A stretch of DNA of 64,000 bases from Synechococcus sp. PCC 7336. GTDB lineage: Bacteria; Cyanobacteriota; Cyanobacteriia; Thermostichales; PCC-7336. A program made the translations under genes and the position numbers. The notes under the pieces are model-generated. The model was not told the DNA's origin. It saw only the letters and a list, made by a program, of their open reading frames with translations, and did not search any database. Position 1 is the stretch's first letter, and the number at the start of each line of letters is the position of its first letter. Shown piece by piece: positions 1 to 64,000 of this stretch. Location of the stretch: contig NZ_CM001776.1 of NCBI RefSeq assembly GCF_000332275.1, forward strand, positions 434,001-498,000, written 5' to 3'.

Positions 1-1
1 C

Positions 2-826
2 TTCTCCCCACAAATCCTGCAGCACTTTTTCTATCCCTTCTACAGCGGCATCTTTCTCGACCCAGAACTCAAAACCAGTGCCCGTCTATTCCAGTTCTAT
101 TTCAAGATGCTATCTGAAGGGGCGATCGCGACTCCCAAACGGGGAATGGGGGCAATCTCCGACCAGCTTGCCAGCCACCTCGCCAGCGGGCAACTGCGCT
201 GTAACGCTACGGTAGAACGCATTGCGATCGAGGGGGAGCGCGTTACGGGAGTTCAGCTACGAGATGGCAGCACCTTGGCCGCTGAGTTTGTGGTTTGTGC
301 GACAGAGGCCACTGCAGCGGCGCGACTCGTTCCTCGACTAAACGGCGATCGCCCCATTCCTACCACACCCCGCGCTGTCACCTGTCTCTATTTCAGCACC
401 CCTATCTCCGCCCATGCGGAAACCGCCATCCACCTCAACAGCGCCAAGACACCCGAGACTGCCATCCATCACTGCATCCAACTGAGCAATGTCAGCCCTG
501 CTCTCACCCCCGTTGGCCAACACCTACTGTCGGTGACGGTCTTGGGCAATCCGCCATCCACCCCCGATCGCTTAGCCGAGCGCTGCCGTCAAGAATTGCT
601 CGACTGGTTTCCCCACCTAGATGGCGATCGCCTGAGCTACCTGCGGCAATACCGCATCCCCTTTGCCCAATTCGATCAACCCCCCGGCCTGCACGATCGC
701 TTACCCTCCCCTCGCTCCGCTATGGCAGGGCTCGTCCTGGCAGGGGAATACACTTGCCAAAGCAGTATTGAAGGGGCTATGCAGAGTGGCGATCGGGCAG
801 CGAACTCCCTGCTGGAACAGCTTTGA
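2..826 (+). CDS. FAD-dependent oxidoreductase (amine oxidase / carotenoid desaturase-like), 5' end outside window
   Basis: The reading frame is open to the window edge. Residues before the first ATG (position 107), such as FFYPFYSGIFLDPEL, read as real protein, so the gene starts upstream. The C-terminal FAD-binding signature GEYTCQSSIEGAMQSG is typical of flavin amine oxidases, phytoene desaturases and protoporphyrinogen-oxidase-like proteins. The middle part matches the FAD/substrate domain of that superfamily (a VERIAIEGERVTGVQLRDG strand pair that extends the product-binding sheet). The substrate cannot be told from this fragment; cyanobacteria have several such enzymes acting on carotenoids or tetrapyrroles. 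It converges on the giant RTX gene across a shared terminator. Confidence 0.8.
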   Translation, partial: FSPQILQHFFYPFYSGIFLDPELKTSARLFQFYFKMLSEGAIATPKRGMGAISDQLASHLASGQLRCNATVERIAIEGERVTGVQLRDGSTLAAEFVVCATEATAAARLVPRLNGDRPIPTTPRAVTCLYFSTPISAHAETAIHLNSAKTPETAIHHCIQLSNVSPALTPVGQHLLSVTVLGNPPSTPDRLAERCRQELLDWFPHLDGDRLSYLRQYRIPFAQFDQPPGLHDRLPSPRSAMAGLVLAGEYTCQSSIEGAMQSGDRAANSLLEQL

Positions 827-897
827 GCCGAAATTCCCTCGGCGAAAAGCGCATCCGAGCAACCTGGTTTTCTGAAGGCGTTGGGCGATCGCCCCCA

Positions 898-940
898 AAA
901 AAGCCCCAGCCTACTCTAGTGAGGCTGGGGTTAAGTTTAA
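898..940. terminator. Bidirectional rho-independent terminator
   Basis: A perfect 9-bp stem (CCCCAGCCT at 904-912 with AGGCTGGGG at 922-930) has a 9-nt loop. It is preceded by an A-run and followed by a T-rich stretch. It sits between two convergent genes, so it can serve both strands. Confidence 0.8.
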
Positions 941-965
941 ATACCTTCAATCAGCGGTCAGAGAC

Positions 966-3900
966 TCAGACAAAAGCCAAGTCAGTCAGCTCAAATCCAT
1001 TGCCCACAAAGGCAACGAGTTCGTCGCCCAGGAAGTCAAAGCTGCCGTTGCCATCATCGAGCGCAATAGCCGTGGCAGGACCGCTGCCCAAGCTAAAGAA
1101 AGCGTAATCGCCAAGACTGCCCGAGAGCTGAATGCGATCTTCACCCGTCGCAAAATCTGTCAGTTCGGCCACGTCAGCCGTACCCGCCTCAGCGTAGAAC
1201 GCCCCTGACTCGTCGCCTAAGACAAAGGTATCTCCACCAGCACCGCCCGTTAAGGCATCGGCCCCGCCAACTCCGTTGAGGATATTGGCACGAGCATCGC
1301 CCGCGAGATTGTCATTGAAGACAGTGCCCGTGAGATTTTCAATACTTCTCAAAGTATCCGTAATCAGTACATCGGGTGCAGGCTCGTAAAAGGCAGTGCC
1401 AGCAGCCAGATCTGCCGTGACTCCAACGGGAATGTCGCTGAAATCAGCCGTATCGTTGCCGCCGCCGCCATTCAGGCGATCGGAGCCACCGCCCCCCATG
1501 AGGGTGTCAGCACCGCCGTTACCGAAGAGATCGTCGCTACCGCTGCCCCCAGCAATGAAGTCGGCACCGCCGCCACCGAAGAGGTCGTCGTTGCCACTGC
1601 CCCCCATGAGGGTGTCGGCACCGCCGCCGCCGATGAGATCGTCATCCCCTTCGCCCCCATACAGAGTGTCGGCACCGCCACCTGCTCTGAGGTCGTCGTT
1701 GCCGCCACCCCCTTCGAGGGTATCGGCACCGCCGCCACCGAAGAGGTCATCATCTCCCTCACCGCCAACCAAGGTGTCATCGCCAGCGCGACCGAAGAGG
1801 TCGTCATTGCCACCTCCCCCTTGGAGGTCGTCATCGCCTTGGCCAGCTTTGAGATCGTCATCGCCAGCGCCGCCGAGGAGAGTATCGTTGCCCGAGTCAC
1901 CTTTGAGGAAGTCGTCGCCGTCAGCTCCAAAGAGCTCGTCATCACCAGCGCGACCCTTAATAATGTCGTCGCCAGCTAAGCCGAAAATTGAATCGCCATC
2001 GGCAGTCCCTTGCAAGATGTCATCGCCATCTGTGCCGATTAGAACGGCCAGAGATGGCAACACAGTATCTTCCCGGAAACTCAGGTTTTGGACGCGCTCG
2101 TCCTCTGACACCGAAGTATCCTCCACACCAAACGCAGAGCCGCCCAGATCTTCGTTGAACTCCGCAAAGAAGAGCTCCGCGAGGGCATCCTGCTCGGAGC
2201 CAGCATCGGCAAAGTCCGCCAAGTCTTGGAAGCTGCCACTCGCCAGCGCCGCAAACTCTGCTTCCAAATTGACTTCGTTGTAGAAATCGGGGTCCAATGC
2301 CTCGAAGACGGGGAACGGATAGCTATCGCCGCCATTTTCCAGGAAGTCGAGGGTGACCACCCGAATGGCAGCGGGAGCATTCGGTAACACTTCTCCATCG
2401 ACTACCACCGGCACAAATTCGCCCGTGGCTTCGTCAAACACCGTCACATTGAGGATGCGATCGCCTGCTGTAATCTGTTCGAGGGTATTGGGATCGAAGC
2501 TGCGAGCCGCTTGGGTGGGGTCGAAGCTGAAGCGGATGTTGCCCACCTGGCCGAACTGTCCGGGCTCGTTGAACATATCCGGCTGAGACTCAGCCACCGC
2601 ATGTTCGAGCACTTCGAGCAACTGCTCGGAGGTCAGGGTGACTAATTCCAGACCGTTGTTGAAGCGCAGGGTATTGGCAATATCCAGTTGAGACACATCG
2701 CCTGCTTCTTTGCCAGCAGCAGGGTTGGCCTGGGTGGTGGTTTGCACCACAGTGCCGTCGTCGAGCTGGCCCACAAAGCCGATGATGTCGCGGATGCCGC
2801 CGCCATTCTTGATGGAAACCAAGATAGGGGAAGTATCGATATCCTCAATTTCGCGGGCGACGAAGATGTTGGCATCGGCGGTGAGGTTGCCGAAGTTGGT
2901 TTCTTCGTTGCGGACGGAGGAGCGGGCACCATTGAGGAAGACATCTGACTGACCGACAATATTGCCATCCTGCAAATTGACAACGTTTGTGACGTTATTG
3001 ACCAGATCCTGCACCACTTGCTGAGAAGTGCCATCGGCGAAGGCTGCCTCCAGCGCTTCTGCGTCAGTCAGCGCTCCAGCTTGATTGAACTGGGCGATAA
3101 CCCCAGCATCGGTTGTGGCAAAAGCACCGCTAACGGTTTCGTCAACGCTCTCGGGAATGATGTTGCCATTGCTGTCAAACTCGATCGCCAAACGGCCCAC
3201 GTAGCTGTACTCGCCATCGGTGGACACCACGGCAACGGGGTTGCCGTCGGCATCGGAGGTGACGAAGGGATAGCCCGGTTGAACGCTAGGGGTGTCGGGG
3301 TCGATATCGAACACGTTGTCGATGGTGTCGCCCGGTTGCAAGCCGCGATCGATATCCTCCTGGTCTGCCACAATCTGGTCGGAACCGCCCGCCACGATGA
3401 TGTCCACGCCAGACAGGAGAGGAGCCAGTTGCTCGGCTTCGATCGCAAACTGTTGCAGGTGAGAGACCAAAATCACCTTATCGAGACTGCGTCCCGAGCC
3501 GTCGTCAAAGGCCAATAGCTCGTCTATCTCTGTCTGAATGATGGTGGCTAGTTCGGCGATCGCGTCGGAGCTAGGCAATACCTCGACTAAGCCGGGGGAG
3601 GAGATGCTCTCCAGCAGCGGCGTGGTGGCACCGACAACACCAATCAGCTCTCCGCCTACTTCAATCACCGTCGAAGGCGCGATCCTGTCATCGTTGCTAT
3701 CGGCAGCCGTTTCGAATGGATCGGCTGGATTGGCCCGCGCCGACAGCAGGTCGCTGGCGAATTCGGTGCTGAGTAGAATCTCGTCAGTGAACAGATTGCC
3801 AATTTCGGGGTCGGCAGAGAAGTCGAGGTTGGAGGAGAGATAGGGGAACTGAATGCCCGGGAAGTCAACTTCTTGCAGAAAGTTTACGAGATCGGGGAAG

Positions 3901-6900
3901 GCCGCCAGAATGGATGCCTCGCCAGTGGAAGACAGACTGTTCCCTTCTTCTGAGTCGTAATTAATGATGTTTTCCAGGGTGTCGGTGCCGAGATCGAACT
4001 CGTGGTTGCCCAGAGCAGAGGCATCGAACCCAATCAGGTTCATGATGGTGATGTCTACTCGACCTTGGAAGTTGTCAATCTCGTCAAAGAAGTCGGGATC
4101 GCCATCGCCATTAATGTCGGTCACGTAGACATCGGCAGCGGTTAGACCTGCCGTATTTTGGGTCGGATCGAGCAGGAAGGCATCGATTTCGCCATTGTCT
4201 AAGAAGCTATTGCCATCGGTGTCTGCCGAATCGGGGATGGCGGAGACATCCACTAGGGCTGCGGGGGTGCCGTCGCCATCGACATCGAAGATCGGAATCG
4301 TGTTGTATAGCCCTTCAAAGATGGGGTTGAACGCGTTCGGATCGGAGGCCGCATTGAAGAACGGACCGGAGATGAAGTTATCGCCCGCAGAGAGGGTGAT
4401 GGTGTTCTCGAATTCGGCTTCGAAAGCACTGACCAAAGCGGCAAAGTTCGGGGCGGCGGAAATGGCATCGACGCCCCCTTCGAGGTCGGAGGCGTGCAGC
4501 AGTTGCAGTGTGAAGTTAGCGGGCTCCACGGGGTCCGCAGATAGATCTAAACGGGCCACTAGGGGTTCGTGGTCGCTGGCCGGAAGGACATCGTCAAACT
4601 CGATCGCATCGTCATCGCGGGTGAAGTCGTTGTTGACGTGGACAATATCGAATTCTGCCCCTTCAAGTATGGAGTCCGTGACAAAGAAGTTATCGAGCAC
4701 TTGGCTGTTGCCATCAAAGATGAAGGTGTAAGCATCTCCGTCCGCTTCAGCTTGCGAGATTAAGTTCGTTAAGACTCGTTCGTCACCCGTTCCCGGCAAG
4801 ATTTCGACTAAGTCGTTGGTGAACTGGAAAGTGTTGAGGTCGCCAGCCACAACGATGTTGGCTGCGGGGTCAGTGGCGAGGAGGGAATCAACGAATTCAT
4901 TGTTCGCCAGAGACTGAGCCTCGCGAGCAGCTTCGCCCGCCTGTACGAAGGGCTGCGGTCCTCCAAAGATCGGTGTGGAGCCAAATCGGGAGGAGAAGTG
5001 GTTGTTGACTACCATCACGGTTTCGCCGTTGAAGCCAAAGGTCCCGACAACCGGAACGCGGCTACCGGCAAAGGCATCGGGATTACTGACCCCTGCCGCT
5101 GCCAAAGCAGTTGGCGTCAGAGCATCCATCCCTTCAAGGGTGACTCGGTCGGGGTTGTAGAGGAAAGCATTGCGGATGTTGCCGCCTGGAACGCCCCCCT
5201 GGAGCTCGGTGAACTCGCCTTCATTACCCACCCCCGCTGCATTGAAGACATCGAAGAATTGGTAGGTGGGGCCACCGGCAGCGGCGATCGCATCGACTAA
5301 ATCCTGCAGCGTCTGACTGGCATCGCTAACCAGGCTGTTACTGCCGCCGTTTTCACCATCGTTATCCTGAATTTCTTGCAAGGCGATGATGTCGGGGGAG
5401 CCTAGATTGTCAATGATTTGAGCTGCCAGGCGATCGCGCTGAGCGGCATCGGGATCGAGACCGCCCTCATCTGCAAGCGTACTGGTGAGGTTCAATACGT
5501 TGTAGCTAGCGACCGTAAGTTGGTCTTCAGTCCCTACCAGGTCGGTGACCTCCTGCTCCAGTCCGCTAGGCGTGACAACATTGACGGGACCGGTGAGGTT
5601 GACTTCGAAATTACCGAAGCTGTATCCCACAACCCCAGTCACATCTCCCAACTGGTCCCCCACATTCAAGGCCGGAGGGGTAGATTCCCCAGAGATGGTG
5701 GGATCGAACTGAATTTGGACCCGCTCGGGGTTTCGATCGCCCAAATTATCGGGGCCGGAGTCGAGGTTGATGCCGCCCCGACTATTGAGGGGGTCGTCAG
5801 AGGTGGCCCCCAGATTGGGGAGAGTGAATGCCTCTGCAGAGAAGGGGGTAAAGACCCGCGTGGGGGAAACGGCAACGGCAGCTTCGATGGTGACCCGTTG
5901 ACCTTCCAAGCTCTCGTAGAAGTCAATGGCATCGTTTTCTGGATCGAAATTATTCGCGACATCGTCGGCTGCATTTTGCAGATTTACCGGCAATTCGTCG
6001 TCGCTAATGACTGTCGTATTCGCAGGCAAGCGACCGCTCTGTCCAATCACCACTGCGTCGGGCAAGGCATTGCCGCTGCTGTTCGCCGAGATGTCAGAGG
6101 CGTTGAGCTGGGTAATGGAAAGGTTGCCAGTGCCAGCGCCCCCCGGAATAATCTCAGCCACCGTCCCTTCGACCTCAACCTCATGCCCAACCGCAATGCC
6201 AGCGGTGCTGCCCGCCACAAAAATGCCGTCAGAGGTGTTGTCGTCGCCATCCCCTACAGCATCTTGCAAGTAGAAGCCATTGAAGGCGATCGCCGTGACA
6301 ATTCCCGTCGTCTGCACGAGTTCGCCCAGCAGCGGAGAAAGATGTCCGGCCCCTTGAATCTCATAAATGGCTGCAACGGTTACGGGATCTGGGTCAACAT
6401 CGGGAGCTTCACCCTCGGCAAACAGAATGTTATCCACAAAGATGTTCTCAACCCCCGAATTGGTATCGACGCTGAGGGTCAGGGTTAACTCATTGTCAAA
6501 GCCGCTGGTGTTTATCAGCTCGTCCAAGTCAACCGTGACGGTGTTCCAATTGGGGGTGCCGTCGTCGGGAGAAACGTTGGCCTCTAGTTCGGCCTCGCCG
6601 AAGTTGAGGAACGTTTGGGAATGGGTGCCATCGCTCAGGCTGAAGGAGAAGGCATCATCCGCCTCGAAGCCCGTATCGTTAATCCAGTAATCGAAGCTGA
6701 GGAAGCTTTGGTCGATGTCCGTCAAATCGACCGACTCAAACACTAAGTCCAAGCGTCCGTCGCCATCGTTGAACTGGAAGTTGTGCTCCACTCCCGCCGC
6801 GACAGGGGTGCCATCGGCAGCCACATCGGGGGCATTCGCGCCAATAAAGGAGTTGACGCCAATAAAATCTCCAGACTCAGTGCCCGCTGCAGGACCGGCG

Positions 6901-9860
6901 GCACCTCTGGTCTCGAAGAAGAAAGTCTGAAAATCTAAGCCCGGTCCGCCACTGTTAACAGACCCAGCATTGGTTAAGGGCTCGCCATCGGCCAATTGGT
7001 CGGTCGTGAAGGTGGAACTGGAGTCGAGGTCGTTGAAAGCTTGAGCGGCGATCGCCCCTCCAGGACCGGGGTCATCCAAGTCGGAGATTTCGAAGATAGT
7101 GGTGGAGCCACTCACTTCATTGGCAACCACCAAGAGTGGGTTGCCGTTGGGGCTATCTTCAGCCGAGATGAACACCAAGCCCTCGGGACCGGAATCGCCT
7201 GCGGCAGGGTTGGACGACCCGTCGGGCAGTTCGAGGTCAAGACTGAAGTCGCGATTGTTGATGTACTGAACAAAGCTGGAATTCGCCGGATCGGAAATGT
7301 CAAAGACCGCAATGCCGCCAATGCGTTCCAAGCCAATAAAGGCAAAGGTGCGATCGCCGACGGTGCCGACTGCAATCCCTTCCGGCTCCGGCCCGCCGTC
7401 ATCGCTGCGGCTATCGAAGCTACCGTTTTCGTCATTGTCTGAGTTGAAATCCTCCGGCAATGCGGCGGCGGTAATCTGCTCCAATTGGTCGCCGCTGTCG
7501 AACACGATGTTGCCTAAAGCATCGCGGATAGAGAAAGAACGGCTACCAAAAGCAAAGAGCTGGTCGAAATCCCCATCGCCATCGATGTCTCCGTCGATGG
7601 TGGAGACTTCCAAGCGGCCCAAGTTTTCATCCAGTTGCAGGGTGTCAGCATCCGGGAAGGCGTCGGGATCGAGGGTTAAATCCCCAACGCGATCGATATC
7701 GGTGAGGTCGTCAAAACTATCTCGGCCATCCCCTTCGTTCGCAGTAATGAAGAAGGTTTGACCGTCGATCTCGAATGACGCAATCGTGTCGGGTTGGAAC
7801 AGACCAAAAACCGGGAAGTTATCGATATTGATGGCACCGTCATCGTCGCTGGGGTCCAAACCATTGGAGCTCTCGAAGCTGATGATGCCCAGTTGGGTGG
7901 GGGTACCGGGGCCTTCGTAATCGTTGTCGTTGAGCACGGCTAAGCGTCCGTCACTCAACAGGGCCAATCCTTCAGACTGGGCACTGGGGCTAAAGCCCAA
8001 AGAGGGCAAATTAGTGACCTGAATCTTGTTGACTGGCTGTATGCCTGCTGCCGCTAGATCGTCTGGAGAGAGAGTCTCCAGCGTTGCGCCGTCGGTGGCA
8101 TTCGCGATATCGGTGCCGAGAATATTGGTTGCCCCTTGCAGGTCGATCTTGAAGATGAACTGCTGAGCGGTATCGATATCCTCGTTATCTCGCTCGATGA
8201 CATAAAACTGACCGTCACCGGCAAACACGGCGTCGCCAATCCGATCCACTTCTGCGCTGCCAAAACTGGTGCTGGGATCGGTTGTGACCAATGCGGGCGT
8301 CTGCAAAACGTAGACAAATTCCTCAATCGGTACGCCCGTGACCGGATCGATGCCCAAAATGCGCAGAATGCTGGAGCCATTGCTGGTGGCGGTGTCGGGG
8401 TTAGACAGCGGCGTTTGAATGAAGCCGTAAACAATATTGCGCTCGGTGTCGAAAGCAATGCCCTCAAAACCGCGATTGTTGCGGCGGTTTAGATAGACTT
8501 CGGGCAGCGTTTCGCTGCCAAAGGTACCTGCAGGGGAGCCTGTTTCGTCTTGGGCCGCGAAACCGATGGGCACAAAGCGATCGATGAGTGCGCCCTCGGA
8601 GGAGAAAACATTGATGGACGGGGCCTGCTCGTCTGCAATGTAGAGATTCCCAGTGGAGGGATCGCGGATGATGCCTTCGCTGTCCAAACCAAAGAAATCG
8701 TTTGGCAGTGGATCGCCAGTTTCGGGATCGACAGGGACTTCAAAGAAACCTGGAATATTCGGGAGTCCCGTCAGGGGGACGGAAACCGGAAACGGTACCC
8801 CTACAACACTGATTTCGCGGGTTAAACCGAGGCTATCGACAATCGAAACTTGACCCGAGGCTTCATCCAATTCGAGGGTGAGGACGGTGACTTGCAGCTC
8901 GGGGGCGAAGAAGGGGCGATCGCTAGAATCTGGGTCGGGAGTATCGAGCGCGCCGCCGACAGGACCGCGATCGTTAATCGCTACAAACCGAGGATTGCCA
9001 TTGTCGGGGTTGAATCCATCGAAGGCCAATCCCGATAGACCGCCGAGAAAAATCGGATTGCCATCCGGGTCGGTGCCAATTTGAAAGGATTCCGTTGTCA
9101 GCTCGGGGATGTCAAAGGTTTCGAGTTCCGGCAACCCTCGGCTGAAATCGGTAACGCCCAGAGGCAGAATATCCAACACAGTGGCAGACTCGATATCCAC
9201 CACCGCCACAGCATTGTTTTCCTGCAGCGTGACAAACGCGGTGGTGCCATCGGGAGAAACAGCGATGAACTCGGGTTCGAGATCCTGCGCTGCCGTTCGA
9301 CCGGGGAAGATGCGCACCCCATCGCCGCGCAAATCGTTCTCGCGACCGTTAAAAGCAGAGAAATCAGCCGTGGCAACCGTGGCCTCTTCCACACCTGCCG
9401 ACAGATCGATAATGCTAATCGTTCCTTCTGGATCGACTTCCAGCAAATTGCCATCGCCGACGGGCTCCCCTTCGTTGGCAACCAATAGTTTGGTTCCATC
9501 TGGGGTAAAGGTGACGGCATCGGGCAAGACTCCGACCCCAACCACATTCGAGAGAGACAGATCTGCAGCATTGAAAAAGGCGACTGTACCCGTTTCGGTC
9601 TCGGTGACATCCTCTAGGGCAACTGCAACGATGCCGTTGGCCACTGCGACGCTGTTAGGCCCGCCGCTGAGACTGACATCGAGAGACGCGATCGGAGTGG
9701 GGTTTGTCGGATCGGAGAGATCGAGAACGTCGATCGCATTGCTATCGCCATTCACCACAAACAGCCGCTGGGAGCTGGGATCGAAAGCTGCAATTTCGGC
9801 AGCGCTTTCATCAAATACTCCTGTCGTAAATGTCCCAATTTGGTTGAGTTCGATTGACAT
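966..9860 (-). CDS. Giant secreted RTX protein: choice-of-anchor I / phytase-like, ExeM-type nuclease, 5'-nucleotidase
   Basis: About 2,964 residues from the ATG at 9860. A longer frame reaches 9929, but its first 23 residues look like leader noise, while MSIELNQIGTFTTG begins the recognisable domain. Order of parts: a choice-of-anchor I beta-propeller (about 1-270 and 683-925), split by an esterase-like/phytase-family domain (about 277-680, LSGLAFDG and RGFEGIAF); a beta-sandwich segment (about 950-1150); an OB-fold plus endonuclease/exonuclease/phosphatase domain as in ExeM/NucH nucleases (about 1160-1770; IIALQEIQD, VAGDLN, SDHEPL); a 5'-nucleotidase metallophosphatase (about 1785-2480; ASDLEGG, GNHEFD, NGGGIRD); calcium-binding GGxGxDxL repeats (about 2600-2805); and a C-terminal tail like a type I secretion signal. 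There is no Sec signal, which fits ABC-exporter secretion. Likely role: extracellular phosphate release from DNA, nucleotides and perhaps phytate. No exporter genes lie nearby. Confidence 0.88.
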   Translation of the reverse strand: MSIELNQIGTFTTGVFDESAAEIAAFDPSSQRLFVVNGDSNAIDVLDLSDPTNPTPIASLDVSLSGGPNSVAVANGIVAVALEDVTETETGTVAFFNAADLSLSNVVGVGVLPDAVTFTPDGTKLLVANEGEPVGDGNLLEVDPEGTISIIDLSAGVEEATVATADFSAFNGRENDLRGDGVRIFPGRTAAQDLEPEFIAVSPDGTTAFVTLQENNAVAVVDIESATVLDILPLGVTDFSRGLPELETFDIPELTTESFQIGTDPDGNPIFLGGLSGLAFDGFNPDNGNPRFVAINDRGPVGGALDTPDPDSSDRPFFAPELQVTVLTLELDEASGQVSIVDSLGLTREISVVGVPFPVSVPLTGLPNIPGFFEVPVDPETGDPLPNDFFGLDSEGIIRDPSTGNLYIADEQAPSINVFSSEGALIDRFVPIGFAAQDETGSPAGTFGSETLPEVYLNRRNNRGFEGIAFDTERNIVYGFIQTPLSNPDTATSNGSSILRILGIDPVTGVPIEEFVYVLQTPALVTTDPSTSFGSAEVDRIGDAVFAGDGQFYVIERDNEDIDTAQQFIFKIDLQGATNILGTDIANATDGATLETLSPDDLAAAGIQPVNKIQVTNLPSLGFSPSAQSEGLALLSDGRLAVLNDNDYEGPGTPTQLGIISFESSNGLDPSDDDGAINIDNFPVFGLFQPDTIASFEIDGQTFFITANEGDGRDSFDDLTDIDRVGDLTLDPDAFPDADTLQLDENLGRLEVSTIDGDIDGDGDFDQLFAFGSRSFSIRDALGNIVFDSGDQLEQITAAALPEDFNSDNDENGSFDSRSDDGGPEPEGIAVGTVGDRTFAFIGLERIGGIAVFDISDPANSSFVQYINNRDFSLDLELPDGSSNPAAGDSGPEGLVFISAEDSPNGNPLLVVANEVSGSTTIFEISDLDDPGPGGAIAAQAFNDLDSSSTFTTDQLADGEPLTNAGSVNSGGPGLDFQTFFFETRGAAGPAAGTESGDFIGVNSFIGANAPDVAADGTPVAAGVEHNFQFNDGDGRLDLVFESVDLTDIDQSFLSFDYWINDTGFEADDAFSFSLSDGTHSQTFLNFGEAELEANVSPDDGTPNWNTVTVDLDELINTSGFDNELTLTLSVDTNSGVENIFVDNILFAEGEAPDVDPDPVTVAAIYEIQGAGHLSPLLGELVQTTGIVTAIAFNGFYLQDAVGDGDDNTSDGIFVAGSTAGIAVGHEVEVEGTVAEIIPGGAGTGNLSITQLNASDISANSSGNALPDAVVIGQSGRLPANTTVISDDELPVNLQNAADDVANNFDPENDAIDFYESLEGQRVTIEAAVAVSPTRVFTPFSAEAFTLPNLGATSDDPLNSRGGINLDSGPDNLGDRNPERVQIQFDPTISGESTPPALNVGDQLGDVTGVVGYSFGNFEVNLTGPVNVVTPSGLEQEVTDLVGTEDQLTVASYNVLNLTSTLADEGGLDPDAAQRDRLAAQIIDNLGSPDIIALQEIQDNDGENGGSNSLVSDASQTLQDLVDAIAAAGGPTYQFFDVFNAAGVGNEGEFTELQGGVPGGNIRNAFLYNPDRVTLEGMDALTPTALAAAGVSNPDAFAGSRVPVVGTFGFNGETVMVVNNHFSSRFGSTPIFGGPQPFVQAGEAAREAQSLANNEFVDSLLATDPAANIVVAGDLNTFQFTNDLVEILPGTGDERVLTNLISQAEADGDAYTFIFDGNSQVLDNFFVTDSILEGAEFDIVHVNNDFTRDDDAIEFDDVLPASDHEPLVARLDLSADPVEPANFTLQLLHASDLEGGVDAISAAPNFAALVSAFEAEFENTITLSAGDNFISGPFFNAASDPNAFNPIFEGLYNTIPIFDVDGDGTPAALVDVSAIPDSADTDGNSFLDNGEIDAFLLDPTQNTAGLTAADVYVTDINGDGDPDFFDEIDNFQGRVDITIMNLIGFDASALGNHEFDLGTDTLENIINYDSEEGNSLSSTGEASILAAFPDLVNFLQEVDFPGIQFPYLSSNLDFSADPEIGNLFTDEILLSTEFASDLLSARANPADPFETAADSNDDRIAPSTVIEVGGELIGVVGATTPLLESISSPGLVEVLPSSDAIAELATIIQTEIDELLAFDDGSGRSLDKVILVSHLQQFAIEAEQLAPLLSGVDIIVAGGSDQIVADQEDIDRGLQPGDTIDNVFDIDPDTPSVQPGYPFVTSDADGNPVAVVSTDGEYSYVGRLAIEFDSNGNIIPESVDETVSGAFATTDAGVIAQFNQAGALTDAEALEAAFADGTSQQVVQDLVNNVTNVVNLQDGNIVGQSDVFLNGARSSVRNEETNFGNLTADANIFVAREIEDIDTSPILVSIKNGGGIRDIIGFVGQLDDGTVVQTTTQANPAAGKEAGDVSQLDIANTLRFNNGLELVTLTSEQLLEVLEHAVAESQPDMFNEPGQFGQVGNIRFSFDPTQAARSFDPNTLEQITAGDRILNVTVFDEATGEFVPVVVDGEVLPNAPAAIRVVTLDFLENGGDSYPFPVFEALDPDFYNEVNLEAEFAALASGSFQDLADFADAGSEQDALAELFFAEFNEDLGGSAFGVEDTSVSEDERVQNLSFREDTVLPSLAVLIGTDGDDILQGTADGDSIFGLAGDDIIKGRAGDDELFGADGDDFLKGDSGNDTLLGGAGDDDLKAGQGDDDLQGGGGNDDLFGRAGDDTLVGGEGDDDLFGGGGADTLEGGGGNDDLRAGGGADTLYGGEGDDDLIGGGGADTLMGGSGNDDLFGGGGADFIAGGSGSDDLFGNGGADTLMGGGGSDRLNGGGGNDTADFSDIPVGVTADLAAGTAFYEPAPDVLITDTLRSIENLTGTVFNDNLAGDARANILNGVGGADALTGGAGGDTFVLGDESGAFYAEAGTADVAELTDFATGEDRIQLSGSLGDYAFFSLGSGPATAIALDDGNGSFDFLGDELVAFVGNGFELTDLAFV
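1420..2045 (-). repeat. RTX (hemolysin-type calcium-binding) nonapeptide repeat block
   Basis: DNA inside the giant gene that encodes roughly 20 tandem GGxGxDxLx nonapeptides. These form calcium-bound parallel beta-rolls and precede a type I secretion signal. The low-complexity coding produces long spurious open frames on the opposite strand. Confidence 0.9.
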
Positions 9861-9929
9861 GACTAGCCCTACCCCAAAACATGAATTAAATCGACGATTG
9901 AACCACCCATAAAATTCCAAACAAAGCAA

Positions 9930-10601
9930 TCAGTGCTCCACACTATTGGAGGAGCCCACACGAGCCTGACGATATCTGGAGAGCCAAACTCACCATTGCA
10001 GGAGACTTAAAGTTTTCTCCTAAATCAGTGGCTTGGATGAAGTTTAAGTAGATGGTTTCACGTATGACGCCTTCAATGTCCCATGGTTCACCTCAAAACA
10101 GGTAAAACTCTGGTTAAGGTAGACTTATTGAGAGGCTAAAATCTAAGTATTTTTACGTTTATCTTACGAAATGAAAGCAAAATGTATCGCAGATATAATC
10201 CTTGTGAAGAAAGATTGCTCGATGCAGGTGATATTAAACACACTAGAACTGCTGAATTAAACCTGAACGCGATTTCATCAGATGGGATTGGGTCAAGCTA
10301 TTTTTGGTATTGAATAGAAAGAGCGAGCAGCCTGCTGGATTCCTCGCCAGCAGTGTAGTAAAAATTCCAACAGAAACCTCAGAAACCTAGAGTTGCTGTA
10401 GTACATAGCTTTGCTAATCATTCCTATAGAAAAAACTTATAATTCTAAGCATATCGAAGCAGAATCACCATATGTTTTTTCTTGGTGATTTACATGATAT
10501 TTGATATGCTAATCCTAGAGTTGATTCAACATGAGAAAAATATCTGAATATTATCTCTCGTGTTGATAAAAACTAGTGATGAAATCTAAAGAGGTATTTC
10601 C
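9930..10601. other. Intergenic region, divergent promoters
   Basis: No open frame of note. The stretch is AT-rich and must carry the promoters of the minus-strand RTX gene and the plus-strand DoxX-like gene. Besides the PHO-box candidate it has one small hairpin (7-bp CTGCTGG/CCAGCAG, 10332-10353) without a T-run. Confidence 0.5.
10100..10118 (-). promoter_or_regulatory. Candidate PHO box (SphR/PhoB-type)
   Basis: Read on the minus strand, two 8-bp units, CTTAACCA and TTTTACCT, are separated by 3 bp. The cyanobacterial Pho box is tandem PyTTAAPyPy(T/A) units with about 3-bp spacers: the first unit fits exactly and the second has one mismatch. It lies about 240 bp upstream of the phosphate-scavenging RTX gene in the matching orientation. 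A third unit is not evident, so this is a candidate only. Confidence 0.4.
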
Positions 10602-11033
10602 ATGATTGAGACTAAACTTTCCAATCGATTGCCAATAGTTCTATTCATACTACGATTGAGCGTGTTTGCTGTAATGGTGATTTGGGTACTCGATAAGTTC
10701 CTAAATCCCAGTCATACAGCTGCAGTATTCTCAAGCTTTTATTTTATCAATAATTTAAGCAGCACATTAGCCTATGTTATTGGATCGCTACAAGCGATTG
10801 TTGTCGTAGCTTTTCTGGTAGGGTTTTTAAAAAAATGGAGTTACGGTTTGGTTTTAGCAATGCATTCGGTTTCAACCCTATCTTCATATAAGCAATACCT
10901 TGCTCCTTATGAAAGCGTAAACATTCTCTTCTTTGCTGCATGGCCTATGTTAGCTGCTTGTATCGCACTCTATATGCTACGCGACTTTGATACTCGATGG
11001 AGCATTGGCAAAGCAGCAACCAGATCGGAGTAA
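10602..11033 (+). CDS. DoxX-like small membrane protein
   Basis: 143 residues with about four hydrophobic segments (near 10-32, 48-80, 84-100 and 107-128) and an Arg/Asp-rich tail (RDFDTRW). The pattern, with an early RLSVFAVMVIWVLDKF helix, resembles DoxX/DoxD-family membrane proteins, which are loosely tied to respiratory or redox functions. It stands alone on the plus strand next to the AT-rich minus-strand cluster. No cofactor-binding motif was seen, so the function is unknown. Confidence 0.55.
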   Translation: MIETKLSNRLPIVLFILRLSVFAVMVIWVLDKFLNPSHTAAVFSSFYFINNLSSTLAYVIGSLQAIVVVAFLVGFLKKWSYGLVLAMHSVSTLSSYKQYLAPYESVNILFFAAWPMLAACIALYMLRDFDTRWSIGKAATRSE

Positions 11034-11067
11034 TATTACTTCCTACATTCAAAGTTCAAATATATCG

Positions 11068-11162
11068 AAGAGAAGCTCGATAAATCTCTGAGCATAGTTC
11101 ACTAAAAAACTGAAAGCTTTTTTCTGCTGTAACTTTCTCAGAGATTTAATTTTTCGAGGCTC
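11068..11162. terminator. Long imperfect palindrome after DoxX-like gene
   Basis: An 11-bp perfect inverted repeat (AAATCTCTGAG at 11082-11092 with CTCAGAGATTT at 11137-11147) has flanking partial complementarity (AGCTCGA/TCGAGGCT) and an inner A6...T6 stem around GAAAGC. It is positioned as the transcription end of the DoxX-like gene. Confidence 0.45.
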
Positions 11163-11195
11163 CTTTATCAATATTCTGCAAAACTTTAAGACGAG

Positions 11196-11229
11196 GACAA
11201 TAGTTTTGCAGAACCGTAAAACTATTGTC
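11196..11229. terminator. 12-bp perfect inverted repeat between convergent genes
   Basis: GACAATAGTTTT and AAAACTATTGTC pair perfectly around a 10-nt loop, 33 bp past the stop of the alpha/beta hydrolase gene. The T-run inside the stem suits termination of the minus-strand transcript. An operator cannot be excluded. Confidence 0.45.
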
Positions 11230-11262
11230 GAATCGACCGATTTATAAAATTTTCAGATGAAT

Positions 11263-12138
11263 TCAGCATGCTGAGGTTGATTCAATAAATTGAATTATCT
11301 CATCAGCAAATTCTCCAGGTGCATCTTGAGGTATCCAATGAGAAGCGTTTTGTATACAGACCAACTTACTATTTGGAATTTCTTGCTTTAATCTTTGACC
11401 ATCTTGGATGGTTTGCCAGGGATCGTCGATTCCCCAAAGGAGAAGGGTAGGGGATAAAATATCTTTATGACGATCTACCAAAGCCATTGTATGATTAGTA
11501 TTGAGTGCAGAAGCATTACGAATTAGACTTATCTTTCCTTCTTCATTTGCATAAGGAGCAACGATTCCTTCTTTAAATTCTGAAGTTAACTGTTCCGGGC
11601 GAGATATCCCTTCAGACAGACCGTCAGTAAGATAGGCAACAATTTCTTGAGTTGATTTAGACTTCCAAAGAGGACTACCCAGCATCAACATGTCATCAAT
11701 GGGCCAAGAGTCGTAAGCCACAATATTAGAAAGGATTAGACGCTTGAGACGATCTTTGGCTTCGATACCTAAAATCAAACCGACTCCTCCTCCAGTGTCA
11801 TGTCCGACAAGATTGACACGGTCGAGCTCGAGAGCATCAAAGAATCGAAGTAGCATCTTAGCTTGAGCAATCAATGAGCGATCGAAGCGATCGCGCTTGT
11901 CCGACCAACCATGTCCCAAGAAATCAGGGGCAATCACTCTGTACTTAGACGCTAGAAGAGGAATAACACTGTTATACAGATAAGACCATGTAGGAATGCC
12001 ATGTAAGAGAACAATTGGTTCTCCTTCCCCAATGTCTGTATATGCTATCTGGACAGGTATATGAAAAATATCATCCAACTCAATTGATTTCTGTCTCGCC
12101 CGAAAAGTTTTATCATCCATTGAATTCATCTGAATCAT
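11263..12138 (-). CDS. Alpha/beta hydrolase with Asp nucleophile (dehalogenase/epoxide-hydrolase type)
   Basis: 291 residues, full length for the fold. The oxyanion motif is HGIPTWS and the nucleophile elbow is GHDTGG, with Asp instead of Ser as in haloalkane dehalogenases, fluoroacetate dehalogenases and epoxide hydrolases. The acid is likely the Asp in WGIDDPW and the catalytic His is in NASHWIPQD. It has no signal peptide, so it should be cytosolic. An AGGA-type site precedes the ATG. It is the last gene of a minus-strand series behind the Lrp regulator gene, so it may belong to the same pathway. The substrate is unknown. Confidence 0.8.
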   Translation of the reverse strand: MIQMNSMDDKTFRARQKSIELDDIFHIPVQIAYTDIGEGEPIVLLHGIPTWSYLYNSVIPLLASKYRVIAPDFLGHGWSDKRDRFDRSLIAQAKMLLRFFDALELDRVNLVGHDTGGGVGLILGIEAKDRLKRLILSNIVAYDSWPIDDMLMLGSPLWKSKSTQEIVAYLTDGLSEGISRPEQLTSEFKEGIVAPYANEEGKISLIRNASALNTNHTMALVDRHKDILSPTLLLWGIDDPWQTIQDGQRLKQEIPNSKLVCIQNASHWIPQDAPGEFADEIIQFIESTSAC

Positions 12139-12270
12139 TATCTTTTCCTGTTAGTCTAAAGTCTTTAAATGGTATAAACTTGTCTGATAGATTTCCTCCT
12201 TGGACAGGAAAAAGTCTATCGAAAAATTAATCAGGCAAATTAATCATTCGTCCATAGTTGTAATATATTT

Positions 12271-12747
12271 TCAGAGAATATATTTATACTCGGCTTTAAG
12301 AAGTTTAATTAGGACTTGGGATTCGTAGTTGATAATGCCAGGAATGAGGTGAAGTTTTTCAAAGAAAACTAATAGCTCTTCATGCGGTCCAAAAAAGACA
12401 TCTACCATAATGTTATATTTACCTGTAATTACAGCAACATATCGTATTTCACTCATATTTGATAATTGCTCTGCAACTTCATCTATATATTGAATTTCTA
12501 CAGAGATTGAAACAATTAAGATATGAGGCTTGCCTAACTTATCAGGATTAGGCCAAGCAGATATCTCGATGGTTCCTGATTGCAAAAGACGTTGAACTCT
12601 ATAGCGAGCTGTAGCCTCCGGAATTTTTAAACGTTTAGCAATCTCTGAGAAAGACATCCGCCCGTCAATACGCAATAAAGCGACGATCTCCCGATCTACT
12701 GAATCTAGCTGGTTAACAGAAGATGAAAGATTCCCAGGTTGAGTCAT
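12271..12747 (-). CDS. Lrp/AsnC family transcriptional regulator
   Basis: 158 residues with the classic layout. An N-terminal winged helix (about 15-62, starting LDSVDREIVALLRIDGRMSF and containing EIAKRLKIPEATARYRVQRL) is followed by a RAM ligand-binding domain (about 75-150, with GKYNIMVDVFF). Members form octamers or dimers and usually sense amino acids or related small molecules while controlling adjacent genes and themselves. The gene lies inside a minus-strand metabolic cluster with an ectoine-synthase-like gene. Ectoine catabolic clusters of proteobacteria also carry an AsnC-type regulator (DoeX), which makes a cluster-specific sensor plausible. Confidence 0.9.
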   Translation of the reverse strand: MTQPGNLSSSVNQLDSVDREIVALLRIDGRMSFSEIAKRLKIPEATARYRVQRLLQSGTIEISAWPNPDKLGKPHILIVSISVEIQYIDEVAEQLSNMSEIRYVAVITGKYNIMVDVFFGPHEELLVFFEKLHLIPGIINYESQVLIKLLKAEYKYIL

Positions 12748-12922
12748 GGTAGTGTCTGGCCATTATGTAAACCGAATAAGGCTAGCTTAATAGGTTTACA
12801 GTCGGAAGGCAAGATGAATTACTGGGGATGAATTCATTTTCAACCAAAGCCAGCAAAAAAAGATTACAGCTTGTGAATTTAGGAGTGGATTCCAATTTGA
12901 GTAGAAACCGCAAACAACAGAT

Positions 12923-13153
12923 TCAATAGCTTGCCTCCATATCAGTAACTGCGAGGGCTAGAGATAAATTTTTGTCATGAAGAATGTCTGCAACTTTTTC
13001 TCGGATATCTATGCTAATGGATAGGTTTGAGAGTAAATCTTGAGCTAATTGTCTGGCACGAGCACTAGTCTCTACATCTTTCGTGTCTATGTCATCAAGT
13101 AATCTATTCAGCTCGCGAGTAGTATAGCTAAATCCTTCAATAACTAGCTTCAT
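12923..13153 (-). CDS. Unrecognised 76-residue acidic helical protein
   Basis: The ATG is preceded by GGAGACC about 9 nt upstream, a good ribosome-binding site. The protein is acidic and predicted mostly helical (FSYTTRELNRLLDDIDT, then ARQLAQDLLSNLS) and ends in a short tail, AVTDMEASY. It has no cysteines, signal peptide or membrane segment. It lies between the cupin and the Lrp gene in the same direction. It could be a regulator, a carrier or scaffold-like protein, or a peptide-natural-product precursor. Nothing identifies it firmly. Confidence 0.6.
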   Translation of the reverse strand: MKLVIEGFSYTTRELNRLLDDIDTKDVETSARARQLAQDLLSNLSISIDIREKVADILHDKNLSLALAVTDMEASY

Positions 13154-13252
13154 AGCGAAAAGGTCTCCTATTTGTTCACAATAACTGGATATGGCTTAAT
13201 AAGGATTGAGGTAAGGATTTAGCATAGAGGTTTTGCTAAATCCTTACGGTCA

Positions 13253-13630
13253 TTAATAACAGGAGGAGTCACCATCTGATAAGTTATGAGACTCATCTCC
13301 TTTTAAAGCAGGTGCAAACATACAGACAAGTCGCATATCCGTTTTAGCGCGTAAGTAATGCTTGTCATTTTCATTGAGAGCATAGATAGTTCCCACTTTT
13401 ATTGGGTGTACTTTCCCTCCAGCTTCTACTTCTCCTTCCCCCTCAATGCAATAGCATGTCTCTAAGTGGTTTGTATACTCTAGAAGAGATTCCGTACCTG
13501 CATGCACGATTGTATCTGTGACCGTATACCCCATGCCATCGCGTTCGATTAAGAAGCGACGACTTTGACCGTTACCCCATTCGACATCGCGCTCGGTATT
13601 TACGAGTTCATCCAAGTGTCTTACAATCAT
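13253..13630 (-). CDS. Ectoine synthase-like (EctC family) cupin
   Basis: 125 residues from the ATG at 13630, which has GGAGG 5 nt upstream; an in-frame start 14 codons earlier lacks this. It begins MIVRHLDEL, the EctC N-terminus. The EctC iron and substrate positions are kept in order: Y-x-x-H-x-E in EYTNHLETCYCIEGEGEVE, Tyr in GTIYALN, His in NDKHYLR, F-x-P in MFAPAL, and G-x-E-x-H in KGDESH. The pocket strand FSFH of true EctC is YTVT here and the tail is SDGDSSCY. EctC closes a cyclic amidine in N-gamma-acetyl-diaminobutyrate. ectA and ectB are absent, so a different substrate is likely. Confidence 0.85.
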   Translation of the reverse strand: MIVRHLDELVNTERDVEWGNGQSRRFLIERDGMGYTVTDTIVHAGTESLLEYTNHLETCYCIEGEGEVEAGGKVHPIKVGTIYALNENDKHYLRAKTDMRLVCMFAPALKGDESHNLSDGDSSCY

Positions 13631-13692
13631 CTGAACCTCCAGCAGTTGCGCTTTACTTTGATAAGACTCCAATGTTCAAAAATTTAAGCCTA

Positions 13693-14961
13693 CTAAGCTG
13701 TTACAGGAATTTTCTTATTCTGACCGTCATTGACTTTCAGGTCTCTCAGTAGTCTTCCGTGTGGCTTAATTAAATGTCCGTCACGAATCACCAAACTTGG
13801 AACCAACCTTTCTTTTCCAAATATCTCCTCACCAAAAGAATCATAGAATGGCCATGCTTCAGATACGATGTCAAGAATGGTGATATCTGCACGCGAACCA
13901 ATTGCTAAAGTTCCAATTTCTTTTTCAGATCTTAGAATGCGAGCAGGATGAAGAGTGGTACCAGATATAACTTCTTGAAGCGTAAAGCCTAATGCCATTA
14001 ACTTCGACATCACGCCACATAGGCTAAAGTTTAAGCTTGCATCACTATGAAGTGCGGTAAAATCTCCATGAACGTCACTACTAATTGTGTAGGGACGTAG
14101 ACCCTGCTCTAACATGCGGCGAGCGATGTCAAAGCTAAAATGAATTCCATGACCTAGGTCTAGCAACAAACCTTCTCGTACAGCATCAATCAGAGATTGA
14201 GGAACTTGCTGGCGTTCTCCCAATAGGCCATCTGGTCGAGCGCCATAGCAATGCGTAAACATATCGCCAGGTTTGACGAATGGGATAATTTTGTCAATAA
14301 CCTGTGCTGCTTCTGGTCGATTTGAGTCATCTACATCAAAAAGAACCCCAGTATGAAAATAAAGAGGTAAATTAGCTCGATCGGCAGCTTCACGAGCTAG
14401 CTGTATTACTTCTGTCCCCCAACGGGACATTGTGCCTGACTCTCCATGAGCTTTAATTCCCCGAATAATTTCAGGGTTTTGTTCGGCTAAATAGACTAAA
14501 GCATCAACATCGACCATATCGGGACTATATAGTGCTAGTTTATCGCTGTCGGGTGAAGCTGTACCTAAGATATTAATGCAGGGAAAGCAGCGTACATCTG
14601 TGATTGAATTTTCTACGATATATGCTTTAAAACCAAGAAAACTAGATGAGCCACAATCGCCTTGATCGACAATTGTTGTAACACCTGCATGGATACCGGC
14701 ATCATCTGCATTGAGGCTATCACTGACTACCCATTCATAAATGTGAGCGTGAAGGTCGATCAGTCCTGGGCAGACTATTCGATCTGAAACAGAGACAATC
14801 TTATCTGCTTTATGCTTGGGGATTTCAGGGGCAATAGATGCAATGGCATTATTGCGAATAGCCAAGTCTGCTATCATATCGAAGTTCTGTGCTGGGTCGA
14901 TAATTCGACCTCCTTTTAAAACTAAGTCATACCGGTCTTGATGGTTTGTTGTTGAGTTCAT
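13693..14961 (-). CDS. Amidohydrolase/deacetylase-family metallohydrolase
   Basis: 422 residues with the amidohydrolase-superfamily fold: an N-terminal beta-sandwich (LVLKGGRIIDPAQNFD), the metal motif HxH in GLIDLHAHIYEW, a likely carboxylated Lys in IKAHGESG, metal His in YFHTGV and FTHCYG, and the final Asp in SSDVHGD. It closes with the C-terminal sandwich strand typical of hydantoinase/dihydroorotase-like enzymes (GSRADITILDI). The best family fit is the COG3964-type amidohydrolase/deacetylase. It lies between the desaturase and the EctC-like cupin genes, so it may hydrolyse an N-acyl or cyclic amide or amidine intermediate in the same pathway. Confidence 0.85.
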   Translation of the reverse strand: MNSTTNHQDRYDLVLKGGRIIDPAQNFDMIADLAIRNNAIASIAPEIPKHKADKIVSVSDRIVCPGLIDLHAHIYEWVVSDSLNADDAGIHAGVTTIVDQGDCGSSSFLGFKAYIVENSITDVRCFPCINILGTASPDSDKLALYSPDMVDVDALVYLAEQNPEIIRGIKAHGESGTMSRWGTEVIQLAREAADRANLPLYFHTGVLFDVDDSNRPEAAQVIDKIIPFVKPGDMFTHCYGARPDGLLGERQQVPQSLIDAVREGLLLDLGHGIHFSFDIARRMLEQGLRPYTISSDVHGDFTALHSDASLNFSLCGVMSKLMALGFTLQEVISGTTLHPARILRSEKEIGTLAIGSRADITILDIVSEAWPFYDSFGEEIFGKERLVPSLVIRDGHLIKPHGRLLRDLKVNDGQNKKIPVTA

Positions 14962-15068
14962 AATTCGGCACTCGCTCGAGGGTTATCAGTTAATACAACA
15001 GCTGAGTGTACGCGATCGAGAAGAGTCAATGGCTTTATATCCGTAAACTCTTCTCTGGTACTTGCGAA

Positions 15069-16217
15069 CTAACCTTCTACATATGTCTCTTTCGAATATG
15101 CATTCGACGTTATCTCTACCCAATCAAATGATTTCCGTAGCATCAAAAAGGAGATTCCTGTAGCTCCTACAAAGTTTTCTAACTCAAGTCCAGAATCGGT
15201 CCTTTTTACGTTGCCCTGCCCCCAAAATAATCGTCGAATACGATAGCTCTGTTTGAAGTAATTACCAAGTAACTTAAAGACAGATATTCTTTGCTCGTAT
15301 TCAGTTGGATAGAGTTGGTCATCCAGCTTTTCTAGCAAGTACCAAGGGCAGGTCATTAAGCGGTGATGTGCGTTGTGGTAGTTATGATTGAGAAACACTA
15401 ACAGATCGAGCCAACGCCACTGACGCGATATATAAATTGTGTAAGTGTTCTCTTCTTCATGCTCTTGGCTATACCACGGGATCTTCCTGTCAATTCCATA
15501 TGCTGGGAAGGTATGCTGAAAGCACTCTAAAAACTGCGTAATGTTCAGGAATAGAATATATCCAATGAAATAGACGATCGCAGCCTTGGGCGAGTATAGC
15601 GCTAGCCCTGTAAATAGACTCCCTCTTACTAAGAGAATTATCCCATTTCGGAGGCGTTCATTTTTTCGATTTTGACTTAAGAAAGGTGCTAAGGCTATCA
15701 TCCAACGCAATGTTAGATTAATGGCTGGAAAATAGATAAGCTCTAATGCCACAATTATCTTTCGAATAGGCACTGGAAGGGATAACAGGAAATCTGTCAG
15801 AGAAAAGGGAGCAAAAGGAGATAGATCTACTCGCTTTGTGTGGTGTACTATGTGATGGTGTTTCAAGTCTTTGTAGCGGCTATAGCAAGATCCTGTCATG
15901 AAGAGCACCGCTTCGCCAAGCCAATCATTCAATTCTTGCTGTGAGAAAATGTTGTCGTGAAATAGCTCGTGGGCAAAGTAAGCAGCCCACATTAGAGAGT
16001 GAACTAGTGCGATAACCCCTATCAGATTGAGCCACCAAATATCTGATGAAATTCCAAATATGGAAAAAGTGTAAGCACCAAGCAAATATACTATCGCTAT
16101 TCCGTTGACCCAAGAGCTATAGTGACGTGCATAGGATTTAAGGCTTAAAGATTGCTCTTTTCTTACAGGAATACCCTTAGCTTTAGCTTCAGGGGGACTT
16201 AGGCTTGGAGTAAACAT
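15069..16217 (-). CDS. Membrane di-iron fatty acid desaturase-family protein
   Basis: 382 residues with four or more membrane helices and the three histidine boxes of integral-membrane desaturases/hydroxylases: HELFHD (about 88), HHHIVHH (about 119) and HNYHNAHH (about 280). GAGG lies upstream of the ATG. It is the first gene of the minus-strand cluster. Members desaturate or hydroxylate acyl chains, carotenoids or other lipophilic substrates, and some act in natural-product pathways. Its partners here are amino-acid-derivative enzymes rather than lipid genes, which suggests a tailoring role, but the substrate is unknown. Confidence 0.85.
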   Translation of the reverse strand: MFTPSLSPPEAKAKGIPVRKEQSLSLKSYARHYSSWVNGIAIVYLLGAYTFSIFGISSDIWWLNLIGVIALVHSLMWAAYFAHELFHDNIFSQQELNDWLGEAVLFMTGSCYSRYKDLKHHHIVHHTKRVDLSPFAPFSLTDFLLSLPVPIRKIIVALELIYFPAINLTLRWMIALAPFLSQNRKNERLRNGIILLVRGSLFTGLALYSPKAAIVYFIGYILFLNITQFLECFQHTFPAYGIDRKIPWYSQEHEEENTYTIYISRQWRWLDLLVFLNHNYHNAHHRLMTCPWYLLEKLDDQLYPTEYEQRISVFKLLGNYFKQSYRIRRLFWGQGNVKRTDSGLELENFVGATGISFLMLRKSFDWVEITSNAYSKETYVEG

Positions 16218-16517
16218 TATTAACCTCTAGCTATTAACCTCTGCTGCAATTCATATTATGTAATGAATCCCTAACAATAATTAGAGAATTGTGAGACATT
16301 TATTAAAAAAATTCTTGTAACAGTACTTTAAAGTGCTTATCTTTAATGAATCAGCAATTTAATTGCTATTTTCTTGCGATAAACGCAGAAAATAGCCGTA
16401 TTATGCTGGTGTTGAGTTTTGGCAGTCGATTCGATAATGTTGTTTTGAGCACTTTCAGAGTTTTAATTTGTTCTGGATTTCCAGTCGATACTCTTTAGCG
16501 ATCGCATAAACATATCT

Positions 16518-16613
16518 GAGAATAAATACTTATCAGAAATCTTGGAACGTGATGAGAATAAATACTTACCAAGAAATCTTGGAACGTGATGAGAATAAAT
16601 ACTTACCAATGAG
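16518..16613. repeat. Tandem repeat, 36-37 bp unit, about 2.6 copies
   Basis: Units 16518-16553, 16554-16590 and a partial 16591-16613 share GAGAATAAATACTTA followed by GAAATCTTGGAACGTGAT, with one- or two-base changes. They sit upstream of the desaturase promoter. There are no spacers, so this is not a CRISPR. Confidence 0.85.
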
Positions 16614-16918
16614 CACTAATCATGATGAGTAGAGCAACTTCATAAAGATATTGATTGGCGATGTAGCAGCTTTACCGAGAGCGATCTTCTAGTCTTTGCC
16701 AGACAGCAGCGCAAAATAAGTATTAAGTATATTTGCCCATTTTTCGAGCACATCAAGATATTCTCAAGCTTTATGCAGCTGAAATTGTGTCTGCGTTGAG
16801 AATTAGAGCGCGTGAGAACCCTTGTCTCAATTGCACCACCTTCCTCGATGCTGATTTTAGCCGCAAGCAACTGATGCCAATCGAGCTCGATGCAGCAGGG
16901 CTCGCTCCACGGCACTTT

Positions 16919-17087
16919 GGCTTTGTTCTACAACTGTTCGTCACTGCGATCGCCTTCCCAGCCTCCCAACTCCAACGAGCACTGTACTCAAGTCCCCCAG
17001 AATGGGGGATTTAGCGGGCGAATGCAGCGATTGACCGCATTCGTGGGAGGAACTCAAAACTACGGGTTTCAAGCTAGATTCGGTTTA
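16919..17087 (+). repeat. Dispersed noncoding repeat, copy 1
   Basis: Shares the order GGCTT-GTTCTACAACT ... AAGTCCCCCAGAATGGGGGA ... AAAACTACGGGTTTCA ... CGGTTTA with 37350-37543, with small indels. The core CCCCCAGAATGGGGG is palindromic. It is noncoding in both places, which suggests a MITE-like or structured repeat family. Confidence 0.7.
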
Positions 17088-17426
17088 AGGTTTGAAGCTT
17101 TTGCTTTCTAGGCACATAGCGTTTTTCTGATATCTGCCAGAATACCTTCTGACTAGTAATGCCTAATTTCCAGAGTATGATATTCTCGATTAGAGCGAAA
17201 ACTTTTACTTCTCAATCTATAGGCTTGTTTCGGGTCATCTAGCTATTTAGAATGAGTACTTTTAGAAATCCGATTTATTATGGAATTTGTTAACCTCCTA
17301 TGATATTGCGCTTAATAATCGATTGCCAGACTATCTGAAAGCGTATCTTTAGTAAGGCAGACAGTGGGAGCCTTAAGGCATGAAGTATAAGTTCAGACAG
17401 GTATGCTCTAATGAAAAGAATCTTAG

Positions 17427-17861
17427 GTGAAACTGAAAATGGCTTATGTACTTGCAATTCTTGCTATGGTAACTCTCGGCATTGGAAATTTTATTTTTAA
17501 GATAAGTACAGATACCATCGGACCGATCTATACAACACTTTTTTATTATGTGTTTGGAACTTTCATCGGAATGTCGTTTTGGTGGTTTTCCGAACAAAAA
17601 TCTGCATTTCAGATATCTACCCAATGGAGTGGCTTGATTTGGCCTGCCTTGGCCGCATTGTCGATCGCACTGAGTGTATTATCGTTTAGTACGGCTCTCA
17701 AATCATTACCTGTCTCACTGGCATCTACAATATTAAACTTATCATTTATTGTTACTACGATCCTTGGATTGATGATTCTAAAAGAGAGCTTGAGCCTCAA
17801 AGATATCGTCGCTATTTTATTGGCAGTAACGTCGATCGTTATTTTTGGTTTAGGCAAGTGA
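17427..17861 (+). CDS. EamA-family (drug/metabolite transporter) half-size protein
   Basis: 144 residues, four to five membrane helices. The C-terminal pattern ALKSLPVSLASTILNLSFIVT ... LGLMILKESLSLKDIVAILL is the EamA repeat signature. Canonical EamA exporters have two such repeats in about 300 residues; this is a single repeat, as in small DMT proteins that work as dimers. The next plus-strand gene is far away. It may export a small metabolite, and proximity to the EctC-like cluster makes that pathway a candidate, but this is inference. Confidence 0.8.
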   Translation: MKLKMAYVLAILAMVTLGIGNFIFKISTDTIGPIYTTLFYYVFGTFIGMSFWWFSEQKSAFQISTQWSGLIWPALAALSIALSVLSFSTALKSLPVSLASTILNLSFIVTTILGLMILKESLSLKDIVAILLAVTSIVIFGLGK

Positions 17862-17941
17862 TCGGTTGCAGCTTGATGAGTGGCAAGTTTGGCTTGAAGC
17901 TCAACCATCCCTATCGATTGCTCGGGTGAGTGGTGCAAAAA

Positions 17942-18136
17942 CTACTGCGAGAAAAGAGTTAGAAGCAATTCACTGCCCACAAAGCAGCAGAGACCGGAGA
18001 GAAAGCCAATGGCGAAAATTTGTCCGATCGCCTTGCGAGTCGTAATGGCAGAATTGGGCTGCTGTAGAGATGACTCGCCGTTGAGAGCCAAAAGCATTCC
18101 TTTAGAGCAGAGGATTGCAATAAAAAATGCGTTCAT
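17942..18136 (-). CDS. Possible 64-residue membrane protein
   Basis: Starts MNAFFIAILCSKGMLLAL and has a second hydrophobic stretch, GQIFAIGFLSGLCCFVGSELLL. The ribosome-binding site is weak. It lies downstream of, and in the same direction as, the 38-residue frame. It could be a small membrane protein or a chance frame. Confidence 0.3.
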   Translation of the reverse strand: MNAFFIAILCSKGMLLALNGESSLQQPNSAITTRKAIGQIFAIGFLSGLCCFVGSELLLTLFSQ

Positions 18137-18290
18137 GGGTTTCTCGGGGCGAGGGCGATCGCCTCAACTTCAGAGCTACGAATCCCAATCTGGATATCGT
18201 CGATCTTCGGTCGTGCAAAGTACAAGCAGCAAAAACGACCGCTCACTCGCGGCCGATTTTAGAATGCCCCAAATCAGTCCTAATAAAACA

Positions 18291-18407
18291 TCAGGCGGCT
18301 TGCTTGGGTAATCTTTTTCGACCGAGTGGTTCGACTGCATACAGCAGTGTGACAAGTAAAACTGGCAAGACAGTAGAAATTGCGACCACGACCAAAAAGG
18401 CTTCCAT
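18291..18407 (-). CDS. Small single-helix membrane protein, 38 residues
   Basis: ATG at 18407 with GAGGGACTGAGG directly upstream, a strong ribosome-binding site. The protein is one hydrophobic helix (about 4-24, with LVVVAISTVLPVLLVTLLYA) followed by a basic tail (GRKRLPKQ), the build of small subunits of photosynthetic or respiratory complexes. It does not match any such subunit I can recall (PetL/M/N, PsaI/M, PsbX/Y/30 were considered). Confidence 0.5.
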   Translation of the reverse strand: MEAFLVVVAISTVLPVLLVTLLYAVEPLGRKRLPKQAA

Positions 18408-18651
18408 CCTCAGTCCCTCTATAGCAGGCAAAATTGTTCTTAATATTCAAGATTCCCATTGGTTTTAGTGTGTTTGCCGACTTGTTATATATCTAAAAGC
18501 TAAGAATTAAAGCTTAAATTTTGGTCAATCAGTATAAAAATTACAAAGACGCTTCTCGCAGTCCTCGACAACCAGCAGTTTCAGGCGTTGGGCGGGACAG
18601 TCAGAGTGCCTGCCCCTATAATTTGGGACAGTTTGTGGCGGAGTGTGTTGT

Positions 18652-20286
18652 ATGGTTCTCGGCGATCGCCCTCTATCCTGTTCCCGCCGCCGATTTCTAG
18701 CTTGGTGTGGCGGTGCGGGAGTCGTCTTGGCAAGCTGCGGTCCATCCTCCAATTCAAGCGGGACTGTGGCTGGAGGCAACTCCAATCAACGCATTGCCAT
18801 GGGCATCACCGATCGCATCCGCACCCTCGATCCGGCAGATGCCTTCGAGCCCGTTTCCCTCAACATCCTGCTCAATCTCGGCGAGACCCTCTATACTTAC
18901 GCACCGGGACAGACGGAGTTAGAGCCGCTGCTGGCTCGCAAGATGCCGACGGTGAGTGACGGTGGCACAACCTACAGGATTCCGTTGCGCGAGGGCGTTT
19001 GGTTTCACGATGGTTCGGCATTCAATGCCGAAGCGATGGCGTTTTCGCTACAGCGGTTCGTCCGCAATGGCGGACGACCGGCCTTTCTGCTGGCGGACAA
19101 TGTGAGATCGATAACAGCGACTGGCGAGCTGGAGCTGACGATTCGGCTCAGCTCCCCCTTCAGTGCCTTTACTGCCGTGTTGGCGTTTCCCGGCACCTGC
19201 GCCGTTTCGCCTGCAGCCCACGCGATCGGGGAGTTTACCCCCGAAGCTGTCGTGGCAACGGGTCGCTATCGACTGCAGGACTATGCCGAAAACAGCCGTC
19301 TCGTGCTCGATCGCCACGAGGCCTACTGGGGTGAACCAGCCCTCAACGAAGGCATAGACATTCAATTTTTCAATACTGGCGCGACCTTGCTGAACGCTTT
19401 TAAGAGTGGGTCAATCGATCTGGCGTTCCAAACCCTCGAACCGAACCAAATCCAAACCCTGTTAGACGAGCGGGAAACTCGCAATTGGCAAGTGGCCTCC
19501 CAAACCAGTTCCTTGATTCGCTATCTCGTCCTCAACGTCACCCAACCCCCGCTCGATCGCTTGGAAGTGCGTCAGGCGATCGCCGCTGCCATCAACCGCA
19601 CGCTGCTCGAAGAGCGGGTGTTTCTCAACCAAGCTTCTCCCCTCTATTCCCTCATTCCCAATACTGTTGCGGGGGCGCAACCTGCCTTTTTGACTGCCTA
19701 TGAGGAACACGCGATCGATACAGCCAAATCCCTATTGCTCGATGCAGGCTTCAGCCCCGGCAATCCCGCCGTCACGACGCTGTGGCATGCAGCGGGTAAC
19801 TCTCGGGGGGAGTTGATTGCCTCTACCCTGAAAGCTTCGCTTGAAGCCGATCTGGCAGGGTTGTTTGAGTTGGAATTGCGATCGGTGGAAGCCGCAACGT
19901 TATTTAGCAATCTGGATAAAGGCATTTACCCAATGGTGCTGCTCTCTTGGGCGCCTGATTTTATCGATCCAGACAATTATCTCCATCCCTTTGTGTCCTG
20001 CGATCGCGCGGAGGACGGTATTTGCACGGCGGGCTCCACCTACTTGCACGGCTCGTATTTCTACGATCGCACGATCGACAATCTGGTGCGACAGCAGCGC
20101 CTGGAGACAGACGCTCGAGCTCGTGCTGACTTGCTGGCTGAAGTTCAGCAACAAATTGCCGATCGCGTTCCTTTTATTCCCCTCGTGCAGGGGGTGGATT
20201 ATATTTTTGGGGCTCCGCAGGTCAGCGGTTTGCAGTTGACTGGCGCTCAGGCAGTACCGTTGTGGTTAGTGGCAAAGGGCTCCTGA
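18652..20286 (+). CDS. ABC transporter substrate-binding lipoprotein, peptide/nickel (SBP_bac_5) family
   Basis: About 544 residues from the ATG at 18652; a GTG three codons earlier is possible. The N-terminus has a twin-arginine-like SCSRRRFLAW followed by a lipobox, VLASC, so it is probably an exported lipoprotein. The body has family 5 binding-protein features: IRTLDPADAFEPVSLNIL, LREGVWFHDGSAFNAEAMAF, and VRQAIAAAINRTLL near 310. Such proteins bind oligopeptides, nickel chelates or related solutes and deliver them to Dpp/Opp-type permeases. No permease genes are adjacent, so the partner must be elsewhere. Confidence 0.87.
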   Translation: MVLGDRPLSCSRRRFLAWCGGAGVVLASCGPSSNSSGTVAGGNSNQRIAMGITDRIRTLDPADAFEPVSLNILLNLGETLYTYAPGQTELEPLLARKMPTVSDGGTTYRIPLREGVWFHDGSAFNAEAMAFSLQRFVRNGGRPAFLLADNVRSITATGELELTIRLSSPFSAFTAVLAFPGTCAVSPAAHAIGEFTPEAVVATGRYRLQDYAENSRLVLDRHEAYWGEPALNEGIDIQFFNTGATLLNAFKSGSIDLAFQTLEPNQIQTLLDERETRNWQVASQTSSLIRYLVLNVTQPPLDRLEVRQAIAAAINRTLLEERVFLNQASPLYSLIPNTVAGAQPAFLTAYEEHAIDTAKSLLLDAGFSPGNPAVTTLWHAAGNSRGELIASTLKASLEADLAGLFELELRSVEAATLFSNLDKGIYPMVLLSWAPDFIDPDNYLHPFVSCDRAEDGICTAGSTYLHGSYFYDRTIDNLVRQQRLETDARARADLLAEVQQQIADRVPFIPLVQGVDYIFGAPQVSGLQLTGAQAVPLWLVAKGS

Positions 20287-20411
20287 AGGCGCGATCGAAC
20301 CCCATTGCAGCACTGCAAACCCTGGGTACCCTACATCCGAACGAATGCTTTAAACGACTGGCTAGGCCAGATCGCTGCAACAATCCAGTCGCGGTCGAGG
20401 GAACACCGTAT

Positions 20412-22187
20412 ATGCAAGCAAGCGAAATCCAGCAACTATTGCAACAGGCCCTGCCCGACGACACCCCACCCCTGCGAGCCAAACTCAAAGACCGCCACCT
20501 CCATATCCTCTTGGACGAAAGCTCCAAACCTCCCAAAACCGACCCCCCTTTAGCCCACCTCCTTGCCCTCGAAGTCCAAACTTTTGCCAGCAACGTCGAT
20601 CGCCTCACCCTCTGGCACCGCTCTCCCAACAGCGATCGCCCCACCCCAATCGCCGCAATTGACCTCGATCGACCCCTTCAACCCAATCCTTCCGACCCTC
20701 TCCCCCTCACCGGCCACTGCTTCATCAAAAACCAGCGCCTGCTCCGCATCCCCCTGCCCCTGCCCCACCCCACCGTTGCCAGCGCAGTCCTCTACGTCCA
20801 CGTCCTAAAAGACGCCGACAAACAAACCCTCTTAACCGCCCTGCCCCCCTTCTTCGATCGCCCCGATAAAACTCCACTCGACATCGTTCCCCCGGCCCAC
20901 CGAGTCTGGCTGGCCGACATCCAAGCCCTACCCGTCGAAAAATTCAAATCCGTCGCCATCTGGCTGAGCCGCTACTGCGATAAGCCCAACTGCGCCCTCC
21001 CCCTCCTGGAAGACGTCCTCGCCGACTCCCCCCCTCAATCCCCATCCACAGATACAGGCCCAACGGCACCCTCTCCTTCCTACACCGAACCCGATACGAG
21101 CTCCCGGGCTCGCGCTGGCAATATCGCCGCCCTGACCGCAGCGATTGACAAGGGACTTTACCCCTGGAAAGGGCGATCGCAAGTCAGCCTGAAAGACCAT
21201 ACCCTCAGCATTCAACTGCAGGCCGACGCCGCCCCCAACCCCCCTGCCGCCACCGCCCTGGTCTACACTGCCCTCACTCAACTGCAACTGCCCCACCTGC
21301 AAACCGTCAAACTGTACGGCATCGAAGGCGATCGCAGCCTGCGCTGGAAATCGGGCTTTCAACTTCCTTCCAACCTCAATCTCCAAGCCGACTACAACCG
21401 CTTTAAATTCGACAACCCCACCCTCAACTTGGCCGCCTTTCCCCTAGCCGCGATCGCAGGCATGGCAGCCAATACCATCCTGCCGTTTGTTATGCTTCCC
21501 TTTCATATCTGGATTCACGAATTCGGCCACGCCACTGTCGCCTGGTTTGCGGGACGGCGAGCCATCCCTCTCCCCTTCGGCTGGACCAATGTCAACCTCG
21601 AACGAGAATTATTCGTTTATTTGGGCGTCCTCTTCCTGCTGGCCTTGCTCGGGTTTTCCGGCTGGCGCGAGGGCAAGCGCTGGGCCGTGGCGATCGCCGC
21701 CTCCCTGGCAGTGCTGCAGTTCTACATGACCTGGCTGATGCCCGTTCGCAGCTTCGATCTGCTGCTCTCGTTTGGAGGTATCGGGGGCGAGTTTTATCTC
21801 AGCACCTTTCTCATGGTCTGCTTCTACTTCCCCCTGCCCGATCGACTGCGCTGGGATTTTTGGCGCTTTGCCTTTCTGATTGTGGCCGCCGGTACCTTTT
21901 GTCAAGCTTTCTGGCAGTGGCACACGATCGAACTCGGCCTGCGGGAGATCCCCTGGGGGTCCATCTTTGGAGCGGGCGATGCTGGTGGCGATATGAATCG
22001 ACTCAACTGGCAACATGGCTGGAGCGCCACCCATATCATCGAGACCTACTCCAGCCTGGGCAAATTTTGTCTCCTGACGCTAGTAGTCACCTACGGTGTC
22101 TTTGCCATTAAGCTCAACCCGCAGGCTTGGTTTGCCCTGAGGCAGCGGGCGATCGTCTGGTGGCTGCGCCATACCCAAGGGACATAA
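20412..22187 (+). CDS. M50-like membrane metalloprotease with duplicated cyanobacterial N-terminal domain
   Basis: 591 residues from the ATG at 20412; the frame stays open upstream and overlaps the previous gene, but no other start is as good. Two copies of one soluble domain (about 1-95 and 235-330; compare LKDRHLHILLD with LKDHTLSIQLQ) precede six or so membrane helices. The zinc motif HEFGH lies in WIHEFGHATVAWFAG (about 369), within a hydrophobic helix, as in site-2/M50 proteases. The duplicated domain ends in a WK-type motif (SLRWKSGFQL) seen in several cyanobacterial membrane proteins. Substrate unknown. Confidence 0.7.
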   Translation: MQASEIQQLLQQALPDDTPPLRAKLKDRHLHILLDESSKPPKTDPPLAHLLALEVQTFASNVDRLTLWHRSPNSDRPTPIAAIDLDRPLQPNPSDPLPLTGHCFIKNQRLLRIPLPLPHPTVASAVLYVHVLKDADKQTLLTALPPFFDRPDKTPLDIVPPAHRVWLADIQALPVEKFKSVAIWLSRYCDKPNCALPLLEDVLADSPPQSPSTDTGPTAPSPSYTEPDTSSRARAGNIAALTAAIDKGLYPWKGRSQVSLKDHTLSIQLQADAAPNPPAATALVYTALTQLQLPHLQTVKLYGIEGDRSLRWKSGFQLPSNLNLQADYNRFKFDNPTLNLAAFPLAAIAGMAANTILPFVMLPFHIWIHEFGHATVAWFAGRRAIPLPFGWTNVNLERELFVYLGVLFLLALLGFSGWREGKRWAVAIAASLAVLQFYMTWLMPVRSFDLLLSFGGIGGEFYLSTFLMVCFYFPLPDRLRWDFWRFAFLIVAAGTFCQAFWQWHTIELGLREIPWGSIFGAGDAGGDMNRLNWQHGWSATHIIETYSSLGKFCLLTLVVTYGVFAIKLNPQAWFALRQRAIVWWLRHTQGT

Positions 22188-22451
22188 AGGACTTTTGCGC
22201 CAGAGTCCAGCTCTTCGCTGCTCTCCCACGACCGAGCAGTTCGATCGCCCCCTCAATGTCAGCCTGAAGAATGGGCACACTCGATCTGTAAGCCCTACGA
22301 GTTGTGTGCTAGAGAGGAGGAGAGAATGCTGGAAAATTTTGCATCGACGGCAATAGGACTGAGGATTTCAGCAGTTGAGTGGGATCGGACCTACGCAGAC
22401 TGGCCCTCTGTTCGTCTGTATACTTTTAAATAGCGTATGTAGTTAAATCAA

Positions 22452-22886
22452 ATGATTGCTTGGCAAGTATGGGCGATTGTAGGAATTATCCTATTGGCAA
22501 CCGAGCTAATCGGAATTCCAGGTTTTCTGTTTGGATCGGCAGGCGTAGGGGCATTGCTGGCTGCCCTAGTCTCGTTGGTGTTTCCCCTAGCGGTGCAGTG
22601 GCTGGTGTGGTTTTGGGTCACCGTTATTTTGATTTTTCTCTCCCGTAGGTGCGTACCGCAACAGTCTTTCGATTTGGAAGAAAGTCGCGAGGCGCGATCG
22701 CTAACGGAAATTCCTGCCGGGAAAAAAGGGCGGGTGCGCTATTCCGGTTCCATTTGGAATGCGAAATGCGAAGTGGAAGACTTAACAATTCCAGCAGGAC
22801 TGGATCTTTATGTGATCGAGCGTCAAGGCAATACCTTAATTGTCATGCCCGAACATTTCGTCAACTCCCAGCCAGCGGGATCTTAA
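22452..22886 (+). CDS. NfeD-like membrane protein
   Basis: 144 residues: two or three N-terminal helices (about 5-65) and a C-terminal OB-fold (about 85-135, KGRVRYSGSIWNAKCE ... LYVIERQGNTLIV). NfeD-like proteins are encoded next to SPFH/stomatin proteins and work with them in membrane microdomains. The next gene, 82 bp on, is exactly such a protein. Confidence 0.88.
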   Translation: MIAWQVWAIVGIILLATELIGIPGFLFGSAGVGALLAALVSLVFPLAVQWLVWFWVTVILIFLSRRCVPQQSFDLEESREARSLTEIPAGKKGRVRYSGSIWNAKCEVEDLTIPAGLDLYVIERQGNTLIVMPEHFVNSQPAGS

Positions 22887-22968
22887 CCTTGTTTCCTTTG
22901 ACTTGAAAGCACAAAGCACTGTGTAGGGTCAATACACCTAGAAATATACATAATAGAGGTAAAAACGA

Positions 22969-23850
22969 ATGGCAGCAGTCATTGGTGCGCTTGTATTAAT
23001 CGGCATCGGCTATTTTTTTCAATCGGTTAAAATTATTAGCCAAGGATACGAAGCGTTGGTCGAGCGGCTCGGTCGCTATAGCCGCAAGCTCACGCCCGGA
23101 TTTTCAGTAATTTTGTTTCCAATCGAGTTGGTCGTCTTTAAAGACACGATTCGGGAGCAGGTTTTAGATGTTCCCCCCCAGCAGTGCATCACGAAAGATA
23201 ATGTCTCGTTGCAGGCTGACGCTGTGGTGTACTGGCGCATTACCGATATGGTGAAAACCTATTATGCGGTGGAAGATATCGAGCGCGCTTTAGTAAATTT
23301 GGTCCTCACTGCTTTGCGGTCCGAAATCGGTCGTTTGGAATTAGATCAGACATTCTCCTCCCGCACAGAAATTAATGCTCGTCTATTGAACGAACTAGAT
23401 GAAGCTACCGATCCCTGGGGGATTAAAGTGACTCGGGTTGAGGTTAAAGATATTAATCCCTCCCGCACGGTGCAAGATTCGATGGAAAAACAAATGGCTG
23501 CCGAACGGGAAAAACGGGCGGCTATTTTAGGATCTGAAGGGAAGCAACAGGCCAGAATTAACCAGGCCGCTGGCGAAGCTCGGGCGCGGGTGTTGCGGGC
23601 CGAATCAGAAAAACAGGAGAAACTCTTGCGAGCTGAGGGTACAGCGGAGGCGCTGGCTACGATCGCCAATACTCTCAAGAGCGGAGCCACGGCGGAGAGC
23701 GCTTTGCAGTTCTTGCTAGCCCAAAATTATATCGATATGGGGACGACAGTCGGTCAAAGTCCCAGTGCGAAGGTGGTATTTGTCGATCCAGCCTCTATCC
23801 CAGCCACAGTTGAAGGCTTGACAGCGATGTTGAATCTAAATTCTGACTAA
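22969..23850 (+). CDS. SPFH/band 7 (stomatin/paraslipin) protein
   Basis: 293 residues: an N-terminal membrane anchor (about 3-20), an SPFH domain (about 22-180, with [17 protein letters not shown] and [14 protein letters not shown]), and a helical coiled segment rich in Ala, Glu and Arg (about 180-240). It probably oligomerises on the membrane and supports proteases or lipid microdomains. It is operonic with the upstream NfeD-like gene. Confidence 0.93.
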
Positions 23851-23862
23851 TCGAGCATCGAA

Positions 23863-24606
23863 ATGCGCGCGAATTTTAGCTGTACCTGCCTGCAACCCTC
23901 TCAGTTCGCCCCCGACAAGCAGTGGCTCCTCAGCGGCGCGATCGCCCTCGTTGCCAGCTTTGCCGCGATTGAATGGCTGGTGGGCTCGTTCAGCCATAGC
24001 TTGACTCTACGGGCCGATGCCGGACACATGCTCTCCGACACGATCGCCCTGGCCATTGCTCTTTGCGCCACTTGGCTGGCCCGACATCCGGCTCTGCGAT
24101 CGCAGCCAATTGAATCCGTTGCCGCCCTCATTAACGGCACCAGCCTCAGTCTCGTGTCGGTTTTGATTGCCTGGGAAGCCATTCGCCACATTCAACATCC
24201 CCCCCGCGAAATTCTCAGTCTGCCGGTCGTGGCAACCGCGATCGTCGGACTGGCGGTCAATGGCATCAACCTGCGCCTGCTACACCGCCACAGCGATCGC
24301 GATTTAAATCTGCGGGGGGCTGCTTTACACGTGATGGCAGATATCCTGGGCTCGATCGGAGCGATTGTGGCAGCGCTAGCGGTTTGGGGTCTGGGCTGGA
24401 CCTGGGCCGATAGCGCGATCGGTTTCCTACTGGCGGGAGTGGTGGGCAGTAGTGCTCTACCGCTGCTGTGGGATAGCCTGCGACGGTTAGTTCGGCCCAA
24501 ATCTGCATCTCCTTCTGTCCCAACCGAGCGCTCGGCTACGCTTCCCACCGCAAGCCTAGGAGATATCAGTCAATTTGCCCGACAGCTAAGGCGATCGGAA
24601 CCCTAA
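23863..24606 (+). CDS. Cation diffusion facilitator transporter, short form
   Basis: 247 residues, six predicted helices. The metal-site pattern of CDF efflux proteins is present in both copies: RADAGHMLSD in helix 2 (Asp, His, Asp) and ALHVMADILGS in helix 5 (His, Asp). Usual members are about 300 residues and carry a cytoplasmic C-terminal dimerisation domain; this one ends soon after helix 6 in a basic, Ser-rich tail. It likely exports Zn or a similar divalent ion. It starts 12 bp after the stomatin gene and may be cotranscribed. Confidence 0.87.
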   Translation: MRANFSCTCLQPSQFAPDKQWLLSGAIALVASFAAIEWLVGSFSHSLTLRADAGHMLSDTIALAIALCATWLARHPALRSQPIESVAALINGTSLSLVSVLIAWEAIRHIQHPPREILSLPVVATAIVGLAVNGINLRLLHRHSDRDLNLRGAALHVMADILGSIGAIVAALAVWGLGWTWADSAIGFLLAGVVGSSALPLLWDSLRRLVRPKSASPSVPTERSATLPTASLGDISQFARQLRRSEP

Positions 24607-24734
24607 TGAGGGCTGGCCCTTGGAGCAGTTTTCTCTCGCCGACTTGAAGGCACGGCTAATTCAGTGAGTCGCCGAGTTGGACTTGGACTTGGGCTTGAGC
24701 TTTCTCGCTAGGTGGCGTTAGTGTGGGTATTGCC

Positions 24735-24807
24735 GGGGCGTTGGCCGAGTGGTTTAGGCAGCAAACTCATAATTTGCCTTACGGGGGTTCAAATCCCTCA
24801 CGCCCCA
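24735..24807 (+). tRNA. trnI-CAU: tRNA with CAU anticodon, probably tRNA-Ile(CAU, lysidine type)
   Basis: A perfect 7-bp acceptor stem (GGGGCGT/ACGCCCC), D-arm GCC...GGC, 5-bp anticodon stem GCAAA/TTTGC with loop CTCATAA, 5-nt variable loop and a T-arm with loop TTCAAAT. The anticodon is CAT. The loop CTCATAA matches tRNA-Ile2, whose C34 is converted to lysidine, rather than elongator Met (usually TTCATAC). CCA is not encoded. Confidence 0.88.
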
Positions 24808-24934
24808 TTCGCGATCGGATCGAGCAAGACATCGCCCTGCAAACCTATTTGCTAACCTCATTCTTCTGCCAAGAGGTTCCATCCTTGCAGAAAAGCGGGC
24901 ATGCTTACACCACAGTCTTTTGAGAGAAGTTAGT

Positions 24935-25513
24935 TTGACTGCCCTATCCGCACTTCAGACTGAGGCGTTAAAAATTGCCTGGATTCACCTGGATTGCGAT
25001 TGGGATGTGGATGGTCTGACCAATGAGCTGCTTGCAGCTTACTATCCAGTCTTCGAGCAGCATCGCCGTCAAGTGACAGCGGAATATCGCCAAGCTCGTT
25101 ACGAGGAGATGTTGGAGCAGTATCGATTGCTCTGCCGAGAGGAAGGCTGGGACTTTCGACAGCACCTGACTTGGTTTGAGGAGCAATTGCAAGGCCCGAT
25201 TCGATTTCGCGATTTATTGGGCTACCGTCAGGTATATCCCGGACGGTTTTTCGATCGCGAGGCGATCGGTATCCAGATCTGCGATGCCGCCTTCGAGGAA
25301 GTCTATAAGGCGCTACAAGAGTTGGCCCAACAGGACCTCATTCGGACCTTTGGCAATGTGGGGTTTGTCTTGACCGAGCCAGGGATTGCGATGGCGCGAT
25401 CGCTGTTTTTCCCAGATATTCGCCCCTTTAAACAGGGCAATCCCTTTCAGAAGGCCGACGAACTCAGTCTGCGCCGCATTGCACAAGAGCGTCGTTCCCG
25501 CCGCTTGAGGTAG
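24935..25513 (+). CDS. Conserved cyanobacterial-type protein of unknown function
   Basis: About 192 residues. There is no in-frame ATG near the start. TTG at 24935 has GAGAGAAG 5 nt upstream and is the best choice; another TTG lies at 24920. The sequence is soluble and helix-rich, with many Trp, Tyr, Gln and Arg (WDFRQHLTWFEEQL), and has an Arg-rich end (RRIAQERRSRRLR). No family motif was recognised. It converges on ndhD. Confidence 0.65.
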   Translation: MTALSALQTEALKIAWIHLDCDWDVDGLTNELLAAYYPVFEQHRRQVTAEYRQARYEEMLEQYRLLCREEGWDFRQHLTWFEEQLQGPIRFRDLLGYRQVYPGRFFDREAIGIQICDAAFEEVYKALQELAQQDLIRTFGNVGFVLTEPGIAMARSLFFPDIRPFKQGNPFQKADELSLRRIAQERRSRRLR

Positions 25514-25580
25514 ATCCTCACATCGAGCGAGCAACGTGACGGCTTATGCGTCATGTTTGGGGACAACCTAGCCGCGAGAC

Positions 25581-27203
25581 CTAAGGAATCTCTGGTGCCT
25601 GCAGCAGAGTGGCGGTCGGAGATATCCAGGCGGCAGGAGCTTCGAGTGCAATTTCCGAAGCTGCGGGCCGCTCCAACGAGTCAAGCAGAGTTGCGACGAG
25701 AGCATTCGTTTTCACGTCATAGACCTGGGTCATCAACTTGGGATACATGCCCAAACCGATAATAGGGACTATCAGGCAAGCAATTACGAAGACCTCGCGG
25801 GGTTCGGCGTCAATGAGTTCTTCGTGGGAGACGAGTTCCTCATTTTCGGGACCGAAGAAGATCTGGCGCAGCATCGACAGGAGGTAAATGGGGGTCAGAA
25901 TCACGCCCACCGCCGCCAAGATCACCATCGTAGTGGTGAAGGCGGGATTAAAGGCCGTACTGGTGGCCAGCCCTAAAAACACCATGACCTCGGCCACAAA
26001 TCCGCTCATTCCCGGCAGGGCGAGAGAGGCCATCGAGCAGATGGTGAACATCGAGAAGATACGGGGCATTTTCAAACCGACACCCCCCATTTCCTCCAGT
26101 TCGAGCGTGTGGGTGCGATCGTAGGTGGCCCCCACCAAGAAGAACAAACTGGCCCCAATCAAACCGTGGGAGATCATCTGCAGCATCGCGCCACTCATGC
26201 CGATCTCTGTCAAGCAGCCAATCCCGATCAGCACGAAGCCCATGTGACTAATCGAGGAATAGGCAATCTTGCGCTTGAGGTTGCGTTGTGCAAAAGAGGT
26301 GAGTGCCGCATAGATGATGTTTACTGTCCCCAAAACAATCAAAACCGGCGCGAAATAGACGTGGGCATCGGGCAACATGCCGACATTCATGCGCATGAGG
26401 GCATAGCCCCCCATCTTCAGCAGAATTCCTGCCAGCAGCATGTGGACGGGGGCTGTGGCTTCGCCGTGGGCATCGGGCAACCAAGTGTGCAGGGGGATAA
26501 TGGGCAGCTTGACGCCGTAAGCGATGAGGAAAGCTCCATACAGGAGTATCTGCAAGGCGAAGGGATAAGATTTCTCCGCCAGAGCGGTCATGTCAAACGT
26601 GACCGTATCGCCGAAGAAGGCCATCGCCAAGGCTGACACCAAAATAAACAGCGATCCCCCTGCGGTGTAGAGAATAAACTTGGTGGCTGCATACAGTCGC
26701 TTCTTGCCGCCCCAAATGGACAGCAGCAAGTAAACCGGAATCAGCTCCAACTCCCACATGAGGAAAAACAGGAGCATATCTTGAACGGCAAACACGCCAA
26801 TCTGACCGCCGTACATGAACAGCAGCAGGCAGTAAAATAGGCGGGGCTTAAAGGTAACGGGCCAGGCCGCTAGCGTTGCCAGCGTCGTGATAAAGGCGGT
26901 CAGCAGAATCAGAGGCATAGACAGCCCGTCTGCACCCACCGACCAACTGAGGCCGATTTGGGGGATCCAGTCGTAACGTTCGACCATTTGCAACCCCGAA
27001 CTGTCCAGGTCGTAACTGGTGTAAAACCCGGCGACGAGCATCAGCAGGTCGATCAGGCCGATGACTAAGGCATACCAGCGAATCGGACGGCCTTTGCCCT
27101 CGCGATCGGGAATAAAGGGAATGGCTAAAGCGGCTACAACAGGAAATAAAATCACCGCTGTCAGCCAGGGAAATTCACTTGGGGAACTGGGCAAATTCAT
27201 CAC
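25581..27203 (-). CDS. ndhD: NAD(P)H-quinone oxidoreductase subunit 4, NdhD
   Basis: 540 residues, 13-14 membrane helices, NuoM/MrpD-type proton channel. Hallmarks: [13 protein letters not shown] with the conserved Glu in helix 5, [20 protein letters not shown] with the key Lys, and [16 protein letters not shown]. It forms part of the thylakoid NDH-1 complex for cyclic electron flow and respiration. It lies 33 bp downstream of ndhF in the same direction, an ndhF-ndhD pair as in the NDH-1L module. Confidence 0.96.
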
Positions 27204-27236
27204 TAACTCCGAATGCTGACGAAGGTTCTCTCGACA

Positions 27237-29381
27237 CTAAATGAGACCTGCGCCGGAAAAGACGACGATCGCGATCGCGGAGGCAAACACTACTAGGGCA
27301 TAAAACTGCGCTTTGCCACTCTCAAAATATTTCAGAGTTTCGCCAGAGATCAGGGTGACTAGACCGGCAAAGTTCACCACGCCATCCACAATCCGCTGAT
27401 CGACTTCTAAGGCTTCTCGGGCGGCGAGGCGAGTGCCTTTGACAAAGACGGTGTCGTAAATCTCGTCGAAGTACCACTTTTTGAGGGAAAGCAAATAGAG
27501 TGGCTTGAATTTGGCCGCGATCGCCGCTGGGTCAATCGCCTTCTGGCGATACATCAACACCGCTAAGGCGATCCCAATCAACCCAATGCCGACCGAACTG
27601 CCCCCCATAAGCAGAAATTCCGACCATTCGAACTGTCCGGCCGCCACGTCAGCCCATTCTTCCAGGCCGAGCGCGATCGCCGTTCCCTCCACGACTTCGC
27701 TGGGGGGATGGATAAAGGCTTCGAAGAAATTGGCGAAGGGGGTGCCCAGCAAGCCGATCGAGATGGAGGGAATGGCCAGAGTCAGCAATGGAATCGTCAT
27801 CGTCCAAGGGGACTCGTGGGGTTCGGAGGCATGGCCGTGGCGATCGCCGTCGTCGCTATGGCGATCGCTATACTCCTGGGTGGCTTCGAGCTCCTCGGTA
27901 TTCATCGCACCGGGACCGAAGCCTGCAGCGAACGCCGGACTGTAGGCCGGAACCGGAGCGCCGCCGCTGCGGGCCACTTGAGCGCACAGCTTGGCATCAT
28001 TGCCGCGAAATTCCCCTTCAAACGTGAGGAAGTACATGCGGAACATGTAGAAGGCTGTCAGACCGGCGGTGATAAAACCAATCGCCCAGAGGGCGGGATT
28101 GACCGCAAAAGTCGAGCCCAAGATTTCGTCTTTGGACCAGAAGCCGGCAAAAGGCGGAATGCCGCAAATGGCGAGGGTGCCGACTAAGAAGGTGATGGCA
28201 GTGAAAGGCATATATTTGCGCAGGCCGCCCATGACTCGCATGTCTTGGGCGACGACGGGGTTGTGACCGACCACCCCTTCCATGCCGTGGATGACAGAGC
28301 CAGAACAGAGGAACAGCATGGCCTTGAAGTAGGCGTGGGTGGTGAGGTGGAACAGACCGGCCCCATAGGCTCCTACCCCCATCGCCATCATCATGTAACC
28401 CAACTGGGACATGGTGGAATAGGCCAGACCCTTTTTGATGTCGTTTTGAGTCAGGGCAATGCTAGCCCCCAAAAAGGCCGTCACAGCTCCTACCCAAGCA
28501 ATTGTCTGCATTGCAATCGGCACGCCCTCAAACACGGGGAACATGCGCGCCACCAAGAAGATACCCGCCGCCACCATCGTGGCAGCGTGAATTAAGGCCG
28601 AAATCGGGGTAGGGCCTTCCATCGCATCGGGCAGCCAGACATGCAGTGGGAATTGTGCCGACTTGGCGACAGGCCCCAAAAACACCAGCACGGCAAACAG
28701 AGACACCAGCCCAATGCTGACCGCCCCCGATTCAACCGCCGTTTCCACAGCTCGCCCCATTGCCTCAAACTCGAAGGTGTGGGAAATCCAATACAGGCCG
28801 AGCATCCCCAGCAATAGGCCGAAGTCGCCGACCCGGTTTGTCACGAATGCTTTTTGGGCAGCTTCTGCCGCAGCGGGTCGATTGTACCAGAAGCCGATTA
28901 GGAGGTACGAGCACATTCCCACCAGCTCCCAAAACACATAGATTTGCAGCAGGTTGGGGCTCAAGACGAGGCCCAGCATGGAGAAGCTAAACAGGCTGAG
29001 ATAGGCATAAAAGCGAACGTAGCCTTCGTCGTGCTCCATATAGCCGTCGGTGTAGACCATGACCAGAAATGCGACGGTGGCGACCACCACCAGCATCATG
29101 GCGACCAGGTGATCGACTGTGAAGCCCATGCGCAAGACAAAGTCTCCCGCTTGCCCCCAAACAAACGATTGGTAGAAGGATGTGCCCCCTCGAACTTGGT
29201 CGACCAGGATGGCGATCGCGTGAACCATGGCCGTACCGATGGCAAACACGCTAAAGCCAGAGGCGACTTTGCGAATGGAGCGAATCCAGCGATTGGCGGC
29301 AAGGATGGCAATTCCGACAGCGACGGCTGCGAACAGCGGGTAAATCGGAATCAACCAAACGTATTGATAGGCAAGTTCCAT
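27237..29381 (-). CDS. ndhF: NAD(P)H-quinone oxidoreductase subunit 5, NdhF
   Basis: 714 residues. NuoL-type: an N-terminal helix MELAYQYVWLIPIYPL, the proton-channel core with FWELVGMCSYLLIGFW, HVWLPDAMEGPTPISALIHA and GLAYSTMSQLGYMMMA, and a long C-terminal extension with the amphipathic lateral-helix region. A His/Asp/Glu-rich loop (DRHSDDGDRHGHASEPHE) sits before the last helices. It is the distal proton-pumping subunit of NDH-1L and is followed by ndhD. Confidence 0.96.
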   Translation of the reverse strand: MELAYQYVWLIPIYPLFAAVAVGIAILAANRWIRSIRKVASGFSVFAIGTAMVHAIAILVDQVRGGTSFYQSFVWGQAGDFVLRMGFTVDHLVAMMLVVVATVAFLVMVYTDGYMEHDEGYVRFYAYLSLFSFSMLGLVLSPNLLQIYVFWELVGMCSYLLIGFWYNRPAAAEAAQKAFVTNRVGDFGLLLGMLGLYWISHTFEFEAMGRAVETAVESGAVSIGLVSLFAVLVFLGPVAKSAQFPLHVWLPDAMEGPTPISALIHAATMVAAGIFLVARMFPVFEGVPIAMQTIAWVGAVTAFLGASIALTQNDIKKGLAYSTMSQLGYMMMAMGVGAYGAGLFHLTTHAYFKAMLFLCSGSVIHGMEGVVGHNPVVAQDMRVMGGLRKYMPFTAITFLVGTLAICGIPPFAGFWSKDEILGSTFAVNPALWAIGFITAGLTAFYMFRMYFLTFEGEFRGNDAKLCAQVARSGGAPVPAYSPAFAAGFGPGAMNTEELEATQEYSDRHSDDGDRHGHASEPHESPWTMTIPLLTLAIPSISIGLLGTPFANFFEAFIHPPSEVVEGTAIALGLEEWADVAAGQFEWSEFLLMGGSSVGIGLIGIALAVLMYRQKAIDPAAIAAKFKPLYLLSLKKWYFDEIYDTVFVKGTRLAAREALEVDQRIVDGVVNFAGLVTLISGETLKYFESGKAQFYALVVFASAIAIVVFSGAGLI

Positions 29382-29401
29382 AAGGCTTCTGGTTAGAACG
29401 G

Positions 29402-29595
29402 GACTTCTGGTTAGGGAAAAGGAGCGAGGAATACATCCATAGGACAGAATGCCTACATATTCCGCAAACTATTGTAGTCTCTCAGTTTCAAATCTCCACA
29501 GGCTTCATGGAGTCTTCAACAAACCGTACTGACGAGAATTCCCCGCCCGAGACAATCTATCCTTAAAGTATTTCTACCTAATTCTGGCGATTGAT
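29402..29595. promoter_or_regulatory. Upstream region of ndhF
   Basis: About 190 bp without a gene ahead of the ndhF start on the minus strand. No clear promoter hexamers or hairpins were identified. Confidence 0.3.
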
Positions 29596-29700
29596 TCACT
29601 CGGGCAGAATGTCTTCCGCATGGGTACCGGTCTTAACTTTTGTATAGATTTGAGCGATCGCCCCTGCCCCGTCGATGACAAAAATAGAAGTAAAGCACAT
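29596..29700 (-). pseudogene. Peroxiredoxin (Bcp/PrxQ) C-terminal remnant
   Basis: The 34-residue frame reads SIFVIDGAGAIAQIYTKVKT followed by THAEDILPE, the last strand and helix of Bcp-type peroxiredoxins. The catalytic-Cys part is missing. The frame stays open slightly upstream but runs into the next gene, so the rest of the gene was lost, probably in a rearrangement. Confidence 0.7.
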
Positions 29701-29725
29701 TGAGGTCAAACTGTGGGTCGGGATG

Positions 29726-30445
29726 TCAGACGGCAATGCCGACTTCTCGCAGCCACTGGACGTGTTTGGGAGTGTGGGCGATCGCTAAAAACCAGCCATT
29801 GCGCCAGGGTAGCTCTTTGACGGCACCGCGATAGTCGGGCACCGATCGCGAATAATCGCACAGCCGCTGCGCCACTCCGGGTTCTAGCCGAATCGAGAGT
29901 TCTCGCTCCGCCAGTGGTGCCAGTTCGTCCACCAAACAATCGACCTCGCTGCGGTGGCGATCGGCCACTGCGCCGACAGGAGCAGCGTGGCGTTGGGAGA
30001 GCAGGCCGAAGATGCAGTTCCACAGGAGTTTTTCGACCATTTGGCGATCGAAGCTGGAGCGATCGACCACAAGGCATTCAATCCCGGCGGAGTTGAGCAG
30101 ATTGGCAAAGGCTTCGGCCCAGCGACCCCAAACCACCGAGCCACCGCCATCCACCGGCTTGTCCCCCCGCTTTTGCACCGCAAAGTAAATCAAGGCCTGC
30201 GTATTGTCCTGCAGTCCTTGCTTCTTCAGCCAGGTGCGCAACATGCCGTTTTGCAGAAAAACCAAATCTTTGCGGCGGTTGGGCAGGGTGGCACCCACAA
30301 CGGCATCGAGATCGTCGTTGCGGGTGCAGACATAAATCGGCCCCTCTTCAGATGGAATGGGTTCTCCCCGTCGCACCACGATCGCCTCTCCCATGCGAGC
30401 GAGAGCTGTGCCAATGCGTCCGGCGCCGACAATGGTTGCTTTCAT
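29726..30445 (-). CDS. Ketopantoate-reductase-like NAD(P)-binding protein
   Basis: 239 residues. An N-terminal Rossmann motif GAGRIGTALA is followed by short strands (IYVCTRNDDLDAVV, FLQNGMLRTWL) and a helical C-terminal domain containing EKLLWNCIFGLLS, close to the KLLxNxxxN helix of the PanE/ApbA ketopantoate reductase family. It is shorter than PanE (about 300). It may act on another 2-keto substrate. It lies downstream of pheS in the same direction with an 83-bp gap. Confidence 0.65.
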   Translation of the reverse strand: MKATIVGAGRIGTALARMGEAIVVRRGEPIPSEEGPIYVCTRNDDLDAVVGATLPNRRKDLVFLQNGMLRTWLKKQGLQDNTQALIYFAVQKRGDKPVDGGGSVVWGRWAEAFANLLNSAGIECLVVDRSSFDRQMVEKLLWNCIFGLLSQRHAAPVGAVADRHRSEVDCLVDELAPLAERELSIRLEPGVAQRLCDYSRSVPDYRGAVKELPWRNGWFLAIAHTPKHVQWLREVGIAV

Positions 30446-30528
30446 GCTGGATGGATCTCCGGGAATGCCGCAGGCAGTTTAGATCGTGACGGGGACAGCC
30501 CGAAAGTCACAGTCACCTCTCGACTCTC

Positions 30529-31512
30529 TTAGAACTGGCGCAAGAAGCGTAGGTCGCTGTTGTAGAAATTGCGAATATCGTCAATCTCGTGCAACACCAT
30601 CGCCAGCCGTTCCACACCAAATCCCGCAGCAAATCCAGTGACTTTTTCGGGATCGTAACCGACGGCTTTAAACACATTGGGATCGACCATGCCGCAGCCA
30701 AATATTTCTAGCCAGCGATCGCCAAATTTCACGTCCATTTCAGCGGAGGGCTCGGTGAAGGGGAAGTAGCTGGGGCGGAAGCGGGTTTCTCGTTCTCCCA
30801 ACAATTGTGTAATGAAGGTGTTGAGGGTGCCCTTGAGATCGGCGAAGCTGATGCCGTTTTCGCTGGCGGCTAAGATTTCCACTTGGTGAAAGACGGGGGA
30901 ATGGGTGGCATCGACGGTATCGCGCCGCACTACTCGACCGGCGTGGACGATACGGAAGGGGGGGGCGTGTTCTTCCATGTAGCGCACCTGCACCGATGAG
31001 GTTTGGGTGCGGATCAGGTAGCCATTTTCCAGATACAGGGTGTCCTGCATATCCCGTGCGGGGTGATCTTCGGGGGTGTTGAGGGCTTCGAAGTTGTAAT
31101 ACTCAGTTTCGATTTCGGGACCGTGAACGACGGTGTAGCCCATGCCCACAAAGATATCGAGAATGCGATCGATGGTGGCCTGCAGGGGGTGGACGCGCCC
31201 AATCGGGATGTAGGGGCCGGGCATGGTCACATCTAGAGTTTCTGCGGCCAGTTGCGCTGCGAGGGCCGCGTCTTCAAGTGCCGTTTTGCGCGCTTCTAGG
31301 TTGGTTTGCAGTTGAGTTTTGATCTCGTTGGCGAGGGCTCCCATGCGGGGGCGATCGTCGGGGGGCAGTTTGCCCATTGAGGCCAAGATTTTGGAGAGTT
31401 TGCCTTTCTTGCCTAGAAAATCGATGCGAATTTTTTCTAGCTCCTCCAGGGTTTGGGCTTGGGGCAGCAGGGTGGCTAAGTCTTGTTGTAGGGAGGCTAG
31501 TTGTTCTTCCAT
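30529..31512 (-). CDS. pheS: Phenylalanine--tRNA ligase alpha subunit
   Basis: 327 residues from the ATG at 31512 ([16 protein letters not shown]), matching the usual PheS N-terminal coiled coil; a longer frame to 31605 has no family support. Class II motifs are present: [32 protein letters not shown], the motif 2 region [20 protein letters not shown], and motif 3 [14 protein letters not shown]-like ([18 protein letters not shown]). It charges tRNA-Phe together with PheT, which is not in the window; cyanobacteria often separate the two genes. Confidence 0.96.
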
Positions 31513-31661
31513 CGGATTGAAGCGATATCTCGCGAGGCGGTTGGCGAATGGGCTGTGTGGCTTGCTTCTCTCGGGCGATCGTAAGGAGAAGCTTGCCCCG
31601 TGCAAAAGGGATGCCGTCCTACTCTAAATCATCGTCGGATAAGAGATCGAGTCCTAAATTT

Positions 31662-31722
31662 CCTGAGTTCGATAGGGCTGTATGGCCCTCACCCCCGGCC
31701 CCTCTCCCCAGGGAGAGGGGAG
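31662..31722 (+). repeat. Dispersed palindromic repeat, copy A
   Basis: Runs from CCTGAGTTCGAT through CTGTATGGCCCTC and CCCCTCTCCC to GGGAGAGGGGAG. It is the same sequence as 41382-41446 in the opposite orientation, with few changes. The 3' part is a strong hairpin that could also stop transcription between pheS and yjbQ. Confidence 0.8.
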
Positions 31723-31786
31723 AAACAGTCGACAATATTGGCTGGTCTTTTTCTGGTCTTCTCCAATCCTAAAGTTACAGCTGATG

Positions 31787-32299
31787 CTACGCTTTGCGCG
31801 CGGTAGGGGCTGGGGACAGTGACTTGTCGAACTGACGTTGAAATGACTCGCCACTGATTTGTAGGGAAACGCTGCGATGTCTGGGGCCGTCTAGTTCGAA
31901 AAACAGGATCGATTGGTAAGTTCCGAGGGCTAGGTTACCACTCACTACGGGAATGACCTCGCTGCTGCTGAGGGTGATGGCCATCAGGTGGGAGTGGGCA
32001 TTTTTGGGTTCGTCGGGGGGGATGTTGGGGCGTAGGTGGAGGTCGTTGTGGAGATAGCGATCGCCTTCAGGAGCCAGTTTGCGCAGGTAGGTTTTCATAT
32101 CTTCCAGCAATCGGTCTTCGCATTCGTTGATGGCTAGTGCGGTGGTGGTGTGTCGCGAAAAGACCAAGACTTGACCGTTGAGGATCGGTGTGGCGGCAAG
32201 GGCTGCTTCAATTTGGGGGGTGAGGTTGTAGATTTGAATGCCTGCTCCGGTGTCTAGTTCGATAATGTTGTGCGCGATCGCCACAGTCAGTCTCCACAT
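31787..32299 (-). CDS. yjbQ: YjbQ family protein
   Basis: 170 residues with the YjbQ/UPF0047 fold and signature residues: SRHTTTALAINECED, YLHND, NAHSHLMAITLSS, and a C-terminal FFELDGPRHR. E. coli YjbQ has weak thiamine-phosphate-synthase activity, but the physiological role is unsettled. It is divergent from the CoA-binding protein gene. The start is ATGTGGAGACTG at 32299; a later start near the conserved ITLDT-like segment is possible. Confidence 0.9.
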   Translation of the reverse strand: MWRLTVAIAHNIIELDTGAGIQIYNLTPQIEAALAATPILNGQVLVFSRHTTTALAINECEDRLLEDMKTYLRKLAPEGDRYLHNDLHLRPNIPPDEPKNAHSHLMAITLSSSEVIPVVSGNLALGTYQSILFFELDGPRHRSVSLQISGESFQRQFDKSLSPAPTARKA

Positions 32300-32352
32300 C
32301 TATCAACCGCATTATCGTGCCTAGGATCGAAGAAAGGTTTGGAGCCAGTGTG

Positions 32353-32784
32353 ATGTTTGCTAATCCTGATGATGAAACGCTTCGTCAATTACTTGAGGAG
32401 GCCCAGACGATTGCTGTGGTGGGCCATTCCAATAAGCCCCATCGGGATAGCTATCGGGTGGCGCAGTATTTGCGATCGGCTGGATACATCGTTTATCCAG
32501 TCAATCCGGCGGTGGATGAAATTGACGGACAGCGGTGTTATCGAACGCTGGCGGAGGTGCCGGAGGCGGTGGATATTGTGAATGTGTTTCGGCGGTCTGA
32601 GTTTTTGGCTGAGATTGTGAGAGAGGCGATCGCGATTCAGGCTAAGGGGATTTGGGCGCAGTTGGGGGTTGTGGATGAAGGGGCGGCTCGGGTGGCGGTG
32701 GCGGGAGGGGCGATCGTGGTGATGGATGCTTGCATCAAAGTTGAGCACCATCGCTTGGGGATTGCTGTTAAGCGGAGATTTTGA
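32353..32784 (+). CDS. CoA-binding protein (YccU family)
   Basis: 143 residues from the ATG at 32353 (MFANPDDETLRQLL). A Rossmann-like CoA-binding domain: TIAVVGHSNKPHRDSYRVA, then YLRSAGYIVYPVNP, VDIVNVFRRSEFL and IWAQLGVVDEGA, as in YccU and the succinyl-CoA synthetase alpha N-terminal domain. Function unknown in vivo. A second, 3'-truncated copy of its early part occurs at 36250-36416. Confidence 0.88.
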   Translation: MFANPDDETLRQLLEEAQTIAVVGHSNKPHRDSYRVAQYLRSAGYIVYPVNPAVDEIDGQRCYRTLAEVPEAVDIVNVFRRSEFLAEIVREAIAIQAKGIWAQLGVVDEGAARVAVAGGAIVVMDACIKVEHHRLGIAVKRRF

Positions 32785-32966
32785 ATTCGAGGTTTAAGGG
32801 CGATGGAACTGGAGAGAGGTGGCGATCGCTTTCCTCCACTCCCCTGGCTCTCAGTCAGATTGAGTTTAGAATAGTGAGTTGACACCCATTCAGCCAAATT
32901 ACCTGTTCTGGTATATTGGGCCGACCAAAGGCACATCAAACTCAATCGATTACTGCGAGAATTGGG

Positions 32967-33089
32967 CTAAATACCCCGATGGGGGGTATATGCGGAAAAC
33001 CGGTCGGACTAAACACCCAGATCGGGGAGTTATACGGAAAGTTTCTGTCTAATAGCCCCGTAGAGGTGTGTTAGGCAGAATGAGTCAGT
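32967..33089. repeat. Degenerate 40-42-bp tandem repeat with palindromic cores
   Basis: Three units, starting CTAAATACC, CTAAACACC and CTAATAGCC, each have a small hairpin core (for example ACCCCGATGGGGGGT) and a GCGGAAA- or ACGGAAA-type join. They lie directly before the restriction-modification genes. The third unit contains a GTTAGGC heptamer. Confidence 0.6.
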
Positions 33090-33102
33090 CTAATAAATAA
33101 TA

Positions 33103-33109
33103 GTTATGC
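33103..33109 (+). other. Integron-type core site GTTATGC (cassette left boundary candidate)
   Basis: The same heptamer ends the attC-like site at 35266-35272. Insertion of a cassette by an integron integrase leaves such a direct repeat of the core at both ends, with cleavage between G and TT. It lies 35 bp before the restriction endonuclease start. Confidence 0.5.
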
Positions 33110-33143
33110 AGCAAGTGTATCTAATCAAATTAAGATATCGAGT

Positions 33144-33932
33144 ATGACGGACGCGAATGATGACATGGACGCGCTCTCACACTCCGTTTGCTCGTTATTC
33201 GGCGCAGCATCAACCGCAATTTCAGACGGCGTCCTGATTCAACGAGCGAACCGACAGGACAAGGAATTCCACTTCCAAAACTGGTTCAAGCTCCTGTTGG
33301 AGTCGCAATCCTTGGACTTCGACGAGCCGGGTCGGAATACCTACCCGGATTTTCGGCTTGTACACAATCCCGTCGGTTACGAAATCAAAGGACTTGGCTT
33401 CCCCGGTCGCGTGGCCGACTATGACTGCAACAGTCAGATTCCACACGGTGTTTATCGTGGTCGTCACATTATGTATGTTTTCGGTCGATATCCCGCTAAA
33501 CCGGACACAAACGAGTACTCCGTTTTCGACCTCGTATTGTGCCACGGTTCGTTTCTAAATGCTGACGATGAATACGTTCACAAGAACAAAAGCATTCGAG
33601 GAATGGGCAGCTACGGGGACATTCTTCTCCGAGACAGAAAGATGTATGTAGCTCCAACGCCATACGGTCTACTCGACGGCGTCGAGCGACAGGTAACGCT
33701 GGTTCTCCCCGATTCTTGGTCACCCAGTGACGATGTGGTAAAAAAGGGGGAGATCGTCAGGCTCGAAGCAGAACGTGTGATGTGTGGTTATCAGTTCGAC
33801 CTGACGACGAACGAATTGCAAGCAACTTGGCGGGACAATCCCCACGCCGGGCGGCAGCACAAGTTCGTGGCGTATCGGTCAACTTCTTCGCCGGGGCCAG
33901 ACGTACAACTCAAGCAGGATGTACAAACTTGA
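33144..33932 (+). CDS. Type II restriction endonuclease, PD-(D/E)XK fold
   Basis: 262 residues. The catalytic motif appears as TYPDFRLV followed by GYEIKGL (Asp ... Glu-x-Lys, about residues 73-90), the PD-(D/E)XK arrangement. No other domain was found. The stop codon overlaps the TTG start of the C5-methyltransferase gene, so the two are translationally coupled, as in many type II systems. The recognition sequence cannot be read from the protein. Base usage differs from the HIP1-rich flanks, and the gene lies between two GTTATGC core sites, consistent with horizontal transfer. Confidence 0.8.
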   Translation: MTDANDDMDALSHSVCSLFGAASTAISDGVLIQRANRQDKEFHFQNWFKLLLESQSLDFDEPGRNTYPDFRLVHNPVGYEIKGLGFPGRVADYDCNSQIPHGVYRGRHIMYVFGRYPAKPDTNEYSVFDLVLCHGSFLNADDEYVHKNKSIRGMGSYGDILLRDRKMYVAPTPYGLLDGVERQVTLVLPDSWSPSDDVVKKGEIVRLEAERVMCGYQFDLTTNELQATWRDNPHAGRQHKFVAYRSTSSPGPDVQLKQDVQT

Positions 33933-35056
33933 CAACAGCGTTCACTATTCATGGCCTTTGCGCAGGCGCCGGTGGACTCGATCTTGGATTTGAACTTGCA
34001 GGCTTTCAGCACCAACACTCGATGGATTTAGAGCCGTTTGCGGTTCAAACCTTGAAGGCCAATCGACCCGAATGGGACGTCTCACAAGCAGACCTAAGCG
34101 ACTATTCGCTTTCTACGACGAATGCTCCTGATGTGCTGTTGGCTGGCGTACCTTGTCAGGGATTCTCACTCGGCGGGAATCGTCAAGATACAGACCCGCG
34201 CAATCATCTTTACAAATACGTTGTTCGGCTGGCGGCGAACAACCAACCTCGCGTCATTGTTATCGAGAACGTTCTGAATCTGCGAACCATGAAATGTCCA
34301 GAAACGGGCATTCCATTCGCTCAGCGAATCACACGGGAACTAGAGGACGCCGGGTACGTTGTCTTCCACAACATATTCAAAATGTGTTTTCATGGCGTTC
34401 CCCAGACACGCCGACGATTTGTCTTTGTCGCGTTCTTAGGTGAAGCTCCTCGCGGTTATCATCTTCCCGTTCCTGATGCAACATTAACAGCGATTCGCAA
34501 TCACCTATTCGATCTGGCGAACGACAACGATCGGCCGCCTCGGTTACCAAACCACGATCCTGAATGGGGATTTCGCAGCGCTGTCCACAAAGAAACAGGA
34601 AAAAGATTCTCCTTCACTGAAGAAGTCGTTCCTGTTCGATTTTCTCGCACTGCGTCAGATGGCAACCCAATCCGTTCTTTCGATGACCCTTTTCCCGCTG
34701 TGGACACCGCAACTGTATGGGGTTGGGCACAAGGTAATGTCGTTGCTCGACGTGAAAATAAAGACCGAGAGAACGGTAAACACATCAGGAATCCGAATGC
34801 TGATGTAACCTTATGGCGAATTCATGCTTCTCGTCTGCGCTCATTTACCCACCGCGAATACGCACGTCTCCAAACATTTCCCGATGACTGGGAGTTCCTT
34901 GGTCACAATAAACGTGACATTCACAAGCAAATCGGCAATGCTGTGCCCGTTGAGTTCGCGCGTAGACTAGGAGAGAACATTCGTGAAGCATTGGCCTGTT
35001 TGGACAACGGGGTCGCTTTCTCAACTCAACCCGCACAATTAAGCCTGTTTCAGTAA
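33929..35056 (+). CDS. DNA (cytosine-5-)-methyltransferase, type II
   Basis: 375 residues. The TTG start shares TTGA with the endonuclease stop; the open frame further upstream is the endonuclease in another frame. C5-methyltransferase motifs in order: I GLCAGAGGLDLGFELAG, IV GVPCQGFSLGG with the catalytic Cys, VI VIENV, VIII QTRRRFVFVA, a target-recognition region (about 190-300), and IX-X with REYARLQTFP and IGNAVPVEFA. It protects host DNA from the partner nuclease. Its last 478 bp are duplicated downstream. Confidence 0.93.
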   Translation: MTTAFTIHGLCAGAGGLDLGFELAGFQHQHSMDLEPFAVQTLKANRPEWDVSQADLSDYSLSTTNAPDVLLAGVPCQGFSLGGNRQDTDPRNHLYKYVVRLAANNQPRVIVIENVLNLRTMKCPETGIPFAQRITRELEDAGYVVFHNIFKMCFHGVPQTRRRFVFVAFLGEAPRGYHLPVPDATLTAIRNHLFDLANDNDRPPRLPNHDPEWGFRSAVHKETGKRFSFTEEVVPVRFSRTASDGNPIRSFDDPFPAVDTATVWGWAQGNVVARRENKDRENGKHIRNPNADVTLWRIHASRLRSFTHREYARLQTFPDDWEFLGHNKRDIHKQIGNAVPVEFARRLGENIREALACLDNGVAFSTQPAQLSLFQ

Positions 35057-35212
35057 AAGCTGTATAACAATGCAATGCACCGGAGCGGGCGCAACCTATG
35101 ACGAGGTATTAGAAGCTGTCGAAGTCGGTATAGAAATGGGGGGTGGTCCCGCTACGGTATCAGCGCGTTTTGCGCTGCAGGTTATGCAGGTCGTCTTCGC
35201 ACAATAAGCCTT

Positions 35213-35272
35213 GCCCAACAAGGCGCTCAACTCGGATGCTTCCCTACGTGCCGGTTAGCGTTAGCGTTATGC
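35213..35272 (+). other. Integron attC-like recombination site
   Basis: 60 bp with the attC architecture. R'' is GCCCAAC and R' is GTTATGC. L'' (CGCT-C-AAC-T-CGG, 35224-35235) pairs with L' (CCGGTTAGCG, 35251-35260) as 10 bp with two single-base bulges; the first bulge (C on top, G on bottom) sits in the same TCAA context as the extrahelical G of known attC sites. The loop is 15 nt. R''/R' pair at 5 of 7 positions. It follows the methyltransferase gene as an attC follows its cassette gene. Confidence 0.7.
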
Positions 35273-35327
35273 TATCGAAATTTACGGCTTGTAAATGTCT
35301 TTTGAGTGATGTGAGGCTTTAGGGAGA

Positions 35328-35392
35328 TGCGATCGCCATTTCGAGGCTGAAGCGCGATCGTAAAGTAGTTCTTGAGAGAAAGGCGATCGCCT
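35328..35392 (+). repeat. HIP1-flanked short repeat, copy 1
   Basis: GCGATCGCCATTTCGAGGCT, then GAAGCGCGATCGTA, ending AGGCGATCGCC. Copies occur at 37161-37227 and 38219-38284, with a shorter one at 36179-36210. The copies bracket both toxin-antitoxin modules. A second, less conserved block (about 35406-35475, recurring at about 37553-37625) follows. Confidence 0.8.
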
Positions 35393-35583
35393 GAATACAA
35401 GGTGCTGCAGATGCTCGCGATCGCCTGTTAGTTTTCCTCCCCAGATCGATAGACATGTCTGCTCGCGATCGCCCATCTTATCGGTTGGGCTTCTTCGTAT
35501 CCCAACATTTCCCACTGGCAATGGTCAGCTCTCGCATTCAAGCCATAATTAGGGTATCTCTAACCTATATCGCTTAAATCGCC

Positions 35584-35802
35584 ATGACAGAACTCCTCGA
35601 AAGAGCAATTGAGCAATTGAAGACCCTTCCTGATGACAAACAGGATGCGATCGCCCTTCTAATCATGGAGGAACTAGAAGAAGAGCTCCAGTGGGATACT
35701 GCGTTTGCCAACTCTCAAGGGATTTTGGCCGATCTGGCTGCTGAAGCGATGACCGAGCATCGTGCTGGTCAGACTCAAGAGCTGAATCCAGAAACACTGT
35801 GA
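35584..35802 (+). CDS. Antitoxin of RelE/ParE-type module
   Basis: 72 residues, acidic and helical (LLERAIEQLKTLPDDKQDAI, IMEELEEELQWD), typical of short antitoxins paired with RelE/ParE toxins in cyanobacteria. Its stop overlaps the toxin start (GTGA), and the order antitoxin-toxin is the usual one. It should neutralise the toxin by direct binding and may autoregulate the operon; no DNA-binding motif is obvious. Confidence 0.8.
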   Translation: MTELLERAIEQLKTLPDDKQDAIALLIMEELEEELQWDTAFANSQGILADLAAEAMTEHRAGQTQELNPETL

Positions 35803-36068
35803 AATCCAGAACTACAGCTAAATTCCGTCAGGCGTTTGCTAAGTTACCCAATCAAGCTCAAGAGCGGGCTCGCAAAGCTTATCGCCAGTTTCAACAAGAT
35901 CCGGGGCATCCCAGTCTACGCTTTAAGCAAGTTCATGCAAAAATGCCCATCTATTCAGCTCGAATTAGCAAAAACTATCGAGTAGTTGGTCGGCAAGATG
36001 GAGATACTATGATTTGGTTCTGGATTGGCTCCCATGCAGAATATGACAAGTTGCTATCCCGAATATAA
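35799..36068 (+). CDS. RelE/ParE-family toxin
   Basis: 89 residues with a GTG start overlapping the antitoxin stop by four bases. The RelE fold is recognisable: KFRQAFAKLPNQAQERARKA, LRFKQVHAKMPIYSARI, NYRVVGRQDGDTMIWFWIGSHAEYDKLL. The C-terminal Trp-Ile-Gly-x-His-x-x-Tyr strand is characteristic of cyanobacterial RelE-like mRNA interferases. Likely a ribosome-associated mRNA nuclease. Confidence 0.85.
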   Translation: MKSRTTAKFRQAFAKLPNQAQERARKAYRQFQQDPGHPSLRFKQVHAKMPIYSARISKNYRVVGRQDGDTMIWFWIGSHAEYDKLLSRI

Positions 36069-36178
36069 ATTGCTGCATAACTCACTCCCGAAGCGGACAA
36101 ATCACACAATTCTGAAGGAGAATAAATTTACCGACTGCTGCCCAGCTATACTTTCATGCTATCAATGATGTGGGTATC

Positions 36179-36210
36179 TAGGAATACGCGATCGCCAATT
36201 CGAGGCTGAA
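36179..36210 (+). repeat. HIP1-flanked short repeat, partial copy
   Basis: TAGGAATACGCGATCGCCAA then TTCGAGGCTGAA, the same left edge as the copy after the BrnT/BrnA genes (38213-38246). Here it is cut off after GCTGAAA. Confidence 0.65.
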
Positions 36211-36224
36211 AGGCTGTATGACAT

Positions 36225-36416
36225 TTGCAAGATAACCAATGCGTAACGAGTCAACTATTGGAGGAGGCCCAGACTATTGCTGTGGTGGGACATTCCAATA
36301 AACCCCATCGGGATAGCTATCGGGTGGCGCAGTATTTGCGATCGGCTGGATACATCGTTCATCCAGTCAATCCGGCGGTGGATGAAATTGACGGACAGCG
36401 GTGTTATCGAGCGCTG
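36225..36416 (+). pseudogene. 5' fragment of a CoA-binding protein gene (duplicate)
   Basis: From about 36250 it repeats 32384-32550 with roughly seven substitutions, covering TIAVVGHSNKPHRDSYRVA to GQRCYRAL. It then jumps, at the shared pentamer CGCTG, into the methyltransferase 3' sequence. The resulting 138-codon chimeric frame (to 36641) continues out of frame with the methyltransferase and is presumably nonfunctional. Confidence 0.88.
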
Positions 36417-36889
36417 TCCACAAAGAAACAGGAAAAAGATTCTCCTCCACTGAAGAAGTCGTTCCTGTTCGATTTTCTCGCACTGCGTCAGATGGCAACC
36501 CAATCCGTTCTTTCGATGACCCTTTTCCCGCTGTGGACACCGCAACTGTATGGGGTTGGGCACAAGGTAATGTCGTTGCTCGACGTGAAAATAAAGACCG
36601 AGAGAACGGTAAACACATCAGGAATCCGAATGCTGATGTAACCTTATGGCGAATTCATGCTTCTCGTCTGCGCTCATTTACCCACCGCGAATACGCACGT
36701 CTCCAAACATTTCCCGATGACTGGGAGTTCCTTGGTCACAATAAACGTGACATTCACAAGCAAATCGGCAATGCTGTGCCCGTTGAGTCCGCGCGTAGAC
36801 TAGGAGAGAACATTCGTGAAGCATTGGCCTGTTTGGACAACGGGGTCGCTTTCTCAACTCAACCCGCACAATTAAGCCTGTTTCAGTAA
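36412..36889 (+). pseudogene. Duplicated 3' part of the C5-methyltransferase gene
   Basis: Encodes the last about 158 residues, from AVHKETGKRFS to the natural end QPAQLSLFQ, with the target-recognition part and motifs IX-X, but lacks the cofactor and catalytic motifs I-VIII. It cannot methylate alone. One change replaces VEFARR with VESARR after motif X. Confidence 0.9.
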
Positions 36890-37045
36890 AAGCTGTATAA
36901 CAATGCAATGCACCGGAGCGGGCGCAACCTATGACGAGGTATTAGAAGCTGTCGAAGTCGGTATAGAAATGGGGGGTGGTCCCGCTACGGTATCAGCGCG
37001 TTTTGCGCTGCAGGTTATGCAGGTCGTCTTCGCACAATAAGCCTT

Positions 37046-37105
37046 GCCCAACAAGGCGCTCAACTCGGATGCTTCCCTACGTGCCGGTTAGCGTTAGCGT
37101 TATGC
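37046..37105 (+). other. Integron attC-like site, duplicated copy
   Basis: Identical to the site after the methyltransferase gene, carried along by the direct duplication. Confidence 0.65.
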
Positions 37106-37160
37106 TATCGAAATTTACGGCTTGTAAATGTCTTTTGAGTGATGTGAGGCTTTAGGGAGA

Positions 37161-37227
37161 TGCGATCGCCATTTCGAGGCTGAAGCGCGATCGTAAAGTA
37201 GTTCTTGAGAGAGAGAGGCGATCGCCT
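37161..37227 (+). repeat. HIP1-flanked short repeat, copy 2
   Basis: Same element as 35328-35392, with a 2-bp insertion in the GAGAGA run. Confidence 0.8.
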
Positions 37228-37305
37228 CAATAAAAGATGTTGGAGTTATGAGTCGATATAAACCGCATCTATGTTGAGACCTGGAGTTTTTAGGCGTTGC
37301 ACTCG

Positions 37306-37543
37306 GCCCCCTAAATCCCCCACCAGTGGGGGACTTGTGAGAGGCTATTGGCTTCGTTCTACAACTTTAATGACCGGCTGATTCGCCGGTTCTTCTTCCC
37401 CGTCTCCAAACCCCAGCTAGCACTGTCGCCAAGTCCCCCAGAATGGGGGATTTAGGGGGCGAATGCAGCGATCGACAGCGCTCGTGAGAGGGACTAATAG
37501 ATGTCTTATCAAAACTACGGGTTTCAGACTAGACTCGGTTTAG
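37306..37543 (+). repeat. Dispersed noncoding repeat, copy 2, with 31-bp inverted arms
   Basis: The arms GCCCCCTAAATCCCCC...GGGGGACTTG (37306-37337) and CAAGTCCCCC...GGGGGATTTAGGGGGC (37430-37460) are inverted copies of each other, and each is itself palindromic. The part from 37350 on matches 16919-17087. No coding potential. It interrupts the homology that follows the methyltransferase duplication. Confidence 0.75.
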
Positions 37544-37706
37544 TTCACTAAAGATGCAGATGCTCGAGATCGCAGGTTAGCCGTCCTCCCTAGAACCGTG
37601 GATGTGTCCGCTCGCGATCGCCCTTCTGGAAGAACGTGAAGATGAGATGTAGTGGGGTACTGACTACTCTGTTGACGCATACATACAACGTAAATATAAT
37701 GTATGT

Positions 37707-37994
37707 ATGATTGAGTTTGAATGGGACTCTCAAAAAAGTCAATTAAACCAGGAGAAGCATGGAGTTTCTTTTGACGAGGCTCGCTCAGTATTCTTTGATG
37801 AAAACGCGATTCAATTTTTTGACGATGAGTATTCAGAGGAAGAAGATCGATTTATATTGCTCGGAATGAGTATTAGATTGAGAGTACTGGTAGTGTGCCA
37901 TTGCGAAAGGGAAAGAGGGAATGCAATCCGAATAATCTCAGCAAGGAAGGCGACAAGATCCGAACGTAAATACTATTCTGGAGAGAAGCAATGA
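37707..37994 (+). CDS. brnT: BrnT-family toxin
   Basis: 95 residues. Typical BrnT motifs: FEWDSQKSQLNQEKHGVSF at the N-terminus, the EARSVFFD helix and RIISARKATRSERKYY at the end. BrnT is a RelE-fold ribonuclease. The toxin gene precedes the antitoxin gene, as usual for brnTA, and overlaps it (ATGA). Confidence 0.93.
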   Translation: MIEFEWDSQKSQLNQEKHGVSFDEARSVFFDENAIQFFDDEYSEEEDRFILLGMSIRLRVLVVCHCERERGNAIRIISARKATRSERKYYSGEKQ

Positions 37995-38215
37995 AAGATG
38001 AATACGATTTCTCTAAAATGAGGAGCCGCAAAAATCCGTATGCCTCTAAACTGAAAAAACAGGTAACGATTCGGATGAGTGAAGATGTAATTGAATATTT
38101 TAAAGACATGGCAGAGGAATCTGGAATTCCCTATCAAAGCCTAATCAATCTTTATCTGCGCGATTGTGTCTCTAGTCATAGAAAAATAGATGTCAAGTGG
38201 GCAAGGCAGGCATAG
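37991..38215 (+). CDS. brnA: BrnA-family antitoxin
   Basis: 74 residues: a toxin-wrapping N-terminus (DYDFSKMRSRKNPYA type) and a ribbon-helix-helix DNA-binding part (QVTIRMSEDVIEYFKDMAEE ... IPYQSLINLYL). It should neutralise BrnT and repress its own promoter. It overlaps the brnT stop by four bases. Confidence 0.9.
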   Translation: MKDEYDFSKMRSRKNPYASKLKKQVTIRMSEDVIEYFKDMAEESGIPYQSLINLYLRDCVSSHRKIDVKWARQA

Positions 38216-38284
38216 GAATAAGCGATCGCCATTTCGAGGCTGAAGCGCGATCGTAGAGCAGTTTTTGAGAGAGAGGCGATCGCC
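38213..38284 (+). repeat. HIP1-flanked short repeat, copy 3
   Basis: Begins at the brnA stop and ends AGGCGATCGCC. With 36179-36210 it shares the TAGGAATA left edge and with 35328-35392 the rest. It closes the accessory patch. Confidence 0.8.
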
Positions 38285-38337
38285 TTACTCGCTTCCCTTT
38301 CCCATCTGGCCCAACCTACTCTCGTGCAGACAAAAAC

Positions 38338-39279
38338 TCAAGCATTGCGCTTTGCCAGGGCCATTTCTGCCCGTTCCCAAATTTCGATGTCAGTTCGGTA
38401 GATCGCGAGGGATTCCAGGGCGATCGCCGACTCGGCATCCGAACCCCGTTCGATCGCTCCGAATAGGTAGTCGAAAGCTGCAGGCAAGCGCATCGTTGCT
38501 ATAGCCACCATAGCCGCACGCTGCTGCTGGAGATCGACCGTGCGTTCGCTCCATTCCTGGAGCGCCACAAACGCTGCCGCATGCCGAGACTCTCCCAAAG
38601 CCAGTGCCGCGACGGCGGGGACATCTGCTAAGTCTGACTCCAGGAACCTGGCGATAAAGGCAATCGCCTCTGACTGCGGTTGGCAAAGGGCTATCAATGC
38701 GGCAAATAACGCTTCCAAGACCTGAGGCGATGTTTCTCCGCTCAGAGCCCGCAGGCGCAATAAGGGAATTCCGCAGACACTGCCGTACTGGGCGATCGCT
38801 CGAGCTGTGCCCACTCTGGTTTCCACTTCTGGATCCGCTAACAAATCACCAATGGCGAGCAGGGTATCTGAGTATCCAGCCTCAGCCAAAGCAAGAGCAC
38901 ATTGCCCCCGAAGGTGGCCTGCTCGATCTTCCCGACCGCCCCAGATGGGCTCCCACTGCTGGTAGCAAATCCCTTGCAGGAACAAATCGTATTCCCGCTG
39001 CTGTAGCTGACGCAAAGCATCCACGATCCCGACCTTGCCCAGACAGCCCGGATCGCTATCCACTGGATTGTGAGTCAGCCTTTCGAAAGCCTCTACCATC
39101 TCGGGGACGAGGGATTCGACCTTCAAGTCTGCGCTAACTCGAGCTGCTCTACAGACTACGACGCCCAACTTGCTCTGGAGAGCTTGCTGCAACAGCGCGA
39201 TGCTTTCCTCATTCACAGGCTGGTGCTTGAGGGCTCGGAGACTGTCGAGGAGCTTGTCCAACTGCTTCAGTTTGGGCAT
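38338..39279 (-). CDS. HEAT-repeat protein
   Basis: 313 residues from the ATG at 39279 (MPKLKQLDKLLDSL); the open frame extends upstream without family features. Repeated helical pairs such as GQCALALAEAGYSDTLLAIG, VGTARAIAQYGSVCGIPLL and VAALALGESRHAAAFVAL are HEAT/PBS-lyase-type repeats. Such proteins are scaffolds, and in cyanobacteria some attach bilins, but no lyase-specific motif was recognised. Cytosolic. Confidence 0.75.
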   Translation of the reverse strand: MPKLKQLDKLLDSLRALKHQPVNEESIALLQQALQSKLGVVVCRAARVSADLKVESLVPEMVEAFERLTHNPVDSDPGCLGKVGIVDALRQLQQREYDLFLQGICYQQWEPIWGGREDRAGHLRGQCALALAEAGYSDTLLAIGDLLADPEVETRVGTARAIAQYGSVCGIPLLRLRALSGETSPQVLEALFAALIALCQPQSEAIAFIARFLESDLADVPAVAALALGESRHAAAFVALQEWSERTVDLQQQRAAMVAIATMRLPAAFDYLFGAIERGSDAESAIALESLAIYRTDIEIWERAEMALAKRNA

Positions 39280-39518
39280 TGCGACGAGTGAATAGCGCAG
39301 TACGTCCAGACTACTCTTTTCCTCCATCCAGGATGGGCGACATGCCATTTTGAAGATCGACGAGGCTGAAATCGTTAAAATTGAAGTACCAGCCACCCAT
39401 GCCTGATGTCTGGAAACCAGGTATCGGTTAGCTGCTTTAAGGCTCTGAGCTCCAGCTACTCCGAGAAACTAAACGAGCTCCGAGAGACAGAGTCGACCGG
39501 TCTACCGAGAGAACCATC

Positions 39519-39914
39519 ATGAACGCTATTCTCAAAGGCACCCTCACATCCGCGATCGCGATCGCCATCGGTATCTCGATTGTTCCATCAGCCTCCTCGT
39601 CCCCTAACCTCGCCCGAGATACGCTCGTGGGTGCAGGCACCAATTCAGTCTTAGGGGGCTTGCAAAGAAATGGAGACTTGCTTCCTAATGCGCTCGGAGG
39701 AGCCGCTACGGGAGCCGCTGTCAACGCCACTCGAAATGCCTCTCCTCGCAGCACTAGAGCGGGTAGTTTGGCACAAGACGTAGCTGTGGGTGCAGCAACC
39801 AGTACTGTCGCTGGAGCTTTACTCGATAACGGCGATCCTCTCCCCAATGCCATCAGCGGTGCTGCAAGCGGAGCCATCATTAATACGATCTCGGGAGGCC
39901 CCAATCGGTTCTAG
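39519..39914 (+). CDS. Secreted glycine-zipper protein with internal duplication
   Basis: 131 residues: a signal peptide (about 1-28, ILKGTLTSAIAIAIGISIVP) and two copies of a roughly 45-residue unit (VGAGTNSVLGGLQRNGDLLP near 38; VGAATSTVAGALLDNGDPLP near 91), each followed by a Gly/Ala zipper with an N-A-x-x-G-A-A-x-G-A pattern. Glycine-zipper segments insert into or span membranes, so an outer-membrane or periplasmic role is plausible. No precise function known. Confidence 0.75.
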   Translation: MNAILKGTLTSAIAIAIGISIVPSASSSPNLARDTLVGAGTNSVLGGLQRNGDLLPNALGGAATGAAVNATRNASPRSTRAGSLAQDVAVGAATSTVAGALLDNGDPLPNAISGAASGAIINTISGGPNRF

Positions 39915-40033
39915 CCCCCTACTTGCTCGCTCGTATTTCGATCCGGCGGACTGGATCGACCCCTATCGTATGGGAACGAGTTAGCGACAATCAGGAAGAC
40001 TGCGAAAGATGGAAATCTTTTACAGACTCGACT

Positions 40034-41173
40034 TTAACGAAAGACCACTTGCAGTAGCGAAACATCGTCGATAAAGCGGCTTTTGCCCCGCAACTGTCGC
40101 ACTCGATTGAGAACTGAAGGAATGACTTGCTCCGCACGATCGCCACAGTTTTGATGGGTCGCCTGCAAAAACTGAATAAAGTTCTCCAATCCCCACAGTT
40201 CGTTCCTGTCTGTATCGATTTCTTCGTAGATCCCGTCGCTAAATAGGTAGAGGGTGCTGCCAGCCGCAATCGAGCACTCTTGCTGCACGTACTCGGAATT
40301 CTCAAACATGCCAGCCGCGACTGCTGGCGTTTGCAGTTGCCGAGCGGATTTCCCATCCTCAATCAGAATTGCAGGGGGATGACCGGCACTGCCATAGACA
40401 AGTTGCCGCGAGTGCGGACGATAGACCCCATACCAAATGGTGAAATATTTATCGTTCTGATCCCCCATGCGAAACCGGCCGTTGAGCGATCGCAGCACCT
40501 GTTCGGGCTGTTGAAAATCAGTTTCTGGGAGCGATTGCGATCGCAAGACATTCATCAATGTTGCCGACAGCAAGGCTGCCCCTACCCCATGCCCGGAGAC
40601 ATCCAACAGGTAAATCGCCAGACAGTCATCGGTCAGCCAAAAACAGTGAAAACTATCCCCCCCCAATTGTGCGGAGGGTAGAAATTTCCAATCGGTGGAG
40701 ATTGGCCCCGTCAGGGGTTCGGGCAGCAGCGATCGCACGTAACTGGCTGCTTCGGCCAACTCCGCCTCGATCTGTTCGGCCTGCAATCGCAACTGGCGCT
40801 TGAGTTCGTAAGAGCGCACCCCCGCCCGAATGCGAGCCTGCAACTCTGCCCGCTCCGTCGGCTTCGTCAAAAAATCATCTGCCCCTGCATCCAACCCCCG
40901 CACCAATTGGTCTACGCTATCGAAAGCGGTCAACAGGATAAAAAAGCTACTAGACAGTTCCGGTCTCTCCTTCACCCGACGGCAGACGTCTGGCCCCTTC
41001 AGCCCCGGCATCATCCAATCGCAAATAATCACCGCCGGCTGTAGGGCGATCGCCATCTCTATTCCGGCTTCTCCATTGTTGGCGATCGCGACTTCGTATC
41101 CCTGCTTTTCCAGAATGCGCTGCAGTGTCAGTTGAATCGTAATATCGTCGTCAATGACCAGAATTTGGTTCAT
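40034..41173 (-). CDS. Response regulator with PP2C (SpoIIE/RsbU-type) phosphatase output
   Basis: 379 residues from the ATG at 41173 (MNQILVIDDDITIQ); the longer frame runs through repeat DNA. A receiver domain (about 1-120) has DDD near 8-10, phospho-acceptor Asp in IICDWMMPG and Lys in LTKPTERAEL. A coiled linker (about 125-160) is followed by the PP2C/SpoIIE domain (about 170-379; LLDVSGHGVGAALLSATL, VYGSAGHPPA, LYLFSDGIYEE). It probably dephosphorylates an anti-sigma-factor antagonist in a partner-switching pathway under histidine-kinase control. A PAS/GAF kinase gene lies 1.4 kb away. Confidence 0.92.
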   Translation of the reverse strand: MNQILVIDDDITIQLTLQRILEKQGYEVAIANNGEAGIEMAIALQPAVIICDWMMPGLKGPDVCRRVKERPELSSSFFILLTAFDSVDQLVRGLDAGADDFLTKPTERAELQARIRAGVRSYELKRQLRLQAEQIEAELAEAASYVRSLLPEPLTGPISTDWKFLPSAQLGGDSFHCFWLTDDCLAIYLLDVSGHGVGAALLSATLMNVLRSQSLPETDFQQPEQVLRSLNGRFRMGDQNDKYFTIWYGVYRPHSRQLVYGSAGHPPAILIEDGKSARQLQTPAVAAGMFENSEYVQQECSIAAGSTLYLFSDGIYEEIDTDRNELWGLENFIQFLQATHQNCGDRAEQVIPSVLNRVRQLRGKSRFIDDVSLLQVVFR

Positions 41174-41381
41174 AGTTGACTCTCGATCTCGATCGATCGA
41201 ATACCCTCTGAAATGGGCTGACTGACTTCGAATGTGCTTGCGATCGCTGTTGTTGCTAACGTCAGTTCGACAGGCGACTGGCCCCCATCCCCTAACCCCT
41301 TCCCCCCTCGCGAAGCGTGGCGTCAGCCGTAAGTTTGGGGGAAGGGGAATAGAACGGTAGATTGAGGGTTTGAGGCTGTTG

Positions 41382-41446
41382 CTCCCCTCTCCCAAGTTTG
41401 GGAGAGGGGCTGGGGGCGAGGGCCATACAGAGCCATCGAACTCAGG
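41382..41446 (-). repeat. Dispersed palindromic repeat, copy B (inverted)
   Basis: Reverse complement of the element at 31662-31722, with the hairpin CTCCCAA/TTGGGAG at its end. A related palindrome with CCCCTTCCCCC ... GGGGGAAGGGG lies next to it at about 41301-41346. Confidence 0.8.
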
Positions 41447-41593
41447 TGTTGCTACCAGTTCAGAGCGTAGCATCTCGATCGGGTTTCACGATATTTATTT
41501 GGGCTTAAAATTGAACTCGTCTTTCCCTTTATGCCCTTTCAAAATGACAACTATGCTTCAATCTGGAGTTGTTCGATCGCGTTAGAAAATAGC

Positions 41594-42466
41594 TTACACT
41601 CGGTCTTCTAAATTCTCATGATTCCAGACGTTTGGCGAGGATTTCGAGTGGGCCTCAGACGAGCTGCGCTCAGTCGAGCCGGAGAACTGACCGCAGGATG
41701 GTTGCAACGCCCGCGCCAAACAGCAGCGGCAAAATTCCAAGACGCGATCGAGCGACTCTGTTTGCAGGGGATAGGTGAGGACCGGTCGGGCGATCGCAAT
41801 CAGTTGTACCCCCAATTGGGCCGCAACTGTCTGCTTGATATCCAACCCTCCCGCTTGCCCCGATGCCTTTGTCACCACTGCATCCAAACTCAGAGACTGC
41901 CATAGCTGCCGCTCTTGCTCTAGCGAGATGGGCAAGCGCTGGGAAATCAGGCGCTCGGGGGGGAACCCGGCGGCGATCGCCTGGGCTCGCGATCGCTCGC
42001 TCGGCAAGATTCTGGCCCAAAGCTGGGCGCGAGTGTGCCAGGGGCGGAACCGCTGCAGCGATTTGACACCAGTGGTTAACAAAATCCGCTTGCCCTCTAA
42101 CTGCTGGGGCTGCAGGAGGGAATCAAAATTCGCTAACAGGATGGTCGAGGCAGCCAGCGGAACGGTCGGGCGCTCGTAGCGCAGGTAGGGAATGGAGCGG
42201 GCGATCGCCGCCTGCACGGCTAGAGTGGAAATCTGGGTGGCAAAGGGGTGAGAGGCATCCACAATGCCGCAGATCCCCTCGTCCGCCAAAAATGCGGGCA
42301 GAGTGGCGGGTGCCAGCGCGCCAGTGGAAACTCGTCCGGGCAAATCGGCATAGAGACGGGTAGCTGCTGGAGTGGTGACAGTGGCAGTCCAAGCGCAGTC
42401 TGCGGCTGAGAGTGCGCGGGCCACTCGCCTGCTGTCGCCAGTCCCCCCCACAATCCAAATAGTCAT
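41594..42466 (-). CDS. cobK: Precorrin-6A reductase (CobK/CbiJ family)
   Basis: 290 residues from the ATG at 42466 (MTIWIVGGTGDSRRVARAL); the open frame further upstream is antisense to the kinase gene. N-terminal Rossmann-like motif, then GIVDASHPFATQIS, YLRYERP, ILLTTGVKSLQRF, and VTKASGQAGGLDIK before the C-terminus, the classic CobK/CbiJ pattern. It reduces precorrin-6A with NADPH in corrin-ring synthesis. No other cobalamin genes are adjacent. It is divergent from the histidine kinase gene. Confidence 0.92.
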   Translation of the reverse strand: MTIWIVGGTGDSRRVARALSAADCAWTATVTTPAATRLYADLPGRVSTGALAPATLPAFLADEGICGIVDASHPFATQISTLAVQAAIARSIPYLRYERPTVPLAASTILLANFDSLLQPQQLEGKRILLTTGVKSLQRFRPWHTRAQLWARILPSERSRAQAIAAGFPPERLISQRLPISLEQERQLWQSLSLDAVVTKASGQAGGLDIKQTVAAQLGVQLIAIARPVLTYPLQTESLDRVLEFCRCCLARALQPSCGQFSGSTERSSSEAHSKSSPNVWNHENLEDRV

Positions 42467-42592
42467 CTTGCGGCGATCGCGAGCTTGGATAGATGCTAGC
42501 TCAATGCGTTCAGTGACTAAAATGGGGCAAAGATTCAATCCTTCCTGTCTCTTAACATCTGCCACCCGTCTTTGACCTTCTGTGAGTTCGAG

Positions 42593-45001
42593 ATGACGCT
42601 TTCTCAAACCGACCCGACATCGAGTGCTAAAGAGCCAGCAGAGGCTCAGCCCTCGCCAGTGTCGCAACCGGAGATCGATCTCCCCTTCCGCTTTATTTTC
42701 GAACGGGCCAGCGATCCCATCTTTATCATCGAACCCCAACGCGATCGCATTCTGGATGCCAATGCCCGCGCCAGTGGGATGCTGGGCTATTCCCGCCGAG
42801 AACTGATCGAGAAGATTGCCATTTCTGACATCCATCCCGACGAAATGCCCGAGCTAATGCTCTTCAGCCAGCGGGTCGCGAGCCAGGGACAGGCACAAAC
42901 CGATGAATTGAGCTGCCTGACCCGCGCCGGCCTGAAACTTCCCGCCCTAATTTCTGCCTGCGCCATAGAGATAGACGGGCGACCCTGTTTGCTGAGCCAC
43001 GTCCGCAACGACGCTCGACTAGAGGGTTTGCCACAATCGTCCGAGCCGTCTCAAACATCCCCTGCACAGCCGATTGCCGATCTCAAATTCCAGCATATTT
43101 TTCAGCATGCCAGCGATGCCATCTTTATCGTGGATTCCCACAGCAATCGCATCGTCGATGCCAATCCAACCGCCTGCCAGATGTTGGGCTATTCTCGCCA
43201 AGAGCTGATCGAAGAGGTGTCGATCTCCGATATCCACCCCGACGAAATGCCTGCGCTGATGGCTTTCGGTCAGCGGGTGATGGCCGAAGGACTGGCCCAA
43301 ACCAATGAGTTGAGCTGCTTGACCCGCTCTGGCGCAAAGCTATCTGCAGATATGGCTGCCTGTGCCATTGACATAGAGGGACAACCCCACCTACTCGTCC
43401 ACGTCTCCAATGGTGCGAGTCAGCCACAAGAGCTGTCCATTTGCGAGAGTATGCAATTGGCCCGCTTGAGCTTGGCAGTTAGCGAAGCCTTGGTGCAGGG
43501 GGGGACTCTGCACGAAATCCTGTCGAGCTGTACCGAGGCGATGGTGCAGCATCTGGATGGCTGTCTGGCGCGGATTTGGCTCTTGAATGAAGCTAACAAC
43601 ATGCTCGAGCTGATGGCTAGCTCGGGCATGGCCAACTCGCTGGAGAGTAATTATTGCTCGATTCCTTTGGGCAAACAGAAAATCGGCACCATTGCCCAAA
43701 GTCAGCAGCCTTTCCTCACCAACCAGTTGCTCGACGATCCCGAGTTTGGCGATCGCGACTGGGCCCAGCGGGAAGGCATTGTTGCCCTAGCAGGCTATCC
43801 TCTGGTGGTGAGCGATCGCCTGGTGGGCACAATCGCTCTGTTCGGGCGGCAGCAACTCACCGATGCGACCTTGCAGGCGATGGCAAGCATCGCCAACGGC
43901 ATTGCTCTAGGAATCGATCGCAAGCAAGCGGAAGCCGAATTGCGGCAGAGCGAGGAACAACTGCGGCAATTGGCCGAGAACATGCACCAAACCTTTTGGA
44001 TGTACGATCGCGATGGCACGCCTCTCTACGTCAGTCCGGCCTTTGAGACTATCTGGGGGATTCCCTGCCAGCAGTGGTACAACGATCCGCAGGTGTGGCA
44101 GCGCTCCCTCTATCCCGAGGATCGGCTAGAAGGCGGCTTGGAACAGCTTCTGAATAGCAATCCGAACGCTTCTGTGCGGGAATATCGCATCCTGCGACCC
44201 GATGGCAGCACTCGCATCATTCGCGATCAATCCTTCCCCATCCGCAGCGAGGCTGGGGAAGTGGAGCGGTTGGCGGGCATTGCTGAAGACATTACCGAGC
44301 GCAAACAGTCCGAACAGGTCGCGATCGAGGCGCTGGAGCAGTTGGCCGAAATTGGCGAGCTGGCCGCTACCATCGTTCACGAGGTCCGCAATCCTCTCAC
44401 AACGGTGCTCATGGGATTGGCCTCCTTCCAGCAGATGGAGCTGTCCGAGCGAGCGCAACTGCGGCTGTCGATGGCGATGGAAGAAGCGGAGCGACTGCAG
44501 CGACTGCTCAACGAAATTTTGCTGTATGCCAAGCCTCAATCTCAGCAGCAGGAACTGGTAGAGCTGAATATCTTCCTTCAAGAGATGTTAGAACCCTTGC
44601 AAGTGATACCGGCCGCCCGCGATCGCCATTTCGAATGGGTTCTCTCTCCCGAGCCGGTGCTGGTGCGGGGCGATCGCGACAAGCTCAAGCAGGTGTTTAT
44701 TAACCTAGTGACAAACGCCTTTGAGGCTACCCCCGTGGGTGGAGAAGTCCATTGGACCATCGAGCCCCGTCCGGCAGAGGACAAGGTTTGTGTGGCCGTC
44801 TACAACACTGGCGACCCAATTCCGGCTGATGTGTTGCCCGAGATCACAAAACCCTTCCTCACCACAAAGCCCGAAGGCAATGGGTTGGGGTTAGCGATTG
44901 TGAAACGGCTGGTGGCAAATCATGGGGGTGAACTGGAAATCGTCTCTTCTAAAGCGCTAGGGGGAACGAGAGTCGCAGTGACACTGCCTACTGTGGAGTA
45001 G
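42593..45001 (+). CDS. PAS-PAS-GAF-PAS hybrid-sensor histidine kinase (no receiver)
   Basis: 802 residues from the ATG at 42593. Two very similar PAS domains (about 30-130 and 160-265), a GAF domain (about 290-445), a third PAS/PAC (about 460-580), HisKA with the phospho-His in TIVHEVRNPLTTVL (about 595), and an HATPase domain with N-box VFINLVTNAFEAT and G-box GNGLGLAIVKRL. No membrane helices, so a cytosolic sensor. Its stop overlaps the convergent glycosyltransferase gene by 14 bp. The response regulator-phosphatase nearby is a possible partner. Confidence 0.93.
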   Translation: MTLSQTDPTSSAKEPAEAQPSPVSQPEIDLPFRFIFERASDPIFIIEPQRDRILDANARASGMLGYSRRELIEKIAISDIHPDEMPELMLFSQRVASQGQAQTDELSCLTRAGLKLPALISACAIEIDGRPCLLSHVRNDARLEGLPQSSEPSQTSPAQPIADLKFQHIFQHASDAIFIVDSHSNRIVDANPTACQMLGYSRQELIEEVSISDIHPDEMPALMAFGQRVMAEGLAQTNELSCLTRSGAKLSADMAACAIDIEGQPHLLVHVSNGASQPQELSICESMQLARLSLAVSEALVQGGTLHEILSSCTEAMVQHLDGCLARIWLLNEANNMLELMASSGMANSLESNYCSIPLGKQKIGTIAQSQQPFLTNQLLDDPEFGDRDWAQREGIVALAGYPLVVSDRLVGTIALFGRQQLTDATLQAMASIANGIALGIDRKQAEAELRQSEEQLRQLAENMHQTFWMYDRDGTPLYVSPAFETIWGIPCQQWYNDPQVWQRSLYPEDRLEGGLEQLLNSNPNASVREYRILRPDGSTRIIRDQSFPIRSEAGEVERLAGIAEDITERKQSEQVAIEALEQLAEIGELAATIVHEVRNPLTTVLMGLASFQQMELSERAQLRLSMAMEEAERLQRLLNEILLYAKPQSQQQELVELNIFLQEMLEPLQVIPAARDRHFEWVLSPEPVLVRGDRDKLKQVFINLVTNAFEATPVGGEVHWTIEPRPAEDKVCVAVYNTGDPIPADVLPEITKPFLTTKPEGNGLGLAIVKRLVANHGGELEIVSSKALGGTRVAVTLPTVE

Positions 45002-45863
45002 TCGGAGCTGAGCGTCGGAAATAGCGCCCCAGACCGTATAGCTTGCCCAATGCCGTGGCGGGTTGAAGGGGTAACAGGGCCAAAGCCACCAATCCTATCC
45101 GCAGCATCCGCCCCCATCTGGCCAGTGGGTCGGCATATCGCTCCAAGGCAATCGCATAGCTGTAGGTGCTGTGGTGGAGCTTGTTAAAGCGGTTGCGATT
45201 GGTAATGGATGAGGGGGCGTGCGAGAGCCCGAATTGGGCTGTAATGGCTATGCCGTGACCCTGTTGCCGATAGCGCTGGCAAAAGTCGAAGTCTTCGTAG
45301 TACAGAAAAAATTCGGGGTCGAACTGGGGACAGCGATCGAACCGGGCCAGATTGATTAAGAGGCTGCATCCCGAGACCCAGTCGCACTCGACGTAGGGGT
45401 GCTCGGAATCCTTCGAGATGAGATTGGCTTCGGCGATCGCCCCCTTTGCCGCATCGAAGCTCCCTCCGGCAAACCACACCTGTTGCGAGTCTGTATAGAC
45501 AATCGTGCCCAAGATCGAGATCGAGGCATAGCGCTCGAAAAATTCCGCCACGGCTGGCAAGTGGGTGCCGGGTAACAGGCGCGTATCGGGATTGACTAAC
45601 CAGACGATCGCCTGCGGATCGCGAGCGAAGATCCACTGCAAGCCGAGATTGCAAGCCCGTCCGAAGCCCACATTGGTTGCACTCGTCAAAATTGAAACTG
45701 TCGGTCCCGCACAGGCTTCCAACTGGCGATCGCCAGGGGAATTATTCACGATCGCCACGCGATGGGCAATGTTGCTACTATCGGGCAATGACTTCAGCAA
45801 TCTCTGAATCAGAGCTGCACAGTGGTAGTTAACAGTGAGGAAGTAAACCAAGAGGCGAGCCAT
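44988..45863 (-). CDS. Family 2 glycosyltransferase (rhamnosyltransferase-like)
   Basis: 291 residues. GT-A fold: an N-terminal VNYHCAALIQRLL, the nucleotide-binding area VWLVNPDTRLLPG in place of DxD, GGSFD, then FLYYEDFDFCQRYRQQGHGI, the acceptor-site ED motif of GT2 rhamnosyltransferase-like enzymes. One C-terminal hydrophobic stretch (about 255-275) may attach it to the membrane. It likely adds a sugar to a surface polysaccharide. Confidence 0.88.
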   Translation of the reverse strand: MARLLVYFLTVNYHCAALIQRLLKSLPDSSNIAHRVAIVNNSPGDRQLEACAGPTVSILTSATNVGFGRACNLGLQWIFARDPQAIVWLVNPDTRLLPGTHLPAVAEFFERYASISILGTIVYTDSQQVWFAGGSFDAAKGAIAEANLISKDSEHPYVECDWVSGCSLLINLARFDRCPQFDPEFFLYYEDFDFCQRYRQQGHGIAITAQFGLSHAPSSITNRNRFNKLHHSTYSYAIALERYADPLARWGRMLRIGLVALALLPLQPATALGKLYGLGRYFRRSAPTTPQ

Positions 45864-45968
45864 GCGGTGAAAGCCGTTCTTAACAGTAGCGCAGGGAGAA
45901 GACGCCGTTCTGGCCCGATCGATGCTGGAGGTTTAAGCTAAGGTCTGAGAGATGCCCCTGAGGAGATA

Positions 45969-47270
45969 ATGTTGACCTTGCCATCCCCCAAACATCTAAT
46001 GTTGCCAGTTCTTCTAGCAGGACTGTCGTTGCTCGCCGCTTGTGGCGGAGGGGGAGGCGAGACATCTGCCGATCGCCGCACGGACCAGCCCACCGTCACG
46101 ATACTGGGAGTGGTGATTGGGGAACAGCAAGATAAGTTGGAGGCAGCCCTAGCGCCGTTTGAGGCAGAAACCGGCATTGACGTGGTGTATGAAGGAACGG
46201 ACGCCTTTGCCACCTTGCTGCCGGTGCGGGTGGCGGCCAATAACGCCCCCGACATCGCCATGTTTCCCCAACCCGGTTTGCTGGCAGACTTTGCCCGCTC
46301 GGGAGATTTGATCCCCCTCAACCAGTTTATCGATCGCGATGTCCTCACCTCTGCCTATTCCCAAGACTGGATCGACCTCGGCAGTGTCGACGGAGAAAGC
46401 TACGGCATTTGGTATCGAGCCTCCGTCAAAAGTCTCGTCTGGTACAGTCCTCCTGCCTTCGACGCTGCAGGATACGACATTCCTAGCAGTTGGGACGAGT
46501 TAATTGCCCTATCCGATCGCATCGTGGCAGATGGCCGCGTGCCCTGGTGTTTGGGCATGGAAAGCGGCAGTTCCACCGGCTGGGTGGGCACCGATTGGAT
46601 TGAAGACATCATGCTGCGCACGGCGGGGGCAGAGACCTACGACCGCTGGGTCGTTAACGAGTTACCCTTCGACTCCCCAGAAGTGAAGGCTGCCTTCGAA
46701 CAATTTGGCAACATTGCCCTCAACCCCGATTATGTCGTTGGCGGCACCGTGGGTGCGATCTCGATCCCCTTCGGCGATTCCCCCAACGGTTTATTCAGCG
46801 AACCGCCCCAGTGCTACCTACACCGTCAGGCCAATTTCATCGCCTCCTTCTTCCCTAAAGACGTGGTGTTGGGTGAAGATGTTGCCATTTTTCCACTGCC
46901 CCCGATCGATCGCGCCAATGGCCTGCCCGTCTTGGTGGCTGGAGATGCCTTTGCCGCTTTGAACGACACCCCCGAAACCGAAGCCTTGATGAATTATTTA
47001 GTTACCACCCAGCCCCACGAAATTTGGGCAGGCTTGGGAGGCTTTATCTCCCCCTACAGTCAGGTCAGTTTGGATGTCTATCCCAACGCAATCGCTCGCC
47101 AGCAAGCAGAAATTTTAGCCAACGCCGAAACAGTGCGATTCGATGGTTCCGATATGATGCCGGGAGCTGTAGGCACGGGTTCTTTCTGGGCAGGGGTGAC
47201 AGATTACGTTGGCGGCACGCCACTCGATATCGTGCTCTCAAACATTCAAGCCAGTTGGCCTCAGGAATAG
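45969..47270 (+). CDS. ggtB: Sugar/compatible-solute ABC transporter substrate-binding lipoprotein (GgtB-like)
   Basis: 433 residues. A lipoprotein signal with lipobox LLAACG (about 17-22), then a family 1 sugar-binding protein. The block WYSPPAFDAAGYDIPSSWDE, PWCLGMESG and TGWVGTDWIED is the alpha-glucoside/glucosylglycerol-binding type (AglE/ThuE/GgtB). It is followed by two permease genes and an ATPase gene in the same direction. In Synechocystis, Ggt takes up glucosylglycerol, sucrose and trehalose. The assignment of substrate is by analogy. Confidence 0.87.
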   Translation: MLTLPSPKHLMLPVLLAGLSLLAACGGGGGETSADRRTDQPTVTILGVVIGEQQDKLEAALAPFEAETGIDVVYEGTDAFATLLPVRVAANNAPDIAMFPQPGLLADFARSGDLIPLNQFIDRDVLTSAYSQDWIDLGSVDGESYGIWYRASVKSLVWYSPPAFDAAGYDIPSSWDELIALSDRIVADGRVPWCLGMESGSSTGWVGTDWIEDIMLRTAGAETYDRWVVNELPFDSPEVKAAFEQFGNIALNPDYVVGGTVGAISIPFGDSPNGLFSEPPQCYLHRQANFIASFFPKDVVLGEDVAIFPLPPIDRANGLPVLVAGDAFAALNDTPETEALMNYLVTTQPHEIWAGLGGFISPYSQVSLDVYPNAIARQQAEILANAETVRFDGSDMMPGAVGTGSFWAGVTDYVGGTPLDIVLSNIQASWPQE

Positions 47271-47397
47271 TACTGACCGACATTGAATCCTCGTGTAAAA
47301 TGCACTATTCCTCTCCGAACCCATTGCAAAGATTCAATCACGGAGGATTGGGCGAGATCCTTGCCCCGTCCCCCATGTAGATAGCCCCCGTTTCCCC

Positions 47398-48480
47398 ATG
47401 AGGCTTCCCGCCATCCCTCGGTCTCTCTTCGCCAAAACCGCCATTATTGCCAGCACCCTCGTTTTGGGCTGCATCCTGGTCTTAGCTCTCGCCTTTGGCA
47501 GCAATCCTCTGATGACTCGCCTGCTGAGTGTCATTTTGGCGATCGCCGCTGGAGTGGTGGGGGTTATCGGGCTGTTCTACGTTCTGAATGCGTTGGTGCA
47601 AGGGTTGCCCTACCGCTGGCGACCTCGGGTGCTGCCCTGGGTCTTTGTCGGGCCTGCAGGAGTCGTTTTAGCTGCCTACTTAGTGCTGCCCACACTCAAC
47701 ACTTTTTACCTGAGCTTGCTCGATCGCCGTTCGGAAAACTTTGTCGGATTGGCCAACTACGCCTTCGCCCTCACCAATCGGGCGATGCTAATTGCCTTCC
47801 GCAATAACTTTTTGTGGCTGGTGCTGGTCACGGGGTTGAGTGTGGGGTTTGGTTTGGTCATCGCCGTACTGCTCGATCGCGTCAAATACGAGCCTCTGGC
47901 AAAATCTCTGATTTTCTTGCCCATGGCGATTTCGTTTGTGGGAGCCAGCGTGATTTGGCGGTTTATCTATGCCTTCCGCCCCGCAAATAGCGAACAAATT
48001 GGCCTGCTCAATGCTGCCATCACCCGCTTGGGATTCGAGCCCGTGGGCTGGTTGGTGGAGCGATCGGTGAATAATTTCGCCCTGATCGCCATCATGATTT
48101 GGCTATATACCGGTTTTTGCATGGTGCTGCTCTCTTCCGCCATTAAGTGTATTCCCGCCGATATATTGGAGGCTGCCCGCATCGACGGAGCCAACGAATT
48201 TCAGATTTTCTGGCGCATTATCATTCCCTACGTTCGCTCCACCATCGCTGTCGTTGCCACCACCGTCATCATTTTGGTGCTGAAAGTGTTTGATATTGTC
48301 TGGGTGATGACTGGCGGCAATCAAGGGACGGAAGTCTTAGCCAGCCGCATGATCAAAGAAATGTTCAACTTCCGGGATTTTGGCCGAGGCAGCGCGATCG
48401 CCGTCATTCTCTTCATCTTGGTGATTCCCGTTATCTTCGCCAACATCCGTCGCTTTCAGCAGCAGGAGGCCAATCGCTAA
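47398..48480 (+). CDS. ggtC: Sugar ABC transporter permease (GgtC-like)
   Basis: 360 residues. Two extra N-terminal helices (about 8-65) precede the MalF-type core with six helices; the core opens with WVFVGPAGVVLAAYLVLP. The EAA loop is EAARIDGANEFQIFWRIIIP (about 260). It pairs with the next permease, whose ATG overlaps this stop (TAATG). The extended N-terminus matches GgtC/AglF-type proteins. Confidence 0.92.
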   Translation: MRLPAIPRSLFAKTAIIASTLVLGCILVLALAFGSNPLMTRLLSVILAIAAGVVGVIGLFYVLNALVQGLPYRWRPRVLPWVFVGPAGVVLAAYLVLPTLNTFYLSLLDRRSENFVGLANYAFALTNRAMLIAFRNNFLWLVLVTGLSVGFGLVIAVLLDRVKYEPLAKSLIFLPMAISFVGASVIWRFIYAFRPANSEQIGLLNAAITRLGFEPVGWLVERSVNNFALIAIMIWLYTGFCMVLLSSAIKCIPADILEAARIDGANEFQIFWRIIIPYVRSTIAVVATTVIILVLKVFDIVWVMTGGNQGTEVLASRMIKEMFNFRDFGRGSAIAVILFILVIPVIFANIRRFQQQEANR

Positions 48481-49370
48481 TGACGCTTTCCAGCTCGAAC
48501 CCCTCAACTTGGCGGCTCAAAGTCCAGAAATTTGCCTCCCGCCTTCCCCTCCACACGGCGATCGTCACGATTTGTTTGTTGTGGAGCTTGCCAACCACGG
48601 GTTTACTCATCAGCTCGTTACGAGAGCGAGAGGCTTTGCTGGCCTCCGGTTGGTGGACGGTATTGCAACTCCCCCTAGATTTCGCCCAATTCACTTGGGA
48701 AAACTACCTGCGGGTGGCGACGGCGGAAGGGATGGGACAGGCGTTTCTCAACAGCTTGACGATTGCGATTCCGGCCACGATTATGCCGATCGCGATCGCC
48801 ACCTTTGCTGCCTACGCCCTGGCGTGGATGAAATTTCCGGGGCGGCAGTTGTTGTTTGGCCTGACGATCGCACTGTTGGTGGTGCCCCTGCAAATGACTC
48901 TGATCCCAGTCTTGCGGGCCTATAGTTCGCTGGGGCTATCCGGTACATTTCTCGGCATCTGGCTGGCCCACACGGGCTACGGCATGCCCCTCGGCATTTA
49001 TCTGATGCGCAATTACATTGGGTCGCTGCCTAGAGAACTAATTGAAGCAGCCTCGGTGGACGGTGCCTCCCACTGGCAGATTTTCACCAAGGCGATCGTG
49101 CCGCTTTCGATTCCGGCGATCGCCTCTTTTGCAGTATTCCAGTTTTTGTGGGTGTGGAATGATTTGCTGGTGGCTTTGGTCTACCTCGGCGGCAGCCCCA
49201 ATGTGGCTCCGGTGACACTGCAGCTGAGCAATATTGTGGGTTCGCGCGGTCAAGATTGGCACCTACTCACCGCCGGAGCGTTTTTGAGTATGACGATCCC
49301 CCTCGTCGTGTTCTTTGCCCTGCAGCGCTTCTTCGTGCGGGGGATTTTAGCGGGGTCGGTGAAGGGTTGA
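48480..49370 (+). CDS. ggtD: Sugar ABC transporter permease (GgtD-like)
   Basis: 296 residues, six helices, MalG type. The EAA loop is EAASVDGASHWQIFTKAIVP (about 185-205). The start overlaps the previous stop by one base, so translation is coupled. It forms the membrane channel with the upstream permease. Confidence 0.92.
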   Translation: MTLSSSNPSTWRLKVQKFASRLPLHTAIVTICLLWSLPTTGLLISSLREREALLASGWWTVLQLPLDFAQFTWENYLRVATAEGMGQAFLNSLTIAIPATIMPIAIATFAAYALAWMKFPGRQLLFGLTIALLVVPLQMTLIPVLRAYSSLGLSGTFLGIWLAHTGYGMPLGIYLMRNYIGSLPRELIEAASVDGASHWQIFTKAIVPLSIPAIASFAVFQFLWVWNDLLVALVYLGGSPNVAPVTLQLSNIVGSRGQDWHLLTAGAFLSMTIPLVVFFALQRFFVRGILAGSVKG

Positions 49371-49427
49371 TGGCAGCTTCTGCGGCGATCGCCACAGGTG
49401 GGTGTCGGTAATGGTAAGGAGATTGAA

Positions 49428-50540
49428 ATGGCTGGAGTGGTTTTCGATCGCGTCACCAGACGATATGGCGATTTCACTGCCGTGAGCGAGCTCAGCCTAG
49501 CGGTTCGAGATCGGGAATTCCTCGTCTTAGTCGGACCATCTGGCTGCGGCAAAACCACGACGCTGCGGATGCTGGCGGGCTTAGAAGAGGTCAGCTCGGG
49601 GGAGATATCGATCGGCGATCGCCGAGTGAACGATGTGCCGTCGAAGGATCGCGATATCGCGATGGTATTTCAATCTTATGCCCTCTACCCCCATATGACG
49701 GTGTACGAAAATATGGCCTTTAGCCTGACGTTGCGGGGGATGAATCAAGCGGAGATCTCTCGCCGTGTCACTGAAGCAGCACAGCAGATGGGGATCGAAT
49801 CGCTGTTGCATCGCAAGCCCGCGCAACTATCGGGGGGACAGCGGCAGCGGGTGGCGGTGGGTCGGGCGATCGTGCGCGACCCGGCGGTGTTTTTGATGGA
49901 CGAACCGCTGTCGAATTTGGATGCCAAGTTGCGGGTGCAGGCGCGGGCAGAGATTAGCAAACTGCATCAAAAATTGGGGGCGACGTTCGTTTACGTCACC
50001 CACGATCAGGTGGAAGCTATGACAATGGGCAGCCGCATTGCCGTGCTGAAAGACGGAGTGCTGCAGCAGATCGATACTCCAGCCAATTTGTACAACCATC
50101 CCAAAAATGTGTTTGTGGCAGAGTTTATCGGCAGTCCGTCAATGAATCTGTTTGCAGCGCTATTGCTGGATCGCGACGGGGACTTAGTTGTCAAAACGGA
50201 GGCATTTGAGTTGAAGTTGCCCGAGCGCAAAGCCGAGCAATTTCGCCCCTATCGCGATCTCCCGGTTATCTTTGGCTTGCGCCCCGAAAATATTCACGAC
50301 CCACAGTACCCCGTTCCAGACATCTCGCCTGAATCCGTCACGGCCAAAGTATCGGTGATGGAAATGATGGGAAATGAAGTGGTTGTGTATTTAGAAAGTC
50401 CCGATGGCAGCGAGTTTGTGGCCCGCATCGACCCGCGCACTGCCATGAAAGTGGGCGACTCAGTTCCCCTCTGGTTTGATATGGAGGGTTTACATCTGTT
50501 CGATCGCGATCGTCAAACCGCAATCCAGTGCGTTCGTTAA
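49428..50540 (+). CDS. ggtA: Sugar ABC transporter ATP-binding protein (GgtA/UgpC/MalK type)
   Basis: 370 residues from the ATG at 49428, which has AAGGAG upstream; a GTG ten codons earlier is less likely. Walker A is GPSGCGKTT, signature LSGGQRQRVAVGRA, Walker B VFLMDEPLSNLD and switch His in YVTHDQVEA. A C-terminal TOBE/regulatory domain (about 235-365) marks the MalK/UgpC subfamily. It energises the upstream permease pair. In Synechocystis, ggtA is separate from ggtBCD; here all four genes are together. Confidence 0.94.
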   Translation: MAGVVFDRVTRRYGDFTAVSELSLAVRDREFLVLVGPSGCGKTTTLRMLAGLEEVSSGEISIGDRRVNDVPSKDRDIAMVFQSYALYPHMTVYENMAFSLTLRGMNQAEISRRVTEAAQQMGIESLLHRKPAQLSGGQRQRVAVGRAIVRDPAVFLMDEPLSNLDAKLRVQARAEISKLHQKLGATFVYVTHDQVEAMTMGSRIAVLKDGVLQQIDTPANLYNHPKNVFVAEFIGSPSMNLFAALLLDRDGDLVVKTEAFELKLPERKAEQFRPYRDLPVIFGLRPENIHDPQYPVPDISPESVTAKVSVMEMMGNEVVVYLESPDGSEFVARIDPRTAMKVGDSVPLWFDMEGLHLFDRDRQTAIQCVR

Positions 50541-50945
50541 AGATGCGATTGAAGTCTTGCTGCTGCAGCGATCTAACCATTCTGAGAGGCGATCGCTTCA
50601 CGATAGGAGCATCATGTTAATTTTTCCGATCGCCCTTTGCCCCTCCAGTTCCTCTCAGCCCTCGTTTCGCTAGCCGCGAGCACAGCTCGGGCAGCCTGCA
50701 AACCCAGACATCGCCCGATCTGAGGCGGTCGATAAGTCACAGACCCAAAGTCTCGATCGAAGCCTAAAGGCACTACTTTGCCGATTTCTGTTTTGATACC
50801 TATTTAATATTTCTTACGATTATTACGCATCTATTTATACTATTTCCGTGAATACACGCATGTGCGGCCGCTAGGTCGCTGTTAACTTTAAACCGTCTCA
50901 GGCATTTCATCACGCTCTCATAGTGTTTTCACGAACCTCCCATAC
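50541..50945. other. Gene-free region before the Rhs gene
   Basis: No gene, terminator or promoter identified. The Rhs frame stays open only to 50892, where a TAA precedes it, and the translated stretch before the ATG has no signal peptide. Confidence 0.5.
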
Positions 50946-53900
50946 ATGGGGAGGTCACCTTCCGTAGACGGGACCGCAACGGTGGAGCAGGCGGTGACGT
51001 TGGAGGTGGTAGCCGACCCGATCGCCACCACCCGCGTTTCGGGAGTCATTGCCAGTACGCTGCTCGACCCAGCGACAGGAGAGCAACAGGTGTTGGAGGG
51101 AGTGCGCATTACCCTCGGTGAAGCAGAGACCTTCACGGCGGCGGATGGTTCCTTCACTCTAGAACTCCTGAATGGCTTCCCCGACATCAATGCCCTCAAA
51201 ATCCACGGCGATTCGATTGCTGGGGCCTATCCATTTATTGCCGAGAGACTGCCGTTGGTGTTGGGCCAAGAGGCCATCGTCGGGGTGAATAATGTCATTA
51301 CCCGACCGATTTATCTGCCGCCGATTGACGTAGACAGTGGTTCGGTTATTCCAGCGGGTCAAGACGTCACGGTCACCACCGATAAGATTCCGGGAGCGGC
51401 GGTATTTGTGGCAGCGGATTCGTTGCTCGATCCGCAGGGGAATCCATTTGGGGGCGTGTTGAGTATCACGGAGGTTTCCGCCGAGCTTACCCCAGCCGCC
51501 TTTCCGGACACCCTCAGCCCCGATCTGGTGGTGACGATTCAGCCAGGGGAGATGGTGTTTGCCCAGGCGGCTCCCCTGTCGCTGCCGAATTTAGCTGGAT
51601 ATGCAGCGGGATTTGAGTTGGATCTCTACTCGATTAATCCTGCGACGGGGGACTTCGAGGTGGTGGGTCGCGGGCGAGTCAGTGCTGACGGAACTGTCGT
51701 TGAAACGGTTGAGGGGGGAATTCGCAACAGTAGCTGGCATTTCTTTGCTCCAACCCCCCAGGCTCCGGGCCTCAACCAGCTCCATCCCGAATGCAATACC
51801 TGCCCAGCCGATACCAACAACCTCGAATTAGGTGAATCGAACAATCCCGATGGCAGTAATTTCAACTCTTCGGTTCAACTGTTTACAGGGGCATTAATTG
51901 AAACCCACGATCTAGCCTCCTACCAGTCTCAAGGGGTCAATCGCGGCCTTCAGCTCACCTACGACTCCCAACGAGCCAATCCCAATCATCTCGTCTCCTT
52001 CGGCTACGACAATGTCGACCCCACCGCCTTAGCGCCTAATTTTGAAGAGCGGCTGCGGTTGATGGCGCAATTAACCGTTCATGCCGATGGCTTCGATCTG
52101 GAAGCCGCTGGGTTTGAAGGGGGTCAATACGGCCTGCAGGGGGGAGAAAACTTCTGGAGTCTGCCGGCAGAAAGTGGCCCGGTCAATGCCTCCCTCCAAG
52201 TGGATTTGAGCTCGGTCAAGTCTGGCAAATATGACTATTCGTTGGAGAGTGGCATTCGTCTGTTTGTACGCAACCAGTTGGTCGGTTCGTCCAACACCAC
52301 TCAAGGGGAACTGTTGCACGTCAATTCGGTTGATAGTGTCTTTGGCAGTGGCTGGGGCTTGGCGGGGCTGCAGGAGATTGTCGAGAATGCCGATGGTTCG
52401 CTGCTGCTGATTGATGGGGATGGCAGCGAGCTATTGTTCGATGCGCCCAGCCTTGCGGGGGAGCCCTATCAATCGCCGTTGGGGGATTTCTCCGAACTGG
52501 TGAAATTGCCGGATGGTACCTTCCGCCGCACGCTCACAGACCAGACGGTTTACGAATTCAACGAGCGCAACCAACTGGTGGAGATGCGCGATCGCAATGG
52601 CAACTCGAACCGTTACGAGTACGACCTGCAGGGACGATTTGTCAAAAGGGTCGATCCGGTGGGGTTGGAAACTCGGTTTGAATATACGGGCGATCGCATT
52701 ACCTCCATCGTCGATCCGGCAGGCCGAGTCACCCGTTTGGAGCACGACGAATTTGGCAATCTCGCACGGATTGTCGACCCGGATGAATCGGCTCGTACTT
52801 GGGGCTATGACAGCCGTCATTTGCTGACGACGGAGATTACCAAGCGCGGTTTTGTGGAGGAGACGTTCTATGACGAGGCTGGTCGTGCGTCTCGGGCGGA
52901 ACGTCCCGATGGGTCGGCAGTGCAGGTGGCTGGCTTTGAGTCGCAGGGGTTTGTGCGGGGGGATCTGACTCGCGATGTGACAGCAGCACCGCTGGCGGCG
53001 GGAGGTAGCGAACTCCAGGCCACTTATGCGGATGCGAATGGGAATGTGCGGGCCGCTCAACTGGATTTGGCCGGTCAGTTTGTCAATGCCAGCGATGGGG
53101 TTGGGGCTGGGGGAATTGTTCGACGCAATGCGGATAATTTAGTCGAGCAGACAACCGATGCCAGGGGCTTTCTGACTAATTACACCTATGACGAGCGGGG
53201 TAATGTGACCAGTATCAGCGATACCGTCTCGCTTTCCACAGGCGCGACTCTACCCCAAGCCTCATTATCTTTTGATGGAGTTGATGATTACGTTCAACTC
53301 AGCTCTTCCCCAATCGTGGCAGGTCTGCCCAATTCAACCATTGAAACCTGGGTGAACTTTAACTCAGTCACCAGTGAGGTCGGGGAGACGATTTACAGTG
53401 AAGACAATTCTGGGGGAACCATTCATCGGCTTTATCGCAATGATAATACGATTGGATTTGCGATTTGGAGAAGCGATCGTAGCGGCCAGTGGCGATATGT
53501 CAATGCAACCGTCGATATAGTCGCTGGAGAGTGGCTTCACATTGCTGGTGTTCTAGATGCCGAAGGAGGCATGATTTTATATGTGAACGGAGAAGAGGTC
53601 GCATTCAATAACAGTAATCTTCCTACCAATACCAATGTTGTCTCCACACAGCTTGGCCGCCATATCAATAATGGGGGTGGGGGATATTTCAACGGTAAGG
53701 TTGATGAGATTCGAGCCTGGGGAGTGGCACGCTCGCAAGCAGAGATTCAGCGCCATCTCGACTATCAGCTAGCGGGGAACGAAGTCGGGCTGCTTGGCTA
53801 TTGGAGATTGGATGCTGGCGATGGTACGAATATTGATAACACCGCTGTTAGCTCTAACGATGAATTGACTGGAGACTTAACCAATGGCGTCCAATGGAGT

Positions 53901-56900
53901 GAAGATACTGCTCCTTTGAATAACCAATTTCTCCTCGAAGAGCTAGCTTATGATGAGGACTTTGAGGGCGACATCATCTCTTCTTCTCTGGATGAATGGA
54001 CAAATAGCAACACCGACAACTCTCATCCAAATACTTTTAGTACATTTTTAGGTCGTTTTAGTAATAGTGAAACCACGCTCAATCTATCGACCACAGCAGG
54101 AGAGACTTATAATATAACGTTTGATTTATACGCGATCGACTCTTGGGATGAGAACAGCGCAATCAGCGGTCCAGATATTGTCAGGGTTGAAGCAGACAAT
54201 ACGATTCTGTTTAGAGAGGCGCTTGGCCTGACCAACGAACCGACATTTCGACCCCCTGATGAGTCTGGATATTTTGGATTTAGTTCGCAATATCAAGATG
54301 CGATTTACCGGGATATTTCCCTCACGTTTACCGCCCAAGATGGTCTGACCTCGTTACGATTTGCCGATGAGGGATTGCAGGGCTTATTCGATGAGTCTTG
54401 GGGGATTGATAATGTTCGAGTGGTTAAACTGACGGCGGTTGATGCGGCAGAAGGGAGTTCTCAACGATTTTCTTACGATCCCGCTTTCAACCAGCTCGCC
54501 AGCTACACCGACGAGCTAGGCCGCCAAACCTTTTTCGAAATCGATCCTACCAATGGCAATACCACTGAAATTCGGCAGGTGATTGGCCAGGACGATCGTA
54601 CTTCTGTTGAAACTGACGATCTCCTCACCCTTTTTACCTATACGACCCAGGGACTGGTTGACACCATTACCGATCCTTTAGGCCGCATCACTGACAACGA
54701 TTACGATGTCTTGGGTCGGCTTGAATCCACCACCGTGGCGGTGGGCACCGCAGACCAAGCTCAAGTGCGGTTTGAATATGACTTGGCAGGCAACTTGGCT
54801 ACCTTTATCGATGAAAACGGCAATCGTACCAGCTACGAGTACGACGCACTCAACCGGCTAGAACGCATTATCGAAGCCGACCCCGATGGCGTTGGCCCGC
54901 TGCTTTCACCTGTTACTCTGTTTGACTACGACGCCTATGGGAATCTCATTGAAACCATTGATGCCAATGGCAATCTGACTCGCTACGAGTATGAGGAGCG
55001 CGATCGCCTCAGCAAGATTATTAATGCCAATAATGACGAGTCTACGTTTGAGTATGACGGTCAGGGGAATCTGATTGCCGAGACGGATTTTAGAGGGAAT
55101 GCGACGACTCATTTTTATGACAGTCGAAATCGCCGCATCGCCAGCCTCGATCCTGAAGGTGGTATCGCCAGGTTTGCCTACGACCTAGATAACAACCTGA
55201 TTCGGGTGGTCGATCCGCGTGGCAATGCCACTCGCTATGGATATGACGCTCGCGATCGCCTAGTCAGCACCACAGATGCCGAAGGCAACGTCAGCCGCTA
55301 TGAGTTTGATGCGGTCAATAACCTGATTGCAACCGTCGATCGCAATCAGAACCGCACAGAGTTTGCTTACGACGACATCAACCGTCTCGTCCAGCAAATC
55401 GACCCCTACTCCAACAGCTATCTGCGGAGTTATGACAAAGCCAGTAACCTCACCAGTGCCACCGACGAGCGCGGCCACACCACTCAATTTGAATATGACG
55501 CCCGCTACCGTCTGACCAAAACCATTGATGCCAAGCTGGGTGCAACAGAATTCCGCTATGACGCAGTCGGCAATCTCCTCTCAGTGGAAGACGAACTGGA
55601 TCGCCTCACCCAATTTGAATACGACGCCCTCAACCGTCAAATTTCCGTCATCGACCCACTACTTCAAACCACCCGCTATCGCTACGATGCGATCGGCAAC
55701 CTCAAGGGGATCGATGGGGAACTCAACCGTACGGCGAGCTACGACTACGACAAGCTCAACCGAGTTGAAACTGTCACCAACGCCCACAACGACACCATCA
55801 CCTATCGCTACGACGCCAATAGCAATCTCCTCTCCGTCAGCGACGAACTCAACCGCACCACTCGCTTTACCTACGACAAACGCAACTGGCAAACCAGCGT
55901 CACCGACCCCCTCATCCACACTTCAACCACTGCTTACGATGCCAACGGTAATGTTTTATCTGTCACCGATCCCCTCGGCAACACCACCCGCTACGCCTAC
56001 GACACACTCAATCGCCAGATCGGCATTACGGATGCCAATAACGACACCACCACGTTGGGTTACGACGCCGTAGGCAATCTCACCTCTGTTCTCGACCCCG
56101 AACTGAACCTAACCGAATACGTCTACGACAAGCTCCATCGAGTGGAGGAAGAATCCAGCCACGGAGACGTGCGCACCTTTGCCTACGACGCCACCAGCAA
56201 TCTGACCTCGATGGTCAATGCCAATGGATTTGAGACTACCTATAGCTATGACGAACTCAATCGCCGCATCAGCGAGCTGGGGTACAACGAGCTGGGCGAG
56301 CTGCTGAACAATTACTTCTACGAGTTTGATGCCGCCGACCAATTGCGAGCAGTTGGAGATAACTTCCATCGCTACGGCTACACCTACGATTTAGCCGGTC
56401 GCCTTACCTCTGTCTCGAATGCAGGCAGCACGGGGGGTGTGCCTCAAGTGGACTTCGCCTATGGCTACGATGCTGCCAACAACCGCACCTCTGTAACTGA
56501 CACCATCGCCGGAGTTGAGACTGGACTGGAAACCTTTGAGTTTGACCTGCTCAATCGGGTGACTCGCCTTACTCAGTCGGGGGCGAATGTGGCCGAGAAG
56601 TCTGTCACTTTCGGCTACGACGCTGCCAGTCAAATGACGAGTGTGGGCCGGTTTAGCGATTTGGCTGAGACTCAGTCTGTGGCCACCAGTATCTACCAAT
56701 ACGATCTGGCCGGACGGCTGGAGCAATTGACCCATGCGAATAGCAGCTCTACGGTGGCTGATTATGGATTTACTTACGATGCGGCCAGTCGGATTACCCA
56801 GCTGACTTCTCCAGATGGGGAATCGGTGTATAGCTACGACCAACGGAATCAGTTGACAGGGGCTGAGTATGACTATCAGGGGAATGAAGACTATACCTAT

Positions 56901-57764
56901 GACGGCAATGGCAACCGCACGAATGCGGGCTATGTCACTCAGGAGCGCAATCAACTAGTTGAGGATGAGAGCTATGCCTACACCTATGACGGTGAGGGGA
57001 ATCGAGTTACTCGGCTGGATAAGGCAACTAGGGAGTTAGAGACGTTTGAGTGGGACCATCGCAATCGACTGCAGGGGGTGGTCACAACTGATATCAACGG
57101 CAATATCATCGAGACGGTTGATTACGAGTACGACATCTTCGATCGGCGGATCGAGAAGACAGTTGACCCGGATGGCGGTGGGGTTTTAGCAACGCAAACA
57201 GAGCGGTATGTGTATGATGGCGAGCATATTGCGCTGGTGTTTGATGGGCAGGGGAATCTCACCTATCGATATTTGCATGGACCGGCGATCGACCAAGTGT
57301 TGGCGCAAGAAGATGCCGGTGGCGAGGTGCTGTGGGCACTGACAGACCATCAGGGCACTGTAAAAGACCTGCTCGATGCTAATGGCAATCTGGTCAACCA
57401 CATTAGCTATGGTAGTTTTGGCAACATCACGGGCGAGACGAATTCTGATATTGAGTTTCGCTTTGGTTATACGGGTAGGGAGTTTGATAGAGAGACGAAG
57501 CTCAATTATTATCGAGCTCGGTATTACGATGGTAAAGTTGGAAAATTCATTAATGAAGATCCTCTTAGCTTCTTGGCTGAAGATGCAAATTTATATAGAT
57601 ATGTATTTAATTCTCCAGTAAATTTAATCGATCCTTTGGGCCTGGATGGAGGGACTGTTATTAGTCAAACAAGGCAGATAGCGCTTTCTGATGGAACGAC
57701 GATTTTCGATACGCTCAATAATAGCCAGGTCAAATTCTCTACCTCGCCAGAAAGTAGTTGGTAA
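50946..57764 (+). CDS. Rhs/YD-repeat polymorphic-toxin core protein
   Basis: 2,272 residues. N-terminal beta domains (a carboxypeptidase-regulatory-like part near 38-110), an opening block SVQLFTGALIETHDLASYQS (about 310), YD repeats (about 540-760), an inserted LamG/concanavalin-type domain (about 767-960, LSFDGVDDYVQL), a second beta-sandwich (about 998-1160), then dense YD repeats (about 1175-2165; motifs like RYEYDALNRL) and the Rhs end GYTGREFDRETKLNYYRARY with DPLGL. YD repeats form a shell that encloses a C-terminal toxin. There is no signal peptide, and the start looks 5'-truncated. A TAA ends it just past DPLGL, separating it from the nuclease tip in the same frame. Confidence 0.88.
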   Translation: MGRSPSVDGTATVEQAVTLEVVADPIATTRVSGVIASTLLDPATGEQQVLEGVRITLGEAETFTAADGSFTLELLNGFPDINALKIHGDSIAGAYPFIAERLPLVLGQEAIVGVNNVITRPIYLPPIDVDSGSVIPAGQDVTVTTDKIPGAAVFVAADSLLDPQGNPFGGVLSITEVSAELTPAAFPDTLSPDLVVTIQPGEMVFAQAAPLSLPNLAGYAAGFELDLYSINPATGDFEVVGRGRVSADGTVVETVEGGIRNSSWHFFAPTPQAPGLNQLHPECNTCPADTNNLELGESNNPDGSNFNSSVQLFTGALIETHDLASYQSQGVNRGLQLTYDSQRANPNHLVSFGYDNVDPTALAPNFEERLRLMAQLTVHADGFDLEAAGFEGGQYGLQGGENFWSLPAESGPVNASLQVDLSSVKSGKYDYSLESGIRLFVRNQLVGSSNTTQGELLHVNSVDSVFGSGWGLAGLQEIVENADGSLLLIDGDGSELLFDAPSLAGEPYQSPLGDFSELVKLPDGTFRRTLTDQTVYEFNERNQLVEMRDRNGNSNRYEYDLQGRFVKRVDPVGLETRFEYTGDRITSIVDPAGRVTRLEHDEFGNLARIVDPDESARTWGYDSRHLLTTEITKRGFVEETFYDEAGRASRAERPDGSAVQVAGFESQGFVRGDLTRDVTAAPLAAGGSELQATYADANGNVRAAQLDLAGQFVNASDGVGAGGIVRRNADNLVEQTTDARGFLTNYTYDERGNVTSISDTVSLSTGATLPQASLSFDGVDDYVQLSSSPIVAGLPNSTIETWVNFNSVTSEVGETIYSEDNSGGTIHRLYRNDNTIGFAIWRSDRSGQWRYVNATVDIVAGEWLHIAGVLDAEGGMILYVNGEEVAFNNSNLPTNTNVVSTQLGRHINNGGGGYFNGKVDEIRAWGVARSQAEIQRHLDYQLAGNEVGLLGYWRLDAGDGTNIDNTAVSSNDELTGDLTNGVQWSEDTAPLNNQFLLEELAYDEDFEGDIISSSLDEWTNSNTDNSHPNTFSTFLGRFSNSETTLNLSTTAGETYNITFDLYAIDSWDENSAISGPDIVRVEADNTILFREALGLTNEPTFRPPDESGYFGFSSQYQDAIYRDISLTFTAQDGLTSLRFADEGLQGLFDESWGIDNVRVVKLTAVDAAEGSSQRFSYDPAFNQLASYTDELGRQTFFEIDPTNGNTTEIRQVIGQDDRTSVETDDLLTLFTYTTQGLVDTITDPLGRITDNDYDVLGRLESTTVAVGTADQAQVRFEYDLAGNLATFIDENGNRTSYEYDALNRLERIIEADPDGVGPLLSPVTLFDYDAYGNLIETIDANGNLTRYEYEERDRLSKIINANNDESTFEYDGQGNLIAETDFRGNATTHFYDSRNRRIASLDPEGGIARFAYDLDNNLIRVVDPRGNATRYGYDARDRLVSTTDAEGNVSRYEFDAVNNLIATVDRNQNRTEFAYDDINRLVQQIDPYSNSYLRSYDKASNLTSATDERGHTTQFEYDARYRLTKTIDAKLGATEFRYDAVGNLLSVEDELDRLTQFEYDALNRQISVIDPLLQTTRYRYDAIGNLKGIDGELNRTASYDYDKLNRVETVTNAHNDTITYRYDANSNLLSVSDELNRTTRFTYDKRNWQTSVTDPLIHTSTTAYDANGNVLSVTDPLGNTTRYAYDTLNRQIGITDANNDTTTLGYDAVGNLTSVLDPELNLTEYVYDKLHRVEEESSHGDVRTFAYDATSNLTSMVNANGFETTYSYDELNRRISELGYNELGELLNNYFYEFDAADQLRAVGDNFHRYGYTYDLAGRLTSVSNAGSTGGVPQVDFAYGYDAANNRTSVTDTIAGVETGLETFEFDLLNRVTRLTQSGANVAEKSVTFGYDAASQMTSVGRFSDLAETQSVATSIYQYDLAGRLEQLTHANSSSTVADYGFTYDAASRITQLTSPDGESVYSYDQRNQLTGAEYDYQGNEDYTYDGNGNRTNAGYVTQERNQLVEDESYAYTYDGEGNRVTRLDKATRELETFEWDHRNRLQGVVTTDINGNIIETVDYEYDIFDRRIEKTVDPDGGGVLATQTERYVYDGEHIALVFDGQGNLTYRYLHGPAIDQVLAQEDAGGEVLWALTDHQGTVKDLLDANGNLVNHISYGSFGNITGETNSDIEFRFGYTGREFDRETKLNYYRARYYDGKVGKFINEDPLSFLAEDANLYRYVFNSPVNLIDPLGLDGGTVISQTRQIALSDGTTIFDTLNNSQVKFSTSPESSW

Positions 57765-58349
57765 GTAAGTAGATCTGGAACAGAACCTTCTGTAGGAAAT
57801 AACACGATTATATCAGACATTGTGAATGCCCTGATCGTTTATAATCCTAATGCAATTCCTATACGCCTACCGACCGTAACACCTTGGGGTGGAAGGTATC
57901 AAGGTGGAGATATAGCGGATACGAATGGACATATAATTGCCCATATTCTTGGTGGTTCAAACTTCAATCGGAGTAATTTTATTGCTCAGAATTCAAGCAT
58001 AAATTCGGGAGGATATAGAGAATTTGAAAGACGAGTAAGAGAACACCTAGAAGAACTAGGCAAAGACTTTAACAGGCAAGATTATGAGGATTTAAAGGAA
58101 ATCTTGGAAGAGGCAACAAGAGCATGCGTTGCAATACCAGACAATGTGCCTGCAGTAAATGTTCGTGTTAAGTTAGTACGAGACGAAGAATTCCCATTAC
58201 TTGGATCTCCATTCAGACCTAACATTATTGTTGCAACAGCTGCTTTCTCAGATGGTACAATCTTCGAAGGAATATTCTTCAACGATCCAAACCGCCAATC
58301 TAGACCAGGTGTTACATGGACAATTAGGACAAACAGACCTGCTCCTTGA
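57765..58349 (+). pseudogene. Rhs C-terminal nuclease tip, separated by an in-frame stop
   Basis: Continues the Rhs frame directly after its TAA (57762-57764) and stays open to 58349. It carries DTNGHIIAHILGGSNFNRSN followed by FIAQN and GGYREFERRVREHL, the catalytic G-H and N positions of DNA/RNA non-specific endonucleases (beta-beta-alpha metal fold, Endonuclea_NS_2-like). With the stop it could be made only by readthrough or reinitiation, for example from the GTG at 57822, which has no good ribosome-binding site. AT-richer than the core, as usual for Rhs tips. Confidence 0.75.
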
Positions 58350-58413
58350 AAAAAAATCAAGCTAATTATTTTTGGTTTTTGCTTGCATAGATAGACCCTT
58401 GGAGATCATTTGT

Positions 58414-59442
58414 ATGATGCGGAATGATACAGCTGGACTTCTAAGCTCAATTGATTCGAGCATTCAAGGCTTGTTCTTTGAGACAGAGACTGATTATAGA
58501 TTGAAGCCATTTGTTTGGGATGTGAGCACACAGGGGGAGTTTAATATCAGCCGCTTGCTAAAGTCCATAGGCACTTTGGTCGCCGTCGAATTAGACGATT
58601 TCTTGAGTTGGGGAGAGTATTTAGAAGACTTTAAACAGTGGCAAGAGTTTCTAGATCAAAATCCAGAGTATTTAACTAGCGAGGGCAATAGTAGAATGCC
58701 TATGCCACTTTCTACACGCCTTCAAATAGCTCGAGAACGAGAAGAGGAATTCAGAATTTTTAACTCAGAGTCAGCTGTAATGGAGAAACGTTATCTTTCT
58801 TTGCTTGAAAATATACAAACGCACGTCAACGAACTGCAAGTCTACAGAGTCATTAAATATGATGAAGTGACTCACAACTACGATTATAGTAATGATCTAA
58901 ATTCATCCAAGGATGTTTTTGAGTCATTCAAAATCTTAGTGGGTAAAGTGATGAATGATTGCTGGATTGGTATTAGTCCAATCAGCAGAAATGTAGAATT
59001 TCCAAGCCGCCCAACTCCTGAAAGATATATGAATAGACGTATTTTGCGGTATGAGGAAGAAGTAGAAAAAATTTTATCTAAACTCAAACCTATTCTTGAT
59101 AAGCTGAAATTTGTTTGGCAAGACTGCCACAATATCTATAGCAAACGAGATAAGTATGCTTTTGATTATGCTGAAAGTAAAGATGAGCTAATTAGTAGAC
59201 TTCTGCATTCATCAAATTTTCTCAACACCTGGGAGTTTAAAGGAATGGCTTCAGGAATAGAAGGAGTGTACCTTGTTGAGGATGGTGAAAAATTTAATGC
59301 TATCGATGAATTGCTACTCTCAAATCTAAATGGTTTACGTTTTTATGTAATTGGAACAATTTCTATGTTTGATATTTATGTTATAGGTAAAACTCAAAGT
59401 GGTGATTGTTTAGGTTTCTCGACTATAGCCATGTGGACATAA
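58414..59442 (+). CDS. Candidate immunity protein, NuiA-like with large insertion
   Basis: 342 residues from the ATG at 58414, which has GGAGATC upstream. The start LLSSIDSSIQGLFFETETDY, then FVWDVS, and the end GLRFYVIGTISMFDIYVIGK, then SGDCLGFSTI, match the two ends of the Anabaena nuclease inhibitor NuiA (about 135 residues). Between them are about 190 extra residues, mostly charged helices. NuiA inhibits NucA, a non-specific DNA/RNA nuclease, and the neighbouring Rhs tip is of that class, so an immunity role fits. AT-rich like the tip. Confidence 0.65.
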   Translation: MMRNDTAGLLSSIDSSIQGLFFETETDYRLKPFVWDVSTQGEFNISRLLKSIGTLVAVELDDFLSWGEYLEDFKQWQEFLDQNPEYLTSEGNSRMPMPLSTRLQIAREREEEFRIFNSESAVMEKRYLSLLENIQTHVNELQVYRVIKYDEVTHNYDYSNDLNSSKDVFESFKILVGKVMNDCWIGISPISRNVEFPSRPTPERYMNRRILRYEEEVEKILSKLKPILDKLKFVWQDCHNIYSKRDKYAFDYAESKDELISRLLHSSNFLNTWEFKGMASGIEGVYLVEDGEKFNAIDELLLSNLNGLRFYVIGTISMFDIYVIGKTQSGDCLGFSTIAMWT

Positions 59443-59743
59443 GGAGAACGGAACAACCAGGGAAAAACGTATGAGAGCGAAAAAAACCGGGGGAAAGCTT
59501 GTCAGCAGTAGGATAGAGGCATGTCAGCACCTATCGATCCATTCGTCTATCAGTTGCGAGCGCTCCTGCTGGGGATGGAGAGCGGAAAAACCGGGGGAGA
59601 TTACATCCGGCAGGACAGTGAATCCCAATCGCACCTGGATTTTGATGCCTGATGGCACTGTTTGGGACAGGTATCGGATGAGGGCAACTATCGCTCGATC
59701 CTAGTATTCATAGGGTTTCCCCTGTTTTTTTACGCTCTCCATC
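59443..59743 (+). other. Junk spacer between immunity gene and orphan Rhs cassette
   Basis: No family recognised in any frame. A 77-codon frame (59471-59704) contains two similar AAAACCGGGGGARA stretches. It probably marks the recombination joint where the second Rhs 3' cassette was joined. Confidence 0.4.
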
Positions 59744-61891
59744 ACCCGCTACGCCTACGACACGCTCAATCGCCAGATTAGTATTACGGATGCCAATAAC
59801 GACACCACCACATTTGGTCACGATGCCGCTGGCAATCTTATCTCCCTACTCGACCCCGAACTGAACCGAACCGAATACGTTTACGACAAGCTCCATCGCG
59901 TGGAGGCAGAATCCAGCCACGGAGATGTGCGTACCTTTAGCTACGATGCCACCAGTAATCGGATCTCGATGGTTAATGGTAATGGATTCGAGACCCTCTA
60001 TAGCTATGACGAACTCAATCGCCGTATCGGCGAGCAGGGATATAACGAGCTGGGCGAGCTGCTGCAAGATTACGTCTACGAGTTTGATGCTGCCGACCAA
60101 CTGAAAGCAGCAGGGGATGCTTTCCATCGCTACAGTTACAGCTACGATCTAGCCGGTCGTGCCACCTCAGTCTCGAATGCAGGCAGCACGGGTGTTCCTC
60201 AGGTGGACCTTGCCTACGGCTACGATGCTGCCAACAACCGCACCTCTGTAACTGACACCATCGCCGGAGTTGAGACTGGACTGGAAACCTTTGAGTTTGA
60301 CCTGCTCAATCGGGTGACTCGCCTTACTCAGTCGGGGGCGAATGTGGCCGAGAAGTCTGTCACTTTCGGCTACGACGCTGCCAGTCAAATGACGAGTGTG
60401 GGCCGGTTTAGCGATTTGGCTGAGACTCAGTCTGTGGCCACCAGTATCTACCAATACGATCTGGCCGGACGGCTGGAGCAATTGACCCATGCGAATAGCA
60501 GCTCTACGGTGGCTGATTATGGATTTACTTACGATGCGGCCAGTCGGATTACCCAGCTGACTTCTCCAGATGGGGAATCGGTGTATAGCTACGACCAACG
60601 GAATCAGTTGACAGGGGCTGAGTATGACTATCAGGGGAATGAAGACTATACCTATGACGGCAATGGCAACCGCACGAATGCGGGCTATGTCACTCAGGAG
60701 CGCAATCAACTAGTTGAGGATGAGAGCTATGCCTACACCTATGACGGTGAGGGGAATCGAGTTACTCGGCTGGATAAGGCAACTAGGGAGTTAGAGACGT
60801 TTGAGTGGGACCATCGCAATCGACTGCAGGGGGTGGTCACAACTGATATCAACGGCAATATCATCGAGACGGTTGATTACGAGTACGACATCTTCGATCG
60901 GCGGATCGAGAAGACAGTTGACCCGGATGGCGGTGGGGTTTTAGCAACGCAAACAGAGCGGTATGTGTATGATGGCGAGCATATTGCGCTGGTGTTTGAT
61001 GGGCAGGGGAATCTCACCTATCGATATTTGCATGGACCGGCGATCGACCAGGTGTTGGCACAAGAAGATGCCGGTGGCGAGGTGCTGTGGGCACTGACAG
61101 ACCATCAGGGCACTGTAAAAGACCTGCTCGATTCCGATGGCACTCTCGTCAATCACATCAGCTACGACAGTTTTGGCAACATTACGGGTGAAAGCAATCC
61201 TGATGTAGAGTTTCGCTTCGGGTATACAGGGCGGGAGTTTGATGAGGAGACAGGAAACTACTACTACCGGGCTCGATACTATGACCCTTCTATCGGTCAG
61301 TTCATCAGTCAAGATCCATTAAGTTTCGGTGCTAGTGATGCCAATCTTTATCGCTATGTTGGAAATTCTGTTGTCAATCTGACCGATCCTTCTGGGTTAT
61401 TTGCTTTGCCTCTCGCCATACCACTAGTACCAGTTATTGTTATTGCTGGTTTAGTTGTAGTGGGTGTAATAATTCTTTCACAGACAGAGGTACCACCTTT
61501 AGTCTGGCCCTTAAAAGGTGATCCTTCCCCCCTACCTCGTGCCCTTCCTGAAACTGATACAAGCACTGATATTACTCCTCGTGTTGAGCCAACACCATCG
61601 CCATCGCCATCGCCCGTTCCAGTTCCTTGGCTTGAGCATGACACTCAGCCCGATCCTCTCCCAGACCCATTACCACCGACTACTTGTTCTGAAGATAATA
61701 ATGAGAGAGAATTTAGATGTGAATTAGTACGTCAATCCCCAATGCCTGCATTGGGCAGAGAATTATGTCAATATCATTGTCAAGGAGATCCACGTAGTTG
61801 GTTGGTTCATGGTTTTGTGCCATTAGGAGAAAAATGTCCTGAAGGAGTAGATTGGCTCCCACCAGATCGAAACCTAGAGCCGGCTGGTTGA
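59744..61891 (+). pseudogene. Orphan Rhs 3' cassette with alternative C-terminal tip
   Basis: YD-repeat coding starts abruptly, without a start codon or N-terminus, and matches the first Rhs gene from about 55985. 60218-61131 is almost identical to 56463-57376. After the conserved DPSGL boundary the tip differs: a membrane helix (PLAIPLVPVIVIAGLVVVGV), a Pro-rich linker with SPSPSPVPVP, and a Cys-containing end (LCQYHCQGDP). A GTG at 59900 would give 663 residues. This is the build of displaced Rhs tips that can recombine onto the full-length gene. Confidence 0.82.
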
Positions 61892-62183
61892 AGCAGGGTA
61901 AACGCATCTTAAATCAAAATGCTGAATAGACTGACACGTAAAGCTTTTAGCCATTGCTGCTCTGCTGATAAGAGCTTTAACCGTTCTAAGTCAGAACGCA
62001 TGCATGGGCTTTCAGTGATTATTTATTGAGAATATTGCCAACTGTTACCTTTGACTAAGAGGCTATGAGTTTTGCCAGATAATCATTTGATCGATCTCAT
62101 AGTAAGATGCATTTTTTCTGCTGGTTGAATGAAATAAATTCCTCAAAGTTTCTGATGTTTTATTACTCCATGGAGATATATAA
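61892..62183 (+). other. Intergenic region before the Sel1 gene
   Basis: AT-rich stretch of about 290 bp with no frame or hairpin of note. Confidence 0.4.
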
Positions 62184-62798
62184 ATGGATACTTTTGAAAA
62201 TGGAGATTTTGCCTATCAAAATAATGAATTTGATAAAGCATTTAGGATTTTCCAAAAACTTGCTGAGAGTGGAGATGTCAAAGCTCAAATCTCTCTTGCT
62301 GGAATGTATTTTTCAGGTCAAGGCACGGATTCCAATTTAGTTGAAGCTTCTAAATGGTATCGATTTGCAGCTGAGCAGGGTTATGCGATTGCCCAAATAA
62401 ATCTTGCTACTATTCTTTTTGAAAGCAATCCTAAAGAGTCAATTAAGCTATTAAAATTAGCTTCATCTCAAGATATGCCTCTAGCACAATCAATGTTAGG
62501 AGATATATATTCGGGAATATATGGATTGTCTAGTGATTTTGAAAAAGATTATAGACTATCAAAAAAATACTATGAAAAAGCTGGGGAAAAAGGTTTTTCT
62601 TATGCTTACCATAGACTAGGGGAAATCTATCTTGATCTTAAAAAATACAAGCAAGCTTTTAAATATTTCGAGAAAGCAAGTAAAGAAGGATATGCTCCTT
62701 CACAATTAATCCTAAGTCAAGCCTATCAAAAAGGATTACTTGGTTTAGAAATTGATCCTAAAAAATCTGAATATTGGCTAAATAAATCCCGGTTTTAG
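62184..62798 (+). CDS. Sel1-repeat protein
   Basis: 204 residues with GGAGA upstream of the ATG. About five Sel1-like repeats of about 36 residues (AQISLAGMYFSGQGTDSNLV followed by EASKWYRFAAEQGYAIAQ; AYHRLGEIYLDLKKYKQAFK), forming an alpha-solenoid for protein binding. Very AT-rich compared with the genome. It is placed right behind the orphan Rhs tip, where an immunity gene is expected, and Sel1 proteins occur in such positions. No signal peptide. Confidence 0.8.
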   Translation: MDTFENGDFAYQNNEFDKAFRIFQKLAESGDVKAQISLAGMYFSGQGTDSNLVEASKWYRFAAEQGYAIAQINLATILFESNPKESIKLLKLASSQDMPLAQSMLGDIYSGIYGLSSDFEKDYRLSKKYYEKAGEKGFSYAYHRLGEIYLDLKKYKQAFKYFEKASKEGYAPSQLILSQAYQKGLLGLEIDPKKSEYWLNKSRF

Positions 62799-63130
62799 AG
62801 CGCGAGGCTTGAATTCGGGTGGGGCGGGCACCCGCCTACCGCATTAGATTGACTACTGCTCATCCCCGAGGCTGATACGTAAATGAAGTCGCTTTGCTCC
62901 GCTTGTTCCGCATCGCCGGTGATCAAGCGCACGGTCGTGCAACGGCAATGCTAGTCCCCCCACCCGCGCTAATCGCGCCTCCCAATTCGCGCCAAGCCGC
63001 CCCCGCGCAACCCCGCTAATGCCCAACAGTGCCATCAACGAAGCAGGGGCAACGCACCCACCCACCCGCCGTAGCTGCTTGGCGCGGGAAAAAACACGGG
63101 CACGACCCTCAAGATTGTTTTGCTCCTCAA

Positions 63131-63160
63131 AGGTAAGAGCAGGTAAACCTGCCCTCACCT
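63131..63160. repeat. Imperfect 14-bp inverted repeat
   Basis: AGGTAAGAGCAGGT and ACCTGCCCTCACCT around AA; the two mismatches are G-U compatible in RNA. Confidence 0.6.
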
Positions 63161-63184
63161 TCGAGGTCGATTTCCATTGTCTAG

Positions 63185-63222
63185 AAATAAGGTGCATTTT
63201 CGAAGCGGGATGCACCTTATTT
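63185..63222. terminator. Strong hairpin, terminator candidate for the minus-strand pair
   Basis: A perfect 13-bp inverted repeat (AAATAAGGTGCAT/ATGCACCTTATTT) with a 12-nt loop, 7 bp past the stop of the DUF6887-like gene. The T-rich end on the minus strand suits termination. Confidence 0.65.
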
Positions 63223-63228
63223 CTTCAT

Positions 63229-63444
63229 CTATGAATGCTGGCCAGAATCCTGCTGAAATCTCTCAATCACCTCGGGGTAATTCTCCATATCCTCCATCGA
63301 TTTCAGAGGCGGATAAGAAGTCCAAGTTGCCTCAGCTTGAAGTCTATCCATGTAGGTATGGAATGCCTGGTCATCCTCACGGTGGGATAACACGTAAGCC
63401 TTCAGCTCTTTAAGGGACATCATCTGCAAATCTACTTCACTCAT
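63229..63444 (-). CDS. DUF6887-family small protein
   Basis: 71 residues from the ATG at 63444 (MSEVDLQMMSLKELKAYVLS). The pattern KELKAYVLSHREDDQAFHTY then YPPLKSMEDM is a cyanobacterial small-protein family annotated DUF6887, recalled from memory. It overlaps the upstream DUF6888-like gene by 8 bp (ATGAGTGA). The two-gene overlap resembles toxin-antitoxin organisation, but no activity is known. Confidence 0.7.
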   Translation of the reverse strand: MSEVDLQMMSLKELKAYVLSHREDDQAFHTYMDRLQAEATWTSYPPLKSMEDMENYPEVIERFQQDSGQHS

Positions 63445-63616
63445 GAGTTTTATCCCATCTCCCTTGAGCATCAATGGTAATCACTGTTTCTTCACCCGCA
63501 ATGAAAGCGATGTTACCAGTACGTTCATCAATGCGAATTAAGTCAATGGGCAGGTAAAACTTGGTCGCCCAAACCGAAAGAACAAAACACTGGTACAACT
63601 GTGCAGTCGTTGGCAA
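63437..63616 (-). CDS. DUF6888-family small protein
   Basis: The family core is FYLPIDLIRIDERTGNIAFI, then AGEETVITIDAQGRW. The TTG at 63616 (LPTTAQLYQCF) gives 59 residues and fits the family N-terminus. A longer frame from 63697 runs into what is probably insertion-sequence DNA. It is the first gene of an overlapping pair with the DUF6887-like gene. The true promoter and start may have been altered by the adjacent transposase element. Confidence 0.65.
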   Translation of the reverse strand: MPTTAQLYQCFVLSVWATKFYLPIDLIRIDERTGNIAFIAGEETVITIDAQGRWDKTHE

Positions 63617-63717
63617 CGCCCTGCAAAATAACGCCAACTTCGGGGTCTTGTCCGCTTTTGGTGATGCAGAGAAGGTATAGGAGAATACCAGGTGCAAACC
63701 CTCACTCTGCCAAGCCC

Positions 63718-64000
63718 GTGGAACTTTTACAGCATCTCCTGCCCAGCCAAACGGATGTGAGCTTGAACAGTTGGAGTATCGATCCGGCCAACCAACAGCT
63801 CGTTGTTAACCTCTGCTCGACTCAAACGGTGGCCTGTTGCCCGCTGTGTCATCGCTCCACCGATCGCATCCATAGCCACTATGAGAGAACGTTGAGGGAT
63901 CTGCCATTAGTTCAATTCACGCTGACGATATTGCTCCAAGTCTGTAAGTTCTTCTGCCTCAACGAGCGTTGCCCTCGGCGTATCTTTACGGAGCGTCTGC
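63718..64000 (+). mobile_element. ISL3-family transposase, 5' part
   Basis: The frame runs off the window. The GTG at 63718 begins MELLQHLLPSQTDV, and the zinc-ribbon region VACCPLCHRSTDRIHSHYER, then TLRDLPLVQF and CKFFCLNERCPRRIF, is the N-terminal signature of ISL3 transposases. The left end of the element should lie near 63630-63660, close to the DUF6888-like start, but the terminal inverted repeat cannot be confirmed without the other end. Confidence 0.85.

Follow-up and report, generated by a model that had tools for sequence, protein, structure and literature searches.

The gene island

The window, a stretch of 64,000 nucleotides from Synechococcus sp. PCC 7336, contains an AT-rich island (9930–18600; about 40% GC) in a neighbourhood of 50–59% GC. 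Six genes lie within it, all on the minus strand and spanning 16217 to 11263: a membrane enzyme of the fatty-acid-desaturase family, di-iron type (15069–16217; 382 residues); an amidohydrolase-superfamily metallohydrolase (13693–14961; 422 residues); an EctC-like cupin (13253–13630; 125 residues); a 76-residue protein with an AGGAG site upstream (12923–13153); an Lrp/AsnC-family regulator (12271–12747; 158 residues); and an Asp-nucleophile α/β hydrolase (11263–12138; 291 residues). The first three form a conserved core, and the hydrolase gene is a co-conserved accessory; the 76-residue protein and Lrp are not conserved with the core. Divergent from the core, on the plus strand, lies a half-length gene for an EamA-family transporter (17427–17861; 144 residues; PF00892, 4.3e-15), a possible exporter.

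With the cupin start at ATG 13630, the intergenic gaps are 107, 62, 99, 175, and 132 nt. The frequency of promoter- and terminator-like sites does not exceed chance, so the six-gene set is a plausible candidate operon only.

The first-pass annotation had described six same-strand genes of these kinds in AT-rich DNA, and all are present, five of them with Pfam support. The cassette genes have 37–43% GC (30–41% at third positions), as against 50–59% (52–70% at third positions) for other genes in the window. Cyanobacterial relatives of the cassette have 36–41% GC. The cassette therefore fits its AT-rich cyanobacterial relatives and not its host, which makes lateral transfer likely; acquisition from an AT-rich cyanobacterium would be the simplest reading. 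With 5.07 Mb in one contig, the window genome is the sole representative of its family in the collection scanned, and an EctC of the variant type described below was found in none of eight other genomes of the same order. A search of plasmids found no near-identical copies.

Other features adjoin these genes. A 37-bp tandem repeat, in two and a half copies, lies upstream of the desaturase gene (16517–16608). The island is also adjoined by an open reading frame of 2987 residues (966–9929), whose product resembles a large secreted phosphatase or nuclease and carries glycine-Asp-rich calcium-binding (RTX-like) repeats. Anti-phage defence was considered as a reading and rejected, because PADLOC gave only generic helix-turn-helix matches, in Lrp.

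An EctC variant with a relocated tryptophan

The cupin had originally been read from TTG 13672 (139 residues). That start is unlikely: translation almost certainly begins at ATG 13630, judging by the Shine-Dalgarno-like CTGGAGG just upstream (13631–13645, minus strand) and by the resulting N terminus, MIVR, common to the family. The protein matches the Pfam profile Ectoine_synth (PF06339; 5.5e-44, 149.9 bits, cut-off 27) and the NCBIfam ectoine synthase model PRK13290 (156.2 bits, cut-off 128). Its AlphaFold model (pLDDT 89.8) has P. lautus EctC as the best PDB match (TM 0.86, rmsd 1.2). It is the only PF06339 match found in the window genome by profile search, and it is a member of that family outside any ect cluster. 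A genome-wide search yielded no match to ectA and no ectB over the cut-off (best, 240.6 bits versus 552.2), in agreement with the earlier statement that an ectABC operon is lacking.

Roles of active-site residues are assigned here after PMC6344544. There, Glu-57, Tyr-84, and His-92 of P. lautus EctC bind iron; Trp-21 is conserved in 437 of 437 EctCs from ect clusters; and the W21A mutant keeps 9.7% activity. The first-pass annotation had proposed an intact iron site in a changed pocket, and this was confirmed: E57, Y84, and H92 are kept, and the pocket strand reads YTVT where FSxH or FSLN is expected. Of the substrate residues, R25, T40, and Y52 are kept and position 38, Asn or His in canonical EctC, is Thr; Trp-21 has become Gly. 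This last change, with a Trp three residues earlier, is the most telling of all and was absent from that annotation.

The variant is not unique to the window; 39 members were compared. In a tree of 53 sequences these 39 split off, with support of 99/96, from the remaining 14, among which is the solved P. lautus enzyme; the variants were gathered with the window protein as query, and the sampling therefore favours them. In the Trp-21 column, as assigned by ungapped alignment, all 14 canonical proteins have Trp and all 39 variants, the window protein included, have Gly. The variants have an invariant Trp three residues before position 21, within a motif, WG[NA]GxS[RH]R, that is present in 39/39 of them and in 0/14 canonical sequences. 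The relocated Trp may fill a similar place in three dimensions and so substitute structurally; it also provides a one-line sequence test that separates the WGNG type from canonical EctC. The iron ligands, along with S23, R25, T40, Y52, and F106, are kept in every variant, and the lid residues F106, E114, and H116 are likewise invariant in all 39. Position 38, His or Asn in canonical EctC, is Thr in 36 of the 39, and position 51 is Glu in 33.

Both kinds of EctC can inhabit one genome. In S. griseus and Lentzea, ectA, ectB, and canonical ectC lie together (C10, C25), and a variant copy lies on another contig; several other Streptomyces likewise hold both. This coexistence bears on whether the cupin is a real ectoine synthase, making osmoprotectant ectoine from scavenged N-γ-ADABA, the role suggested for the lone EctC of Pseudomonas syringae. 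The profile score and the closest structure point that way, as do the retained iron site and most ligand residues. Moreover, the P. syringae protein restored ectoine to an H. elongata ectC mutant (PMC5924519). We nevertheless regard this reading as quite improbable: the residue so uniformly Trp in ect-cluster enzymes, and so costly to replace with Ala, is Gly throughout the variants; the window genome has no ectA and no true ectB; and a genome that already has canonical EctC may carry the variant as well.

Partner proteins

The desaturase matches FA_desaturase (PF00487, 3.5e-28) and has the three His boxes in a membrane protein that mark its superfamily. The boxes (H83/H87; H122/H125/H126; H281/H284/H285) are invariant in an alignment of seven cyanobacterial homologues, the other six of which are 52–59% identical to the window protein. 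It has no NCBIfam match, its profile matches no PDB chain, and its AlphaFold model (pLDDT 43.4) is too poor for use.

The amidohydrolase matches Amidohydro_1 (6.9e-12) and scores 351.7 bits against NCBIfam PRK09237, under the cut-off of 371 and thus short of an equivalog assignment. Its nearest PDB entries are 2ogj, 8wzy, 8je0, and 2ics. The putative metal ligands H71, H73, K170, H203, H237, and D296 are invariant in three orthologues, namely the window protein and two others, 65–69% identical.

The α/β hydrolase (Abhydrolase_1, 2e-28) has a GHDTGG elbow, and D114 (the Asp nucleophile), D239, and H267 are invariant in three orthologues, 74% identical. The halide-binding Trp that follows the nucleophile in HDWG is absent; all three orthologues have HDTG, so this is not a typical haloalkane dehalogenase. 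Lrp contains the AsnC helix-turn-helix and ligand domains (PF13404, PF01037), and the 76-residue protein matches neither Pfam nor NCBIfam. In ectoine catabolic clusters the AsnC regulator is adjoined by ectoine hydrolase (M24 type) and deacetylase genes, but neither Pfam domain was found in the genes examined at 10.6–20.3 kb of the window.

Conservation of the cassette

Scanning a genome collection with the EctC-like protein identified at least 28 loci. One counterpart, in a Nostocales genome (L090), encodes desaturase (62% identical), amidohydrolase (66%), and EctC (69%), arranged as they are in the window in both order and strand; 3 kb beyond them, the α/β hydrolase (74%) is encoded on the other strand. 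The order there is EamA, Rieske oxygenase, TetR, peroxiredoxin, desaturase, amidohydrolase, EctC. Desaturase is paired with EctC in four further cyanobacterial loci: L024, a second locus of that Nostocales genome; L027; L029; and one in Gloeothece PCC 7822. The genome that holds L027, with its EctC-desaturase pair, also has desaturase-amidohydrolase at a contig end (L101) and the α/β hydrolase in a separate place (L124), next to a TetR gene resembling that of L090. Among the matches listed, only two loci have the full desaturase-amidohydrolase-EctC order, L101 stopping at the contig edge after the amidohydrolase. Across 12 variant-bearing genomes, amidohydrolase and α/β hydrolase are both confined to one set of three, and a close desaturase is present in this set and in one more genome; the genomes are few and were picked for carrying EctC, so this co-occurrence is support and not proof.

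Near EctC, EamA-like genes were also recognised in L019, L020, L021, L031, L024, and L090, by sequence and in some cases by tblastn. In Gloeothece PCC 7822 the desaturase-EctC pair is followed by genes for a GNAT acetyltransferase and a flavin halogenase-like enzyme; both kinds are also present in Moorena, a few kilobases on, and GNAT in Xenococcaceae. Moorena SIO3H5 (L029:8292–9218) has two tandem EctC variants of identical protein sequence, either real or an assembly artefact. Viral carriage was considered, but its sole trace is one IMG/VR contig (L134:2514–2858) that encodes an EctC relative, 39% identical.

The gene-order search thus recovered the core, the hydrolase, and the desaturase-EctC pairing, but not the remaining two genes. 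None of the first set of scanned loci had Lrp, amidohydrolase, or the 76-residue protein beside EctC; Lrp had no match at E 0.01 in 128 other loci, and the 76-residue protein had no significant relative in those loci or in plasmids. A conserved six-gene operon, as the first-pass annotation supposed, is therefore rejected. Since Lrp was the link to ectoine catabolism proposed there, its failure to travel with the core weakens that link too.

This weakening matters for a degradative or scavenging pathway, in which the cupin, acting in reverse, and the amidohydrolase would open a cyclic amidine, an amide, or a peptide-like compound taken up by the cell; Lrp would sense an amino-acid product, as happens when ectoine is catabolised. 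Lrp does lie within the cassette, and hydrolysis of ectoine analogues by H. elongata EctC has been reported (PMC5924519). In another cyanobacterial genus, amidohydrolase homologues (55–57% identical) lie directly behind dipeptide/nickel-type ABC genes (L120, L121); these were rejected as instances of the same cassette, their context being different and EctC not alongside, yet they would fit uptake or catabolism. So would S. meliloti, in which a near variant (WGSG) adjoins a dipeptide-type ABC transporter and an amidase. However, the island itself has no importer, only the EamA-type carrier; the SBP gene at 18643 belongs to the host-like DNA beyond the island. The clade's neighbours elsewhere are, moreover, mostly biosynthetic. 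Degradation is in our view unlikely.

The variant in other bacteria

Outside the window, the neighbours of the variant are varied, mostly biosynthetic, and not ectoine operons. In some loci they include AMP-ligase, ACP, acyl-CoA dehydrogenase, ketosynthase, and tryptophan-pathway paralogues; in others, ATP-grasp and peptide ligase genes, NRPS, or type I PKS; and in one setting, a Rieske/dioxygenase/radical SAM set near PKS.

Two recurring arrangements deserve mention. In Actinobacteria and Proteobacteria (L104, L106, L107, L026, L032, L033, L034), the WGNG variant occurs with trpA, trpC, trpD, or trpF paralogues, AMP-ligase, and acyl-CoA dehydrogenase, often along with ACP and a transglutaminase-like protein. 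This cassette is arguably more striking than that of the window. In two cyanobacteria and a Desulfonema MAG (L025, L028, L030), the variant accompanies a periplasmic-binding/glycine-transporter fusion and a MurL-like (muramoyl-peptide epimerase) protein.

Such variety among neighbouring enzymes might mean that the cupin performs non-amidine chemistry (another dehydration, an isomerisation, or an oxygenation), having inherited only fold and metal site from EctC. Cupins are functionally diverse, and consistent changes affect the pocket at positions 18/21, 38, and 51. Against this, the residues that bind the amide and α-amine (E57, Y52, T40) are invariant in all 39 variants, as is the lid, which is beyond what fold and metal would need. 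Departure from amidine chemistry thus appears distinctly unlikely.

A proposed function

We consider the odds about even that the island is a specialised-metabolite cassette gained by lateral transfer, whose cupin acts on a non-ectoine substrate, either forming a cyclic amidine or related ring or running that step backwards. Occurrence of the variant in varied, mostly metabolite-making clusters, and not in ectoine operons, makes some other small ring compound its probable product. The cupin's role as a ring enzyme is suggested by its retained residues together with gene context. Residues that are kept would bring an amide oxygen to the iron and position the attacking amine, and those that are altered would steer the carbon chain and carboxylate; this points to cyclodehydration, or its reverse, with a different substrate. 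Because the Trp 'piston' and a carboxylate-contacting residue are both changed, that substrate is presumably other than N-γ-ADABA.

The core would then operate as desaturase, amidohydrolase, and EctC-like cupin, with the Asp-nucleophile hydrolase as accessory. In the cupin, iron-activated attack of an amine on an amide would form a cyclic amidine or similar ring, or open it again, by cyclodehydration or its reverse. The amidohydrolase might act on the same compound, removing or hydrolysing an acyl or cyclic amide, and the membrane di-iron enzyme might desaturate or hydroxylate it. A cyclic-amidine product with di-iron tailoring, the first-pass suggestion, would fit this scheme. The EamA carrier may export the product. 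Where a GNAT acetyltransferase adjoins EctC, it could supply the amide, as EctA does.

Several observations count against this explanation. The complete core order is seen in just two of the listed loci. The window cassette has no core biosynthetic enzyme next to it (PKS, NRPS, or ligase) that would point to a precursor, and the half-length EamA gene may be decayed. Because most residues that bind N-γ-ADABA or ectoine are kept, ectoine formation in vitro is possible. Finally, the S. meliloti context, along with the amidohydrolase homologues behind Dpp-type ABC genes, would fit uptake or catabolism.

More broadly, and with confidence somewhat short of even, the WGNG clade may be a distinct enzyme family, reused as a cyclising tool, for amidines or related rings, in natural-product clusters of many unrelated kinds across Cyanobacteriota, Actinomycetota, Pseudomonadota, and Thermodesulfobacteriota. 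If so, the puzzle of orphan EctC would be solved as neofunctionalisation and not as ectoine remnants, and the cyanobacterial cassette would offer a small, testable example of an unfamiliar pathway. One consequence is practical: 'ectoine synthase' is used to diagnose ectoine producers, and the WGNG type passes the NCBIfam cut-off, so wrong annotation results.

Comparison with known systems

Our literature search for a desaturase/amidohydrolase/ectoine-synthase cluster found nothing relevant, and the available excerpts of PMC5924519 and PMC6344544 make no mention of such a cassette. The amidohydrolase resembles those around Atu3266 (2ogj), EF_0837 (2ics), and PRK09237 over its whole length, and shares their putative metal ligands. 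The α/β hydrolase resembles the haloalkane dehalogenase/epoxide hydrolase type in its nucleophile-elbow Asp and the positions of its Asp-His triad, but differs from haloalkane dehalogenase in HDTG for HDWG and in score (113.7 bits, cut-off 265).

With solved EctC structures (P. lautus 5ONM/5ONN/5ONO; S. alaskensis 5BXX/5BY5) the cupin shares fold, E57/Y84/H92, T40, Y52, S23, R25, F106, and the lid residues. It differs from canonical EctC in the replacement of Trp-21 by Gly, with Trp three residues earlier (WGNGxSRR); of His/Asn-38 by Thr; and of Trp-51 by Glu. It also belongs to a separate clade, has no ectA or ectB, and keeps other neighbours.

The nearest parallel is orphan or solitary EctC (PMC5924519 groups 2–3; PMC6344544 Fig. 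5b), which also has no ect operon. Such proteins account for 145 of 582 of EctC type, their function being stated as unresolved (PMC5924519), and their substrate has been suggested to be chemically related to N-γ-ADABA (PMC5924519, PMC6344544). They share with the WGNG variants a broad set of taxa: Alpha-, Beta-, and Gammaproteobacteria, Actinobacteria, a few Cyanobacteria, and Deltaproteobacteria. One species named there as a carrier of orphan ectC, R. gallicum, has a WGNG-type EctC. In some orphan EctCs the Trp is described as shifted by two residues (PMC5924519, PMC6344544), as against three in WGNG variants. We infer that the WGNG variants are this known, unexplained group, for which the cassette is a new context. 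Together, conserved gene partners and the relocated Trp make orphan EctC testable by concrete assays.

Follow-up and report, generated by a model that had tools for sequence, protein, structure and literature searches.

Published descriptions of integrons place a single attI next to intI. In the available portions of PMC8946536 and PMC4792948, attI1 of class 1 integrons is a site of about 65 bp with L and R boxes and two direct repeats, DR1 and DR2, and the V. cholerae attIA is without such direct repeats; knowledge of how attI is recognized is described as lacking in PMC4792948. Restriction-modification (R-M) genes in integron cassettes are reported from Xanthomonas arrays, and attC clusters without an integrase are termed CALIN, in the portions of PMC12444791 open to us; section 2.4.4 of PMC8876359 describes cassette fusion with loss of the upstream attC. 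As far as the accessible text of PMC2426708 and PMC8352920 goes, Cyanobacteria are among the taxa with intI or attC.

The locus described here is, very probably, a fused R-M gene cassette inserted by an integron integrase at a dyad-type attI, on a platform that now lacks intI. It lies in a window of 64,000 nucleotides (the whole stretch of DNA analysed, G000:C1:434001-498000) of a 5.07-Mb single-contig genome with PsaA/PsaB of photosystem I (two matches) and many GCGATCGC repeats, which we take to be HIP1, a cyanobacterial marker; the genome is therefore that of a cyanobacterium. Like the Xanthomonas R-M cassettes in the text seen of PMC12444791, it has its defence genes right after the recombination core and then an attC; unlike them, it holds a two-gene operon, is fused and cyanobacterial, and sits on a platform without intI. 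As in the fused cassettes of PMC8876359 (section consulted), the upstream attC is partly lost and a second attC bounds the pair, but here the second gene is truncated too, with only its tail and attC left. It resembles CALIN, as outlined in PMC12444791, in that its attC is far from intI, whereas it keeps a recognizable attI. Moreover, while a CALIN needs at least two attC without intI, the two complete attC copies in the window are one attC and its segmental duplicate (37046-37105). The attI itself is like attI1 in having accessory repeats upstream of the crossover; in contrast to the two direct repeats over about 65 bp there, dyad attI has up to six ~35-bp dyads over roughly 100-250 bp. R-M cassettes and fused cassettes are thus already known, and the surprising part is the platform, often found apart from any integrase.

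Two covariance models, trained with the window excluded, were used to annotate the locus: R1, from 23 attC sites of integrase-linked arrays in this and other cyanobacteria, and R2, from 23 attI units of seven genomes, picked by eye. The features are as follows.

32890..32924, + strand: attI dyad unit 1 (R2 17.6 bits, E 0.12), the weakest, in register with unit 1 of the 4583-kb copy
32962..32996, + strand: attI dyad unit 2 (R2 20.3 bits, E 0.024)
33004..33038, + strand: attI dyad unit 3 (R2 28.1 bits, E 2.2e-4)
33044..33079, + strand: attI dyad unit 4 (R2 33.9 bits, E 6.6e-6)
33089..33112, + strand: attI crossover TCTAATAAATAATA-GTTATGCAGC, 9 nt after the last unit
33104..35266, + strand: probable whole gene cassette, fused type, 2163 bp, with the attI crossover at one end and the attC R' at the other
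33144..33932, + strand: putative restriction endonuclease, 262 aa, with PD...EIK
33929..35056, + strand: C5-cytosine DNA methyltransferase, 375 aa from TTG (PF00145, E 2.4e-57; TIGR00675)
35062..35085, + strand: what remains of the attC belonging to the R-M cassette, a left half with R'' and L'' (left-half matrix 26.4); the right half is missing
35088..35207, + strand: C-terminal tail of a carboxymuconolactone-decarboxylase-like (CMD) gene of the second cassette (Pfam CMD, E 0.003, profile positions 46-82 of 84, below cut-off)
35213..35272, + strand: complete attC of the second cassette (R1 20.6 bits, E 0.018, searching both strands of 22 sources, 316 kb)
36250..36416, + strand: copy (95%) of part of a CoA-binding gene (32384-32550), start of the deleted duplicate
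36410..37245, + strand: copy (98.8%) of 34577-35410, taking in the end of the methyltransferase gene, the half attC, the CMD tail, the attC at 37046-37105 and the right flank

The cassette can be read from its downstream end. The R1 match to the complete attC spans all 48 model positions, and by eye its 60 nt resolve into R'' GCCCAAC, L'' CGCT(C)AAC(T)CGG, L' CCGGTTAGCG and R' GTTATGC. Its duplicate equals it in R1 score, and the next R1 match in the window has E 3.9. The site scores under most of those in integrase-linked arrays (27-53 bits), pairs R'' with R' at just 5/7 positions, has a bulged C in place of the usual G, and is not among the matches listed for the whole genome, where 150 of 1301 candidates were scored. 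This score with its imperfect R box, and the CMD tail below the Pfam cut-off, are among the points against our best explanation. A search of Rfam gave nothing relevant. A cruder hand-made attC scan placed the site (13.8) and its duplicate as the top + strand matches in the window, but the site fell short of the cut-off of 14, a level that 27 matches reached in shuffled sequence (10 x 64 kb, both strands); the scan was set aside as too noisy to arbitrate.

Directly after the methyltransferase stop, GTATAACAATGCAATGCACCGGAG forms a regular attC left half. With a matrix made from 23 attC left halves, its score lies within the training range of 17.0-29.6, against 15.2 for the next best site in the window (its own copy apart) and 10.8-21.0 for the best sites of 20 shuffled windows. 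The reading frame that follows encodes GATYDEVLEAVEVGIEMGGGPATVSARFALQVMQVVFAQ and a stop, a C-terminal piece resembling CMD, after which comes the complete attC; a search for plasmid matches to this tail peptide gave none. The simplest reading of half attC, CMD tail and complete attC is that two neighbouring cassettes were joined by deletion, which would have put the CMD-like gene tail behind the left half of the attC of the R-M cassette and left one complete attC. GTTATGC occurs at 33103-33109 and again at 35266-35272, so that both boundaries agree with G|TTRRRY; its T at the second R departs from GTTRRRY, as also happens in several sites of integrase-linked arrays.

An earlier note on this DNA had described the 60-bp element as an attC with R''/R' ends, L''/L' pairing and a bulged C, and had suggested a covariance model as a check; our own model, trained without the window, matches the element, if with 20.6 bits and 5/7 R pairs. 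The integron cassette which that note drew from 33104 to 35266 keeps these boundaries, now an attI crossover on one side and an attC R' on the other, but what was taken for one cassette appears to be a fusion of two, the second truncated. That note makes no mention of the array of attI units upstream, of the half attC at 35062, or of the partial copy at 36250-37245.

This last stretch looks like a partial second copy, from a duplication with internal deletion. Between the two segment copies, at 35584-36068, lies a small gene pair with a ParE-like toxin (PF24732). Elsewhere in the window, we noted by eye a BrnT/BrnA-like pair at 37707-38215 and, at 56949-57123 and 60704-60878, identical 175-nt stretches that resemble parts of YD-repeat (Rhs-type) genes. 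The 30 genomes searched as relatives, which included no same-genus or same-family genome, gave no relative with an empty site, and right-flank paralogues searched for one proved to be local repeats only.

The restriction-modification operon proposed for this locus is borne out by the 262-aa ORF at 33144-33932 (+), its first gene, and the PF00145 methyltransferase that follows. The two genes overlap by four bases, at the endonuclease stop, if the methyltransferase starts, as comparison with relatives indicates it probably does, at TTG 33929. Its PCQ, ENV, QTRRR and GNAV, read by eye, are presumably the catalytic motifs of C5-cytosine methyltransferases. The 262-aa protein has no family match in Pfam, NCBIfam or PADLOC, and its predicted structure (pLDDT 49.5) is too poor for a fold search. 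P68, D69, E80 and K82 are invariant in 4/4 aligned sequences; we take PD at 68-69 and ExK at 80-82 to be the PD-(D/E)XK nuclease motif, and the protein fits such a nuclease. In three cyanobacterial MAGs, its 67-68% identical relative is the neighbour of a methyltransferase of the same kind. Since a PF00145 methyltransferase has a PD/ExK-conserved protein kept beside it in relatives, the pair looks like a type II R-M system. At E 1e-20, two of the 339 genomes sampled across the phylum have the endonuclease: that of the window and a second one, where identity is 55%; a scan of viral contigs found no relatives of it. Plasmids of two Alphaproteobacteria and a Rhodococcus (L191, L192, L193) carry the same endonuclease family at 50-56% identity, followed by a ~700-aa N6/N4-type methyltransferase where the cyanobacteria have the C5 enzyme, a partner swap.

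Upstream of the operon, the four dyad units lead into the crossover, where we expect cleavage between G33103 and T33104. The flank at 32885-33108 is 67-68% identical to C1:4583312-4583534 and can be aligned with four other attI copies of the same genome; the 4583-kb copy is in turn 89-92% identical, over parts, to the DNA immediately upstream of a truncated intI at 4251 kb. The best match of the flank, to the 4583-kb copy, stops at window position 33108, within the GTTATGC core, and the mutual homology of the genome's attI copies stops in the GTTRRRY core or a few bases past it, which is what insertion of a different cassette at each copy would produce. Because of the array upstream, the 5' core at 33103 has independent support. 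A GTTATGC core 35 bp before the endonuclease had been pointed out earlier; the core is indeed there, at 33103-33109, as part of an attI crossover rather than as a bare core. No promoter above chance was found in the region (2 sites against 2.4 expected by shuffling), one promoter-like site falling at 33072-33101.

The same design occurs upstream of several other cyanobacterial intI genes: ~35-bp dyads TCTGnCTAATnnCCC...GGGGTGTTATGCGGA, the last half dyad running into TCTAATnAATA-GTTRnnC. Each dyad is a pair of inverted GTTRRRC-like boxes, and up to six follow one another at ~41-bp spacing, over roughly 100-250 bp. Among 16 integrase loci that had supplied no training units, R2 matched six at E <=0.05 and two more less well (0.063 and 0.35), the first seven of these on the array side of intI; the remaining eight had no R2 match among the matches listed. 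The units pair at 83.7% of cells, compared with 33.6-49.0% when the partner is slid, and show 20 double changes, where shuffling gives 10.3 on average and reaches that count in 2/500 cases. Judged by this pairing, they are true dyads. Adjacent unit centres lie less than 60 bp apart in 58/69 cases, 50 of them at 40-43 bp and eight at 35-36.5 bp, a spacing that would amount to about four helical turns. An accepted crossover was present in 25/41 unit clusters, 22 times at 9 nt after the last unit (the window's among them) and three times at 19 nt; tried at 40,000 random positions of the same loci, the crossover regex began at the 9-nt offset 40 times. In this tally, L139 (offset 9, wrong strand) and L185 (offset 4) were judged spurious, and 14 clusters had no regex match; in three of these (L186, L059, L044) a crossover can be made out by eye. 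The tally did not extend to the intI loci L045, L047, L058 and L043, nor to L181, a solitary palindrome that has no crossover. A free palindrome scan of attI regions was swamped by chance dyads, and R2 was used in its place.

The window gave no IntI match, in keeping with the earlier statement that it holds no integrase gene, and the intI that stands beside attI in a complete integron was not found. The wider genome, where a search for IntI and further attC had been advised, has three intI, all broken, the nearest ~460 kb from the locus.

C1:927338-928277: broken intI, split over two frames
C1:2574022-2575093: broken intI, in three pieces
C1:4251138-4251437: broken intI, model positions 1-99 only

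It also has at least 25 attC in 11 clusters by R1 (150 of 1301 candidates scored). A dyad array immediately precedes the truncated intI at 4251 kb. Four more places, at 2227, 3073, 3155 and 4583 kb, have an attI array or a single unit with a crossover; R1 places attC (two) downstream at 3155 kb only, and at 4583 kb we read an interrupted attC by eye. The copies at 3155 and 3073 kb retain, by eye, short 5' remnants of intI; the window has none. Beside the other two intI (L009, L010), R2 found no match, so the attI type is not universal and not every attI of this genome is of the dyad type. Two attC elsewhere drew attention: at L091 2285-2650, the halves are apparently parted, by eye, by a dispersed C-rich repeat resembling window 37295-37542 and 16954-17087, and at L143 5258-5317 lies a 60-nt attC of 43.4 bits, short as the window's, in a genome where most are 84-90 nt, and perhaps imported.

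R2 was then applied to the 339 genomes sampled from the phylum, 161 of which have PsaA/PsaB; the other 178 are presumably non-photosynthetic members. At E 1e-3, arrays were found in 21 genomes, all among the 161 (0 of the 178). An intI was detected, at E 1e-50, in 21/339, and both features in nine, an overlap partly due to the seven of these nine that gave R2 training units; the held-out overlaps are only G213 and G235. We took 20 loci whose arrays are distant from a detected intI or in genomes without one, none of which had contributed to R1. Counting attC at E <=0.005, a same-strand attC lies downstream in 11 of their 16 arrays with an accepted crossover, and no opposite-strand attC was seen there except those of a neighbouring array. 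The 16 are exclusive of L176, L181, L183, L186, L188, L190 and extra single units in L172 and L185; L183 and L190, thus left out, do have attC, and L179 is without room downstream. By tblastn, seven IntI proteins matched seven of 27 loci (L011, L182, L183, L184, L185, L186, L190), mostly as N-terminal fragments, and had no match in the other 20; 8/11 arrays with attC therefore lack an IntI match in the fetched flanks. In the literature searched, by title and opening abstract, no paper described the dyad attI architecture or its intI-less copies.

One possible account of arrays that stand apart from an integrase, which we entertain tentatively, is a distributed integron, in which attI arrays would be copied as discrete modules and one integrase would serve several of them in trans, the window being one such module. 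On G205 contig 33, three ~93%-identical attI copies of ~230 bp, two direct and one inverted, lie within 5.7 kb (L175 3633-3864, 5811-6043, 9097-9317). They have the same left end, no IntI match lies near them, and two of them are followed by a gene and an attC. Moreover, G039 and G205 have intI frames without a stop and extra arrays elsewhere, some with attC downstream. Against this stand the copies of the window's genome at 4251 kb and, by eye, at 3155 and 3073 kb: since they keep intI 5' remnants, whole platforms that lost their intI are explanation enough in that genome, and we favour relics of whole integrons minus intI over self-multiplying attI modules for the orphan arrays of this genome. 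The broader proposal is that cyanobacteria have an attI architecture of their own, in which inverted pairs of IntI boxes are arrayed in phase with the helix and can multiply without intI, with several docking sites served in trans by one integrase and the window as an R-M-carrying one; it is a conjecture that we rather doubt.

Two further accounts dispense with an attI. In one, an integrase would have put the cassette into a GTT that happened to lie outside any integron (attG-type insertion). Such insertion is known according to the available text of PMC12444791 and would suit a locus ~460 kb from the nearest intI; it is disfavoured, and in our judgment improbable, because the left flank is an attI-type array with the crossover in register. 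That there is no integron feature here, the R-M operon having moved otherwise beside attC-like and core-like sequences that arose by chance, is very improbable indeed: operon relatives in the three cyanobacterial MAGs are without a flanking attC at E 2 or better, and plasmid relatives adjoin mobilisation or unrelated genes, but the attC, half attC and attI units of the window were matched independently, in correct order and strand.

On the preferred reading, of a fused cassette at a dyad-type attI, an integron integrase would have inserted the cassette, with its type II-like R-M operon, at G33103|T33104. The docking platform would be an attI of cyanobacterial type, with tandem ~41-bp dyads ending 9 nt before the crossover, from which intI has gone. 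The dyads would bind IntI, and the R-M pair would restrict incoming DNA, read from upstream or from within attI. The cassette may have moved as long as an intact IntI existed; with all three intI of the genome broken, it has probably become immobile.

The fused cassette suggests how a two-gene defence operon can turn into a single cassette. A recognizable attI type shows which genes sit first at platforms and lets guidance of IntI by accessory dyads be tested; as it can be aligned, it also offers a way to find integron platforms whose integrase has been lost or was never there.
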